IMG/VR virus record: IMGVR_UViG_3300029268_000027
Coordinates: 1-50,470 of that record
Direction: 5' to 3' (one strand)
From: a virus
DNA: 50,470 bases
In this document: positions 1-50,470 of the stretch, one piece after another
How the letters are laid out: each line of letters opens with the position of its first letter
How positions within the stretch are numbered: the stretch's first letter is position 1
The notes under the pieces: model-generated
Databases searched by the model: none
What the model was told of the DNA's origin: nothing
Seen by the model: the letters and a program-made list of their open reading frames with translations, nothing else
Position numbers and translations under genes: made by a program

Positions 1-1417
1 GACGAGTTACACCTTCAATACTTTTATTGGTCACTTCAAGTCTCTTACGGGCTTCTTCAGCACCCAACTTAGCTGTTAATTGTTTCTCGACCATCTGTAA
101 TAGATTTTGTTGAATATCCTGCAAACGCTGTATAGTATAAGACATCAAAGTTTCAGTCTTTCTTGATATCCCACTCTTATTGATGTAGTCATCTATGGAA
201 GACTGTAGAGCATCTCCCAGATTTACTTTCATAGCATCCTGTAGGGATTTCACTGACATTAAGCCTTGTATTTGTTTTGCTAACCCACGGATGTCTGTGA
301 CTCCATACTGTGCACCCCCAAAATCATTGAAAGTGACTCTAGGATCACCAATGTATCTTCCACCAATGGGTGCACCAATACCTTTACGACGACTCATAGA
401 CTCTATGTCATGAAACGTTTGACTTGGGGGTTCAAAAAATTGGGGCTTAGCGAAAGTAAAAACTATACTACGAGCAAACTGTTCAAAAGAACGAGCAGAC
501 TGTTTACCCTCTGGACCAAGTTCTTTTTCAAAATCCTCTTTGGCTCTGCCTACTGCCTCGCGCATCTTAGTGACTTGGTCTTGGAGGGAATTATTTTTTA
601 ACACCTTTTCTAACTCGGTAGCAATCTTTGACAACTCTCCCTTGTTAGCAATATCGTCTATTCTTTTTTTGAAGGACTCAATCTGCTGCGTCGCTTCCCT
701 ATGTGAAGCATAACCTACGTCAACTAATGCTTTATTTATCTGACTGTACATAGCGTCTAAATCATGCTGAATACGAAGTATCTCCTTAGCAGATTCTTCT
801 TTTGTCATTCCCGCCAGCTTCTGCATCTTCAATTCTATCTCTCTTGTAAACATATTGGGGGCGACCATCTGCTGAAGTGTTCTCTCAGGACGAACCTCCA
901 TGCGTTCACCAGAAAATGTTTGCAATACATCTGGCGTTTTTATATTCTTGACGAAGTCCATGTAGTCCAATAATAACTTACGTTGCTGTTCTAAACTACG
1001 CTTCATTCTATCGGAATGCTGTTCGCTGGAGTGAAATTGACGATCAAACTCACGCTGAAGTTCTTGGCGGGCTTGAGAATGTTCTTGTCTTTTAGTGAAT
1101 TCTTTAGAAAAAGGCTTAACTGGGTCAAATTCTTTTTTAGCTTCTGCAGGTAAAATGACTGGTGCAGCTGCTTTGAGGGCTCTAATCTGATTTTCTACCG
1201 CCCGCATTTCCTCAGATATGCGACGTTGGTAATCAGACCAAACAGAGGGATCGGGAGCATTCGCATACGTATTTTTAGCATCACGTATATCACGTATATT
1301 TATAGAAGAAAACTCCTCACGAACTTTTGACATAAAGTCTTTAAATTCGTTCTTTAGGTCTTCTCCTACACTGGTATCAATCTTTAGTTTTATATTAAAG
1401 GTGTAATCTTCTGCCAC
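1..1417 (-). CDS. Tape-measure-like tail protein, N-terminal part (runs off the window)
   Basis: The frame is open from a GTG at 1417 (protein begins VAEDYTFNIKLKIDT) to the window edge, about 472 codons. AGGTGG lies a few bases upstream of the GTG, just after the preceding gene's stop. The visible part is highly charged and mostly predicted helical or coiled coil, rich in Glu, Lys, Gln and Arg. It directly follows two tail-chaperone-like genes, the usual place of the tape measure gene, whose product sets tail length and is ejected with DNA. No transmembrane or lytic domain is visible in this part. Function is inferred from position and composition; another long coiled-coil tail protein is possible. 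Confidence 0.6.
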   Translation of the reverse strand, partial: MAEDYTFNIKLKIDTSVGEDLKNEFKDFMSKVREEFSSINIRDIRDAKNTYANAPDPSVWSDYQRRISEEMRAVENQIRALKAAAPVILPAEAKKEFDPVKPFSKEFTKRQEHSQARQELQREFDRQFHSSEQHSDRMKRSLEQQRKLLLDYMDFVKNIKTPDVLQTFSGERMEVRPERTLQQMVAPNMFTREIELKMQKLAGMTKEESAKEILRIQHDLDAMYSQINKALVDVGYASHREATQQIESFKKRIDDIANKGELSKIATELEKVLKNNSLQDQVTKMREAVGRAKEDFEKELGPEGKQSARSFEQFARSIVFTFAKPQFFEPPSQTFHDIESMSRRKGIGAPIGGRYIGDPRVTFNDFGGAQYGVTDIRGLAKQIQGLMSVKSLQDAMKVNLGDALQSSIDDYINKSGISRKTETLMSYTIQRLQDIQQNLLQMVEKQLTAKLGAEEARKRLEVTNKSIEGVTR

Positions 1418-1432
1418 GGCCCACCTAACTTT

Positions 1433-2530
1433 TTATTTAGGTACATAACGCCTGCTAGCTTGAATGGCTTTACCCTTTTTCTGCCGTTGTCCCTCCATAC
1501 GAGGATCATCCATAAGAGTAATGTCCGTCTTACCAGAACGGGCCTCTGCACCTAGTGCGTCATACTCATAACGTAAATAATCGGGGTGCGAGCGCATCAC
1601 CAATGCTGTTTTCATTTTCATCGCCGTAGATGGTCCGTATTTATTTTCCGCTCGCCTAGATACTCGTTCTTTAGACCGTTCCTTATGTAGTTCTTCCATA
1701 TACGCGTCAAGAGACACGTCATCCTCAATGACATGATCTTCCGGTTGATCATCAGGCAACATATCATATATTGACTGATAATATTTTGTCCACCACAACA
1801 AATTCTTCTGATCTGGAGTAAGATCTCGCGGAGAAGTAGGAAACAACATAAGTCCACCAGCTTGTGCTACCAAAAAGTCTATTCTCCAGATATTATTCCG
1901 TGCAATGTAGCGGACCTCTTCTGTACTGTGACCAATTAGAAACTGTAAAAACTCTCCAACTAAGTGGCTCCGAAATTTATCATCTATAGTCTTACAATAA
2001 GTTAGATAATTCTCGTAAGTATCCCACACACGATTTTCTGTGTAGGGGTCATACGCAGACGCCCATAATAAAAAATCGTACTTATCTTGTCTAGCTAATC
2101 TTTCTACAGTATTTGCCATAGCTCGCTCTTTCTTAGCTTCATGCTTAAGCATATCCTCTTCCAATTTAGCAACTAGTTCAAGAGCATATCCCTGAGAAGT
2201 TTTAGTCAAATCAGAGTTAATAGCCTTAGCTTTCCACTTCTTTATCTTTTCTTGCATCTCAACCATGATTTCATCATCAGTATCTGTCCATATGCCACGA
2301 GCACGCAGAAGTTCCTCCATCTCAGTTTCCGTAAGTATGCCTACTCGTTTAGCCCGCCGTGTAACTTTGTCTACCTGTATATCAGCATGCCGTATTGATT
2401 GTCTATCTGGATATTTGAACAGAATATAAACAGAAGAATCGTCCTTGGGAGACTCAAGTATAACTAATTTTTCACCATAAGAAATTTCAGATATAGCTTT
2501 TTGTAGTTGGTCAAAAGTCCAATCAATCAT
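1433..2530 (-). CDS. Tail assembly chaperone-like protein, long paralogue
   Basis: About 365 residues from ATG 2530, which has GGGG 7 nt upstream; a TTG at 2542 is an alternative start. The protein is acidic, helical and Trp/Tyr-rich with a basic C-terminal tail. Two blocks match the next upstream gene (2611-3324): T-E-x-E-M-E-E-L-L-x-x-R-G-x-W near residue 70, and R-V-W-x-x-Y-E-x-Y near residue 170, followed by a similar helical stretch. It lies between the tail tube and tape-measure-like genes, where tail chaperones sit. No catalytic motif was recognised. The chaperone role is inferred from position and from the paralogous pair. Confidence 0.55.
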   Translation of the reverse strand: MIDWTFDQLQKAISEISYGEKLVILESPKDDSSVYILFKYPDRQSIRHADIQVDKVTRRAKRVGILTETEMEELLRARGIWTDTDDEIMVEMQEKIKKWKAKAINSDLTKTSQGYALELVAKLEEDMLKHEAKKERAMANTVERLARQDKYDFLLWASAYDPYTENRVWDTYENYLTYCKTIDDKFRSHLVGEFLQFLIGHSTEEVRYIARNNIWRIDFLVAQAGGLMLFPTSPRDLTPDQKNLLWWTKYYQSIYDMLPDDQPEDHVIEDDVSLDAYMEELHKERSKERVSRRAENKYGPSTAMKMKTALVMRSHPDYLRYEYDALGAEARSGKTDITLMDDPRMEGQRQKKGKAIQASRRYVPK

Positions 2531-2549
2531 AACATACCCCAAATAAAAA

Positions 2550-2577
2550 AGGACAGAGAGTAAAAACGCTCTATCCT
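2550..2577 (-). terminator. Intrinsic terminator or attenuator between the two chaperone-like genes
   Basis: On the minus strand AGGATAGAG and CTCTGTCCT form a 9-bp stem with one G-U pair, an 11-nt loop, and TTTTTTATTT immediately after. It lies in the 80-nt gap between the stop of the short paralogue and the start of the long one. It would end or thin transcription before the long paralogue and the tape measure gene. Confidence 0.7.
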
Positions 2578-2610
2578 AAAATTAAATACATAATGATATA
2601 ATCAAAAAAC

Positions 2611-3324
2611 TTATTTCTTTCGCTTAGGCTTCTCTTCTTTAACCTCTTCAACAACCTCAGCTCCCGTCGCCTCACTTTCTCCAAGAAGTTTCTGCTCATC
2701 TTCCTCTATTTCGCGACGAGCAACCGCTTCCGGTGTCTGGGATAGGAAGTCAGATTGTAAACCCTGCAGGTAGATCATGACCTGATATCTACTCATGTAT
2801 GCAAGCCCTGTTTTATCTGTCGTCTTATAACTCTCATAATCCGCCCATACACGTTTGCCAGTTGAGTCTTTCACCATAGACGCAGTGAGTGCTTCGATAC
2901 GGGCATCGTTTGACACCTGTTCACATGTGACTGACATGGGACTAGACGCACGCTGGTTCCATTTAAACAACTTGTTACGCGCATCCTCTACATCAACAAC
3001 CAATAGTTTCTTATCTTCTACGCTTGCTGCAACGGACAACTCGGCAATCTTGGTATCAAGGTCTTGGATAAGTGCTTGTCGCTTCTCTTCATAAGCCTTA
3101 CCCAATAGCCCCCGCTCCTCAAGTATCTCTTCCATTTGTGCCTCTGTAGTGACACCGGCGAGTAACGCTTCATTGTATGTACGACTATACATCCAATCAG
3201 CCGCCCTAGCATCCTCTATAGAAGGGTTATCAATATAATACTTTTCACCTTCATAAAGAAAGAACCTCTTATCATCAAATAGATTCTGAAGTTCCTGTTC
3301 TGCCTTATTCCTGTTGTCTGCCAT
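2611..3324 (-). CDS. Tail assembly chaperone-like protein, short paralogue
   Basis: 237 residues; ATG 3324 has GGAGG 8 nt upstream. The protein is acidic and helical and ends in a low-complexity Glu/Lys tail (EEVKEEKPKRKK). It shares with the downstream 365-residue gene the block T-E-A-Q-M-E-E-I-L-E-E-R-G and the block K-R-V-W-A-D-Y-E-S-Y, so the two look like a duplicated pair. Many siphoviruses make a short and a long chaperone from one locus by frameshifting; here there are two genes. The role is inferred from position after the tail tube gene. Confidence 0.55.
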   Translation of the reverse strand: MADNRNKAEQELQNLFDDKRFFLYEGEKYYIDNPSIEDARAADWMYSRTYNEALLAGVTTEAQMEEILEERGLLGKAYEEKRQALIQDLDTKIAELSVAASVEDKKLLVVDVEDARNKLFKWNQRASSPMSVTCEQVSNDARIEALTASMVKDSTGKRVWADYESYKTTDKTGLAYMSRYQVMIYLQGLQSDFLSQTPEAVARREIEEDEQKLLGESEATGAEVVEEVKEEKPKRKK

Positions 3325-3345
3325 ATTCCAATTCCTCCACCAAAA

Positions 3346-3627
3346 TTATTTTACGTGTCTTACTTCAATAAAGTCTTCCGCAGTAGGCACATACTCTATA
3401 GTATATGATCTTTCTAGTTCTTTCTCGAGCTGCCTTACGGCATCATTGGAGGCACGAAGGATTTTTGATCTGAGGGGTTTGAATGCTTCGGGGTTACCAG
3501 CAAGGGCAATTACCACACTTTCCACCTGATCCAAAATCTGTCCGTAAGCCTTTTTCTGTACATCCTGTACAGTCTTTGCGAGCTTGGCTCTGCTCTTTCT
3601 TTGAAGTTCCGTTTCTTCAATAGCCAT
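3346..3627 (-). CDS. Small helical tail-module protein
   Basis: 93 residues; ATG 3627 has a strong GGAGGGA upstream. The sequence is charged and almost entirely predicted helical, with an N-terminal region rich in Lys, Gln and Glu and a C-terminal YTIEYVPTAEDF segment. It lies between the terminator after the tail tube gene and the first chaperone-like gene. No family was recognised. A minor tail or assembly protein is the simplest reading. Confidence 0.6.
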   Translation of the reverse strand: MAIEETELQRKSRAKLAKTVQDVQKKAYGQILDQVESVVIALAGNPEAFKPLRSKILRASNDAVRQLEKELERSYTIEYVPTAEDFIEVRHVK

Positions 3628-3658
3628 GTCCTAATCCCTCCTTACTCTGTCCTAAAAA

Positions 3659-3683
3659 GGGGGAGGTAGTTAATACCTCCCCC
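3659..3683 (-). terminator. Strong intrinsic terminator after the tail tube gene
   Basis: A perfect 10-bp stem (GGGGGAGGTA and TACCTCCCCC) with a 5-nt loop is followed on the minus strand by TTTTTAGG. It starts 30 nt after the stop of the 571-residue tail gene and precedes the 93-residue gene. This is the usual arrangement that keeps expression of an abundant tail protein above its downstream genes. Confidence 0.85.
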
Positions 3684-3712
3684 ACCTTTTCCCAACTTGC
3701 TGTTAGTTCTGA

Positions 3713-5428
3713 TTAGAACTGGTCAGCAGATGAGTTTCTCTCAATACAAGGAACGTCATGAATGTCCACATCGCCCTTTACGACGTAGAGCTCGTTAACA
3801 CTTCGGAAGTTAAATTCCTGAGTGGCACCAGCCCCACCGCCTCGTCCACCACCAACTGCATTGTTAAAGTTCTCAGCGGTAAGCTTGAGCCCAGGAACAA
3901 TAACAGTCTTCAACGGGCGTTCACGCGGAGGATCGGTACAAGAACCAACGTGACCAGAAGTATCTGGGTCAAAGGTTGGATAAGTAGCAGTACCATCCCA
4001 ATCATAGTATTCCTCGCCCACTAAACTAGACTGCATAGCCTTACGCCGCATACCTGTTCCACCAGCTTCCTCATCAGTTTGCTGGAAGACTTTGATAACA
4101 GCAATAAGGTTAGTCTTAGATGCAAGATGGGTTAAAGTAAGATCTATCCCATCCCCCCCTGACTCATAGTCAGCAGGCGTAAGACCCGATAGAATTGCGT
4201 GCTTCTCAAGGTCAGCCGCAGTAACCGTAGTATTAGTCGTGATTTCAACCGGAAAGTTCATTGAACGAGCATAAGGTCTTTGGTGACCAATCTCATTCTG
4301 AGCTGTACGAGCTGGATTCGCGGTAATAGTAATGGTCTGCATACGAAGTTGCATACTCCAATCGTTATTGGTCTTACCACTAAGTAGGTCCGGATCGATC
4401 AAATAAACTTCAATCTGACCCTGCCTAATAGCCCCTAGATCCTCGGCATGATGCCCAGCAGGATTGTCGGGAGCGGTAGAAGCACTAACTAGCTCGAAGT
4501 ACTTGGCATACACTTCATCAGCATCACCCTGCGAAGTTGCAAAGGCACTAGCAGCATAGGTAGCCTCTAGTTTATAGCCCTTCGCAGCTGCTGGGAACAA
4601 GGTTGCAGCATCAGTTGGGAATGTCAGTACATGAGTAGTATCATTGTAACCAAAGATACTAGCGGCGGCTGCATCTGCAACCTCATAGACGGTACCATCG
4701 CGATCACCATACGCCTTAACTACAACACCTTCTATACCCATTGTAGTCCACGACAAGAAAGCACGCTTACAGTTGGACAGAAGAGGAATAGTGTCAGTAC
4801 TAGGAGTAAGACCTATTGTGACAGCCTGGCTATTCTGCGGTGCATAAATAGTCCAAACTTCCTTAGAAATAAAACGCCCATTATTAACCAACCACATCTT
4901 GTTGTCAGTTTCCGCGGCGTAGTTCTCAGTTGCATTAGCCCCAACATTATAGGTAAGGGTCATTGAGTTAACAAAAACCTTATCCATAAAAAGAGACATT
5001 TGGATCTCATCATCTAAAGTGCCCAATGACGCCTCTTCCTGTACTGGGGCCCAAACTTTGACACCATTAGACAGAGTAAAGTCGGCAAGAGAAACACCAT
5101 GATAATATCTAGCAACACCTGAGCCGGTGCAGGACACATCTGTACGTATATAAGCACCACTAACTGTGGGTGTGCCTACCATGCGTAGCGGGTTCATACC
5201 AGCCAAGACCGCCATTGTATCAACATCGCCCCATGCATTGGTATCCAAAGCTACCGCTACTGCAGGGACGTCATCAACAACGTCAATCCTGTCAAGGTGA
5301 CCCAATTCAAATACGTCCTCAGCCGTAAAAGTTGTATTGCATCCCAAAGTCTGTGCCCGGTATAGGCGATGCCCATTAACAGAAACAGCCTGAGAGGCAT
5401 ACATAATTCTGTTACGTTTAGTAGCCAT
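3713..5428 (-). CDS. Major tail tube protein
   Basis: 571 residues, starting MATKRNRIMYASQAV; AGGAGG precedes the ATG. The N-terminus contains HRLYRAQTLGCNTTF followed by a Glu/Asp-rich VFELGHLDRIDVVDDVP, resembling tube proteins in which an early beta hairpin leads into a 'DVP' segment. The protein is beta-rich with many Thr, Ala and Val and a Gly-rich stretch (GGGRGGGAGA) near the C-terminus. It is long for a tube protein, so extra domains or a surface-exposed insertion are likely. A strong terminator follows, and chaperone-like and tape-measure-like genes come after it. Assignment is by position and general look, not by a diagnostic motif. Confidence 0.65.
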   Translation of the reverse strand: MATKRNRIMYASQAVSVNGHRLYRAQTLGCNTTFTAEDVFELGHLDRIDVVDDVPAVAVALDTNAWGDVDTMAVLAGMNPLRMVGTPTVSGAYIRTDVSCTGSGVARYYHGVSLADFTLSNGVKVWAPVQEEASLGTLDDEIQMSLFMDKVFVNSMTLTYNVGANATENYAAETDNKMWLVNNGRFISKEVWTIYAPQNSQAVTIGLTPSTDTIPLLSNCKRAFLSWTTMGIEGVVVKAYGDRDGTVYEVADAAAASIFGYNDTTHVLTFPTDAATLFPAAAKGYKLEATYAASAFATSQGDADEVYAKYFELVSASTAPDNPAGHHAEDLGAIRQGQIEVYLIDPDLLSGKTNNDWSMQLRMQTITITANPARTAQNEIGHQRPYARSMNFPVEITTNTTVTAADLEKHAILSGLTPADYESGGDGIDLTLTHLASKTNLIAVIKVFQQTDEEAGGTGMRRKAMQSSLVGEEYYDWDGTATYPTFDPDTSGHVGSCTDPPRERPLKTVIVPGLKLTAENFNNAVGGGRGGGAGATQEFNFRSVNELYVVKGDVDIHDVPCIERNSSADQF

Positions 5429-5638
5429 ATTCTATTTCCTCCTAAGAAATGAAAAGCTCCATTTTTTACTGATGCCAACTAGATGTTGCTGTGGGGGCTC
5501 CGCTAACGGGCATCAATCCTTTTAGGTAATATCCAATCCGCACATACCTTGCCTATCAAAAAATCATGTAATACCTGTCCTAGACAAAAAGATAGTTAAA
5601 TTTGTTTGGATGATACACAAAATATCAACTATACCTAG
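5429..5638. other. Non-coding gap before the tail tube gene
   Basis: This 210-nt gap holds no gene of normal length. It contains an inverted repeat TGATGCC/GGCATCA at 5470-5476 and 5509-5515 with a long loop. It also holds a 15-codon open frame (MPVSGAPTATSSWHQ) preceded by AAAGGA, which is too short to call. The tail tube gene's own ribosome site (AGGAGG) lies at its end. The gap is large for this compact region, so a promoter or leader for the abundant tail protein may lie here, but I see no convincing -35/-10 pair. Confidence 0.4.
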
Positions 5639-6442
5639 TTACCATCTGTACGTTTTGGTTTCGAAAGTGATTTCCGCACGATAACGATTTATCTGTTCCT
5701 TTTCATAGAAAGCCCATTGTGGTAGCCCAGACAGCTTTTTTTTCACATTCTCAAAAAACAAAGAAGTATATTCCGTGTGTACGGTCGTAGAGAATAACCC
5801 ATTATAAAAGCCCCCGCCTATCAAAGGCAAACCACTGGGAAACGTATACATGGGGCAACGCCGTGAGTCAAGGCCCGCAAAAATAATATCCATCAAGTCA
5901 TCCCGTTCTCCTTTATTCTTACCAAATATTTGAAGGTTCCAATAGCCTTCACGTATATCACCACCCCCTAGTTGTAGAGGAAGAGGTTGCCCCCTTTGTA
6001 GTTCGATAGACACGACAGGCAAAAAGGGCACATTGTCGCGGGGCCACGCGTCAAGAACTGAAACATAGTTCCACTCGTAGTCAACAGAGTAACTACTTAA
6101 ATCATCGTTGCTCTCAATCTGCCCTGCTAAATAATTGACTCTGTAACCAGAAGCAGTTACAGCACCATTATATATATTCACAATACCAGTTTGTTCACTA
6201 CCAAAAATACTAGTCTCCCCAACATAGTCAAAGTATAAAAGCCCTCTACCTCGTCCAGACGAATCACTACGTTTAAAAGGATAGTGTGTAGTATCAGTAT
6301 TGTCTCCATAACCGATATCCCACAACCCGGTGGATACTTGAGTTAAAGACTGCCCTGTCTCGGTCTCGGCGTAATGCGGCCCCAAAACAACATCTTTAAT
6401 ATACAAATAAAGACTAATGTCTTCTTGACGAGTTAAATTCAT
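5639..6442 (-). CDS. Tail completion / minor tail protein
   Basis: 267 residues, beta-rich, with aromatic and Gly residues throughout and no signal peptide. It ends FETKTYRW. It overlaps the sulfotransferase-like gene by 4 nt (ATGA), so it is translationally coupled to it. It is the last gene before the tail tube gene, where tail terminator or completion proteins usually sit. It is larger than typical tail terminators. No motif identifies it directly; the role is inferred from order. Confidence 0.5.
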   Translation of the reverse strand: MNLTRQEDISLYLYIKDVVLGPHYAETETGQSLTQVSTGLWDIGYGDNTDTTHYPFKRSDSSGRGRGLLYFDYVGETSIFGSEQTGIVNIYNGAVTASGYRVNYLAGQIESNDDLSSYSVDYEWNYVSVLDAWPRDNVPFLPVVSIELQRGQPLPLQLGGGDIREGYWNLQIFGKNKGERDDLMDIIFAGLDSRRCPMYTFPSGLPLIGGGFYNGLFSTTVHTEYTSLFFENVKKKLSGLPQWAFYEKEQINRYRAEITFETKTYRW

Positions 6443-7293
6443 CCTTGACCCCCGCCAAAAATTTTCTTAAACCAGGCTTTTATCCTAGCCCAAGTAAGCG
6501 GTGCCGCTGAAACAACTTCTCGAAATTCCTTTTCCACAACGGGAGCAATTGATACAAAAACATAATCCACCTTGTTCTTCTCGTAACACGTAAGAGCATA
6601 ATCGTAAAATTCAGCATCAAGTTGGTTGTGAGCACGAATAAGGTTTATTATCTCGGGTGGCTCATCCTGTATAGCTGGGCGGATAGTAGGATTGAGTCTT
6701 GGTATATCTTGAAGAGCCCACCCAAAATCCTGATTGCACATTTGAATGAATTCTTCATACTTTTCAGTAACTCCGAATGAAGTAAATAAATTTACTAAAT
6801 TTTCTTTAGCATACATTAATTCTCTTCGTGAATTATAATCAATCTTAGGTAATGAAGAAAAAAGATTAACCTGCAAGTTCTGCATTCCCATTCGTTCTCC
6901 AAGACCGAGTTCGTAGATTTCCTTGATAGAGTATTTTATCGCGATTGAATGTGCGTCATGCTCTTTATTTGCTCTTAAGAAATAATACTGAGATAAAACT
7001 CGATCAACAGGTTCTCGTAGAAGTGTAAGGTGGGTAATAGGCACAATCCAGTTAACATACCCCAAATTTGCCAGCGAAAAATGCCCGGCGAAAGCACGAT
7101 ACCCTAATGAACGGGGGTAATTGCCCATGGCATTTTTTAACTCAGCACCAATCAAACGTTTAAATCCCCCATCAAACATCCGTTCCAACAATTTACAAAA
7201 AGTTGTCCCGCCAGTTTTGGGGACATGGAAAAATAATACCGTATTATCTGCGTTTTTATCCCGCACCCGTAACTTTTTCAAATGAGTAAGCAT
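6439..7293 (-). CDS. Sulfotransferase-family protein (PAPS-binding P-loop)
   Basis: 284 residues. Residues 21-31 read FFHVPKTGGTT, the 5'-phosphosulfate-binding loop of carbohydrate sulfotransferases. AGHF at residues 69-72 carries a His placed like the catalytic base of 2-O-sulfotransferases. LLREPVDRVLSQYYFLR at 91-107 carries the Arg and Ser (R93, S101) that bind the 3'-phosphate of PAPS. The core family elements are therefore present. Substrate cannot be told: a host glycan, the phage's own tail proteins or a small metabolite are all possible. The C-terminus is basic and amphipathic (WARIKAWFKKIFGG), suggesting membrane or protein contact. The start lies 2 nt after the previous stop, and its stop overlaps the next tail gene. 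Confidence 0.8.
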   Translation of the reverse strand: MLTHLKKLRVRDKNADNTVLFFHVPKTGGTTFCKLLERMFDGGFKRLIGAELKNAMGNYPRSLGYRAFAGHFSLANLGYVNWIVPITHLTLLREPVDRVLSQYYFLRANKEHDAHSIAIKYSIKEIYELGLGERMGMQNLQVNLFSSLPKIDYNSRRELMYAKENLVNLFTSFGVTEKYEEFIQMCNQDFGWALQDIPRLNPTIRPAIQDEPPEIINLIRAHNQLDAEFYDYALTCYEKNKVDYVFVSIAPVVEKEFREVVSAAPLTWARIKAWFKKIFGGGQG

Positions 7294-7295
7294 CC

Positions 7296-7901
7296 TTATT
7301 CTCCTTCATATTTATTTATAGCCTCAGACACGATAGATTGTATATCTACCTTTTCCATCGCATCCCGAAAGAACGGGATAGGAGAAGCACCAGAAGCAGG
7401 ATGCTCATACTGTTCAAAACTACCTACCGTATACCAACCTTCCCGTTCCCATGCACTCTCGCTAATAAGAAACCCACCATTATACACAGCCGGCATTGGT
7501 TCTCCTTTTTTAGCAAAATAGATATCTGGTCCTACAAATGCGTATCTCCCGCCAATACCTCTAATTAAATAGACTAACCAAGCCACAGGAACTGGGGTGT
7601 GCAGTAACTTAGTTCTATCTTCAGTGTATCCCAACACCTCATCCTTGCACAGACCTACCTCTAGGCTGCCGTCTTCAGTTAGCCTTAGACTCTCGTCCCA
7701 TGTTTCCTTTAAATGCTTTACAATAAACCCCAAATGATTTTTTATATTAGTGGGGTCATCCTGCGGGGAGCGGTCGGATAAATCTTCAAACTCTTCCAAA
7801 AAAGCACCGATAACTTGTTTACCCCCAGGCTGGTCCGACCCCATATAACTTAGTATAGCTTGTCGCAATTGGTCCGAAAACTTTGTTACTTCCTGCCCCA
7901 C
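7296..7901 (-). CDS. Head-tail joining region protein
   Basis: 201 residues. The N-terminal half is acidic and helical; the C-terminal half contains GGRYAFVGPDIYFAKKGEPMP and GGFLISESAWEREGWY, rich in Gly and aromatic residues. No transmembrane segment or catalytic motif is visible. The stop is 2 nt from the start of the sulfotransferase-like gene, and the start shares a base with the preceding gene. It lies in the block between the capsid genes and the tail tube, so it is probably a neck, stopper or tail completion protein. The family was not recognised. Confidence 0.5.
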   Translation of the reverse strand: MGQEVTKFSDQLRQAILSYMGSDQPGGKQVIGAFLEEFEDLSDRSPQDDPTNIKNHLGFIVKHLKETWDESLRLTEDGSLEVGLCKDEVLGYTEDRTKLLHTPVPVAWLVYLIRGIGGRYAFVGPDIYFAKKGEPMPAVYNGGFLISESAWEREGWYTVGSFEQYEHPASGASPIPFFRDAMEKVDIQSIVSEAINKYEGE

Positions 7902-8452
7902 TATACAATCTCCTCACTACTATCGGCGGTAGCACAAACAATCTCTACTATTCCATCAATAGATCCCATCCCACGTGGTACAGGATAGTCACGCCCAACA
8001 AGTGTCCTACCATCAACAATAAAATATTTCGCACTACAAAAATCATCAAAATACTTACTGTCAGCTTTTAAAGAAACCAAGTCTTGCTCAAGAGTTCCTA
8101 CTGGAGAATCAGGAGACTCTTGCTTAAGTTCCCATATTACATGTGCTTTTATAGTTTTCTCATTAGGAATACTTAAAATACCCTTACCACGGCATACAGG
8201 GCATAGGTGCCTAAAAGATGTAGAAGTTACTATCTTTTCATAAGCGGTGCCCACAAAAAGAGTTTTGGTCCCGACAAAAGAAGCGTTATACTGAGCATCA
8301 GAAGATTCTGACATGTGGTCGTAGAAACAATTAGGACATGTCTCTACTAGAACACTGTCAAAGCCAATAATGATATCTTTACTCAGATTTAATACTAACT
8401 GTTTCTGAAACTTTTTAAACTCTTCTTTAAAACTTGCCGGGACCAAGTCCAT
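7901..8452 (-). CDS. Head-tail joining protein with two CxxC zinc knuckles
   Basis: About 183 residues from ATG 8452, 2 nt after the upstream stop and with GGAG 10 nt before it. A longer frame to 8503 would overlap the previous gene by 49 nt and has no better ribosome site. Cysteines at 39/42 (CPNC) and 84/87 (CPVCRGKG) form two knuckles about 40 residues apart, the second like the DnaJ-type CxxCxGxG motif. A single structural zinc site is likely. A beta-rich C-terminal half follows. Position suggests a head completion or connector protein. Confidence 0.5.
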   Translation of the reverse strand: MDLVPASFKEEFKKFQKQLVLNLSKDIIIGFDSVLVETCPNCFYDHMSESSDAQYNASFVGTKTLFVGTAYEKIVTSTSFRHLCPVCRGKGILSIPNEKTIKAHVIWELKQESPDSPVGTLEQDLVSLKADSKYFDDFCSAKYFIVDGRTLVGRDYPVPRGMGSIDGIVEIVCATADSSEEIV

Positions 8453-8454
8453 TT

Positions 8455-8994
8455 TTATGACACTCCTTCGGTCGCTAATTCCTGTAATCGGTCTTCCAAC
8501 CAACCCCGCACACGTTCCTGCCCCGCTAAATTTTTTGCCATGCTGAGGGCTGCCTTAAGCTTTCTCAAATCTACGCAGTCTTCAATAGTGCTTTTCCCAA
8601 CGTCATCCGCAGGCAGCAAAGCAATCTGTTTAGGAGTCAATCCAGCGGTATCCATCTTTCGGCGGGTCTCCCGAACAGCAAAAACATTCTGTCTCTTACG
8701 CTTCTGTGTGCTTCCCTGTGCTATACGATTACGTTTTGCAGGAGAAAGCGAGATTGTGCCATCGAACTCAAAAGCCCATAGTCTCGGGTCCGCAATATCC
8801 TGTACCCAGTCCAAAAATACAGGAAACTGATCACGAGTGAATTCCGAATTTCCGATGATACCTGCCTTAGCAGTTCTCTTGGGTTTACAAAACCCCTCAA
8901 AAATGGTCTCCAGATCGATTGTAGCATCCGGTTTGACCTGTTCCTTTAATAAAATTGCATACTTTCCACTAATGTTCCTTGCTAGATATGCCAT
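8455..8994 (-). CDS. Head-tail connector-region protein, unknown family
   Basis: About 179 residues from ATG 8994 (MAYLARNISG), chosen because GGAGG lies 8 nt upstream; a GTG at 9009 overlaps that ribosome site. The middle is basic (SPAKRNRIAQGSTQKRKRQN) and the C-terminal half is helical. It is the first gene after the histidine kinase and opens the neck/tail block. No family was recognised. A connector or head completion role is possible, but a nucleic-acid-binding role would also fit the basic segment. Confidence 0.5.
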   Translation of the reverse strand: MAYLARNISGKYAILLKEQVKPDATIDLETIFEGFCKPKRTAKAGIIGNSEFTRDQFPVFLDWVQDIADPRLWAFEFDGTISLSPAKRNRIAQGSTQKRKRQNVFAVRETRRKMDTAGLTPKQIALLPADDVGKSTIEDCVDLRKLKAALSMAKNLAGQERVRGWLEDRLQELATEGVS

Positions 8995-9116
8995 AGTAAT
9001 ATCCTCCACTCCACTCTAGTTATGTACTTATGAATTTACCACAAGCCCTTAAACCGCAGTTCCCAGCGGCTAAAAAATACAACAGGTTAGTTAATGCACC
9101 AAAAACCGGGGTCAAA

Positions 9117-12100
9117 TCACCTTGTTATTATTCCTGCAGGTGGTGCTTGAGCTGGAAATGCTACAACAAACTTTGTGCACCCAGGACAACTAGAATACCT
9201 TATATGACCACCGTAGGCTGCAACAGTGTCTCTGACCATGGCAAGACCCAATCCCTGGTTGTATTCGTCTGGATTTTCTTTAGTAGAAAAGTATGGCTCA
9301 AATATCCTATCACCCAAAGATGCATCTATCCCCTTCCCATTGTCAATAACCGTAATTATTACATTACCATCTTCTAATGCAACTTCTATTGTTATCTCGG
9401 GGTCGTTATGCATAATAGCCTCTCTGGCATTCCTGCACAGATTAGTAATAAGCTGCGAAAAGTCTATACGGTTAATAGAGATAAAATACCTATCGGAATT
9501 ATTTTGCAAAGTTTTCAGAACAAAATTGGTATCGCTGAGACTTTTAAAGTGATCCGTAAACATAAGAGTACGCATTATAGTCTTTAACTCAGGAATTACA
9601 TTAATTAGGTGTAATTCATCATTACTTGCTATTTTTGAATAATCAGACAATGAGTTGAGCACCTTAATGGAGTATTCAGTACGCTCTATACCATCCCCAG
9701 CCAAGTCTACTATATCAATCGCTGTATCCCTTAGCACGGCATAACACTCATGCGCATGAGTATCACTACAATTAAGCAACAAACAAGCTTTTTCCACTTC
9801 CTCATTTATAAGTTCCAGACAGTTCAGGATAGACTGCATAGGCGTGCGTAACTCATGGGCTACCCCCGAATTAACTAACCGAGAAGACTCCAACAAATCA
9901 CGCGTCTTAGCTATTTCCAAAATTTTTATCCGGTCCTCTTGCCATGCTCTTTTAACAGCAACAGCAATAGACAAAGCCAACTCTTCCATAAAAAAAATTG
10001 TATTTTCCGTAAACTTATTTTTTGCCTTATTATTTAATTGAATACACCCAATTATCTCTGATCCGGCAGAAAGTGGGATAATAGCTACAGATTCATATCC
10101 TGCCCGATTACACTGATTTCTCATCTTAATATTTAGTTCCCCGCAAACCCCGCTTAGTGGATCAGTTGTACTGTTCGTCCAAAAACTACCGCCCTTTGTA
10201 AAGAAAGAGCACACAGAGTCCGTCAGACCAGCAATAACACGCCCACAAATACATTGAAGAAGTGGAAGTTCTTTATCCGCACTCTTACTTTTATGTATAC
10301 CAGGTTCGCACAAATAGTTTTCTAATTCTATAAATTCTTGATCGAACCCCCTATAAACAAAGTAGGGAAAATCATCCCCTTCTTGTAAACGCAACCCAAT
10401 CGCGTCCACTCCGGTATAGTCCTGTATTAACTTAAGTAACTCTTCAATTGTTTGGATACCGGTATAAGGCTTATTCAGGTGTTTCAAAATATTAATTATT
10501 AGTTCCTGTTGCGCTTGTAGTATCTCTTTTTGACCTTCAGCCTCTTTACGTTCCGTTATATTCCTAACATTGCACTGAATAAAAGCAGAACCATTAACAG
10601 AGTAACTGTTGCTAATAAACTCAACTTGCAATACTCGTCCATCCCCAGTTTCCAAAGGTAAGTCTTCATACCGCACGTATCCTTCTCGCTGCAATCTATC
10701 AAAGATATCTTTATTTTTAAGACAATCCACAAATGGACTAACTTCCCAAATCTGCTTACCAACAAATTCGCCGTGGGAATAACCCAACATTTCCACCATA
10801 AAAGGATTTACATCCAATATCTTACCGGTATCAAAATCAAGTATCAGAATCCCATCTTGTGCACTCTCGAACAATCGTCTATATCGTAATTCACTGTGCT
10901 CCAGTGCGATCTCGGCGGTCTTACGATCAGTTATATCACGTGCTATCGTAGAAGCACCAATTACAGTATTAGTATTATCTAGAATTGGTGAAATAACCAA
11001 AGAAACGTTTACTATTTTACCATCTTTTCTTCGCCTTACAGTCTCATACCGATTTATATGCTCCCCCCGTATTATCCTAGCTATTAAACCTGTAATTTCA
11101 TTTTTATATTCTGGGAGAATCAAAATAGATACATGTTTACCGATAACTTCTTCGGGTTTATACCCATAAAGATTCTCAGCACCTTTATTCCAATCCGTAA
11201 TTTTACCATCCAACGTTTTACCAATAATAGCATCATCCGAACATTCAACAATAGTTGCTAATCTAACATTCTTTTCTTCCATCTGAAGTCTTTCTGTAAT
11301 GTCATCTATAATCTCTACTGCACCTAATATATTACCTTTAGAATCTTTAATTGCTACAGCTGTAAAATGTAACCAACGCCCACTCTCACCAAGCATAGGG
11401 AAGAAGTCTGTAGCCTCATACGCCCCCTCGATTAACTTAAGTCGACCACACTTGTTGCCATATAACCGATCTATTGACTCCTCATCCTGGTCCACTAGAA
11501 GATCAGCCAAACTCGGGCGAGCTGAAGGATAAAACGATTCCCAACTTTGGCTCTTGCCTACCACCTGATCTGCCTTCATACCAGTAATTTCTTCCAAGGC
11601 ACGATTCCAGAATATAATGTGATGATTATGATCAATAACGAATTGGGGAACAGGAGAATCATACACTATTGCCCGTAATTCAGCTTCAGCACGCTTAATT
11701 TTTGCATTAATAATATCTTTTTCAACAGCGTAAACACAGGCTTTGTATAGGAGGGTAGGGGTAATGTCGGGTTTGGATAAGAACTCACTAGCACCCAGCA
11801 AGAAACAACTGAAGGATAAACTATTGGAGTCATTACCAGTTACTACAACAACAGGTAAGGAGGAGAATAAGGACTTAAAAACAGTGAGAGTATCTAGTCC
11901 CCGAGTCTCGATTAAATTCAGGTCTAATACTACAACATTAGCAGGAGCAGATAACAGCAAATCCTGCAACTCATTCAGTGACTTACAAGTGTGAATACTA
12001 CTGACTCTTGGCATATCACCAAGCATGGAGGAAAATAACTCGGTTATTTCTTCTTTGTCGTCCACTATAACTATATCTAAATTCGGTTCCATAGGAGACA

Positions 12101-12119
12101 CCAAATCTTTAAGCCACAC
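9117..12119 (-). CDS. Hybrid sensor histidine kinase: REC - PAS x3 - GAF - HisKA - HATPase
   Basis: 1000 residues; GTG 12119 has AGGGG upstream, overlapping the preceding stop. An N-terminal receiver domain (about 14-130) has D20/D21, phospho-acceptor D66, T94 and K116. Three PAS domains follow (about 150-265, 285-400 and 405-520; the second and third joined by ITDRKTAE), then a GAF-like region (about 540-710). The dimerisation domain has VAHELRTPMQSILN (phospho-acceptor His). The ATPase domain shows N box NLCRNAREAI, G1 DNGKGID and G2 GLGLAMV. All catalytic motifs are present and there is no transmembrane segment, so it should be an active cytoplasmic kinase. It lies directly downstream of a stand-alone response regulator. 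Signal and output are unknown. Confidence 0.93.
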   Translation of the reverse strand: MWLKDLVSPMEPNLDIVIVDDKEEITELFSSMLGDMPRVSSIHTCKSLNELQDLLLSAPANVVVLDLNLIETRGLDTLTVFKSLFSSLPVVVVTGNDSNSLSFSCFLLGASEFLSKPDITPTLLYKACVYAVEKDIINAKIKRAEAELRAIVYDSPVPQFVIDHNHHIIFWNRALEEITGMKADQVVGKSQSWESFYPSARPSLADLLVDQDEESIDRLYGNKCGRLKLIEGAYEATDFFPMLGESGRWLHFTAVAIKDSKGNILGAVEIIDDITERLQMEEKNVRLATIVECSDDAIIGKTLDGKITDWNKGAENLYGYKPEEVIGKHVSILILPEYKNEITGLIARIIRGEHINRYETVRRRKDGKIVNVSLVISPILDNTNTVIGASTIARDITDRKTAEIALEHSELRYRRLFESAQDGILILDFDTGKILDVNPFMVEMLGYSHGEFVGKQIWEVSPFVDCLKNKDIFDRLQREGYVRYEDLPLETGDGRVLQVEFISNSYSVNGSAFIQCNVRNITERKEAEGQKEILQAQQELIINILKHLNKPYTGIQTIEELLKLIQDYTGVDAIGLRLQEGDDFPYFVYRGFDQEFIELENYLCEPGIHKSKSADKELPLLQCICGRVIAGLTDSVCSFFTKGGSFWTNSTTDPLSGVCGELNIKMRNQCNRAGYESVAIIPLSAGSEIIGCIQLNNKAKNKFTENTIFFMEELALSIAVAVKRAWQEDRIKILEIAKTRDLLESSRLVNSGVAHELRTPMQSILNCLELINEEVEKACLLLNCSDTHAHECYAVLRDTAIDIVDLAGDGIERTEYSIKVLNSLSDYSKIASNDELHLINVIPELKTIMRTLMFTDHFKSLSDTNFVLKTLQNNSDRYFISINRIDFSQLITNLCRNAREAIMHNDPEITIEVALEDGNVIITVIDNGKGIDASLGDRIFEPYFSTKENPDEYNQGLGLAMVRDTVAAYGGHIRYSSCPGCTKFVVAFPAQAPPAGIITR

Positions 12120-12127
12120 AAAGACCC

Positions 12128-12541
12128 CTATTCGTTAACTACTGAGACATGTGTCTGTTCCGCCAAACATACGGCATCAAACAAATCATTTATTCTTACG
12201 GGCTTTTCCATTAAATAAGTACCTATACCGTTAGAAGTATCTACTTTGGTCATAGATTGTGCTCGCTGAAATAATTCTACGTTGTAAGCTAACCCTGTTA
12301 TAAAGATGATAGGAATATTGTTATTTAATTCTTTACGAATAAAATCATAGACCGTAAGCCCAGAATTGGACGGGCCATTCAAACGCAAATCTAATAGAAC
12401 TAGAGAAGGCATCTTGTCAGATATTTCTTTTTTAGCCTTATCGACAGATTCAGCGATTCTCACCTCATACTGTGCAGTCAGCTTCTTTGACCACATCTTA
12501 GTCACGATGGGATCATTTTCTACGATTAGTACATCCATCAT
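12128..12541 (-). CDS. Single-domain response regulator
   Basis: 137 residues, one receiver domain: E8/D10 acidic pocket, phospho-acceptor D51 in LVLLDLRL, T82 in FITG and K113 in MEKPV. There is no DNA-binding or output domain. An insert of about 15 residues lies before the Lys motif (SMTKVDTSNGIGTY). Its start overlaps the stop of the membrane coiled-coil gene (ATGA), and it ends 8 nt before the kinase. It is the natural partner of the kinase and, as a CheY-type protein, probably acts by protein contact or passes phosphate on. Confidence 0.92.
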   Translation of the reverse strand: MMDVLIVENDPIVTKMWSKKLTAQYEVRIAESVDKAKKEISDKMPSLVLLDLRLNGPSNSGLTVYDFIRKELNNNIPIIFITGLAYNVELFQRAQSMTKVDTSNGIGTYLMEKPVRINDLFDAVCLAEQTHVSVVNE

Positions 12542-12954
12542 TTCTGCCTCTTGCTTATTTCTAAAATTGCCTTGTCCAACCGTTTAATTGACAACGTAAT
12601 TTCCTGGTCCCTCTGCTCGCTTCCTGCATTCCTTGATTTCAATTCCTCAATCTGTGCCTTCAGATTGTCCAGAGAACTATCAATCTTAACAAAAGCTTTA
12701 TCTATGCACGCAATCCGGTCGTACTGGCGCTCCCACATTTCAATGCTTAGAACACCTAGAGTCAATAAAATAGAAACTGAAATACCCAAAAACCACATCC
12801 ATCTACGGTGGTCTCTTTCATCCAAAAGTTTTTTCTGCTCTTCTATATAAACTTGAAGATTAGTTGTCTTACTATCAGTCTGTTGTGCTAATTGAGAGAC
12901 AATCTCTTCCAATTCACCCAGTAACTCAGCTTGTCGTGTATCCGCTTCAGACAT
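12538..12954 (-). CDS. Membrane-anchored coiled-coil protein
   Basis: About 138 residues from ATG 12954; a GTG at 12960 is less well placed. The order is an N-terminal coiled coil of about 50 residues, a basic turn (DERDHRRW), one transmembrane segment (MWFLGISVSILLTLGVLSI) and a second coiled coil of about 60 residues. There is no enzymatic motif. It lies between the spanin-type lipoprotein and the response regulator, overlapping the latter by 4 nt. It could be a lysis accessory protein or a membrane partner of the two-component pair; the sequence does not decide. Confidence 0.6.
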   Translation of the reverse strand: MSEADTRQAELLGELEEIVSQLAQQTDSKTTNLQVYIEEQKKLLDERDHRRWMWFLGISVSILLTLGVLSIEMWERQYDRIACIDKAFVKIDSSLDNLKAQIEELKSRNAGSEQRDQEITLSIKRLDKAILEISKRQK

Positions 12955-12960
12955 GGGCAC

Positions 12961-13314
12961 CTACCTTATCCAGCGTTTATACCAAGGTGCAGTGTCCTTA
13001 TTAATTTCCCCCCCATTATGACTTTTTACGATTGACTCTATAGCATCAGCCCAAACCTGCCAGTCAGCTAGTCCATCACTAATAACTTGCACATCTTTAT
13101 AAGACCAACAGGCAATCCCCTTCTTGCTGTCCATAGAAGGCTCGCTAACCCATTTTGTATTAGGGTATTTTTTAGTATCACCCTTACCCTTATCTATCAT
13201 TACCACATCAGGACGAGGTGGTAAAGTAATTTCGCTTACTAGGAGCTGCTCCCGCGGTATGCTAGCACAAGAAACCAGTAGTAAGAATACGATAATGAGG
13301 ATATAATTTCTCAT
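12961..13314 (-). CDS. Outer-membrane spanin-like lipoprotein
   Basis: 117 residues with a short hydrophobic signal ending in a lipobox: MRNYILIIVFLLLVSCAS, Cys at 16. The mature part is Pro- and Lys-containing. Its start overlaps the 3' end of the upstream small membrane gene by 4 nt, the Rz/Rz1-type arrangement of inner- and outer-membrane spanins. It would be anchored in the outer membrane and help fuse the two membranes at lysis. It is longer than typical Rz1, so a different small lipoprotein remains possible. Confidence 0.65.
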   Translation of the reverse strand: MRNYILIIVFLLLVSCASIPREQLLVSEITLPPRPDVVMIDKGKGDTKKYPNTKWVSEPSMDSKKGIACWSYKDVQVISDGLADWQVWADAIESIVKSHNGGEINKDTAPWYKRWIR

Positions 13315-13610
13315 CTTGGTGGCCCCATAAAAATATTCTCTAACTTTAGTTGCCCTCCCACAATCGCGGGTGGCTTCGGCTTCTTCTTCTGATTGTAATA
13401 CGAGTTTAAAATATCCATATTGCTTTGCAGAAAAATATTAGTCTTTTGCACAGAAGCCTTTGCAAGTTCGCACTCTTTAAGCTGTGCCTCTATTGTAAAT
13501 ATCTTGCTCTTTTGGAAATGGTTTTTCACACCAAGATAACCAACTACAGCCATGGCTCCAATAATAACCATAACCAAAATTGTCTGTGTAATCATCCCTG
13601 GGTAATACAT
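13311..13610 (-). CDS. Inner-membrane spanin-like protein
   Basis: 99 residues: one N-terminal transmembrane segment (about 8-26, ITQTILVMVIIGAMAVVGYL), then a periplasmic helical region with heptad-like spacing and a Pro/Lys-rich end. It sits between the NlpC/P60 enzyme and the overlapping lipoprotein gene, as expected for the inner-membrane half of a two-component spanin. The ATG has AGGTAAG about 8 nt upstream. The topology fits; sequence similarity to known spanins was not testable here. Confidence 0.65.
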   Translation of the reverse strand: MYYPGMITQTILVMVIIGAMAVVGYLGVKNHFQKSKIFTIEAQLKECELAKASVQKTNIFLQSNMDILNSYYNQKKKPKPPAIVGGQLKLENIFMGPPR

Positions 13611-13612
13611 AC

Positions 13613-14176
13613 TTACTTACCTGGTAATAAATTTAATTGCAATAGCCCCACCCAATGCTGGTCATGGTAATCCTTTTTACGCATCAGAGTCTCCTTAAAA
13701 TAACCAGCACTAGAAGATGCTTCAGCAATAGTGATAACCTTTAAATCATCCTTTTTCCAAGCAAAACAAACATGTCCATATGGTCGAGGTGGCTTGCCTG
13801 GTTTAGATGGAAACGTGTAAAAGATTAAATAAGGAAATCTTGATTGCTGCCACATCTCCTTATTAATGGTCCATCTTTTTTTATTAGCCCACGTACGCCA
13901 CATACGTTCTGAAGTAGTCCTAGGCAAATGCCCTATACCACTTTTACGGCATATCGTTTCTATACCACCTGAACAGTCGAAGTAGATCGACCAGTTCGCT
14001 CCCCACCCGTAAGGCACCCGGCGGGCTAGATAAAATTTAGTCCAAAAATCCATTCTACGTATAACACTATTCTCTAGTGGATCATCACTAAAAACAATAT
14101 CACTCATTTTAAGAGGTTCTGCATTGGAAGTTACTGCAATAAGTGTTATTACTACAGCAACTAATAACCTTTTCAT
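13613..14176 (-). CDS. Secreted NlpC/P60-type cysteine peptidase, likely endolysin
   Basis: 187 residues. A signal peptide (MKRLLVAVVITLIAVTSNA) precedes a papain-like core. The catalytic Cys is C68 in PYGWGANWSIYFDCSGG and the His is H135 in YGHVCFAW. This is the motif order of NlpC/P60 peptidoglycan peptidases, which cut stem peptides. A signal peptide on an endolysin means export by the host Sec system. It lies between the holin-like gene and the spanin-like pair, which supports a lysis role; a virion-associated or host-wall remodelling enzyme is the alternative. Confidence 0.82.
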   Translation of the reverse strand: MKRLLVAVVITLIAVTSNAEPLKMSDIVFSDDPLENSVIRRMDFWTKFYLARRVPYGWGANWSIYFDCSGGIETICRKSGIGHLPRTTSERMWRTWANKKRWTINKEMWQQSRFPYLIFYTFPSKPGKPPRPYGHVCFAWKKDDLKVITIAEASSSAGYFKETLMRKKDYHDQHWVGLLQLNLLPGK

Positions 14177-14177
14177 C

Positions 14178-14579
14178 TTAACCTGGATTTATCGCTTTAC
14201 AAATAATCATAGCGATACATAATCCTATCACTGCCCAAAAACCCATGCACCCCAAACGCTCCATAGGCGTACCTTTTTCCATTAAAGTGCGAAAGGAGAA
14301 ATACGGGAAGAACCAAGATACTAAAGTCATCGCAGAAAAAAGCGTAAAAACACCATACACCGTAGCTGGTATAATTATATTCAACATTGCGTCGCGTAGT
14401 ATACTTAGTTCTAAATTTTTATCATACGTGTAAAGGAGGTAGACAGATACGAACACCCAAAGGAATACACCACTGGCGTTAATGAGATTGGCTAGAGTAC
14501 GTTGCCAAAAAGACCACTCAGGATTAGTTTCAATTATTGCTTTATTTACTTTTTTAACTTCATTTTCTAAATCTTCCAC
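14178..14579 (-). CDS. Holin-like membrane protein
   Basis: 133 residues with three predicted transmembrane segments (about 33-52, 67-92 and 110-128), a charged N-terminus and a short C-terminus. Size, topology and position directly before the lytic peptidase (1 nt gap) fit a class I type holin. No family signature was recognised, so the call rests on context. Confidence 0.55.
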   Translation of the reverse strand: MEDLENEVKKVNKAIIETNPEWSFWQRTLANLINASGVFLWVFVSVYLLYTYDKNLELSILRDAMLNIIIPATVYGVFTLFSAMTLVSWFFPYFSFRTLMEKGTPMERLGCMGFWAVIGLCIAMIICKAINPG

Positions 14580-14582
14580 AGT

Positions 14583-14870
14583 TTAACCCTCCTCTCCCTT
14601 AGGAACACTACCAGCCATCAAAGAACTAAAATCATCAATAGCAGAACCAAGACGGGGGAGCACCTGTTTAAGTATGTCTAGACGTAACATAATAATTTCG
14701 GAAAGCTCTTCCATAGGATTAGAAGAGTTATCATCACAAGGACTGCAACAATCGTCTTTGGGGTAACCAGTGCCGGGCAAGGAGTAAAGAAAGTCATTTA
14801 GTACATCCCTAACCAACCTAAGCATTTGAATATCCTTCTCTATTTGTAACAACCACTCTTGCATAGTCAT
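14583..14870 (-). CDS. Small acidic protein at the head of the lysis genes
   Basis: 95 residues; ATG 14870 has GGGAGG 8 nt upstream. It is helical with a Cys-rich acidic loop (DDCCSPCDDNSS) in the middle that could bind metal. There is no signal peptide or transmembrane segment. It is the first intact gene after the broken endonuclease/TnpB region and ends 3 nt before the holin-like gene. The family is unknown. Confidence 0.55.
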   Translation of the reverse strand: MTMQEWLLQIEKDIQMLRLVRDVLNDFLYSLPGTGYPKDDCCSPCDDNSSNPMEELSEIIMLRLDILKQVLPRLGSAIDDFSSLMAGSVPKGEEG

Positions 14871-14914
14871 AGTCTAGTCCTCCCGTGTATAGTCTAATAG
14901 GAGAAGAAGGGAAG

Positions 14915-14959
14915 TTATTTGGAGAGGTAGTCCTCAAACTTCTTCCACTTACGAGTGAC
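14915..14959 (-). pseudogene. C-terminal remnant of a LAGLIDADG endonuclease
   Basis: Read on the minus strand just beyond the TnpB right-end hairpin, the sequence encodes VTRKWKKFEDYLSK and a stop. The intact homologue at 30591-31409 ends LDRKWNKVREELL. The shared R-K-W-x-K pattern at the very end suggests this is the tail of the same endonuclease whose N-terminal part lies at 16180-16737. About 90 codons between the two pieces are missing. The match is short. Confidence 0.5.
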
Positions 14960-15110
14960 TATTCCCCACGCCTAAAGGCGGGGGGCTTCTTTGGCAGAGC
15001 CAACAGTCTGTAGCCCCAGACTGAGAATATTTATCGCAGCATTAACATCTCTATCAATTTCGAAATTACAACATGGGCACTTAAAAACTCTAGTTGATAA
15101 TGGAATCTTT
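14957..15110 (-). ncRNA. Predicted TnpB omega-RNA (reRNA)
   Basis: TnpB guides are made from the 3' end of tnpB plus the right end of the element, with the guide taken from the flank beyond it. Here that means the last tnpB codons, the right-end hairpin, then a guide beginning near TCGTAAGTGGAAGAAG in the endonuclease remnant. Boundaries are estimates; the RNA is predicted from family knowledge. Confidence 0.5.
14964..14985 (-). repeat. Right-end hairpin of the TnpB element
   Basis: GC-rich hairpin with core CGCC-TTTA-GGCG on the minus strand. The tnpB stop codon lies in its loop. 21 bases (14964-14984) are exactly repeated in inverted orientation at 37798-37818, at the omega-RNA end of the IscB element. 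Confidence 0.85.
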
Positions 15111-16093
15111 TGACGATATCCACAATGTGAGCAAATTTGGCTAGTGTAGGCGGGATTGACTTTGATTACTATTCTACCGGCGCATTCTGCCTTGTAGACC
15201 AGCATATCAAAGAAATTTCGCCAAGCCACGTCTGCTATTCCACGGTTAATGCAGCGAAAGTTATCTTTTTGCATATTATTGATGGACAGGTCTTCAATAG
15301 CTATCACACCATAGGCGTCTATGAGTTTACGAGACAGCTTGTGAGCAAAATCTTTTCTCTTGTTCGTGATTCGCTCATGAACGCGAGAAACTATCTTGCG
15401 ACACTTGTGCCTCTTACGGGTTCCTTTGGTTTGTTTGGAAAGTCTGCGTTGAACCTTTGCAAGATTTTTAGCCTCTTGTTTAAAGAAACGAGGGTTATCA
15501 ACCTTTTCACCATTAGAGAGTGTCATGAACGAAGAGAGTCCTGCGTCAAGCCCAACAGAGACAGTATTGTCAGGGAGAATATTTCTATCTACTTCGCAAG
15601 AGAAAGAGATAAACCATTTCTGAGTTGCAGTTTTTCTAATGGTACAAGTCTTGATTGTCCCTTCAGTTGGTCTATGAATTACTGCTTTTACTTTCCCAAT
15701 TTTGGAAAGACTTACGGATTTTTCGTTGAGTCTGAATCCAGTTTGAGGGTATGTGAAGGAGTCATATCTACCGAATCCACGAAACCGAGGATATCCGGGA
15801 TCGACACCTTGTTTCACTCTGCGGAAGAAAGCCTTAAATGCAAGGTCTATTCTGACGGCTACATTTTGCAAAACTTGAGAATGAATGTCTTTAAGTTCAG
15901 GAACGCGTTCTTTCAGTGTAGGAAAGGTTGCTTGTTGGTCATAGAGAGAAAGCCCTTTATGGAATTGTTCCCAACTATTTTTACGCTGTTCCAGCAGATG
16001 ATTATACAACCGCCTGCATTGCTCAAGGGTATTTAGCAGCAATGTTTGTTGCTTCTTAGTTGGATAAATCCTGTATTGAAAAGACTTTCTCAT
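14972..16093 (-). CDS. tnpB: TnpB RNA-guided endonuclease
   Basis: 373 residues, starting MRKSFQYRIYPTKKQQ, the usual OrfB opening. RuvC-like residues are D183 (SVGLDAG), E267 (IAIEDLS) and D349 (DRDVNAAINI). Zinc ribbon cysteines are C321/C324 and C339/C342. A basic bridge lies at about 215-250. All catalytic positions are present, so it looks functional. TnpB cuts DNA next to a target-adjacent motif under an RNA guide and helps its element persist. The motif is probably TTAC, the bases next to the left end. Confidence 0.95.
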   Translation of the reverse strand: MRKSFQYRIYPTKKQQTLLLNTLEQCRRLYNHLLEQRKNSWEQFHKGLSLYDQQATFPTLKERVPELKDIHSQVLQNVAVRIDLAFKAFFRRVKQGVDPGYPRFRGFGRYDSFTYPQTGFRLNEKSVSLSKIGKVKAVIHRPTEGTIKTCTIRKTATQKWFISFSCEVDRNILPDNTVSVGLDAGLSSFMTLSNGEKVDNPRFFKQEAKNLAKVQRRLSKQTKGTRKRHKCRKIVSRVHERITNKRKDFAHKLSRKLIDAYGVIAIEDLSINNMQKDNFRCINRGIADVAWRNFFDMLVYKAECAGRIVIKVNPAYTSQICSHCGYRQKIPLSTRVFKCPCCNFEIDRDVNAAINILSLGLQTVGSAKEAPRL

Positions 16094-16153
16094 ATTTTAC
16101 GCACCTACTATATTTTGACACAAAGGAAGTTAAATGATTCCGTGTTTTTCATG

Positions 16154-16181
16154 AAAGCCCACGAATAAATTCGGGGGCTTT
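16154..16181 (-). repeat. Left-end hairpin of the TnpB element
   Basis: Outer arms AAAGCCC/GGGCTTT with inner CGAA/TTCG and a TTTA run at the apex on the minus strand. It supplies the premature stop (TAA, 16180-16182) of the interrupted endonuclease gene. Confidence 0.8.
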
Positions 16182-16737
16182 AAACCAAGGAATTTCGGTA
16201 AGCAAGAATTTGTTCTCTGTTAGTGAGGTTCGGAGGAGATAGTGTTAATGATTTCTTTGGGGTCACATTAAATATCTTATACAGGACATCAAGCCAACGT
16301 GGGACACCATGCACTAACAAAACAGAAATTTGACCGTGTCCAATCTGCCCCTCAGCAATATCATAAGTATGAACTGGTCCAGTGTATCCTATTACGTTTG
16401 CCCACTCTCTTAAATAATCATAGTCCTTCAAAGACACCTGTACCAAGTTTTTCTTAGGCTTAATACACCCATCACTAGCTACCAACCCCGCAAAAGCACA
16501 CTGCTCTAAACCTATTTCATCAAAGAAACCAAAGTTAACATCATACTTTCTTTTTTCTTGTTTTTCAGGAATTTCAGCATCCCCCTTCTTCCTGAAATAA
16601 TCCGCACGAGCACGAATAGAACCGCTACTGTGTGTTGGTATTAAAGCTACCAGTTCCTTAGAAGTAACCTTACCATAATTCTCCTTAAGAAGTTTGTCCT
16701 CTTCAGGAGTCCATGCAATACGTTTTGAACCTGCCAT
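16180..16737 (-). pseudogene. LAGLIDADG homing endonuclease, truncated by the TnpB element
   Basis: 185 codons remain. An N-terminal SANT/HTH-like region (ITWTPEED-type WTPEEDKLLKENYGK) is followed by the first LAGLIDADG helix (CAFAGLVASDGCI). Then comes IFNVTPKKSLTLSPPNLTNREQILAY, aligning to FNIVPKKSLILQPPNL...QILAY of the intact homologue at 30591-31409. Homology stops at QILAY, right before the homologue's second helix (SIGYVDGDG). The last residues RNSLV are element sequence. With only one of two LAGLIDADG helices it should be inactive unless it dimerises. Confidence 0.85.
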
Positions 16738-16752
16738 CCTAAATCTCCTTAT

Positions 16753-16789
16753 ACTTTTGGTCTATACTATAAGTATATTACCCAAAAGT
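16753..16789 (-). promoter_or_regulatory. Nested inverted repeats upstream of the endonuclease pseudogene; possible promoter/operator
   Basis: Arms ACTTTTGG (16753-16760) and CCAAAAGT (16782-16789) enclose a second palindrome, ATACT-ATA-AGTAT. The minus strand carries TATACT and TATAGT, possible -10 boxes, 40 nt or less before the gene start. No good -35 is evident. It lies just downstream of the capsid terminator, where a fresh promoter would be expected. Confidence 0.35.
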
Positions 16790-16843
16790 GTCCGAGAGGT
16801 AAAAATTAACAGCAAAAAATGAAAAGAATGGTGTGAAAAAGAA

Positions 16844-16867
16844 AAGCGGACCCAAGAGTCCGCTTTA
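16844..16867 (-). terminator. Intrinsic terminator after the capsid block
   Basis: AAAGCGGAC and GTCCGCTTT form a perfect 9-bp stem with a 6-nt loop. On the minus strand TTTTCTTTTT follows at once. It closes the scaffold-decoration-capsid-69-residue gene block. Confidence 0.85.
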
Positions 16868-16911
16868 GTTAACTTGGGGTAATTAACCTAAGTTATTGAT
16901 TTGATTATTGA

Positions 16912-17121
16912 TTAACCCCAGCGGATGTGCCAGAAGGCATTGAAGCCATCTCCGGCGTATGCTGCCTCATCAGTAACCTTAGTTGTAAGGAAATAAGGCT
17001 CTAGGTTAAATTGACAGAACCAACCATATCGTCCCCAGGAGCCGTCCCAGAGCCGATGTTTCCAATCAGTGGTCTTTACCTTACGGGTCTTCCCACTTAG
17101 GTCAAGATAGATTATCGCCAT
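16912..17121 (-). CDS. Small protein downstream of the major capsid gene
   Basis: 69 residues; the ATG has AAGGAGG 7 nt upstream. It is rich in Trp and Tyr (WKHRLWDGSWGRYGWFC) with a predicted beta character, and ends FNAFWHIRWG. It is transcribed with the major capsid gene and followed by a terminator. It is probably a minor capsid or head-associated protein; no family was recognised. Confidence 0.6.
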   Translation of the reverse strand: MAIIYLDLSGKTRKVKTTDWKHRLWDGSWGRYGWFCQFNLEPYFLTTKVTDEAAYAGDGFNAFWHIRWG

Positions 17122-17133
17122 GTTTACGCCTCC

Positions 17134-18210
17134 TTATGGGGTATACCTATCAACGACACCAAGGCACATGCTGCGGGCTTCGAGACATGCAAAGCCATAC
17201 TCGCACCAGCCATAAAAGCCTTGTTGCTGGCGTCTGTGTAGAGTCGGATCGTCATGGGCTTCGTACTCCTGCTTAATTATCATGATAAGAGACATGTCGG
17301 ACTTGTCAAACCCATATACCTGAGTCTCACCAGCCGTATCCAAGTTTCCATTCTCATCAAGAACATTACCGTGAGTGATTGTGTAATCATTAAAGTGATT
17401 ACTTGTGTCGCCCCTGAACGGACCATACAATGACGTCTTGTCATTGATGTTGTATTTACCACGCACACCTAGACAATCTGCAACCCTAAAGGTAACTCCC
17501 CAAATACTGCCTAGACCAGCAGCCTGAAAAATTTCCCTTCGAGTTACTGGGTCAACTTCGGTGTCCGTATACTCTCTAATGTCAGCCATGTCTTCCGGAG
17601 AAATCCAAAGTTCCCCCAGATTACGACCTAACCGCTGATATCCAACTATCATGCGATTCAAAAGCTCCTTTGAGAAATAGCCCGCAGAGGCATCGCCCGC
17701 TGCCATTTCATATACAGGAGCAGCACGAGGAGGTAGAATGCCTGCACCATCAAATGCTGAAGTTACAGCAGGAATAATGGTTCTCCATCCAGCCTCTTCC
17801 TCATATGCAGCAATTGCATTAGCAACTGCCTGCTGAGCCTTAGTAACAATATCCACACGTCCCTCACGAGCATACTTGAGGAGCCAATTCTTCGCCGCCT
17901 GTAAGGTGAACGTAGGAATTAAGACCTCTTCTGCCCCGAGTTCCATGGTGTCCTGTGCAACATAAGCCATACCAGGAAGAATCCAGATAGGGCTATCAAA
18001 GTCATCCGCGATTGGGAATGACGGTTGCTGGCCAGGACCAAGCCTGATGACCGAAAACAACTGCCGCATGTAAGACTTCTCTTCAACCTTCTTTAAAATT
18101 GGTCCGGTTAAAGAAGCTGCAAACTCTTGGAAAGCCCTAAGGCCCCGCGGCGTGTGCATGTCGGCGGTCGCTTTAAAAAGTTCACATTTTCTTTCTAAAC
18201 TAATAGCCAT
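17134..18210 (-). CDS. Major capsid protein
   Basis: About 358 residues from ATG 18210 (MAISLERKCELF), which has GGGGG 9 nt upstream; a GTG at 18222 has none. The protein has a helical N-terminus, a long middle helix region (AKNWLLKYAREGRVDIVTKAQ) and a beta-rich C-terminal half with ELWISPEDMADIREY, a pattern common in HK97-fold capsid proteins. It follows scaffold and decoration genes and precedes a strong terminator. No long N-terminal propeptide is obvious; a separate coiled-coil scaffold gene is present instead. The fold is inferred. Confidence 0.75.
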   Translation of the reverse strand: MAISLERKCELFKATADMHTPRGLRAFQEFAASLTGPILKKVEEKSYMRQLFSVIRLGPGQQPSFPIADDFDSPIWILPGMAYVAQDTMELGAEEVLIPTFTLQAAKNWLLKYAREGRVDIVTKAQQAVANAIAAYEEEAGWRTIIPAVTSAFDGAGILPPRAAPVYEMAAGDASAGYFSKELLNRMIVGYQRLGRNLGELWISPEDMADIREYTDTEVDPVTRREIFQAAGLGSIWGVTFRVADCLGVRGKYNINDKTSLYGPFRGDTSNHFNDYTITHGNVLDENGNLDTAGETQVYGFDKSDMSLIMIIKQEYEAHDDPTLHRRQQQGFYGWCEYGFACLEARSMCLGVVDRYTP

Positions 18211-18228
18211 TTTATAACACACCCCCTA

Positions 18229-18753
18229 TTATATCAGAGCCTTAATGTGCAGCTGTCGTCCCTGCACCAATCTAGCCACTGTTAGTGTGTTCATCGCTAC
18301 TGCTACCGGAGTAGTATTATTTACTCCAGATTGGCAATAACCACTACCAGAAGCGGTGCACAACGTTCCGCTAGCTGAAGCATAAAGCTTGTCACCAGCA
18401 CTGATCGGTACATCCACATCATATACGTTTGTGCTCCAGAGACCCAAGTGTGCTACGCCTACAGGTCCACCAATAAACTCTTGTTGAGTTCCCTGATGTC
18501 TCGGTAGTCGCCCACCCCATGGCACGTACTCCCTGTCATAATACTGACGGATTTCTTGCATTAGAAACCCAAACGGTACCTGATCGCAATCATCCATCAT
18601 TTTGACCACAGTCGTTTCACCGTCGCAGCCTGCTATAGTAACTACTACGCCCTGCGGACAAACGATTGGGGAACTTGAAACGTAAGAAGAATCTTGTGTA
18701 ATGTCATGCTTGCAGAATGAATTCTCAAGCACAGGTTGTCTTGCAATAAACAT
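18229..18753 (-). CDS. Capsid decoration-like protein
   Basis: 174 residues, beta-rich with many Gly, Ser, Thr and Val. The segment VDVPISAGDKLYASASGTL followed by PVAVAMNTL resembles small capsid-stabilising proteins that present 'ISAGDxLY' turns. It lies between scaffold and major capsid genes, and its start shares a base with the scaffold stop. The role is inferred from sequence style and order. Confidence 0.6.
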   Translation of the reverse strand: MFIARQPVLENSFCKHDITQDSSYVSSSPIVCPQGVVVTIAGCDGETTVVKMMDDCDQVPFGFLMQEIRQYYDREYVPWGGRLPRHQGTQQEFIGGPVGVAHLGLWSTNVYDVDVPISAGDKLYASASGTLCTASGSGYCQSGVNNTTPVAVAMNTLTVARLVQGRQLHIKALI

Positions 18754-19484
18754 TATTTCTTCTCCTCCTCATCCCACATGCTCGCATAGTCTTTAGCCAT
18801 CTCTTCTGGGAGGTCATCGTCGCCTCCAGCAGGAATAACAGTAAGAGATGCCATTTGCTTTTTGAGTTTCAGGAGTTCTGCCGCAGTCGTTCTCGGGTTG
18901 TCTAGCACGTCGTCACTAATATCTGTGTCAGTATCTACACCATTGTCAACTGCCACACCCACAGGAACAGTTGCAGTCTGAGCAACCTTCTTTTCCCAAC
19001 GAACTTTGAATGCTACAAGCTCACCTTTGTAGTCAGCGAACTCTTCGTCATCCATCTTCTTAATTTTAGTTCTCAGTTTATCTGTTACACTAGCACTCTC
19101 CAGGAGATCAGCCTCCTCAAGCTCAGCTATCCTTTTCTGCATAGCAGCATCCTGTTCCATATTATGCAACTTAGTTTCCAGATCGTTCTTAGCCAGTTCC
19201 GCTGCAGCGTGCAACGCTGTAAGCTTAGAAATTTCCTTCTCTAAATCAATAATCTTTTGCTCTAAGTCTTTCTTTTCGCTTCTTAGGGCTTCATTTTCAG
19301 CTGCAAGAGACTGATTATCCTCCTCAACCGCAGCTTTGGCATCTGACAAATCTGCGAGGTCAGTCTGATAACCTTCAACAAGCTCTTCCAGTTTGCCTTT
19401 CTGATTAGTTTCGTCAGCTAAAACTTCTGCGACTGCCTGCTTAGCTGTTGCCCTAATTTGCTTGTTTTTATTGGTCGATTTCAT
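18753..19484 (-). CDS. Capsid scaffold protein
   Basis: 243 residues. A long coiled coil (about 15-170, dense in Glu, Lys, Leu and Ala heptads) is followed by a flexible acidic linker (VDTDTDISDDVLDN) and a short helical C-terminus ending EEEKK. It lies immediately before decoration and capsid genes. This is the classic form and place of a head scaffold, removed or cut during maturation. A GGAGGG site precedes the start. Confidence 0.75.
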   Translation of the reverse strand: MKSTNKNKQIRATAKQAVAEVLADETNQKGKLEELVEGYQTDLADLSDAKAAVEEDNQSLAAENEALRSEKKDLEQKIIDLEKEISKLTALHAAAELAKNDLETKLHNMEQDAAMQKRIAELEEADLLESASVTDKLRTKIKKMDDEEFADYKGELVAFKVRWEKKVAQTATVPVGVAVDNGVDTDTDISDDVLDNPRTTAAELLKLKKQMASLTVIPAGGDDDLPEEMAKDYASMWDEEEKK

Positions 19485-19645
19485 TCATTAAACCCTCCAC
19501 TAATAGAGTGTACCAAGTCTTTTGGCGACTTATTATCACCTGTTCTGCCCCCACAAAACCTTGACCTTTTCCACCTTTTATTATCTGCTTATATATTTAA
19601 GTTAGTTAATTACACGGTTTTCGGTGTATAAAGTTAAATAAAAAT

Positions 19646-22456
19646 TTATAGCTGGATAAACCAATCGAAAGTTCCAGTACCAGACAATGTATTAGAATAC
19701 ACTGTATCAGTGTTAATTCCCTTAGTAACCCACCAATTTCCTGGATTTATATCATTAGGAGTAATGTATATTGTATGATTAATATTTCCAAAATTATGAG
19801 TTATCTCTGTCCCAACATCACCCGACCAAGGTAAACCATAACCGCGGTTGTATTGAATACTTTGCGGATTATAATAGCTGTAAGTTAAATCAAGTAAACC
19901 CGAAGTTGGGTCTGATATATTTGTAGATGTTGAATAAATTTCTATGGGAACTACTTCACTATACGGACCAAATGTACCTGTAGAGATAACCGTTCCAGAT
20001 GCTGAAGTAAACACAGGAATAAATCTTGTTTGATCTGCAGGAACACCAACTGACAACGAAGGGGCATAACCAACCTTTACCCAACACCCATATGAGACGG
20101 AACTTGCAAAACCAGATTGATATCCAGTTAGGTTACCTACTTTTCTGTATGATGCAACAATAGTAGCTCCGGCGGTTTCTGTACCCCCACTCCAATACAC
20201 AGAAATATACATTGTATCAGATCCGGTACCGGTTACGGTAACTGGAGCAAAATCAAATTGTTGCTCACCATCCCCATTGTGCGTACCAGAGTAAATATCA
20301 CCAAGTGTGTAAGTACCTGCAACTACCTCCCTTGCTTGTTTAAGTGTAAACTGGGCCCCAGCAGTCTTGTTAAAGAGCCACACAGAACTTATCTGTGCTT
20401 GATTATCTAGAAGAACATCTTTATTAACTAATGTATAATTATCGAATTGGCTCACAGCTTTATCTGGGATAGAAATCCCAACAGTTGACCCCCCACCCCC
20501 TACAACCCCGCTTAAAGTCAAGGACATACTTTGTAAGATATGATTAGATGGTAATAATGAGAATCCGATAGGAAAGGACACACCAGAAATCGATGCCTGA
20601 ATAGTTCGTTGGCATAAGCTCTGATAACACGGAGTAGTCGCTGAAACTGCAAACCTATTGTAATCTGTTTGTTCTATATAAATATTTTCCCCGCCCGAAA
20701 TTACTGTCTGTTGTGCAGCATCAAAACAATGTTCTCTATACTTTATCGTAACTTGCATATAACCAGAAGTATCCGCAACAGTTTCATTCTTATAAATCTT
20801 TATTAAACGGTCAGACGCGGTCGGATACCAAATATTGCCCTGTTGAAGTCCAGAAACTGATGTATAAACAGAAGGAGTAAACTCCTTTATTATTGATTCA
20901 TTATCAAGTTCTTCACCTATTTTATAACTAACTGCGTATCTTGCAGATAACCTTACACTATAACTTGTACTCACCGTCCAGGTTGTAATCTGGGTACCTG
21001 TTTGATTACCTGTTTTATAAGACTGTGTTATTCCGTAAAGACCAGGAGCGCTGCTCGATGAAAAAGAATTAAGTGTGATTGCGTTATACACACCGATTTC
21101 ATAATTTCCAGTATCTGGTACCCTAAATAAATCACATGCTTGCCAATAATTCCCTCCGTCCTTTGTGAAAGATATCTGGCCACCACTCACTGTAATTGCT
21201 AAACTGTCGCGGCAATCAGCCGTTCCAGCAGACCATACCTTACCATATTTAGGCTTTATAACCGCACCATTTGTGCAACCTACTCCTATATAATTAACAT
21301 ACCACCCATTTTTTAAATACTCCCCTCCCCTTCTAAAACTAGTCGCTGCACCTGCATTTGTAGTACCAGTGATAAGATCGAGTGTCGGGTACATTTCTGC
21401 CCCGTAACCACCTAAAAACCCACTTACAACAGTTATAGCTACGTTAGTAACTTCGCAATTAGCTGGAAGTGTAAATAATTCTTTTGGAAAACTATCGCTA
21501 TAGTAGACATCAAAAACTTGAGTGACCTCAGTTCCTGAACAAGCCACTACAGACCTCGCTGTGGTTGCCTCTGACCCGTCCGTAAATTTAATGCTACTAA
21601 CTGATGGTGTCCCAGACGTAGTTGATACCCATTCTACGCCACTGTTAATTAAAAGTGCATTAAGGCTTCCCGTAGGTAAGCCCGCCGTTCCACCGCTAAT
21701 AGTGCTGCCATCTACATACCAAGTTAACCCTATAAGGTTTGTAGTAATGCCACCCTGTCCCACCAACGCGGGTATCTGAGATATAATATCGCCGGAAGTT
21801 GTAGTTAGCTGTTCTACAGTAATGCCTCCACCTACCTGAGCTAATAAATCTCCGCTGATAGTAGTCATTTCATTTAAATCGATAAAATTTAGATTTGCCC
21901 AAGACTGTGTAGCATAACCTGATAAAGAAGGAATTTGAGCCACAACATCCCCGCTTACCGTGGTAATTTGTCCATGCGTAACGTAATCAGTAGGTATCTG
22001 AGAAACAATATCACCACTTGCAGTAGTTAACTGCTCAAACGTGACCCCGCCCCCAGGCTCACCAATTTGAGCTATAATATCCCCACTTATAGTAGTCATT
22101 TGCCCATTATCTACATAAGAATTAGCAACCCAACTCTGTGTAGCGTAACCCACTAAGGAAGGAATTTGAACAACTATATCTCCAGAAGCGGTAGTTAGTT
22201 GCTCTTGGGTTACTCCGCCACCAAGTTCCATTTGTGCTACCAAATCCCCACTAATGGTGGTCATTGCTGCTGTACCTACAAAAGTAGCACTAGCCCAATC
22301 TGATAAAGACTGCCCACTCACATACCAAAGGTTATCTTGGTAAGTAGCAATTATACCATAAACTCCAGATATAGTAGGGGTAATACCCATTAGAAAAGAG
22401 TCTATTTGGTCTTTAGTATAGTAATCAGAAATAGGGAAAGGGTAAATAATTTTCAT
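19646..22456 (-). CDS. Large tail fibre / receptor-binding protein with SGD repeats
   Basis: 936 residues. It starts MKIIYPFPISDYYTKDQIDSFL, the 'YYTKxxID' opening seen in many fibre proteins. Residues about 65-240 hold seven copies of a repeat built on M/L-T-T-x-S-G-D-I/L-x-x-Q, spaced by 'YATQSWA' and Gly-rich linkers. The rest is beta-rich, Ser/Thr/Gly/Tyr-rich sequence of adhesin type. The 105-residue gene upstream overlaps it by 4 nt. It probably trimerises and binds the host surface. No enzyme motif or chaperone domain was seen. Confidence 0.75.
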   Translation of the reverse strand: MKIIYPFPISDYYTKDQIDSFLMGITPTISGVYGIIATYQDNLWYVSGQSLSDWASATFVGTAAMTTISGDLVAQMELGGGVTQEQLTTASGDIVVQIPSLVGYATQSWVANSYVDNGQMTTISGDIIAQIGEPGGGVTFEQLTTASGDIVSQIPTDYVTHGQITTVSGDVVAQIPSLSGYATQSWANLNFIDLNEMTTISGDLLAQVGGGITVEQLTTTSGDIISQIPALVGQGGITTNLIGLTWYVDGSTISGGTAGLPTGSLNALLINSGVEWVSTTSGTPSVSSIKFTDGSEATTARSVVACSGTEVTQVFDVYYSDSFPKELFTLPANCEVTNVAITVVSGFLGGYGAEMYPTLDLITGTTNAGAATSFRRGGEYLKNGWYVNYIGVGCTNGAVIKPKYGKVWSAGTADCRDSLAITVSGGQISFTKDGGNYWQACDLFRVPDTGNYEIGVYNAITLNSFSSSSAPGLYGITQSYKTGNQTGTQITTWTVSTSYSVRLSARYAVSYKIGEELDNESIIKEFTPSVYTSVSGLQQGNIWYPTASDRLIKIYKNETVADTSGYMQVTIKYREHCFDAAQQTVISGGENIYIEQTDYNRFAVSATTPCYQSLCQRTIQASISGVSFPIGFSLLPSNHILQSMSLTLSGVVGGGGSTVGISIPDKAVSQFDNYTLVNKDVLLDNQAQISSVWLFNKTAGAQFTLKQAREVVAGTYTLGDIYSGTHNGDGEQQFDFAPVTVTGTGSDTMYISVYWSGGTETAGATIVASYRKVGNLTGYQSGFASSVSYGCWVKVGYAPSLSVGVPADQTRFIPVFTSASGTVISTGTFGPYSEVVPIEIYSTSTNISDPTSGLLDLTYSYYNPQSIQYNRGYGLPWSGDVGTEITHNFGNINHTIYITPNDINPGNWWVTKGINTDTVYSNTLSGTGTFDWFIQL

Positions 22457-22770
22457 CGACCAGCCAAAAATTCCATAGTTATACTGTAATCAGAACTAAC
22501 CCATCCTATCGTTGCAGATGTATCAACTACTAACCTAGTCTCCCAAGCGGCCCCATCCCGAAATGTGAAGTAGGTGGCTGCACCAGATGCAGTAGCAAAG
22601 AACCAAGTGTACTTTTGGCGGGGTTGTAGAAGAAATTCTTTTATGTCAGTATTTGTTATGATAGGTGTCCATTCACCACTCACTACAGTAAAGTTCTGAA
22701 CAGGCAATATTCCACCCACTGAATTTCCTACGGTAACATTTTCTATATCTCTTGGCTGGTCTTTTATCAT
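22453..22770 (-). CDS. Small fibre-associated virion protein
   Basis: 105 residues, beta-rich (FTVVSGEWTPIITNTD, FFATASGAATYFTF). There is no signal peptide or catalytic motif. It overlaps the large fibre gene by 4 nt (ATGA) and follows the phosphoesterase-like gene by 3 nt. It is probably a small virion or fibre-base protein; no family was recognised. Confidence 0.55.
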   Translation of the reverse strand: MIKDQPRDIENVTVGNSVGGILPVQNFTVVSGEWTPIITNTDIKEFLLQPRQKYTWFFATASGAATYFTFRDGAAWETRLVVDTSATIGWVSSDYSITMEFLAGR

Positions 22771-22773
22771 TCT

Positions 22774-23439
22774 TTAAACTCCAGCACTCGCAACAACTTC
22801 ACCTGTTACATAACTGATTAACTCAAACCCATTGGCCCTTGCGATCAAAAGTGTCTTATTAACCACTACATCACCAACATTTATGTAAGTAATGCCCCCC
22901 AAATCCTTAATAGTGGGCGAGAAAGTATGTCCAGTAATAACATAATCAAACTTGTCTTTAAAGACAGTTACAATATTAGCTTCGTATACTGACTCTTGCT
23001 CCGGACAAAGTCTTTTATATAATTGATGGAAGAAACCACTTGAGGTGTCTACAGTGGGAGTTAGCAAATGCCCATGCAAGCAGATTGCTTTCTTATTAGC
23101 GATAGGAAAAGTAAGAGCGGAGTGAACAATAGGAAATATATCTTTAAGAAATATCATATCATTATCTTTATCCCCAATTATGTAATGTAACTTGGAACGG
23201 CAGTCTTTGAAGAGAAACTTCAGTATATCTTGTGCCACAGACAAGACTTCACCCATAGGAGCATCTTGTAGATTAAGTAAATCCCCTACAATAACAATTT
23301 TATCAGTTTCCTTTATATACTGACGCAGATAGTCAAGCAACAAGGTATAATTATTATCATGCCTTCCGCCCACATCAACATCCGATAAAAATATCGTTGC
23401 CAATTTCGGGTCTCCTATTTCTGCAAATTTACTATGCAT
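22774..23439 (-). CDS. LpxH-like metallophosphoesterase with altered metal ligands
   Basis: About 222 residues from ATG 23439; a TTG at 23448 is in frame. The calcineurin-like motif order is visible: FLSDVDVGG (usually DxH), VGDLLNL (usually GDxxD/E), IGDKDND (usually GNxD), LHGHLL and TGHTFSP (usually GHTH), then YINVGD. Overall it resembles UDP-2,3-diacylglucosamine hydrolases. At least three metal ligands differ (His to Asp, Asn to Asp, last His to Phe), so activity is doubtful or altered. It lies among fibre genes. Confidence 0.7.
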   Translation of the reverse strand: MHSKFAEIGDPKLATIFLSDVDVGGRHDNNYTLLLDYLRQYIKETDKIVIVGDLLNLQDAPMGEVLSVAQDILKFLFKDCRSKLHYIIGDKDNDMIFLKDIFPIVHSALTFPIANKKAICLHGHLLTPTVDTSSGFFHQLYKRLCPEQESVYEANIVTVFKDKFDYVITGHTFSPTIKDLGGITYINVGDVVVNKTLLIARANGFELISYVTGEVVASAGV

Positions 23440-23462
23440 CGATCCCAAAATACTATAACTTT

Positions 23463-23549
23463 TTACCTCCGCCGCAACTCATAAAGAACTGCCAATAGAA
23501 TTCTTCCTAGAGCCATTCCGCATTCCAATCCAATTAAAAATTGTTGCAT
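23463..23549 (-). CDS. Possible 28-residue membrane peptide
   Basis: MQQFLIGLECGMALG continues to a basic end (ELRRR). An AAGAGG site lies 4-5 nt before the ATG. The centre is hydrophobic enough for one transmembrane helix. It fills part of the 210-nt gap between the phosphoesterase-like and 143-residue genes; the rest of that gap (23550-23649) shows nothing. Very short, so uncertain. Confidence 0.35.
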   Translation of the reverse strand: MQQFLIGLECGMALGRILLAVLYELRRR

Positions 23550-23649
23550 ATTACCTCTTCAGTAATTAGCACTGCCTAATAGTAATGCTCTCCATCCTAA
23601 CAAAGTAACTTAGTTATTATCCGAAATCGCCTGTTTATTACACTATCAT

Positions 23650-24081
23650 TTATCCTGGATAGGGTAACTCAGTTCTAATTTGACTCTTCAAAGTTTTCCA
23701 TTCCTCTAACGCAGTCGTCCACTCTGCAGACCCTACCGTATATTCATCATCTATATTCATACGAACGGGATCTGTTTCTGTTCTGAACCTCTCCTCGCGC
23801 TGTAATTTTATGGGAATCTTCCTCACCCCAATATAAGCCAACCACTCTGAAGATGTTTCTCCTAAAGCAATTTTTAAGGCTATACATTCAGCTGACGAGG
23901 AACTGAGCCCATGTGCTGCCAATACTAACGGAACTAAACCTTGGGCATCAGCCCCATCTAAATGTATGTTATCATTAGAATCTACACCACTAACTAACAG
24001 CCCTACTGCCAACAATTCGTTATGAATTTCTTTTGATTTTTGTGCCTCCGCCAAAATTTTCTCGTCCATCACTTCGTTCAT
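23650..24081 (-). CDS. Fibre-associated helper-like protein, unknown family
   Basis: About 143 residues from ATG 24081 (MNEVMDEKIL), with GGGGAGG 8 nt upstream. The longer frame to 24108 would overlap the fibre gene. The N-terminus is helical, and the C-terminus contains VGSAEWTTALEEWKTLKSQIR, resembling the last segment of some tail fibre assembly proteins. It directly follows the 691-residue fibre gene, so a fibre chaperone role is possible. Confidence 0.5.
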   Translation of the reverse strand: MNEVMDEKILAEAQKSKEIHNELLAVGLLVSGVDSNDNIHLDGADAQGLVPLVLAAHGLSSSSAECIALKIALGETSSEWLAYIGVRKIPIKLQREERFRTETDPVRMNIDDEYTVGSAEWTTALEEWKTLKSQIRTELPYPG

Positions 24082-24100
24082 ATCAACACCCTCCCCATAA

Positions 24101-26176
24101 TTATGCAAGTATCATTATATGGGTTTGTAAGTAGCCACCACCCATAATCGTATTAACTCCAGCCTGTGGATATTCTAATGACGTAATATAATGATAGCCT
24201 TTAGCCAATGAAAAAGAAATGGGATTTACAAGCCAAAACCAAGTGCTAGAAAAAGCGTGAGAAGCAGTAACAGTATTAGTAGTAGATGAGTCTACGGCGA
24301 TACCAAGCCAAATTGCCCCACCAACAGCAGTATTCGTATGCTCACTTATTACTCCGGTAACATACTGTGTTCTACATGGGGCATGAACAGCTCTTGTCTG
24401 CCCAGTTCCTGTATTGCTTTCCCTCCAAACAGCAGTATCATACGTCCAAGATGCAGTTACATTTGCAGGACCAATCCTAAATAATTTAGCATTATAATAA
24501 TTTGAAATAGATAATTGCGTTGTGCTACTCTTAAACTTCGATCCCGAATCATTAAAAGTTGTAACTGTCCCTAACCATCTATACCCCCGCCATGCACCGG
24601 TATTCGAAAAAACAGGAGAACCACCAAGTATATCCAACCCCAAAAGATCTCCGGTACCAGCCATGGCTGGTCCCCATTTTCCAGCAGCTAAATCTGTAGC
24701 AAAAGTATCAGATGTATGTGCCGCAATACATGGGTAATAGGAACCACCGTTAGACACTTTATCCCCTACTTTATAATCCGTACTCGTAACCCACGCAGCA
24801 TATCTTGCACTAGAACCAGCAGTAGATACAGCCCATTTAGCAACAGCCAATGCGATAGTAGTAGCACTAGTGTAAACCGCAAATATATCATAAACTGTAT
24901 CGTAGGTTATTGCTACACCACCTATATCATTACCTGTAGATGAAAGAGTAGGCTCAGAAGAACAGTTAACAACCTCTTCGAGAAAAGTAGAATTGTTGAA
25001 AATTCGTACCTGATTTGAATTTAAAAATGACCATTTTATCTGGGTTGTTGAAACATAATCCAATCTTCCTCCCACCACATCAGGAATCTGCGTCATTATA
25101 TTCCCACTTACAGTAGATAGAGTAGACGTAGTAACATAATTTGTTAAACTCGGAATTTGTGTTACTATATCTCCGCTAGTAGTTGTCAGAACAACTGGTG
25201 TAATGAATTGTCCATTTGCCCAACTTTGGGTTGCATACTCTTCTAATGAAGGGATTTGAGTAATGAGATCACCCGACACAGTAGTTAATCTAGCAGGAGT
25301 TATATAGTTTGCAGAAATATCGGGGATATCCCCAGTTTGAATTGTTCCACCAAAAAACACTGTCCCATTAGACCTCAAAAACTGACCTGCTGGAGCAGCT
25401 TCATTGATCTGGAATCCTTCTGAAGATGAAACCTTTCCAGTAACTTTGACGTCCGCCCATAAATCTACTGTTTCAGCTATAACAGAAAAAGTGTCGTAGG
25501 CAACTAAACCCACATCAGCATGATCTGATATTAGGTTTATGTCACCAAGTCCGTACGTCTTTAGAGATAAATCCTGATTCGCATCTGTTCTAAAAACTAA
25601 TTCAGGTGATGTATCATACAGAATGAGTTTATCATTCACATATAACGATTCCCCACCCATACGGACATCATGCACATAAATATTATTTATTTTCTGGGTA
25701 GGACTGCCTAAGTCCCGCGTTGACACTACACCACTAGCACCAGTCATCTCTGGTAGTAAATTACCAGATAATTCTCTAGAACCGTCTGCTAAGAAATACT
25801 GTGTGTGATCATCAGTGTTTAAATTCTGTAAACTGCCATGTGAGATGATTATTTGTGATACAATATTGCCACTGGTTGTGGATAAAGTTGAAGAAGTTAT
25901 ATAGTTGTCTAATAAAGAAATACCAGACCAGACTGTTCCTGTATGAACATACAAATTTCCCGTGTCAGAACTGAAGAAGAAGCGGCCACTTACACCGCTG
26001 TAAGTAGTCATATTGTCATAAGTATCTACGATTGCTTTACCAATCAGGCATTTGGTTACACCGTTATAAGAAAAAATTGAGCAAGTTGAGGTACATAGGG
26101 CTAACTCCCCAACTGCCATTGGGTTTTCTAATATCTGTGCCTCAGTACCTCTTTTAACTTGAATAACTGTTGACAT
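24101..26176 (-). CDS. Tail fibre protein with Mtd-like N-terminus, SGD repeats and carbohydrate-binding-like module
   Basis: 691 residues. The N-terminus VIQVKRGTEAQILENPMAVG matches the 'IQ-x-RRGT-x-GELA' opening of fibre proteins related to the major tropism determinant. Four repeats of type L-T/S-T-x-S-G-D/N-I-x-x-Q-I follow, with YATQSWANGQFI spacers shared with the 936-residue fibre. Around 455-500, AAWVTSTDYKVGDKVSNGG and later AAHTSDTFATD resemble chitin/carbohydrate-binding modules (CBM5/12 type). The rest is beta-rich. It probably contacts a host surface glycan. Confidence 0.75.
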   Translation of the reverse strand: MSTVIQVKRGTEAQILENPMAVGELALCTSTCSIFSYNGVTKCLIGKAIVDTYDNMTTYSGVSGRFFFSSDTGNLYVHTGTVWSGISLLDNYITSSTLSTTSGNIVSQIIISHGSLQNLNTDDHTQYFLADGSRELSGNLLPEMTGASGVVSTRDLGSPTQKINNIYVHDVRMGGESLYVNDKLILYDTSPELVFRTDANQDLSLKTYGLGDINLISDHADVGLVAYDTFSVIAETVDLWADVKVTGKVSSSEGFQINEAAPAGQFLRSNGTVFFGGTIQTGDIPDISANYITPARLTTVSGDLITQIPSLEEYATQSWANGQFITPVVLTTTSGDIVTQIPSLTNYVTTSTLSTVSGNIMTQIPDVVGGRLDYVSTTQIKWSFLNSNQVRIFNNSTFLEEVVNCSSEPTLSSTGNDIGGVAITYDTVYDIFAVYTSATTIALAVAKWAVSTAGSSARYAAWVTSTDYKVGDKVSNGGSYYPCIAAHTSDTFATDLAAGKWGPAMAGTGDLLGLDILGGSPVFSNTGAWRGYRWLGTVTTFNDSGSKFKSSTTQLSISNYYNAKLFRIGPANVTASWTYDTAVWRESNTGTGQTRAVHAPCRTQYVTGVISEHTNTAVGGAIWLGIAVDSSTTNTVTASHAFSSTWFWLVNPISFSLAKGYHYITSLEYPQAGVNTIMGGGYLQTHIMILA

Positions 26177-26242
26177 TCATAAATCCTTTTAGGTACCGAA
26201 TTTCATATAGCCCCCACCAAAATACCTAAATAATAAAAAACC

Positions 26243-27502
26243 TTAGACAAAACTACCCCCGTCCAAAAGAGTTATCCAATTATTCAAATCAGCCCCCGCC
26301 GTTGACTTCGGAATGGCATTTGCCGCAGGCGTAGCTGTAGCAACTTCATCGTCACCACCATGCTGATGTCTAGAAGCATGAAGAGGTAAATCAGTAGATA
26401 TAAGAGGACCAAAATCAAAGGTATTAGTTCCTGTTGCTCTTAATACATAACCAGATACCGTTGTTACTGTGTGCACTGTAGAACTTGTAAGGGCATGTTG
26501 TTCTGCGTGGTGATCATCAGCTGTTTGCCCTGTAGTAGCTGAGTGAGCAACACTAACTACAAAATCGAATACGCCTAGAGGTTCGTTGTAGTCAACTGAG
26601 ATAGATGTTTGAGTCCCTGAAGCCATGGGTCCTACAATAGCTTTAACAGTATCAGCACGATTGGTTGTCAGGGCAGCAAAGTCTGCAGGAGAAAGATGAT
26701 AATAACTTCCTTCGCTCCCGCCGTCCAAACCAGACAGATAGTTATGGTGAGTTACTGAGGACATGGGAGTCCAAGTATTACCGGTATACAAATAGAGTTT
26801 GTCTACATCCTCAACCCAAGCTGCAAAACCTTCATTAGGTTGAGTCATTACCCAAGTTCCACTAGCAACTGTCCACTCTGAAATGTAATTATCATAAGTT
26901 GTCCAACCCCCCGTAGCACCAACAGAGATAATATAACGTTCCCCTTCTGCGGGTCCAACGGGCGGGCTACCTGAAATAGTCAGAACTGATGACTGCCAAT
27001 CAATTCCTCTAATGGCAATCCCCAACTGGTCCATAATTCTCTGGGCTGACCATAAATCTATATTAGAGGAGCCGCTGTCATTAATAGACCTGTGAATTGT
27101 TGCATTATCAATGTGATCTCTGCTTTGTTCTGCTGTAACAGAGTGAGTTCCATCGTTGATTTGAATAACATACCCCGAAGAGTCTACTTCGGATGCAGCT
27201 ACACGCTGATAATTAATGCCATCCTGAATATCATCTAAAGTGCCAACCGAACCACCGATACCCACCCATTCAGAACCATTACAAAAGAAGATCGTACCAC
27301 TAGCAGTATTGACATATACACGCCCAGCAACTAAATTTCCTGAAGGGTTTCCCACCCCCGAAGCTACATTACCTACACAATAGTTATGCGAACCATCCCC
27401 AACGTACACAAGATTTTCGTCTACTGTATAAGCTAATTCCCCCTCTTCCAAAGTGGGCAAATTGATTTTTAAACCTCTTCTAATTTGAATTGTTGTAGAC
27501 AT
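26243..27502 (-). CDS. Tail fibre protein with Mtd-like N-terminus and DUF2793-like domain
   Basis: 419 residues. STTIQIRRGLKINLPTLEEG then ELAYTVDENLVYVGDG is the standard opening of Mtd-like fibre proteins. Around 172-250, IDWQSSVL through GERYIISVGATGGW to GFAAWVEDVDKLYLY matches the layout of DUF2793 found in phage fibres. YLSGLDGGSEGSYYHLS is a common fibre segment. The N-terminus is similar to the next fibre (24101-26176), so both may attach at the same virion site. Confidence 0.75.
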   Translation of the reverse strand: MSTTIQIRRGLKINLPTLEEGELAYTVDENLVYVGDGSHNYCVGNVASGVGNPSGNLVAGRVYVNTASGTIFFCNGSEWVGIGGSVGTLDDIQDGINYQRVAASEVDSSGYVIQINDGTHSVTAEQSRDHIDNATIHRSINDSGSSNIDLWSAQRIMDQLGIAIRGIDWQSSVLTISGSPPVGPAEGERYIISVGATGGWTTYDNYISEWTVASGTWVMTQPNEGFAAWVEDVDKLYLYTGNTWTPMSSVTHHNYLSGLDGGSEGSYYHLSPADFAALTTNRADTVKAIVGPMASGTQTSISVDYNEPLGVFDFVVSVAHSATTGQTADDHHAEQHALTSSTVHTVTTVSGYVLRATGTNTFDFGPLISTDLPLHASRHQHGGDDEVATATPAANAIPKSTAGADLNNWITLLDGGSFV

Positions 27503-27525
27503 TCTAGTTTAAACTCCCGAAAGTA

Positions 27526-27735
27526 CTAAAACACTCCCCCGTCGATATATTCGTTGTTGATAACCACAACACGCCCTGACTCAGTGGTTACTATCCCACC
27601 CTGTCCCTCAAAATCATAATAATCCGTACCAGATATGGTAATACCAGAAACTACAATATTCACATAGTTTACCATATCGTTGTAAGATATTCCACTTGTT
27701 GTAGTATCACAGTACCCGATGTAATAGTTAGGCAT
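27526..27735 (-). CDS. Small virion/fibre-region protein
   Basis: About 69 residues from ATG 27735 (MPNYYIGYCDTTT); a TTG at 27753 is an alternative start. It is rich in Ser, Gly, Tyr and Val with repeated 'VSGITISG' style beta segments, like neighbouring fibre genes. It is closely spaced after a 48-residue gene and before the fibre gene. No family was recognised. Confidence 0.5.
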   Translation of the reverse strand: MPNYYIGYCDTTTSGISYNDMVNYVNIVVSGITISGTDYYDFEGQGGIVTTESGRVVVINNEYIDGGVF

Positions 27736-27739
27736 CTTT

Positions 27740-27886
27740 CTATTCGCCCACAATCGACCTCTTAATTCTTTTTAGCCAGTACCATTTCTCATACTTACCT
27801 GCCTTTACGTCCTCAATTCTAAATCGTTTAGGGTCGTCTCCCTTTGTGGTAGACGTCCACTCTATCACAATAGGTTCTTTAGCCAT
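27740..27886 (-). CDS. Small basic protein, 48 residues
   Basis: Starts MAKEPIVIEWTSTT and ends KRIKRSIVGE, strongly basic at the C-terminus (WYWLKRIKRS). It begins immediately after the stop of the 105-residue gene and its stop is 4 nt before the next start, so it fits the tight gene packing. Function unknown. Confidence 0.55.
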   Translation of the reverse strand: MAKEPIVIEWTSTTKGDDPKRFRIEDVKAGKYEKWYWLKRIKRSIVGE

Positions 27887-27887
27887 G

Positions 27888-28205
27888 TTAGTTATATCCT
27901 ATTATAATTACACGTACGTGTGCTAACAACGCCGCGGTTATATAAATATTTTCTATAGGGAGTAACCCAAAACTAAACCCGTCATTAGAAAAAAACTCTA
28001 TTGGGTCATTATCTGTCGAATTAAACTTTACGTACACTGGTGCAGTAGTTTTAATTATACAAATCCGAGCTACACCGACCGAGTCAAACAGTGTTGTGTT
28101 ATCCTTCAAATCATAATCCACAACATTTTCTAAATCTACAGACGTAGCCGCGTAACCCGAGTACGCCCGAGATGGATCACTAGAAATCATATTATATCTA
28201 GTCAT
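27888..28205 (-). CDS. Small beta-rich virion protein (paralogue of 28702-29046)
   Basis: 105 residues. VDYDLKDNTTLFDSV, then a stretch containing VKFNSTDNDPIEF, then IYITAAL, matches the neighbouring 114-residue protein (VDYSLKDNSSLF, IKLNSTDHDAVPI, IYVTVSG). The pair is a clear duplication. The pattern of short beta strands suits a small fibre-base, spike or head-decoration subunit. No catalytic motif. Confidence 0.6.
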   Translation of the reverse strand: MTRYNMISSDPSRAYSGYAATSVDLENVVDYDLKDNTTLFDSVGVARICIIKTTAPVYVKFNSTDNDPIEFFSNDGFSFGLLPIENIYITAALLAHVRVIIIGYN

Positions 28206-28215
28206 ATATCCTTAC

Positions 28216-28701
28216 CTATATCGTGAAAGCCCATAAGTCCACAGAGTTAGCTGCAGACAATCCCGAAACATGAACAAAAACCTTCCAAGCTCCTGTTTCC
28301 ATAACAGCCCAAGAAAGATTATTCGATAAATAGGATGTACCACTAACAACTGGTAGCATTACTTTGGACTTCTGGCTATCTAAACAACCCATTACTATTC
28401 CATAATTATCGCAAAGTAAAGGAGTTACAAGACATTCACCGTCCGATCTGGAATGTCGTAAATAACATGTTAAGTAAGCTGAATCACCAATAACAATACT
28501 CCCCGAAAAAGTTGTAGCATCATATACGTCATCGCTTATAACCGTCCGAATAGAGTTTGCTAGATTTTCGCTCACTTTCCCAGCAGTCAATCCAGTAAGT
28601 TGAACTACACGCTCTTTACCCTCCGCTTGTTCTGCTGCTGTAAATGCAGCGACATAAGTATCGGCACCAGATGTGCGAATACCTACAGAACGGTCTGCCA
28701 T
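28216..28701 (-). CDS. Virion accessory protein, unknown family
   Basis: 161 residues. MADRSVGIRTSGADTYVAA leads into a mixed region and a beta-rich C-terminal half with a VFVHVSGLSAANSVDLWAF end. It is located between two paralogous small virion-type genes and its start is adjacent to the upstream stop. It is likely part of the same surface structure; the sequence gives no motif. Confidence 0.5.
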   Translation of the reverse strand: MADRSVGIRTSGADTYVAAFTAAEQAEGKERVVQLTGLTAGKVSENLANSIRTVISDDVYDATTFSGSIVIGDSAYLTCYLRHSRSDGECLVTPLLCDNYGIVMGCLDSQKSKVMLPVVSGTSYLSNNLSWAVMETGAWKVFVHVSGLSAANSVDLWAFTI

Positions 28702-29046
28702 TTACTTCCAACCCATAGCAAATATAGTAAATGTTGCGGTAGATGAACCCGATACAGTTACATATATATCTGTAGTAACAAAAGGTGAAGCACCAAATGT
28801 CGTACCAACACCTATGGGAACAGCATCATGGTCTGTTGAATTCAGTTTTATAGAGATATCTTGTGTAATATCCTTAATCAAAAATTCCACGGGAGCAGAC
28901 AAAATAGTGAACAATGAAGAATTATCCTTTAAACTGTAATCAACTGACAAACCCGACACTGTTAAAGTCTTGCAGGCATACGCCGGATAAGGGGTCGCGA
29001 ATGCATTAGCAACTCTAGGAGCAAAACTATAGTCAAAATTTCCCAT
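28702..29046 (-). CDS. Small beta-rich virion protein (paralogue of 27888-28205)
   Basis: 114 residues with TLTVSGLSVDYSLKDNSSLF, IKLNSTDHDAVPI and YVTVSGSSTATFTI. It aligns along its length with the 105-residue gene two positions downstream. It follows the prohead protease gene by 3 nt. Probably a minor head or surface protein. Confidence 0.6.
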   Translation of the reverse strand: MGNFDYSFAPRVANAFATPYPAYACKTLTVSGLSVDYSLKDNSSLFTILSAPVEFLIKDITQDISIKLNSTDHDAVPIGVGTTFGASPFVTTDIYVTVSGSSTATFTIFAMGWK

Positions 29047-29049
29047 TTG

Positions 29050-30594
29050 TTAATCCCCCTCACCTCGACTAAGATACTTCTTAGCATATGGTGCAAGCCG
29101 ATTTTGTGCTCGATTTCTTAATTCACTATCAGTATCACTTCCTAGTACAGCCTTGATTTGCTTAGCCTTAACTAACGCATCCTTCAGGCGTGTCAAGTCA
29201 ACTTTACCTGAGCTATCCTTAAAAGGAAGGTGGCGTGCATTCTTGTCCATATGATCTTTATACCCGGTTTCAACAACTGCAAAACATGAATTAGGTAAGC
29301 TCTCTATAAACTGGGTGGTCCAAATAGCAGCAGATTCGTTCTCACAAGCCCACACCTCACGGGCGTAACTAGCAGCAGCCAACTTGTAACCTACAGAAGC
29401 AACGCACCCTTCTTCTACTACACCTTCGGTACTGGCTTCCTCATCTCCGCTAGGTACTAAACCGTCCTCTTCTTTGTTTGTACTTCTAGTGTCAAACAAC
29501 CAACGTCCTACAGGGTCTTTAGTCCAGCGATGACAATCTTTAAAAGTTCTATCACCCGCTGTCACACACTGCTGATCTGCATAAGCACACCACATATCAG
29601 CGTCCAACCGATATTGCGGGCACGCAGCAGGAAAAGAAGTGAAATCATTGGGTGTATGAGGAAGTCCAACCCCAGTAGGGGGATTAGCAGTAGGCGGTGC
29701 CGAAGGGATAAAAGTGTCTGTTGCTTGTTCGTCGTTAGGACAATCGCAGTTTTCTAATGTTTCTATCACCTGAAAATTTATAGGAGATATCTCTTTATTG
29801 TTTCTAATTAACTCCATATAAGACTCAACACGACGAAGATCCAAAGAGAAGAGTTGGGATGCTGTTGCCATCTCATCTTCATCGTTTCCACTTATATTCA
29901 ACACAGTACAACTGGGACATGCTGGAGAACCAACCACAGCTACTCCTGCCCACGTGATATCATGAAGAAACTTGAATAATTTAAGTTTCTTTTTACTCTG
30001 GTCTGCACATGTAACCATCAAACTATGTGCATTATCAAAATCTTCCTGGGACTTAAACTTACCAAACAACTGTTCAATAAATTCGGCTAATCCTAATGCC
30101 TCAGCCTCTTCTAAAGACAGTTTAATACCATTCTCCAAAAGCAAAGAAAATGCATCAAACCAGCATTCCATAGACAACCCATAAGCTTTTCTACTCATTG
30201 AACTTTCTATCTGTGGGAACCGATCGATGTAAACTATTCCACCTATAACAACATCAATATGTTTTTCAGGATTAAAGTTATCTGAAGTTATCAACAAGTT
30301 AGATTCACGTTCGATATACGCACCTTGGTAAATATGCCCAATTACTTTGTCTACTTCATGCTCAATATCAATTGCTTTATTAAGTAAAGTGGGTCGTGCT
30401 TTTACCAATTCCGCTTGGTCAAAATATGCTCGATTAAGATTAGGGCCACTTTCTACCATTTTGCCGGCAAAAGCAATCAAATCTGGCGTAACTACCTCTG
30501 GAAAGGAGATGTGCTTATATATGTCCTTTCTAGGCTTCTTATCCATAATCTCAATCTGGTAAGGAGCACTACCAAATAATCGATATTTACTCAT
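29050..30594 (-). CDS. Prohead protease-like protein with C-terminal extension
   Basis: 514 residues. The N-terminal third looks like a phage maturation protease: His79 in AIDIEHEVDKVIGHI and Ser141 in YGLSMECWFD, with the expected beta strands between. A linker and a Cys-rich middle follow (CPQYRLDADMWCAYADQQC). The C-terminus RHLPFKDSSGKVDLTRLKDAL...RAQNRLAPYAKKY matches a short helical domain often found on phage head proteins. It follows the portal genes and overlaps the endonuclease gene by 4 nt. It would cut scaffold and capsid proteins. Much longer than typical proteases. Confidence 0.7.
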   Translation of the reverse strand: MSKYRLFGSAPYQIEIMDKKPRKDIYKHISFPEVVTPDLIAFAGKMVESGPNLNRAYFDQAELVKARPTLLNKAIDIEHEVDKVIGHIYQGAYIERESNLLITSDNFNPEKHIDVVIGGIVYIDRFPQIESSMSRKAYGLSMECWFDAFSLLLENGIKLSLEEAEALGLAEFIEQLFGKFKSQEDFDNAHSLMVTCADQSKKKLKLFKFLHDITWAGVAVVGSPACPSCTVLNISGNDEDEMATASQLFSLDLRRVESYMELIRNNKEISPINFQVIETLENCDCPNDEQATDTFIPSAPPTANPPTGVGLPHTPNDFTSFPAACPQYRLDADMWCAYADQQCVTAGDRTFKDCHRWTKDPVGRWLFDTRSTNKEEDGLVPSGDEEASTEGVVEEGCVASVGYKLAAASYAREVWACENESAAIWTTQFIESLPNSCFAVVETGYKDHMDKNARHLPFKDSSGKVDLTRLKDALVKAKQIKAVLGSDTDSELRNRAQNRLAPYAKKYLSRGEGD

Positions 30595-31409
30595 AATAAT
30601 TCCTCCCTAACTTTGTTCCATTTTCTATCAAGGTGTGGGCAATCAATGCTAACGAGTTTGCTCAGTATATGTTCCGCACGCTTGCCCCTTATCTGGTAGA
30701 TAAACCTATACGCTTGTAACTGCCCTCCCCGACGCATCCCAAGCACACTTGCTGGTTTACCTACAGGAGGAACAAGGTCATCAAAAGCACATTTTATAAA
30801 CGAAAGTAACTCATAAGTGCCTGATGCACCTACAAACCAGTCTGTTCTATTCTGTAGGTTATTGGTATACTTACCAACCGTACCATCACCATCTACATAA
30901 CCAATCGAGTACGCCAAAATCTGATTTACATCCTGCAGATTGGGTGGTTGTAAAATAAGAGATTTTTTAGGAACAATATTGAAATGGTGTCTTAACTGTT
31001 CCACCCATCTTTCGCATACCACATACATTTGTGCGGACCATCCCCTATTTGGCCTTTCCTTAAGATATACTTTCCCGCCAAATTCGGTTAATGACGCAAA
31101 TCTAAGTAATTGGGTGTAATCCCTAATCTGAAGTTCAAAACTAAGTTGTTTATACCTAGGATAAATACACCCATCCGCTGCAATAAACCCCCCATAGTAA
31201 CAGTTCTCTAGGGTCAGTTCATCAAAATAATGCTCATTGGGTGTATACTTCGACACCTTGTGTAGAGGTAATCCATACTTTCTAACTTTGTCAATAATTG
31301 TATGAACTGAGCACCCCAATGTTTGGGCAAGTTCTCGATTAGACATTTTATCTCTATTATTTTTCAAGAATTCTATGTCTTCCAATGTTAATTTAGGTCC
31401 AGGCATCAT
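30591..31409 (-). CDS. LAGLIDADG homing endonuclease, apparently intact
   Basis: 272 residues. An N-terminal HTH (LTLEDIEFLKNNRDKMSNRELAQTLGCS region) is followed by LAGLIDADG helix 1 (YYGGFIAADGC, about 71-81) and helix 2 (AYSIGYVDGDGT, about 166-177). Both acidic catalytic positions are present. It ends LDRKWNKVREELL. The gene is slotted between portal and protease genes with ATGA overlaps at both ends, so its spread left translation coupling intact. A truncated relative lies at 16180-16737. Such enzymes cut alleles lacking the gene, often in the flanking genes. Confidence 0.9.
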   Translation of the reverse strand: MMPGPKLTLEDIEFLKNNRDKMSNRELAQTLGCSVHTIIDKVRKYGLPLHKVSKYTPNEHYFDELTLENCYYGGFIAADGCIYPRYKQLSFELQIRDYTQLLRFASLTEFGGKVYLKERPNRGWSAQMYVVCERWVEQLRHHFNIVPKKSLILQPPNLQDVNQILAYSIGYVDGDGTVGKYTNNLQNRTDWFVGASGTYELLSFIKCAFDDLVPPVGKPASVLGMRRGGQLQAYRFIYQIRGKRAEHILSKLVSIDCPHLDRKWNKVREELL

Positions 31410-32656
31410 ACCAACCCCTCTTCCTGATTTACCAGGCTACCTAATTCTATACCCTTAATCTCCCTTATTGCCTTGATAAGTGTTTCTAAAGAGTTCAATT
31501 CCTGCTCATCAAACAGCTCTGCTATGCTAGCTGCTTGGCGGTGTATCTCTTCCTTCTTTATAGTTCTTACCTCTTTCTTAATTATATGCTTCGTTTTTCC
31601 TTCTGGGGTCGCTGGTGCCGGGGTCTTAGGTGCAGGCTGACCTTTCGGACGGCCCTCCGAGGGCGTGCCGGATGGTGTTTTTTGCTTGTCTTGACTATCT
31701 CCGCTATTACCAGCACCCTGTTGGTAAGGAGACCCGAGAATACCAAAGTTCCCATCAATAACATCTTTCTTTTCTTTGGTAAGCATCTTTTTTTCAAACT
31801 CTGGATCAAATCCAAGCAGTTTGTGTGCGGTTTCATAAGAGATAATACGCCTATCTACCAAAGACATTACTAGGGTCTTCATAGCTAATTCATCTTTTAA
31901 AATCATATCGTCCCAACGAATAGAAGGGATGCGCTTAAATCCATACGCATCTGCAATAGCTTTATACTCTTTATACAGCCACCGCGTAACTTGTCGACGT
32001 GCAAAAGCAATCTCTGCAGTCAGGGACTTAACAGCCATAGACATGGCTTCTTTACTGGTATTACCAATTACCAGACCATCTAACAGGGCCCTAGGAACCC
32101 GCATTGACCCTGAAATATCTCTTTCAGCTTGTTCAAATTTATCCGCCCCAAAGATTTGGTCTACGTTTTGCGCGGACACTCTTTCTACTTTTAGAGTATG
32201 GTTCCAAACCACCTGAAAAGCTTTCTGTGCTGTATTAAATAAATCCGAAACTTTTTTCAAGTCATCCACACGCAAAACAGGATTGTCTTTATCGCCGACA
32301 GTAATTACTAATATTTCTGACGTAATACCATCTATTGTACTATAGTCAGCCTCGCGTAAAGATTTCTTATATTCTACAGCCTCTAGAGCTCTGACCATGG
32401 GATTAATAGCATACTTTTCGTAAGGACGTCGCCTATTATCTATCGCCCCCACAAAATCCGGATCAAGCTCTATTGGCTTACCTTCCTTAATAGCATGCTT
32501 TATCTCTGGGGGCATACTCTCTAGTATGGATTTCTCCGCATCGGTAATTTTCCCTGTAATACTCTCTCGTTTCACCAGTTCCGACATTTCGTCTGATGGG
32601 TGCAAAACCACACGGGTTTGATTAAAATCTGGAGGACCTACCAGTTCTACAGCCTG
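31406..32656 (-). CDS. Portal protein, C-terminal part (-1 frame)
   Basis: The coordinates start at the first codon after a -1 slip at 32656-32662, giving 416 residues; the first in-frame start codon, a GTG at 32611, has no ribosome site. Sequence such as QAVELVGPPDFNQTRVVL follows on naturally from the upstream ORF's AYTVLNP. Features fit a portal: a helical stem-like region (SVDRRIISYETAHKLLGFDPE), an acidic insert and a Pro/Lys-rich linker before a helical C-terminus. It overlaps the endonuclease gene by 4 nt. The portal forms the ring through which DNA enters the head. Confidence 0.75.
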   Translation of the reverse strand, partial: QAVELVGPPDFNQTRVVLHPSDEMSELVKRESITGKITDAEKSILESMPPEIKHAIKEGKPIELDPDFVGAIDNRRRPYEKYAINPMVRALEAVEYKKSLREADYSTIDGITSEILVITVGDKDNPVLRVDDLKKVSDLFNTAQKAFQVVWNHTLKVERVSAQNVDQIFGADKFEQAERDISGSMRVPRALLDGLVIGNTSKEAMSMAVKSLTAEIAFARRQVTRWLYKEYKAIADAYGFKRIPSIRWDDMILKDELAMKTLVMSLVDRRIISYETAHKLLGFDPEFEKKMLTKEKKDVIDGNFGILGSPYQQGAGNSGDSQDKQKTPSGTPSEGRPKGQPAPKTPAPATPEGKTKHIIKKEVRTIKKEEIHRQAASIAELFDEQELNSLETLIKAIREIKGIELGSLVNQEEGLV

Positions 32657-33420
32657 GGGTTTAATACGGTGTACGCAATCGGGATAAAACCCTTAGACCA
32701 ACGCTTCTTTCTTGCAGCATACTCTTTTAGATTCTCTGCTTCTGGTATATAATCCGGTATCTGCCCTTGTAGCCACATTTGTCTTTGCAACTTATAATCC
32801 AAGTCATCTTCCCCCTCTTGTCTCTTGGGAGTCGCGGGTTGCGGGGGCTTCTTGACCTCCGACAATGTATTAACCTGAGGTTCATAACGCCCTACCACCT
32901 TATAGGTACGAACTAATCCGGAAGTAAAAAACTCGTGATATATCCATTCCAAAACTTGCTCCAGATCAACATCCTGGCACCAATTATCATAGAACTCTTT
33001 AATAGCCATATCCTCGCAATCATTCTCAAAACCAGACACGGCGAGATCTGCTTTGACGTCAATATACGATCCAAAAACGTCCATACTACGATAATACCCA
33101 AATATTCTATTATAAATTTTCTTGGGGTGCTCAGAAGTGATGTCAGGTTTAGCAAGATCAAGATCGGAATGTATAAGTGCGTCTCGGTAAGTGATTTCAG
33201 CTATAGCACGCTGCTTAACTCTTATCTCGGGTGGAACATGTCTCCCGTCACGTGCCAATGCTGGTTGTTCTTCAGGGGCTAACACAGCAAGCCTAGGACG
33301 AAATATTAACTTAGTTGTACCATCCTCTGCCTTTTGTGCTCCCGCAAATTCCGCATCGGGGTAATCATTTAGAAACGCCTGAACCTCTTTTTTTGCCTTT
33401 GCAACAATCCTCTTAGCCAT
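32647..33420 (-). CDS. Portal protein, N-terminal part (zero frame)
   Basis: 257 residues. A Lys-rich start, Arg/Pro-rich strand (KLIFRPRLAVLAPEEQP), and IYNRIFGYYRSMDVFGSYIDVKADLAVSGFEND followed by an acidic helix are typical of the N-terminal clip and wing of portal proteins. The ORF ends ...IAYTVLNPRL, just where a portal would continue to its main wing strands. The start overlaps the terminase stop (TAATG). Alone this product would be a truncated portal fragment. Confidence 0.75.
   Translation of the reverse strand: MAKRIVAKAKKEVQAFLNDYPDAEFAGAQKAEDGTTKLIFRPRLAVLAPEEQPALARDGRHVPPEIRVKQRAIAEITYRDALIHSDLDLAKPDITSEHPKKIYNRIFGYYRSMDVFGSYIDVKADLAVSGFENDCEDMAIKEFYDNWCQDVDLEQVLEWIYHEFFTSGLVRTYKVVGRYEPQVNTLSEVKKPPQPATPKRQEGEDDLDYKLQRQMWLQGQIPDYIPEAENLKEYAARKKRWSKGFIPIAYTVLNPRL
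32656..32662 (-). promoter_or_regulatory. Candidate -1 frameshift site A AAC CCC in the portal gene
   Basis: In the zero frame the codons are TTA AAC CCC AGG CTG TAG; the heptamer A AAC CCC fits X XXY YYZ exactly. A -1 slip continues as CAG GCT GTA GAA into the 416-residue second half. The overlap of the two frames is only about 45 nt. A second match, G GGT TTT (32686-32692), lies upstream in the same overlap. A sequencing error in the C run is the alternative. Confidence 0.6.
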
Positions 33421-35192
33421 TAGTAGTATCCTCCGCCCATATTCATCCTTGGTGTAATTATGCCTAGTAAGGGCATATTAACCGTAGGTAATAGACTTGA
33501 TTGAATTTTATTATATACTAAATCACACGCCATAATAAATGCTGAATATAAATCTTTATGCTTTACAAACCCACCACCAGTTTCAGGTAAATCAAAATGA
33601 GCTTTCCCTGTTCTAGTTTCAGATATCTGTATACTAATCAGCTGCATGATTAATTGCTCAACGATTTTTACATTCCTATCAAGTTCATCCAGTTTACTTG
33701 AGGAAGACGCACCTTCCATTGGGCGCTTCGGAAAAGCTACTTTTCTTCGTTCTAACAAGAAATTCGCATTATGATTTGCATTCTCAATCCACGTTGGACT
33801 AAAATCTATAAGTTGTAAAATATGTCGCCCACGCATTCCCCTATATCGTTCATCATCCTTATCAAAGATTGGAGAAAATTCAACATTACCATGTGCCAAA
33901 TAGTCAGCTACAGTTTGGCCACCGCCGCCTCGATCCATCCCAATTTCAACAATATTAAATTTACTAGTAAGCTGGAGTATACGTTCAACAATTTTGGGGG
34001 TGGGAACCTTGAAATGCTGCTCCATATGAGATATCTTGAGTCCGAACGTGGGGTCAACTTCAGAAATGACAATAGCGAAAGCATCAGAGGTACGAGCAGG
34101 GTCAAGTGTCATAATATACTGTCTTCCAGGATCCCCGTAAGGACGCATTTGCAAGTCTATACCTAAATTCTCAGCACGACATTGTTCTATGTCAGATATC
34201 TTAAAGAACCCACCACTATCAGATATCCAGGCAGCCTCATATTCCATTCTGAACTGAATAGAGGACATGTCACGGCGAGCATCAGATAAACCACCCTCAG
34301 ACAACCATCCTTCTTCTAAAGACCAATAAGGAATTTGGAAGGTAGCATAATGAAGAGGATTATCAGTATAACCATCATCTAAACCATCTATGGCACCCCG
34401 CTTAATACCATGCATACGGTCTGAATATTTGCAATACAGATTATACACCCAATTAAAAGAATAATATCCCGATGTAAACATATGTATCTGGTTAACTGAA
34501 GACCGCCCCGATAATAAGTCTAACATTTCTTGCTTCTTATCCTCAGATAGATTAAGGCCCATAATACGTCTACGTTCTTTAGCCAACCGGGTCTGTTTGG
34601 TGGGCTCCATAGATGTAGCAGCAAAGGGGCGGAGAACAGTTTGAAAAGTATTTTCTGGGATGACACAAACTTCATCCAGCATCAGTGTATGCATACGCGC
34701 CCCCCTGACCTTTTGCCCATCCGCAAGCGGAAGACCGATCATCTTAGAGGGGTTATGCCCAGGCACAGCTTTAAATACCAGTGTACAAGCATCATTAGCT
34801 ATGACAGGTGCACGATCAGTACATGCCTGTAAGAGAGGAGACCTATTCCATATATTAGAAACCTCCTCAAATATCTGTTTAGCCTGACGAAAAGAAGCTG
34901 ACATACATCCCACTCTTCGTCCCGGATTGAGAAGTGCAGATAAAATACCCATAGTAGCAGCATCAAATGTCTTACCAAAACCACGGCAAGCTACAGTAAT
35001 ACTATTACGAGCATGCCATATTCGGTTAGTCACAACGCGTTGAATGGGGGATAGAGAGAAGTTTTCGTCGGGATTGGATGACAGGGGGTTGTATAGGAGG
35101 TCTTTAGCAGCCAAGGAGGGGTATCTCTTCCATATCTCTATAAGTTCTTTACATTTTGTACCAAATTGTTTTTCTAATTGTTCAAAAGCCAT
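33420..35192 (-). CDS. Terminase large subunit
   Basis: 590 residues. ATPase: Walker A CRGFGKT (69-75), Walker B LMLDE (D173/E174). RNase H-like nuclease: first Asp D364 in MTLDPART, then the IVEIGMDRGGGG strand and a late acidic motif (KHKDLYSAFIMACD). All core motifs are visible, so it should be active in cutting and packaging DNA. It follows the small terminase by 6 nt and overlaps the portal start. Confidence 0.95.
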   Translation of the reverse strand: MAFEQLEKQFGTKCKELIEIWKRYPSLAAKDLLYNPLSSNPDENFSLSPIQRVVTNRIWHARNSITVACRGFGKTFDAATMGILSALLNPGRRVGCMSASFRQAKQIFEEVSNIWNRSPLLQACTDRAPVIANDACTLVFKAVPGHNPSKMIGLPLADGQKVRGARMHTLMLDEVCVIPENTFQTVLRPFAATSMEPTKQTRLAKERRRIMGLNLSEDKKQEMLDLLSGRSSVNQIHMFTSGYYSFNWVYNLYCKYSDRMHGIKRGAIDGLDDGYTDNPLHYATFQIPYWSLEEGWLSEGGLSDARRDMSSIQFRMEYEAAWISDSGGFFKISDIEQCRAENLGIDLQMRPYGDPGRQYIMTLDPARTSDAFAIVISEVDPTFGLKISHMEQHFKVPTPKIVERILQLTSKFNIVEIGMDRGGGGQTVADYLAHGNVEFSPIFDKDDERYRGMRGRHILQLIDFSPTWIENANHNANFLLERRKVAFPKRPMEGASSSSKLDELDRNVKIVEQLIMQLISIQISETRTGKAHFDLPETGGGFVKHKDLYSAFIMACDLVYNKIQSSLLPTVNMPLLGIITPRMNMGGGYY

Positions 35193-35198
35193 GGCAAG

Positions 35199-35828
35199 TT
35201 ACCTAATCATATCATCAATAGTCGTGACATACTTATCTTCCCCTGCCAATTCCTCTTCCTCTGCCTCAAGTACAGCTAGCCGTTCTTCTGCACTACCGAA
35301 TGTTTCTGATTCATAAGCTTCCAGAATATCAAGAATAGTAATATTGCTCCCCCTCTTGGGATCTACTCTTATATTCCTATTTGTCGCCAAGCTCTCAGAA
35401 AGTTTCTCATTTGCCTTCTTCAGTTTATCCACCGCCGCCATGACATTGACAATTGCAGTGGGATCTTGCTTAAACTTTGTCTTGGCGTCTTCCAGAAGCC
35501 GGTCTTCCATTACTAGATTCTTACAGAGACTTGCCAAAGCCTGCATATCCTGTGTCGTAACCTTAGCTCCCTGTTCTGTTAATTCTGTAAGATGCAATTT
35601 TACAAGTTTAAGAAAACGCTTCTGCTCCTCATCCGTAAAAACCTTCTTTGTTGGAACAATAACTTCTAATAATTCGAGATCTATCTCAGCTTCAGCCGCA
35701 ATAGACTTAAGAAGCTTCTTCTTTTCAGCCTCTGTCTTTGGTCGTGTATACTGAGTGAGATTGTTTCTGGACTTAGGATTATAATTCACTTTATTCCTAA
35801 TGCCCTTTTGGGGTTTATCACCAGCCAT
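35199..35828 (-). CDS. Terminase small subunit (probable)
   Basis: 209 residues: a basic N-terminus (KPQKGIRNKVNYNPKSRNN), helical middle with LPTKK... and coiled-coil sections, acidic C-terminus. Position immediately before the large terminase is diagnostic for the small subunit, which recognises the packaging site. No clear HTH motif was pinned down, so the call is mostly by position. Confidence 0.65.
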   Translation of the reverse strand: MAGDKPQKGIRNKVNYNPKSRNNLTQYTRPKTEAEKKKLLKSIAAEAEIDLELLEVIVPTKKVFTDEEQKRFLKLVKLHLTELTEQGAKVTTQDMQALASLCKNLVMEDRLLEDAKTKFKQDPTAIVNVMAAVDKLKKANEKLSESLATNRNIRVDPKRGSNITILDILEAYESETFGSAEERLAVLEAEEEELAGEDKYVTTIDDMIR

Positions 35829-36355
35829 TACTTATCCTCATTGTGTGCATCTTGGTCAATAGGGGACTCTTTATAAAACCCTTCATTTAGAAGTTTCTCA
35901 GTATATATATCCCCAGCCTCATTCTCAAATTCATCAAATCCAAATTCATTAAATTCATCGGAGTGAGCCTTAATCCACTCGCACAACTCAACTCTATTGT
36001 GTCCACACCTTTCTAACCATTCTGCAGTCGATGTAGAAACATCTTTTTCCCTTTTTGCTCCATTGTATGCTGAGAGTAAATCATCAGAAATTTTAACAGG
36101 ATTATCCCCCTTTTTAGACCTAGAAATTTTTCTACGTGTACTTTTAGATTTGGGGATGCCTTGTAAAGATTGTGATATTTTTTTCTTCTCCTCCTCAGTT
36201 TTAGTGCGATTACGCATCTGGTCTGCTATCTTCTCTATAGTTTCTTGAGAATGCTTATAACCTGCTTTACGCCCGCGTTTCTTCTTCCCAACATTGGAAA
36301 AGTTTACCTTGCCATCCAGAATATCAAATAAAGATTCTATATAATCAAGACTCAT
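35828..36355 (-). CDS. NUMOD3-type DNA-binding protein without a visible nuclease domain
   Basis: 175 residues. Residues about 22-85 hold repeated basic motifs (KKRGRKAGYKHSQETIEKI; TEEEKKKISQSLQGIPKS; STRRKISRSKKG) typical of the NUMOD3 DNA-binding motif of homing endonucleases. The rest is acidic; no GIY-YIG or HNH core is seen. It lies between the IscB element's 3' end and the small terminase gene, sharing a base with the latter. Could be a remnant of a homing endonuclease or a regulatory DNA-binding protein. Confidence 0.65.
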   Translation of the reverse strand: MSLDYIESLFDILDGKVNFSNVGKKKRGRKAGYKHSQETIEKIADQMRNRTKTEEEKKKISQSLQGIPKSKSTRRKISRSKKGDNPVKISDDLLSAYNGAKREKDVSTSTAEWLERCGHNRVELCEWIKAHSDEFNEFGFDEFENEAGDIYTEKLLNEGFYKESPIDQDAHNEDK

Positions 36356-36374
36356 CGAATATTCCTCACGGATA

Positions 36375-36395
36375 CCCCGTGCTTTAGCACTGGGG
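36375..36395 (-). repeat. Hairpin at the iscB 3' end
   Basis: Stem CCCCGTGC/GCACTGGGG with a TTTA loop on the plus strand. The iscB stop codon lies in the loop. It resembles the left-end hairpin of an IS605-type element read on the plus strand, opposite to iscB. Confidence 0.75.
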
Positions 36396-37592
36396 AGGAA
36401 GTGAGGTTCTGGAAATCAAGCTTGTTGAAGCTCTTTCCAGCAACCTAATGTGTTTTGCGTTAATAGATTTGTGGAGACTTTTCCCGTTGCCGTCCCTGAT
36501 ATCGAAATTGCCAGTGGATCGTCTTCCGAAAATAAAGGCTTCAACACGACCCCACTTCACCTTATCGAAGCGTCGATAACCTAATATTTCACGTGGGGCA
36601 GTATTCCTGATGTGGCTTCGGCTGCCTTTGTATAGTTTGCGATTGCACTTTCTTACTTGTTTGATCGTTAATGCTGTGGTCCGATTCTGTCCACCACCTG
36701 CAATAATGAAAGCATCGTTGATATGAGACTTCTCTAAACGTGCAGCAATGCGATTTGTTTTTGTGATATAACCAAATGTGTGTTGTGAGCCTGTGTCCTG
36801 AGTTAATCTCCACCTTACCATTGACATGAACGTTTCTGCTTTGAATCCGTTTCCCGCATTGATCTTAAGGTCTAGTGCTTTTTTATGGTGACTCTTGTGA
36901 CAGGTTTCACAAAGTGTAATTAGATTATGGGGTCTATCACCGCCTGTCTGCCGGCTAACAACATGATGGACGTTAAGTATTTTGTCTTTATGATTACACT
37001 TTGGAGCTTGGCACTTGTGGCTGTCCCTGTGAAATACATACTCCCTGACATTCCAAAAACCGGACTGCTCACCATTCTGGTAGCCTTCGCCGAATATCTC
37101 AGGATTTTTAATCTTCTGAATATCAAATGCGGCAACCTCAATAACAACCTTGGTGATTGGCAGCAGTCCTTTTACCTTGTCGATCAACTTCTTATGTGAG
37201 TCTAGTTTGTGCTGAATACTAGGTGCCAACCAACCCTTCGGTTTCGACCTATTAAGGAACCTCGGTTGACGGTACCATGTCTTGCGACTTCGCCTGTTAC
37301 GTCGATACATTGCTCGTTCGGCATTGAGCTTAACCATGTCGGTGCGTAATAAGACTTCTGCCGCATACAATTCAGCCCTGTCTGATACCGCAGATAAACC
37401 GACGTGAGTGAAGCCGCTGTCTACACCTAAGACGACAGGCTGTTTTGTCTCGCCAGTTGCTGCTGTGAGTTGGATAGTGAACGGTGTTCGTTTAACCACT
37501 ACCGCTTTCCCTGCACAGAGAAGCACTCTTGCTCCTCTTGGAGTAGTCGGCATTAATGGATTACCTTTTTGATTTTTAACAAATACTCTCAA
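36384..37592 (-). CDS. iscB: IscB RNA-guided nickase/nuclease (Cas9 ancestor family)
   Basis: 402 residues. N-terminal PLMP domain: NPLMPTTPRGARVLL (11-25). RuvC-I D58 in LGVDSG; bridge helix YRRNRRSRKTWYRQPRF (96-112); RuvC-II E152 in VVIEVAAFD; HNH with zinc cysteines C194/C199 and C228/C231 and catalytic H210 in LNVHHVVSR; RuvC-III D293 in INDAFIIAGG. The C-terminal target-interaction domain (RRFDKVKWGRVEAFIFGRRSTG) is complete. Size matches IscB, not Cas9. All catalytic residues are present, so it probably cuts both strands under its omega-RNA. The upstream 215-nt non-coding stretch is that RNA. Confidence 0.95.
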   Translation of the reverse strand: MRVFVKNQKGNPLMPTTPRGARVLLCAGKAVVVKRTPFTIQLTAATGETKQPVVLGVDSGFTHVGLSAVSDRAELYAAEVLLRTDMVKLNAERAMYRRNRRSRKTWYRQPRFLNRSKPKGWLAPSIQHKLDSHKKLIDKVKGLLPITKVVIEVAAFDIQKIKNPEIFGEGYQNGEQSGFWNVREYVFHRDSHKCQAPKCNHKDKILNVHHVVSRQTGGDRPHNLITLCETCHKSHHKKALDLKINAGNGFKAETFMSMVRWRLTQDTGSQHTFGYITKTNRIAARLEKSHINDAFIIAGGGQNRTTALTIKQVRKCNRKLYKGSRSHIRNTAPREILGYRRFDKVKWGRVEAFIFGRRSTGNFDIRDGNGKSLHKSINAKHIRLLERASTSLISRTSLPPQC

Positions 37593-37822
37593 GTTTCGCT
37601 CCTCTTTTCTGAGGTTGGGACCGCATCGGGATTGTTGGAAACCGTTTTTAAGCTGGACACACCGTCCCTACCCACCAGGACTTTTAATGTCCAACCACAG
37701 TCGCCCGAAACGTGCGGAATATTTTGGGGTGTGTATGTATTTCTGGTTCTCAACTGCTGCAAATTAATGCCCCCTAGTCAACCAAGGCTCTTTCAAGCCC
37801 CCGCCTTTAGGCGTGGGGTGGT
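37593..37822 (-). ncRNA. Predicted IscB omega-RNA
   Basis: A non-coding stretch upstream of iscB, where IscB guides are encoded. It begins with the GC-rich hairpin at 37797-37818, continues through TTGGTTGACTAGGGGGCA, and contains a pairing GTTGGACATTAAAAGTCC segment and other stem-forming runs. The guide would lie just 5' of the hairpin on the minus strand, i.e. in the end of the 97-residue gene (about GGTTAAAGTAGGTCAACC). Boundaries are predicted from family knowledge, not measured. Confidence 0.65.
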
Positions 37823-38100
37823 TGACCTACTTTAACCAATTCTCCACACTTACATATTACTGCACAAGTCAGTTTGGTAACGTACATTATATACCCGCAC
37901 TTAGGACAAACAGCTTCAAACTCATAAAATCGGTGACCGAATTTATGCCGAAATATCCCGAAATCATAAGGTAATTTCGGTCCGTACAGGTCCATCTCCT
38001 TGCGGTGTTTGTGAATTTTACGGCGGCGAGATGGGGTCATCGCATATCTATCCGCGTCGTAATCCTCGTTAAGATGCTCAATTGGTATAAAATTGGCCAT
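37807..38100 (-). CDS. Zinc-ribbon protein truncated by the IscB element
   Basis: 97 residues. Basic helical region (MTPSRRRKIHKHRKEMD) and a C-terminal zinc ribbon: CPKCGYIM ... CAVICKCGELVKVG. The last residues QPPHA and the stop are read from the IscB element's end hairpin, so the natural C-terminus was lost or replaced by the insertion. Start follows directly after the 92-residue gene. Function unknown; zinc ribbons of this type bind nucleic acid or protein. Confidence 0.7.
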   Translation of the reverse strand: MANFIPIEHLNEDYDADRYAMTPSRRRKIHKHRKEMDLYGPKLPYDFGIFRHKFGHRFYEFEAVCPKCGYIMYVTKLTCAVICKCGELVKVGQPPHA

Positions 38101-38101
38101 A

Positions 38102-38380
38102 TCATTCCCTCCCTATTTTTATTGATTTCTGTAAAGCTTCTAAATCAGAATTAAATTGATTGATTCTTCCTGCAATATCCCCCAAGAAATCATATTCATT
38201 TTTGGCACGATCTACCCATTCGTTAGTTGGAGTAATTTCGATGACACATGAAATGCAATCCTTAGGGCGATCTTTCGGTTTAACCCCATCCATATCCTCT
38301 CTAGTTGCCCAATTTACAACACCATCATCATCTACCCATGCAAATCCCATAATTGTAACTGGTTCTTCTATTTTTGCCAT
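38102..38380 (-). CDS. Small hypothetical protein, 92 residues
   Basis: Starts MAKIEEPVTIMGFAWVDDDG and has an acidic N-terminal half and a helical C-terminal half ending LQKSIKIGRE. There is no signal peptide or motif. It is spaced 1 nt from genes on either side, so it is part of the same transcript. Family unknown. Confidence 0.55.
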   Translation of the reverse strand: MAKIEEPVTIMGFAWVDDDGVVNWATREDMDGVKPKDRPKDCISCVIEITPTNEWVDRAKNEYDFLGDIAGRINQFNSDLEALQKSIKIGRE

Positions 38381-38381
38381 A

Positions 38382-39569
38382 TCACCTACTCCTTCCTTCT
38401 ACCTTAGTATGACAATCTTTACACAAGGGCACTAAATCCCAAGGTGACTCAAATCCTAATGTATCATAGTGCAAGTGGTGTGCCTCAAATCGCGAAGATG
38501 CAACCTCCATATCCCCACAAACTACACAACAATTGAAAACTTTGAAAAAAGCGTTTCGCTTATCCCACCACTCAGCCGTTTTCATATACTGCTCCCGCCT
38601 AGCTGACATACTGGCTCTGTCTCTTATGGCTGGAAGTTCCAGTTTAACTTCAGTCGCAGTAAATACATCCTCCATATCTTTTACTACTCTAAACATAGCA
38701 TTGTGTATCAATTCAGCTGGTTTATTAAATCGTATTATTAAATCAGAAATACTATAGCTAAACAGAGTATTAAGCTTAACCACCCTTCGTGCATCTGCGT
38801 GCCTAATGGGTTTAACCACCCAAGGTTCACAATAACCTTTATCTCTTATATATTGCTCTATCGCCACAGGTGTAGGTAAATCTTGCGTAAAACAACAAAT
38901 CAACTTATCAACACACCACCTTTCTATCATATAAGCGATGTAAAACAGTTCATCAGTTAATCTTACTACTCCCCGCAAACCTTTTGAGAACAGAGGACTA
39001 GCAACACCTAACTTAACATCTGTCAACATTTGCAAACGCTGAGTCTTATAGTTATCCACCCCTTCTAAGTCAGGTAAACCTAAAATAGTCGCAATCTTCT
39101 CTTGATACTCATTCAATGGCTCACTTTGCAAGCGAGCTCTGTGAAGAGCATCTCCCAATACTTCCACCTGTCGTTCCGCAGGGAGTAACAACGCATCCTT
39201 ATTTACCGCCGCACCGAGAAAGCCTACCTCATACAACCAATCGGATAGTTGATCTTGGTATTTCCGTAGATATGCTCTTACTCTTAAGTTTTTGACACGC
39301 TTTGCATTGATACTCAATATCCATGTATTTATACGTGTCACAGGTATCATAACCATTTCACGCAGTTTACCATCGTGACCAACTGTTGTCATAAGACAAC
39401 GGTTGAACTTCTCAGACTCCTTCTCAATTTTTCTACTCTGAGAAGCCCAATCTAATCCTACATTTTCACAAATATGTCGTGGAGAAATATACCACACATC
39501 GTTTTGGTCAACCGCCACAATAGTGTCTTCCATAAAATTAAATTCCTTTGTTACTATTTCCTTTCCCAT
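38382..39569 (-). CDS. Antirepressor-N (P22_AR_N-like) / HNH fusion protein, first copy
   Basis: About 395 residues from ATG 39569 (GGAA 9 nt upstream; 39578 is an alternative). N-terminal P22 antirepressor-like domain: IVAVDQNDVWYISPRHICENVGLDWASQS, then MIPVTRINTWILSINAKRVKN and RAYLRKYQDQLSDWLYE. A helical middle follows, then a C-terminal HNH with CVVCGDMEV, EAHHLHYDTLGF and LVPLCKDCHTKV. A similar two-domain protein lies at 45694-46920. Antirepressors bind repressors or DNA; the HNH part could nick DNA. The fusion's role is unknown. Confidence 0.75.
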   Translation of the reverse strand: MGKEIVTKEFNFMEDTIVAVDQNDVWYISPRHICENVGLDWASQSRKIEKESEKFNRCLMTTVGHDGKLREMVMIPVTRINTWILSINAKRVKNLRVRAYLRKYQDQLSDWLYEVGFLGAAVNKDALLLPAERQVEVLGDALHRARLQSEPLNEYQEKIATILGLPDLEGVDNYKTQRLQMLTDVKLGVASPLFSKGLRGVVRLTDELFYIAYMIERWCVDKLICCFTQDLPTPVAIEQYIRDKGYCEPWVVKPIRHADARRVVKLNTLFSYSISDLIIRFNKPAELIHNAMFRVVKDMEDVFTATEVKLELPAIRDRASMSARREQYMKTAEWWDKRNAFFKVFNCCVVCGDMEVASSRFEAHHLHYDTLGFESPWDLVPLCKDCHTKVEGRSR

Positions 39570-39595
39570 TTTTTCCATTCCTTTTTACTTAAAGA

Positions 39596-40651
39596 TTATT
39601 CTCTCATCATTTGAGAAAATATTAAACAACCATTCGCAACTGCCGTGAGCGGATCTCCTGCACGTTTTATGTTGCCAATCGTAAATGGAAAATTTTTAGA
39701 TAAAAGTGCAACAGACATCTTTTCCATAAAGCCCTTAGGAAGACTAGTGCCTCCAGATATAACTATAGTTATAGGCTTAGTGAATTTAGGCATTTCATCG
39801 AACTGCCCAATCTTCTTTTCTAAGACATCACAAACATATTTGATTAAATTGTCATAATACATCACTATAGTTTCTTGTATCTGTCCTTTAGGATTATTCA
39901 AATCCATAGTTGGACTTTCCTTTTCCGCCTGCACTTCGGTCTCCGAAATGTCTAGAGGTTTAGCTACAGATTTATCAATGTAATCACCACCTTGGGCTAT
40001 ACTGAAGCTAAGAAGACACTGTCCAACTGAAAAACACGCAAAATTAAACATACCAGCACCGCATGAAACCGCAATTCCGGTTAAATCTTCATCCATAAGC
40101 TCACTGTACGCCAAAGCTTCTGCTTCCAACAGTGGTACAGCTTTATACCCCATTTTACCTAGAATTTCTCCCATCCTATGTTGATGATATACTACATCAA
40201 ACGACTGGTCTAACGGGTCAGCCGGATAGGAATAAACACATATTTCTCCTGGGGTTTGAGCTTCTTTGACAAGCGACTTAAGCAAAACCGCAAGCATTCC
40301 CATTGCATCTTTATCCTTCATACTAAGGACACCCTTCTTTAGTGGTCTCTCCACCGAGCCACCCCTTTCTATTGCTGTAGCAATCGCCTCTCTACCCACT
40401 ACATAAAAGATGCCATCAGATTTTAAGACAAAAGCCCCCTTCTGAACAAGAGATTTTTCAATAAATTTTGCGGATACCGCCGACGTGGGTTTAATCGCAT
40501 AGAAAGCGTCCCTTTCAGACACAAACTCAACTTTGCCATCTGTTCTCTCTCTCGCTACTTGAAGAAAGCTAGTTCCAATATCGACTCCGATTCCTGAAAG
40601 ATAAGAAATAGATACCGGTATTTCTTTAAGTAATTCCTGATTTTGCTCCAT
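39596..40651 (-). CDS. Actin/Hsp70-superfamily ATPase (phage actin-like)
   Basis: 351 residues. Phosphate-1 loop: GIGVDIGTSFLQVAR (20-34, D24). Phosphate-2: GIAVSCGAGMFNFACFS. Adenosine loop: IVISGGTSLPKGF. The connecting segment VYSYPADPLDQSF is also placed as in actin-like folds. Closest in style to ParM/MreB/PhuZ-alternative filament proteins or Ppx/Hsp70 kinases; length fits a filament-forming actin. A coiled-coil gene follows 2 nt after its stop and could be its adaptor. Plausible roles are DNA or capsid positioning. Confidence 0.8.
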   Translation of the reverse strand: MEQNQELLKEIPVSISYLSGIGVDIGTSFLQVARERTDGKVEFVSERDAFYAIKPTSAVSAKFIEKSLVQKGAFVLKSDGIFYVVGREAIATAIERGGSVERPLKKGVLSMKDKDAMGMLAVLLKSLVKEAQTPGEICVYSYPADPLDQSFDVVYHQHRMGEILGKMGYKAVPLLEAEALAYSELMDEDLTGIAVSCGAGMFNFACFSVGQCLLSFSIAQGGDYIDKSVAKPLDISETEVQAEKESPTMDLNNPKGQIQETIVMYYDNLIKYVCDVLEKKIGQFDEMPKFTKPITIVISGGTSLPKGFMEKMSVALLSKNFPFTIGNIKRAGDPLTAVANGCLIFSQMMRE

Positions 40652-40653
40652 CT

Positions 40654-41118
40654 TTATTTCCCCTTGTTCTTTAATTCCCGTAGTCTAGCTACACGGTCTT
40701 TTACGCTATTGCCCTCTGTTTTTTGCTCTCCTGCCTCCCCTTGTGTCTCGATACCTGAAGTATCCACAACATTTACATCAATATCACCAAGAATAGGCAA
40801 TTCTTCGGAAGCCCTCTTTACAGTTTTTGTAATGCCACCTTCTGTTATAACAACAGGTTCTTTTTCTAAAAGCTTAGATAAAACCTGCCCTTGGTTATCT
40901 AATGCTTGATGCAATTCGTTCAGTTGCTGTGTTTGTGCGGCAGTCAATTGCATTTGTTGCTCTAAGATAGCAAGAACCTTATCTAAATGTTCTTTATCTA
41001 TAGCTGACTCAACTGGTGGAGGAGCAGATTTAACAGGGAGCCCCCGCTTTTCACGCAGTTTTTCTTCCCTTAATACCTTTCTATTATCCTCATCGTCCCA
41101 ATAGGTCACGATTAACAT
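40654..41118 (-). CDS. Coiled-coil protein next to the actin-like gene
   Basis: 154 residues. A basic N-terminus (KVLREEKLREKRGLP), a Gln-rich coiled coil (LEQQMQLTAAQTQQLNELHQ), an acidic linker and a basic end (KDRVARLRELKNKGK). It lies just upstream in transcription (2 nt from the actin-like gene's start). The pairing resembles filament plus adaptor or DNA-binding partner, but no DNA-binding motif was confirmed. Confidence 0.55.
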   Translation of the reverse strand: MLIVTYWDDEDNRKVLREEKLREKRGLPVKSAPPPVESAIDKEHLDKVLAILEQQMQLTAAQTQQLNELHQALDNQGQVLSKLLEKEPVVITEGGITKTVKRASEELPILGDIDVNVVDTSGIETQGEAGEQKTEGNSVKDRVARLRELKNKGK

Positions 41119-41136
41119 TCCCTGTCAGAGAGCCAA

Positions 41137-41469
41137 TTAAGACTCAATCCCAAATTCTTTCAAATATATATCTAAACGCAACATAAATTGATGAATTAAA
41201 TACGTAGTAAAACCGCTTATCAGCCCACAAAAGAAAAAATCCCAGTGATTTATATCTACTATATTAAACCCCATCCAACATAGTATAAATCCGCACCATA
41301 CCCCCGCACACCACATACAACGGATTAAAGCACAAAACTTGCGTAGCAACCAGTTAGAATTGTCTGCCACACAAGATTTTAGCCATTCGCGGGGCTCTTT
41401 AAAAATACCTTGTTCAACTAGTATACTTGCCAGTGAATAAGCACATATAACAAATAGAAGTTCTTTCAT
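41137..41469 (-). CDS. Membrane protein with CxxC-type cytoplasmic loop
   Basis: 110 residues with about three transmembrane stretches. LIRCMWCAGVWCGFILCWMGF holds closely spaced Cys and Trp, resembling DUF1360-type phage and bacterial membrane proteins. Start overlaps the aminopeptidase stop by 4 nt. Function unknown. Confidence 0.6.
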   Translation of the reverse strand: MKELLFVICAYSLASILVEQGIFKEPREWLKSCVADNSNWLLRKFCALIRCMWCAGVWCGFILCWMGFNIVDINHWDFFFCGLISGFTTYLIHQFMLRLDIYLKEFGIES

Positions 41470-42215
41470 GTCACAACCTCAACATGGTTACTATGAATAA
41501 TTATAGTCTCTTCAAAGTGAGCACTTATTGAGTCAGAAATAATAAGATGTTTTGAAGAATCGATAGAATGAGAACTGCCATAGAATACTATGGGTTCAAT
41601 CGTAATACTCTGCCCTTCTCTCAGTATAACCTCCTCAACCGCAGCGTTAGCCACATTGGGTATTAAAGGATACATATGTGGCTCCTCACCTATAGCATGC
41701 CCAGAGAAGCGAGGAGATGTAGACATTCCGTAATAATTCGCTGTCATTTCTATCATCTTCCCTATAATCTTATTATTAGCTCCCGCTGCAGAAGACCGTA
41801 TTCCTACATCTAAGCAGTCTTGTGCGGCTTTAAGTAAGTAAGCTACTTTACCACTAACTGGAGGAAATGCAACAGACACCGCTTTATCCACAAACACACC
41901 CCTACAAAAAATGCCCATATCTATTGATATTATATCGCCTGCTACCACACACCTATCATCTGGGTATCCATTTACTACTTCATAATTAATGGATGCCGAA
42001 AACTGGTAAGGAAAATTGAGGAGACGGGGCGTGGACAAGGCGTGGTTTTGACGTAAGAATTTCTCTACACGAAAGTCTATATCCTGCAAGGAGACCCCCG
42101 GCTGGACATACGTTAAGATGAGGTTGAACGCGTCCCGTAGGACACGTCCAGCCTCTCGTAAATTTTGACTATTCGTTATATTCTTCTGTAACTTCGGTAA
42201 TTTCCCTAACATCAT
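41466..42215 (-). CDS. Methionine aminopeptidase-like protein (type I)
   Basis: 249 residues. The pita-bread metal ligands are recognisable: D99 in ISIDMGIF, D110 in FVDKAVS, H173 in SGHAIG, E207 in ITIEPIV and E235 in HFEETI. The His before the first strand of type I enzymes is replaced by Asn (N82, EVVNG). The second active-site His loop is shortened: EEPHMYP replaces the usual FHEEP. It may be active with altered specificity. The start lies 46 nt inside the preceding 61-residue gene, with GGAAC upstream. Confidence 0.8.
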   Translation of the reverse strand: MMLGKLPKLQKNITNSQNLREAGRVLRDAFNLILTYVQPGVSLQDIDFRVEKFLRQNHALSTPRLLNFPYQFSASINYEVVNGYPDDRCVVAGDIISIDMGIFCRGVFVDKAVSVAFPPVSGKVAYLLKAAQDCLDVGIRSSAAGANNKIIGKMIEMTANYYGMSTSPRFSGHAIGEEPHMYPLIPNVANAAVEEVILREGQSITIEPIVFYGSSHSIDSSKHLIISDSISAHFEETIIIHSNHVEVVT

Positions 42216-42354
42216 CCCAGTTCCGTATTGAGTCTAAGCGTATGGGACGCCTTTCCATAGCATCTACCCTAGCACGACAACGCCGACACATACAAGTTTC
42301 GTTATGTATATCCCCTAACATTTTCTGAAAAAATTTACCTGTTTTCTTCATCAA
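42169..42354 (-). CDS. Small Cys-containing basic protein
   Basis: 61 residues: MMKKTGKFFQKML, then CMCRRCRARVDAMERR with three cysteines, then an acidic end (DDVREITEVTEEYNE). Overlaps the next gene by 4 nt at its start and the aminopeptidase start by 47 nt. It may be a small zinc-binding protein; family unknown. Confidence 0.5.
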   Translation of the reverse strand: MMKKTGKFFQKMLGDIHNETCMCRRCRARVDAMERRPIRLDSIRNWDDVREITEVTEEYNE

Positions 42355-42593
42355 ACCAACCCCTCAGTATTATTTCGCAAACGAAGTTCGTCTCGCAAAT
42401 ATTTGTTCATACCACGCATATACCTCCGGTCAGTCCCACGGCGACTGTCATGCTCCTCTAAGTCTTCTGGGCGGTATAACCATGCTTCACGTGCCCAATA
42501 CCGACGAGAAGCATTATCACCCGGAGAAATGTAGGGGTTGTCATCATAATCCAGATTGTCAGCTTCTGGGGTCTCCTCCCACTCTCTTGCCAT
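42351..42593 (-). CDS. Small charged protein, 80 residues
   Basis: MAREWEETPEADNLDYDDN leads into a Tyr/Arg/Asp-rich sequence (RYWAREAWLYRPEDLEEHDSR) ending NNTEGLV. GGAGG precedes the start. There is no known motif. It overlaps the 61-residue gene by 4 nt. Confidence 0.55.
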   Translation of the reverse strand: MAREWEETPEADNLDYDDNPYISPGDNASRRYWAREAWLYRPEDLEEHDSRRGTDRRYMRGMNKYLRDELRLRNNTEGLV

Positions 42594-42616
42594 TATAAGC
42601 CTCCTAAATAAAAAAA

Positions 42617-43057
42617 CTAGTATTCTCTAATGCTACTAGGAAAGTTTATTAACGCCACGTCTGCGATACAATGGTCACACCATATGATATGATATCTAGA
42701 ATCAACTACAGACGTACAAGGATGGCACATATAGCGCCCACACCGCTCACATCTTACATTAGCATACCGCATATGTATTCCGCTACAAACTGGACATACC
42801 CGATCTAAATAAGTCTTTTCAGGTTTACCAGAACGTTTATATCCTAAGGTACCCAACCAACCCTCACCTTCTGGACTCGTTAGCCACTTCTTGATGCCTA
42901 TTATGACCACGTCAGACAAATCCTGGCCCAACGACCCCGACAACCCATTTAGAGCAACAAAATTGTTTACTATCTCAAGGTTTTCAGTCACAAAGTCTAT
43001 AGCGGCAGTATAGAAAGCCCTATCATTCTTCGTAATATCCATTATTTCTATTGACAT
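42617..43057 (-). CDS. Zinc-binding protein with two CxxC pairs
   Basis: 146 residues. The N-terminal half is helical; the C-terminal half has CPVCSGIH, CERCGRYMCHPC and CDHC, enough for two zinc sites of a treble-clef or RING-like arrangement. The start overlaps the delta-like gene by 35 nt; ATG 43042 is an alternative start. It lies among replication genes; a nucleic-acid or protein-binding role is likely. Confidence 0.6.
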   Translation of the reverse strand: MSIEIMDITKNDRAFYTAAIDFVTENLEIVNNFVALNGLSGSLGQDLSDVVIIGIKKWLTSPEGEGWLGTLGYKRSGKPEKTYLDRVCPVCSGIHMRYANVRCERCGRYMCHPCTSVVDSRYHIIWCDHCIADVALINFPSSIREY

Positions 43058-43901
43058 CTCCTATGTTAATATTTGACCATCCCCCAATATACGCCACTAA
43101 ATAAACTAGACGCGATCGTATGACTGCTGTGGGAGACAAGATATCTCTATGGATTGAATTTAGAGTAGACAGAATAATACCTACATTTAGTGGTTCTAAC
43201 TTAGACCAGAGCTGCAGTAAACGCCTTTGCATCCACGTAGGTTTCACCACCCCAACTGTATCCATGGCACGTGCAATCGTATCTGCTAGAATGAAACAAA
43301 GCAATCTAGAGTCAACCTTAGCCTGTATAATGTCAGTTAAGACGTAACTATACTTCCCATCTACAAAATGATTAACAGTAGTAGTTATATCTGGGTTCAC
43401 AATACTACCACTAATTAGTGGTATCTCTTCGAAAGAAATGTTCTTATGCAAACTTATCAAGTTAACTGTATTACAGCAAGAACATGGGTCATATTGGTTT
43501 AGATAACATATATATTTGATGAACTCTGAACTAGTATTTAGCCCCGCCACTAAAGCCAATTGCTTTACAAAGTCCTCAATTTGATTATCGAAAGTCAAAC
43601 TACAAACAATCTCTACATATCCAGCACTAGTATAAGGCTTAGTTATTTTATTACCTAACTTTATAGCAAGCCCCTCGGGAATGAAAGTGGTTGCTGGATC
43701 AACTACCCACAAAGGTTCCTCCCTGAATAAGAATGAACTACCCATATACTTCGGGGGCTGCTTTTTATCCAAACGAATAACTGACTTATTGTGCATCTTA
43801 GAAATGTATCCCACCAGATATTCTTTCAGGAAATCATCTTTACCTGAAAGAAAATAAGACTTAGCCCTGGTAGGGTTGCTTATAAAATCAGAAAAATACA
43901 T
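43023..43901 (-). CDS. DNA polymerase III delta subunit-like protein
   Basis: About 292 residues from ATG 43901, which overlaps the dnaX stop as TAATG. It begins MYFSDFISNPTRAKSYFLSGKDDFLKEYLVGYI, like the opening of HolA ('YFLxGxDxFL'). The rest is helical with Cys (CSCCNTV). Immediate translational coupling to the clamp-loader ATPase supports a delta-like role. Similarity is weak, so this is a candidate. Confidence 0.5.
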   Translation of the reverse strand: MYFSDFISNPTRAKSYFLSGKDDFLKEYLVGYISKMHNKSVIRLDKKQPPKYMGSSFLFREEPLWVVDPATTFIPEGLAIKLGNKITKPYTSAGYVEIVCSLTFDNQIEDFVKQLALVAGLNTSSEFIKYICYLNQYDPCSCCNTVNLISLHKNISFEEIPLISGSIVNPDITTTVNHFVDGKYSYVLTDIIQAKVDSRLLCFILADTIARAMDTVGVVKPTWMQRRLLQLWSKLEPLNVGIILSTLNSIHRDILSPTAVIRSRLVYLVAYIGGWSNINIGDVNRNNGYYEE

Positions 43902-44971
43902 TATGCACACAACTCCAACGCTATTAGTCTTAGAACGAACTTCTTATTTTCAGCCTCATGAAATTGCTTACTACGCCGTGCCAGCACGTCCGATAAATAT
44001 AATATACGAGGAGAGCCCATTTGTACAAAAGGTTGATACAAATCCCCTCTATCAACCTGTGCCCCCAACATTACTCCCATCAGATTAGTAACTCCTGCGA
44101 CTAAGGCATCATTATATAGAGTATCAAAATCCACCCCCGAATCAACTAGCCCCTCTAGTATACACCACAAATCCTTACAGTCATGTCTATTTATGGCATC
44201 CAGAATACAGGCTGTCTTGGTTTCGTCAAACGCCCCCAAGGCTATCAATGCGTTAGCTTCCGTAAACCCAATCTTGGGGGTTTTACAGTACAATATCACT
44301 TTCTCTAACAAAGTCAGGGCATCCCGCATAGAATTACAGGCAACGCGAGCAACAACGGGAGCAACCGATTCGCCTTTAACATCAGCAAGCAACTTCTTAA
44401 GGTAGTTCTCAATTATAGGGGTAGGAATTAACTTTAAGTCTAACGTTATTAACCTCGACTTAATCGTTTCAGGTATCTTGACCTTTTCAGTCGTGCAAAA
44501 CAACCAAACGACATGTGGGGGCGGCTCTTCTAAAATCTTTAATAGTGAATTCCATGAAGCTGTAGATCTGCCCAGCCCCTGAGCTTCATCAATAATAAAT
44601 ACCTTGTAGTTACCAATTGCCGGAGTAAGCATAGCCTGCTCTATAATACGCCTTATATCCTCTATATTCCCGTTAGTAGACCCACTAATTTCTAATATAT
44701 CAGGATGTCTCTGTGCCATAGATAATTGACAGCTTTCACACTTACCACAAGGTTCTGCAGTTTTTCTGCTATTACAATTAATTGCTCTGGCAAATAAACG
44801 AGACAGAGTTGTCTTCCCTAGTCCCCGCGAGCCAGAGAAGAGCAAACCTGCCGGAATTTTACCAGACGTGACAATGTTCTTCAGTATCGTTACAATGTGA
44901 TCATTGTAAATAAAATTTTTGAACTGTTGCGGGCGCAACGTCAAAGCCAAATTTTGATAGCGTTCTGTCAT
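43901..44971 (-). CDS. dnaX: Clamp loader subunit gamma/tau (DnaX-like)
   Basis: 356 residues, AAA+ fold. Walker A GSRGLGKT (47-54), zinc-binding cysteines C66, C75, C78, C81 (typical of bacterial DnaX), Walker B VFIIDEAQ (D128/E129), and the sensor stretch LLKILEEPPPHVVWLFCTTEKVKIPETIKSRL. Domain III follows. It lacks the long tau-specific C-terminus. It loads a sliding clamp for phage DNA replication. The start overlaps an orphan reading frame end (ATGA). Confidence 0.92.
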   Translation of the reverse strand: MTERYQNLALTLRPQQFKNFIYNDHIVTILKNIVTSGKIPAGLLFSGSRGLGKTTLSRLFARAINCNSRKTAEPCGKCESCQLSMAQRHPDILEISGSTNGNIEDIRRIIEQAMLTPAIGNYKVFIIDEAQGLGRSTASWNSLLKILEEPPPHVVWLFCTTEKVKIPETIKSRLITLDLKLIPTPIIENYLKKLLADVKGESVAPVVARVACNSMRDALTLLEKVILYCKTPKIGFTEANALIALGAFDETKTACILDAINRHDCKDLWCILEGLVDSGVDFDTLYNDALVAGVTNLMGVMLGAQVDRGDLYQPFVQMGSPRILYLSDVLARRSKQFHEAENKKFVLRLIALELCA

Positions 44972-45066
44972 TTTTTCCAGTCCGAGAAGATAGTTACATG
45001 TGTAGGTTTGTTTCTAGCCGGTTCAATTGTGTGTCTTGTACCTCTAGATTGTTTATCCCAAAAGCT
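44968..45066 (-). other. Coding-like tail in the +1 frame after the ParB/Srx-like gene
   Basis: 33 codons without a start codon, ending ...NKPTHVTIFSDWKK and TGA that overlaps the dnaX ATG (ATGA). A one-base change in AAA near 45063 would join it to the end of the 45053-45682 gene. Either that gene lost its tail by frameshift, or it is read by recoding. Confidence 0.35.
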
Positions 45067-45682
45067 TTAAAACTTCCTCAGGGAAGGTCTCTTGTTTCCT
45101 AGGTCTTGAGTCCCCTACGTTCTCAAATTTACTACTGAAATTTCTGAAAAGCTCTTTGTGGTTTTTGGCAACATGAAACTTCTTCACATAATTCTCCGGT
45201 ATTTCCTCTATAAGTTCAATGTCGTCAAATCCTTTGGGATTCATATGCGCGTAATAGGGGTAACCCGGATGCACCCCCCTAATGTAAGCAACGTTCACAG
45301 GAATACCCATCTGATAGGCTAAAAATACCCGATGCAACCCGTCGTTTATGATGGCTTTCAACTCACCCCAAGGTGTTACATACTCCTCACAGACCGGCGG
45401 TAATATGTCAATAGTCTTATCTGGGTAGTGACACTTCAGATAGCCATTTAGCTGTAAAATGTCTTGCCCGTATTCTCTAAGAATTTCCCACCGCAATTCC
45501 TCTATTTTCTTGAGCTCCGGTAATAAAGCGTACCGCTGACACGGTGATAAATTGCGGGGGTTAAAGGTTTCAATTCTAATAAAAGAATTCAAATAAGGGG
45601 GTATTGTACTGCCCCTCAACGTAACATTACGAAGCTTCTCACAAAGCTCACCTGCTGACCTAACTTCTATTTCAAAGTCCAT
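45053..45682 (-). CDS. ParB/Srx-fold protein
   Basis: 209 residues. LKAIINDGLHRVFLAYQMGIP contains the D-G-x-H-R motif of the ParB/sulfiredoxin superfamily, which binds nucleotide (CTP/ATP) phosphates. A helical C-terminus follows. It has no HTH of partition-type ParB, so it may be a nuclease-like or nucleotide-dependent enzyme. It lies 82 nt before dnaX. The 3' end may be frameshifted (see the adjacent tail). Confidence 0.65.
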   Translation of the reverse strand: MDFEIEVRSAGELCEKLRNVTLRGSTIPPYLNSFIRIETFNPRNLSPCQRYALLPELKKIEELRWEILREYGQDILQLNGYLKCHYPDKTIDILPPVCEEYVTPWGELKAIINDGLHRVFLAYQMGIPVNVAYIRGVHPGYPYYAHMNPKGFDDIELIEEIPENYVKKFHVAKNHKELFRNFSSKFENVGDSRPRKQETFPEEVLKLLG

Positions 45683-45693
45683 TATACCTTCCC

Positions 45694-46920
45694 TTACACG
45701 TTATACTTCTCTTTGTGCCGCTTCTGGTGGCAAGTGTTACAAACAATTTCCAAATCTGTTGGTAGTTCTTGTCCGCTACGGATATAGTTTAGATGGTGTA
45801 CCGCAATACCAGTAGGGGACTGGTATCCACAATAGAAACAAGTATTATCAAAAGTCTCCTTAAAAGCTTCACGCTTGGCTACCCAAAGTGGAGACCTATC
45901 AATATAATCACTGTAAGCCCTGCCTTTAGGAATTATGCCTGCGGTGCAATATTTCTTGAAAGACTTGTTCAAAGAATTCCATTGATCACTGATAGCCCGC
46001 AAAATAGACTCCCGCGACCTATTGAACTCAGTAATCAACTGATTTATGGTCTTCTTATTAACATGATTTTCTCGCAAAAGTCGGCGGGCGAAAGCGATAG
46101 AAGTTCTAGACTGCCTTTTAGGTGCTGGAATATCCCACATCTTTAGGAGCTGGTCAAACTGTGTCTTGCTACTCAGTTCCTTAGGGAAATAAAGAGCTAG
46201 TTTATCTCGGCACCAACCCTGCCCCAAATATAGCTTACGGAATAGGCTCTCGGTCAAAGGAGTAAGTCCCTTTACTAATTCTGCTTCTTCAGCAGGTTCT
46301 AGTTTACCAAAACGACTGTCCATAAGCACTTCGATGCGTCTGTAAATAGAATCACGAAAGGGACTTTCTACACGGTTCGCCGTCTCAGCCAAAATAACAA
46401 CGTCTCGCTCAAAGATAAGTTGAGCAATTTCCTCAGGCGTCCTAGCCTGTCTGTATTCGTCCAATGCAACCTGTAGAGCTTCATTAACAATGTTCTTAAT
46501 CTGGTCTACATCAAGATTACCCAAACGGGGATTTACAGCAGCACCCTTAGTCCAGTAGTCCCGCAATACATTAGCACACTCTCTCTTATATAGAATCAAC
46601 TTACTTTTTACACTCTCATCAACGCGACCGGTACCAATTGTTGCTAACCACATCGGAATATCATCAGCGTGAATACAAAAAGTTGAGTAATTCTTACCAT
46701 CTAGGGCAGTTACAAGGCTAGCCTTGAATCTGAAGGCCCCGTCATTTTTAATTTTGTTAATCTGGTCTTGGACACCTTTGATGCCAATCGCACCACACAA
46801 TCCCTTTACAGGAGACCACACATCATTATTTTCATCCTGTATCGATATAATTTGGTCTCCATAAAAATCCACTATATGCTCTTGATATACAACTACTTCT
46901 TGACTCAAAACTTCCGCCAT
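45694..46920 (-). CDS. Antirepressor-N (P22_AR_N-like) / HNH fusion protein, second copy
   Basis: 408 residues. N-terminal IISIQDENNDVWSPVKGLCGAIGIKGVQDQIN, then IPMWLATIGTGRVDESVKSKLILYKRE, matching the P22 antirepressor layout. The middle is a helical region with a small winged-helix-like stretch. C-terminal HNH: CFYCGYQ, AVHHLNYIRSGQ, LEIVCNTCHQKRH. Same architecture as 38382-39569 but only moderately similar. GGAGAGG precedes the start. Confidence 0.75.
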   Translation of the reverse strand: MAEVLSQEVVVYQEHIVDFYGDQIISIQDENNDVWSPVKGLCGAIGIKGVQDQINKIKNDGAFRFKASLVTALDGKNYSTFCIHADDIPMWLATIGTGRVDESVKSKLILYKRECANVLRDYWTKGAAVNPRLGNLDVDQIKNIVNEALQVALDEYRQARTPEEIAQLIFERDVVILAETANRVESPFRDSIYRRIEVLMDSRFGKLEPAEEAELVKGLTPLTESLFRKLYLGQGWCRDKLALYFPKELSSKTQFDQLLKMWDIPAPKRQSRTSIAFARRLLRENHVNKKTINQLITEFNRSRESILRAISDQWNSLNKSFKKYCTAGIIPKGRAYSDYIDRSPLWVAKREAFKETFDNTCFYCGYQSPTGIAVHHLNYIRSGQELPTDLEIVCNTCHQKRHKEKYNV

Positions 46921-46953
46921 TTAACCTCTCCTTACCTTCTTTACATATGAAAT

Positions 46954-46982
46954 GGGGGAACAGTCACGTTAACTATTCCCCC
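46954..46982 (-). terminator. Strong hairpin upstream of the second antirepressor-HNH gene
   Basis: 11-bp stem with one G-U pair (GGGGGAATAGT and ACTGTTCCCCC on the minus strand), 7-nt loop. No T run follows, so it may be an RNA-processing site, leader structure or weak terminator after the tmRNA. Confidence 0.55.
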
Positions 46983-47180
46983 GCTAGACTAGTATCAACC
47001 ATCAACGCCCCGCCTAGCACTGTTGACGTTAACTTTACTGTTTCTACACATGGCAGATCAGCTAATATGCATCTTTCGGATACGTCGCAGTTGGCGATCG
47101 GAGATGCCTAAAACCTTTGACATCGACCCAATTACAATGTTTATTATACAAATCTTGTATGTCTTCGGGAGCAATGCTTT
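46973..47180 (-). pseudogene. Possible remnant of a helix-turn-helix gene between tmRNA and the antirepressor-HNH gene
   Basis: Three overlapping open stretches in different frames look like pieces of one protein: SIAPEDIQDLYNKHCNWVDV, then SKVLGISDRQLRRIRKMH (HTH-like), then LPCVETVKLTSTVLGG ending at the hairpin. Joining them needs two frameshifts. The rest of the 270-nt gap shows only the palindrome and the hairpin. Confidence 0.3.
47146..47160. promoter_or_regulatory. Perfect 15-nt palindrome with TATAAT
   Basis: ATACAA-ATC-TTGTAT on the plus strand. The minus strand reads TTTGTATAATAAAC across its edge, a possible -10 box. No good -35 was found. Candidate operator/promoter for the antirepressor gene. 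Confidence 0.3.
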
Positions 47181-47197
47181 GTTATAAGACAATTTTA

Positions 47198-47715
47198 TGG
47201 AGCACCTGGGAGTCGAACCCAGATCCAGTCCGCCTTTCGAAATGTAAATTTAGATGGTGTAGTCCATATTTATACTCCCGACAGAGAGTTTGCCAGCCTT
47301 TTCGAGACCCCGCCGCTGACTTTTGCGGGCTAGAAGGTTTGGTTTCCCGCACGGTGGCGATTACCCTACCCATCTCTATCCTAATGCCTGACACTAGGAT
47401 ACCTACTTGCATAGGATTTAGGGGACGCGGTTTCCCGCGTGCCTCCACCAGGTCAGTTTAGCCTCGTAACCAGGAGAGGAAGCAGGTATAAAACCCACTT
47501 GCCTCCGCCACCCAGTTTTCTGTTGATAAGTTACTGGGAACTCCGCCCTATTAACCAGCGTATGCTACACTAACCTTACGGTCGGCTTCACAAAAAGCTG
47601 AGAGCATGTCGAAAGAATTATCTTCGGCATTTATAATTCGAATGATTTACGGTACCACTCACACCGACCACCAATACAAATCTACTCATAACGTCTGTCG
47701 ATACCTGTGTGCCCC
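47198..47715 (-). ncRNA. ssrA: tmRNA
   Basis: The ends pair as a tRNA-Ala-like acceptor: 5' GGGGCAC with 3' GTGCTCC-A, containing the G3-U identity pair. The 3' part has the T-arm CTGGG-TTCGACT-CCCAG. The 5' part has GGTATCGACAG, the tmRNA D-arm form. The resume codon is GCC at nt 88-90 (47628-47626), as in E. coli (nt 90). The tag frame runs 25 codons, AEDNSFDMLS...VSVAYAG, ending in tandem TAA TAG. The rest of the 518 nt holds stem and pseudoknot-forming GC pairs. CCA is not encoded. It begins 5 nt after the upstream gene's stop, so it is probably cut out of the operon transcript. Confidence 0.88.
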
Positions 47716-47720
47716 GTCGT

Positions 47721-48164
47721 TCACCTACTAGAAACGTAATTCCTGAATTGCATCTTTTCAGGAAATCTCGCTACAAATTCACTAAAACTAGCCACTACTG
47801 ATAGTAACATTTTTAATTGGCTATCACCCATTTTAGGTATTACCAATTGAGCTCCCGCCTCATAGTAACTATCCATATCAGTTTCTGTTGCATGCAAATT
47901 TGTTACTACTACAACAGGAACTCGTTTTGCCTTTACGTTGTTCCTAATCCTGTCTATTACTCTTACTAAGTTAGGCTGGTCTCCTGGTTGCTCATATAAG
48001 ATACACACACCATAATCAGTGCCTTGCATCTTACTAATCACATTAGTTATGGCAGTCTCGGTATCGTAGTTCCTATAATTGCTCTTGCGTGCACAAAATG
48101 CAAATCCATCCATATCCATCTTTTCCCGCGAGACCACCAGTGCTTTAACATCCAAATAACCCAT
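47721..48164 (-). CDS. Receiver-like (CheY-fold) protein, degenerate
   Basis: 147 residues. ALVVSREKMDMDGF, GVCILYEQPGDQ, VPVVVVTNLHATETDMDSYYEAGAQLVIPKM reproduce the beta/alpha order of a receiver domain, with T in VVVVTN and K in VIPKM. The phospho-acceptor Asp position reads Tyr/Glu (ILYEQ), so it is probably not phosphorylated in the usual way. Its stop lies 5 nt before the tmRNA. It may act as a pseudo-receiver. Confidence 0.6.
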   Translation of the reverse strand: MGYLDVKALVVSREKMDMDGFAFCARKSNYRNYDTETAITNVISKMQGTDYGVCILYEQPGDQPNLVRVIDRIRNNVKAKRVPVVVVTNLHATETDMDSYYEAGAQLVIPKMGDSQLKMLLSVVASFSEFVARFPEKMQFRNYVSSR

Positions 48165-48177
48165 AATTTACCCCAGA

Positions 48178-48558
48178 TTACACATGACCAGGAAGCTCTT
48201 CCCCTGGATCTGTATGTGCAATTTCAAACGCCATAACGTCCTTACGTTTATCTGCAAGAAAGTCTTCCAAGAATTGCGGACAAAGCGGAGCAAGATTTAT
48301 TTTGTCTTGACCACACTCATCCAACATGCGTAGCATAGCAGATGCCGCAATCTTATTCGAAATCACTTCAAAGCAAGGAACACCGTCAACTTCAATAGTC
48401 CACAGATTGGGGCGTTCATCAATTAGAAATGACCCGATCTCACGACGAGGAATAGCAGGGAGGTGCATTTCCTCAATACCTTGTGCCTGCATCTTCTTTA
48501 AGATTTCTCGTGCTTTTGCCTTACTTACAGCCTTCACTTGTGCTTTATAAAAGTCCAT
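48178..48558 (-). CDS. Hypothetical protein, 126 residues
   Basis: Basic N-terminal helix (AQVKAVSKAKAREILKKMQAQ), then a mixed region (LWTIEVDGVPCFEVISNKIAA) and an acidic C-terminus ending PGEELPGHV. No motif recognised. It lies between HU-like and receiver-like genes with 3-14 nt spacings, so it is co-transcribed. Confidence 0.55.
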   Translation of the reverse strand: MDFYKAQVKAVSKAKAREILKKMQAQGIEEMHLPAIPRREIGSFLIDERPNLWTIEVDGVPCFEVISNKIAASAMLRMLDECGQDKINLAPLCPQFLEDFLADKRKDVMAFEIAHTDPGEELPGHV

Positions 48559-48561
48559 CTT

Positions 48562-48849
48562 TTAGCTTCCCTTTACTGCATCCTTCAACACTGGTGACGC
48601 CGAAAATCTTGGATAGTTCTTCGCATCTACATACACCGTTGACTGCGTACGCGGTTCAACATACGCACGACCCTTCTTTTCGGTTACACTGAAGGTACCA
48701 AAGCCACGTACATTAATACTCTCACCTCTTACCATACCATCAGAAATATCATCAAAAACATTCCTAATAATGGCTTCCGCAATCTTTTTGGTTACTGCTT
48801 GTCCCTTAAACATTGATACACAACTCTCTACTAAAAACTGAAAATTCAT
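48562..48849 (-). CDS. HU/IHF-family DNA-bending protein
   Basis: 95 residues from ATG 48849, which has AAGGAGA 8 nt upstream; the longer frame to 48879 lacks this. AVTKKIAEAIIRNVFDDIS and the core NVRGFGTFSVTEKKGRA match the HU/IHF arm entry. The arm has YVEPRTQSTVYVDAKN with the usual Pro position shifted. It coats or bends phage DNA or controls transcription. Confidence 0.9.
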   Translation of the reverse strand: MNFQFLVESCVSMFKGQAVTKKIAEAIIRNVFDDISDGMVRGESINVRGFGTFSVTEKKGRAYVEPRTQSTVYVDAKNYPRFSASPVLKDAVKGS

Positions 48850-48938
48850 GTAAAATTCTCCTTTTTCCTTTTTAGACAAGAAAGGGTTCTTCCCCTCCTA
48901 CATATAAATATAGTACCTACTTCTGCCTCAGACCGCAA

Positions 48939-49229
48939 TTATTTTCCCGCTACGGACATTTCGGCGTCCTCACCTAATGACATGCCCCTTACCTCTCGTA
49001 AAGCCTCTGCAACCGCAGTCTTTACAATGAGTTCTACTTCATCTAAAGAAAAAGATTGCGGTACCGGCTTACCTTGTCGCTGACGCTCTCTGATAGATGC
49101 CCATGTCGCATGCCTGGTTACTGGAGCAATTTCATCCAGTTGGTCGGGCATGTGGCGATTGCCATCATAAATACGAACCTGCCCCTTAGTCAAAGTCCTA
49201 CTTCCATCAAAAATGTCATTCTTCGCCAT
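48939..49229 (-). CDS. Hypothetical protein, 96 residues
   Basis: MAKNDIFDGSRTLTKGQVRIYDG, then a charged region and a helical segment (LDEVELIVKTAVAEALREVRG). No known motif. It overlaps the GroES stop end by 14 nt, so it is translated in the same operon. Confidence 0.5.
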   Translation of the reverse strand: MAKNDIFDGSRTLTKGQVRIYDGNRHMPDQLDEIAPVTRHATWASIRERQRQGKPVPQSFSLDEVELIVKTAVAEALREVRGMSLGEDAEMSVAGK

Positions 49230-49545
49230 AGTTAGCTCCTTTTAGTATTGCGACAATGTCGCGTTCGTGAATGATACGATATTCCGCATCATCTAAGATT
49301 AAATCAAAACCTGACCTCCAATTGAAAATTACTACATCACCTATGTGTACCTCGTGGTCCACCCATGAGCCAGATGGATCATAATAACCGCGACTTACAC
49401 ACTCTACTACACCTTGAACTGGGCGGGTAGATGCAGTTTCAGGTAGATAAATACCACCTGTAGTCATTTGGCTATTACCTACTACCCTTACTAAAACCCC
49501 GCCATTAAGAGGCACAGGGTCAACATTCCGTGAAAAATCTCCCAT
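49216..49545 (-). CDS. GroES-type co-chaperonin
   Basis: 109 residues. VDPVPLNGGVLVRVVG, mobile loop MTTGGIYLPETAS, GVVECVSRGYYDPSG, and HIGDVVIFNWRSG followed by YRIIHERDIVAIL match Cpn10. It would cap the host GroEL, or a phage chaperonin outside the window, to fold capsid or other proteins. No GroEL gene is in the window. Confidence 0.9.
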   Translation of the reverse strand: MGDFSRNVDPVPLNGGVLVRVVGNSQMTTGGIYLPETASTRPVQGVVECVSRGYYDPSGSWVDHEVHIGDVVIFNWRSGFDLILDDAEYRIIHERDIVAILKGANYGEE

Positions 49546-49581
49546 TCTTATCTCCTATACTAAGTTAGTTATTTTGTTGGC

Positions 49582-50454
49582 TCACCTACTGTATATTCTA
49601 GGGTAGTCAATACATAACACAGCAGAATCATTAAAGTCTATATGACTCTCTATTGCTTTCTGTTTCAAATTAAATATATTTATACAATCACTACTAGCGA
49701 CGAAAATATGTCCCCAATCAAATGTGGTATCAAGTTCACCTGTAATACGACGTAAAGGTAAGCTACCAGAGACCGCCGTGTAGTTATAAAGACTACCGCT
49801 ATTCCAAATACTTATGCCAATATCCGTTGCCATAAAAATGACATTACTACTTACCCAAAGGTCATTTATACTCTCCCCCAGATCAATTTCCGTATCCCAT
49901 GTGTCAAAAGATACTGGTTCACCATATTTAATTCTGAGTGTATTTCCATCTGCTAAGTAGGTAGTAGGACTAGAATCAACAAATGCCTTATGACCAGAAG
50001 TAGTCACATAGTTAATAAACTCACCACTGGATTTTTTCCAACTTAGCCCCCCGGAAGTCACCACTACCAGATATTCATTACATGCATCTAAGGAGATAAT
50101 TTGGTCAGAGAGCAACCCATTTGTTGTATTATAATTAAGAGAAAGGCTATCACTTGCATCCAGAGGATTACCACCATCTGCATAGTGCCCATAAGAAGAC
50201 CAATCAAGACTATATATTCCTGTGTTGGTCCCCGCCAAAACCTCATTGTCGTAGTAACACATACAATTAACAGTACCATCCATGATTACCGAGATACACT
50301 CATTCGCAGATACCGGATACGCGTACGGGTTAACTACAGCAAACCCATTTTCGGCACCGCATAAGCATCTAGGAGCATACCCAGGTAAGTGCAACCACTT
50401 TGCATTTTTTATAGTTCCAGCAGTAACAGTGTTTTGCCAGAGTAATAGCAACAT
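49582..50454 (-). CDS. Secreted or virion beta-propeller-like protein
   Basis: 290 residues from ATG 50454, directly preceded by an in-frame TAG. A short hydrophobic N-terminus (MLLLLWQNTVTAGT) is followed by repeating beta strands with 'VLAGTNTGIYSLDW', 'LVVVTSGGLSWKKSSG', 'VIFMATDIGISIWNSG', 'HIFVASSDCINIFN' at regular spacing, like blades of a propeller. Possibly a virion surface or receptor-interacting protein. Confidence 0.55.
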   Translation of the reverse strand: MLLLLWQNTVTAGTIKNAKWLHLPGYAPRCLCGAENGFAVVNPYAYPVSANECISVIMDGTVNCMCYYDNEVLAGTNTGIYSLDWSSYGHYADGGNPLDASDSLSLNYNTTNGLLSDQIISLDACNEYLVVVTSGGLSWKKSSGEFINYVTTSGHKAFVDSSPTTYLADGNTLRIKYGEPVSFDTWDTEIDLGESINDLWVSSNVIFMATDIGISIWNSGSLYNYTAVSGSLPLRRITGELDTTFDWGHIFVASSDCINIFNLKQKAIESHIDFNDSAVLCIDYPRIYSR

Positions 50455-50470
50455 CTAATCTGCTGTCTCC

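Follow-up and report, generated by a model that had tools for sequence, protein, structure and literature searches.

We report a gene that lies among the neck and tail genes of a jumbo phage and is predicted to encode a glycan-type (HS2ST/HS6ST-like), PAPS-dependent sulfotransferase. The window, a 50,470-nt stretch of viral DNA (IMG/VR record IMGVR_UViG_3300029268_000027), carries it on the minus strand as a 284-aa ORF at 6439-7293, the coordinates given by the initial annotation. We put at about even the chance that the product is a glycan sulfotransferase made late in infection, associated with the inner membrane and working together with the glycan genes of the phage, its probable targets being sugars on the host surface. 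Taken together, the place in the late tail block, the gene company, a putative membrane-type C-terminal tail and one degenerate copy lead to a specific hypothesis that can be tested: a host surface glycan is sulfated at the membrane.

A coupled gene in the neck and tail module

The sulfotransferase ATG lies 2 nt past the stop codon of an upstream 201-aa gene, whose 3' end holds the AAGGAG ribosome-binding site, and its own stop codon overlaps the start of the next gene in an ATGA (6439..6442, minus strand, as are all neighbors described here). That next gene (5639..6442) encodes a 267-aa tail terminator/gateway-like protein. It has a weak sequence match to a terminator protein, and a model built from 17 homologues finds phage neck, tail-terminator or collar proteins in most of its top 30 fold matches, each match being modest (E 5e-3 to 0.1). 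On the upstream side, the 201-aa product (7296..7901) is a clade-specific neck-module protein with 57-66% identity in relatives, and beyond it lies a neck-module protein (7901..8503) whose CxxC pairs are conserved and which is itself conserved over a wider phage group. Downstream of the terminator-like gene is a 571-aa major structural protein (3713..5428), probably the tail tube, which was found at 33 loci and has a weak PHROG 'virion structural protein' match; neither PDB nor PHROG profiles gave a usable match for a tail tube, so that identity is based on gene order, together with conservation. An intrinsic-terminator-like hairpin follows (3659..3683), in the interval that holds the sulfotransferase in two relatives. 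The module continues with two small genes of 93 and 237 aa, conserved in synteny (2611..3627), and the start of a long coiled-coil ORF (2..1417; open-ended, 472+ aa) that gave no family match and is a probable tape measure.

The order neck genes, terminator, 571 aa, 93 aa, 237 aa and 369 aa is kept in about 30 phages, whose records yielded no Sulfotransfer_2 match outside the close clade. Matches to major capsid, split portal, terminase and spanin in the window confirm a tailed-phage structural region. The initial annotation had described an insertion among neck and tail genes through 2-nt and ATGA junctions, and the sequence, the terminator-like fold next door and the conserved order bear this out. 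Its statement that the enzyme is made with virion parts would follow from the operon layout.

A separate 259,732-bp viral contig, G001 (IMGVR_UViG_3300029286_000009), carries 12.2 kb of this region at 99.97% identity; it terminates within the window, at position 3088. An assembly artefact is therefore unlikely, and the window is, judging from this match, the end of a jumbo phage whose genome measures at least some 260 kb. We also considered recent transfer of the gene by base composition, which was uninformative: its GC content of 39% is inside the range of the neighboring genes.

Predicted family, fold and PAPS site

The protein matches Pfam Sulfotransfer_2 (PF03567) at E 8.2e-7, with 29.8 bits against a curated cut-off of 22, and PHROG 3347, 'Galactose-3-O-sulfotransferase', at E 5.9e-5. 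A phmmer search of PDB sequences retrieved heparan sulfate 2-O-sulfotransferase (HS2ST) at E 9e-6. The HVPKTGGTT, GHF and REPVDRVLS motifs are all present, and in the alignment they coincide with residues of the HS2ST PAPS site. K26, H71, R93 and S101 fall opposite HS2ST K83, H142, R164 and S172 (numbers of the MBP-fusion chain minus 302), of which K83, R164 and S172 presumably act in the PAPS site. The PAPS-loop lysine, the catalytic histidine and the 3'-phosphate arginine and serine of Sulfotransfer_2 are all found. HS2ST H142 is the putative catalytic base, and its mutation abolishes activity (PMC6094399); these sulfotransferase families are defined by their PSB lysine and PB serine (PMC11625862).

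An AlphaFold2 model made from 15 relatives has a pLDDT of 84.9 and a pTM of 0.80. For this model Foldseek ranks PAP-bound structures of HS2ST and HS6ST first in the PDB (4ndz, 5t05; E ~1e-7, probability 1.00, TM 0.56-0.62 of the query), with cytosolic SULTs next, and the alpha/beta fold of the glycan sulfotransferases is recovered. The initial annotation had proposed comparing a predicted structure with the HS2ST and Sulfotransfer families and named the lack of a PAPS pocket as grounds for rejection. HS2ST and HS6ST came out best and the PAPS-site residues are present, so no such lack was found, and the call of a PAPS-type sulfotransferase with intact motifs agrees with profile, fold and residues alike. 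No tyrosylprotein sulfotransferase (TPST) appeared among the phmmer sequence matches or the best 50 fold matches, and a search for a Sulfotransfer_3 domain found none. How widespread is the protein? By tblastn against 50,697 phage records it had no match at E 0.01 and only two weak ones at E 10, and a scan of bacterial genomes with the sulfotransferase protein alone returned no close relatives.

Copies in related phages

The clade as used here comprises the four viral records in which the 201-aa gene occurs: the window phage/G001, G002, G003 and G034. Tail-module homologues of the sulfotransferase occur in G002 (545 kb) and G034 (211 kb), with tblastn identities of 31% and 28%; both lie between the 571-aa and 93-aa genes, whereas the window copy stands before the terminator gene. 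The tail module of G003, a 67-kb fragment, has no sulfotransferase. Within the clade, sulfotransferase identity is 26-34%, against 49-70% for neighboring genes.

In a tree of 51 rows, the three tail copies group with one G034 copy with support (96/85), and constraining the three tail copies to one clade gives a slightly better fit than leaving the tree free. Descent of tail and glycan-cluster copies as one vertical lineage was considered and set aside: in the tree, G001 and G002 have second copies that form a separate group (100/98), although a joint clade was not rejected (p 0.42). The PAPS-site residues are complete in the window and G002 tail copies. In the G034 tail copy R93 is replaced by Q, S101 by A, H23 by Q and P25 by T. 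It has lost both 3'-phosphate-binding residues while retaining the reading frame and the C-terminal helix, which indicates that the tail-locus enzyme is not always active. Its clade-mate in G034, beside an APS kinase gene, retains the K, H, R and S of the PAPS site.

A possible membrane-targeting C-terminus and glycan gene company

The window protein ends in a basic amphipathic helix, LTWARIKAWFKKIFGGGQG (6442..6498, minus strand), that resembles a MinD membrane-targeting sequence. Endings of the type W(F/L)xxIF(G/N) occur in 3 of the 51 sulfotransferases compared, namely the three tail-module copies. E. coli MinD terminates in KKGFLKRLFGG, and nine of ten positions are identical or conservatively replaced between the window ending KAWFKKIFGG and MinD KGFLKRLFGG. 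The C-terminal helix of MinD binds lipid (PMC6803595). When hydrophobic moments were compared with those of same-residue shuffles, the window helix was unusual (134/5000), and those of G002 (459/5000) and G034 (899/5000) were less so. Searched against the PDB by itself, the C-terminal tail gave only a chance homeodomain match. The sequence of the helix suggests that it would hold the sulfotransferase at the membrane.

G001, G002 and G034 each encode a second sulfotransferase within a glycan-synthesis cluster, among GT17-like, TylF, methyltransferase, hexapeptide and epimerase genes; G002 also encodes GHMP-kinase and nucleotidyltransferase proteins. The glycan cluster is about 211 kb from the tail sulfotransferase within the contig. 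APS kinase makes PAPS, and G002 and G034 both encode one, G034 in a cassette (L092:728-2788) of Sulfotransfer_1, APS kinase and Sulfotransfer_2 followed by methyltransferase genes. No APS kinase was seen in the DNA of the window phage, a possibly incomplete genome. Is the PAPS destined for sulfur assimilation? We discarded this reading: PAPS reductase is absent from all four clade records, so the PAPS apparently serves transfer.

Other elements of the window

Several further features of the window and of related phages deserve record. The portal is split into two ORFs of 257 and 401 aa, each with a weak portal match (31406-33420, minus strand), and a LAGLIDADG-like ORF (30591-31409) adjoins it. 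In the distant relatives L027, L030, L033 and L038-L040, the first ~40 residues of the 571-aa protein lie ~0.6-2.4 kb apart from the remainder, which suggests a large inserted domain or an intron/intein. Between the lysis and neck genes, at 9117-12541 (minus strand), are a 1000-aa PAS/GAF sensor histidine kinase with a receiver domain and a separate response regulator; both have relatives at the corresponding position in each of the three remaining phages of the clade, and a two-component system is unusual within a phage late block. A TnpB (IS605 OrfB) gene at 14972-16093 (minus strand) adjoins the lysis genes, and an IS605/TnpB right-end remnant that matches the window's own TnpB end lies just upstream of the G034 tail sulfotransferase (L043:10764-10834). 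An IscB-like protein with RRXRR and HNH domains (36384-37826, minus strand), adjacent to a HEARO/omega RNA over the Rfam cut-off, is likely an RNA-guided nuclease of the phage. Finally, a phage-borne tmRNA over the Rfam cut-off (47195-47715, minus strand) has an unusual predicted tag, ASSPGYEAKLTWWRHAGNRVP.

What is sulfated, and where?

In the reading that we prefer, the sulfotransferase would be translated alongside neck and tail proteins late in infection, and its C-terminal amphipathic helix would tether it to the inner membrane of the host, on the cytoplasmic side. The PAPS donor would be host-made in the window phage, two relatives having an APS kinase of their own. The glycan that receives sulfate from PAPS would most likely be a lipid-linked precursor of surface polysaccharide, remodeled by the phage's own glycan cluster. 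The sulfated surface sugar would then alter the cell surface, for example by preventing competing phages from adsorbing or progeny from adsorbing again. The HS2ST/HS6ST-like fold, the C-terminal helix, the glycan-cluster sulfotransferases and the APS kinases point to glycans at the membrane. The initial annotation offered host surface sugars, modified to block superinfection, as one alternative; the evidence lies nearer to this one as regards glycans at the membrane, while the superinfection block stands as a proposal. Against the preferred reading we count the degenerate G034 tail copy, the window phage DNA without an APS kinase, the distance to the glycan cluster and the less unusual hydrophobic moments of the G002 and G034 helices, membrane binding being deduced from sequence.

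Could the position among tail genes mean nothing at all? The strongest rival to a membrane-associated glycan sulfotransferase is an ordinary moron, a late accessory gene in a gap between tail genes, acting on any host glycan or small molecule. Single sulfotransferases do occur across many unrelated settings in phages, a replication module among them; the clade's late block holds other non-structural genes (a kinase, TnpB and homing-endonuclease-like ORFs); a transposon end lies beside the G034 tail copy; and the sulfotransferase diverges far more than its neighbors. We nevertheless consider a moron unlikely: the gene occupies the same module, at two sites, in three of the four clade members, and each of these copies has the C-terminal helix. 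Less probable still is that the virion itself is sulfated, on glycans or tyrosines of tail, neck or fibre proteins, with the tail position reflecting co-assembly with the substrate. This was the other proposal of the initial annotation, for tail or fibre, and it found no support. Coupling to the terminator-like gene and persistence in the tail module despite a varying site would suit it, but the nearest folds are glycan enzymes rather than TPSTs, the C-terminal helix looks to be of membrane type, the tail copy is degenerate in a relative with otherwise similar tail genes, and the tail module of the fourth clade member has none.

The G034 copy, which keeps frame and helix without R93 and S101, raises the further thought that the tail copy was, or is turning into, a non-catalytic virion or assembly protein. 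We regard such a pseudo-sulfotransferase as very improbable, given the intact PAPS sites of the window and G002 copies and the lack of any homologue known as a structural protein. The membrane-associated glycan sulfotransferase might also belong to something larger. These jumbo phages would run a dedicated sulfation pathway, built from several sulfotransferases, nucleotide-sugar and glycosyl-transfer genes and, in two of the phages, their own APS kinase, and the membrane-anchored copy in the tail operon would sulfate a host surface glycan as virions mature, a charge-based exclusion or release system. We hold this only as a tentative and rather doubtful possibility.

Comparison with known systems

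Phage sulfotransferases are known auxiliary genes (PMC8290583, PMC10580990), with a role that one of these papers calls unclear (PMC10580990). Our literature search found no paper with a sulfotransferase in a tail module or paired with a phage APS kinase, which is weak evidence of novelty given that subscription journals were mostly outside the search; it fits the remark in the initial annotation that such genes are seldom noted in tail modules. Like the auxiliary-gene enzymes (PHROG 3347), the window protein is phage-borne and PAPS-type. It differs from them in its place in the neck and tail module, its coupling to a tail-terminator-like gene and a C-terminal helix absent from the other phage copies compared. 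With the heparan sulfate 2-O- and 6-O-sulfotransferases (PF03567) it shares the fold, the PKT of the PAPS loop, the GH catalytic-base motif and the R...S 3'-phosphate motif, yet identity is only ~18%, and the phage protein carries a C-terminal amphipathic helix and lacks the Golgi N-terminal anchor. The helix is similar to the membrane-targeting sequences of MinD and FtsA, which are likewise short, basic, amphipathic and C-terminal; the likeness is confined to the tail, and the proteins are unrelated. For the proposed role the parallel is Sinorhizobium LpsS, which sulfates a bacterial surface polysaccharide, lipopolysaccharide, but is of another sulfotransferase family (Stf0 type) and is encoded by the host (PMC12445080).
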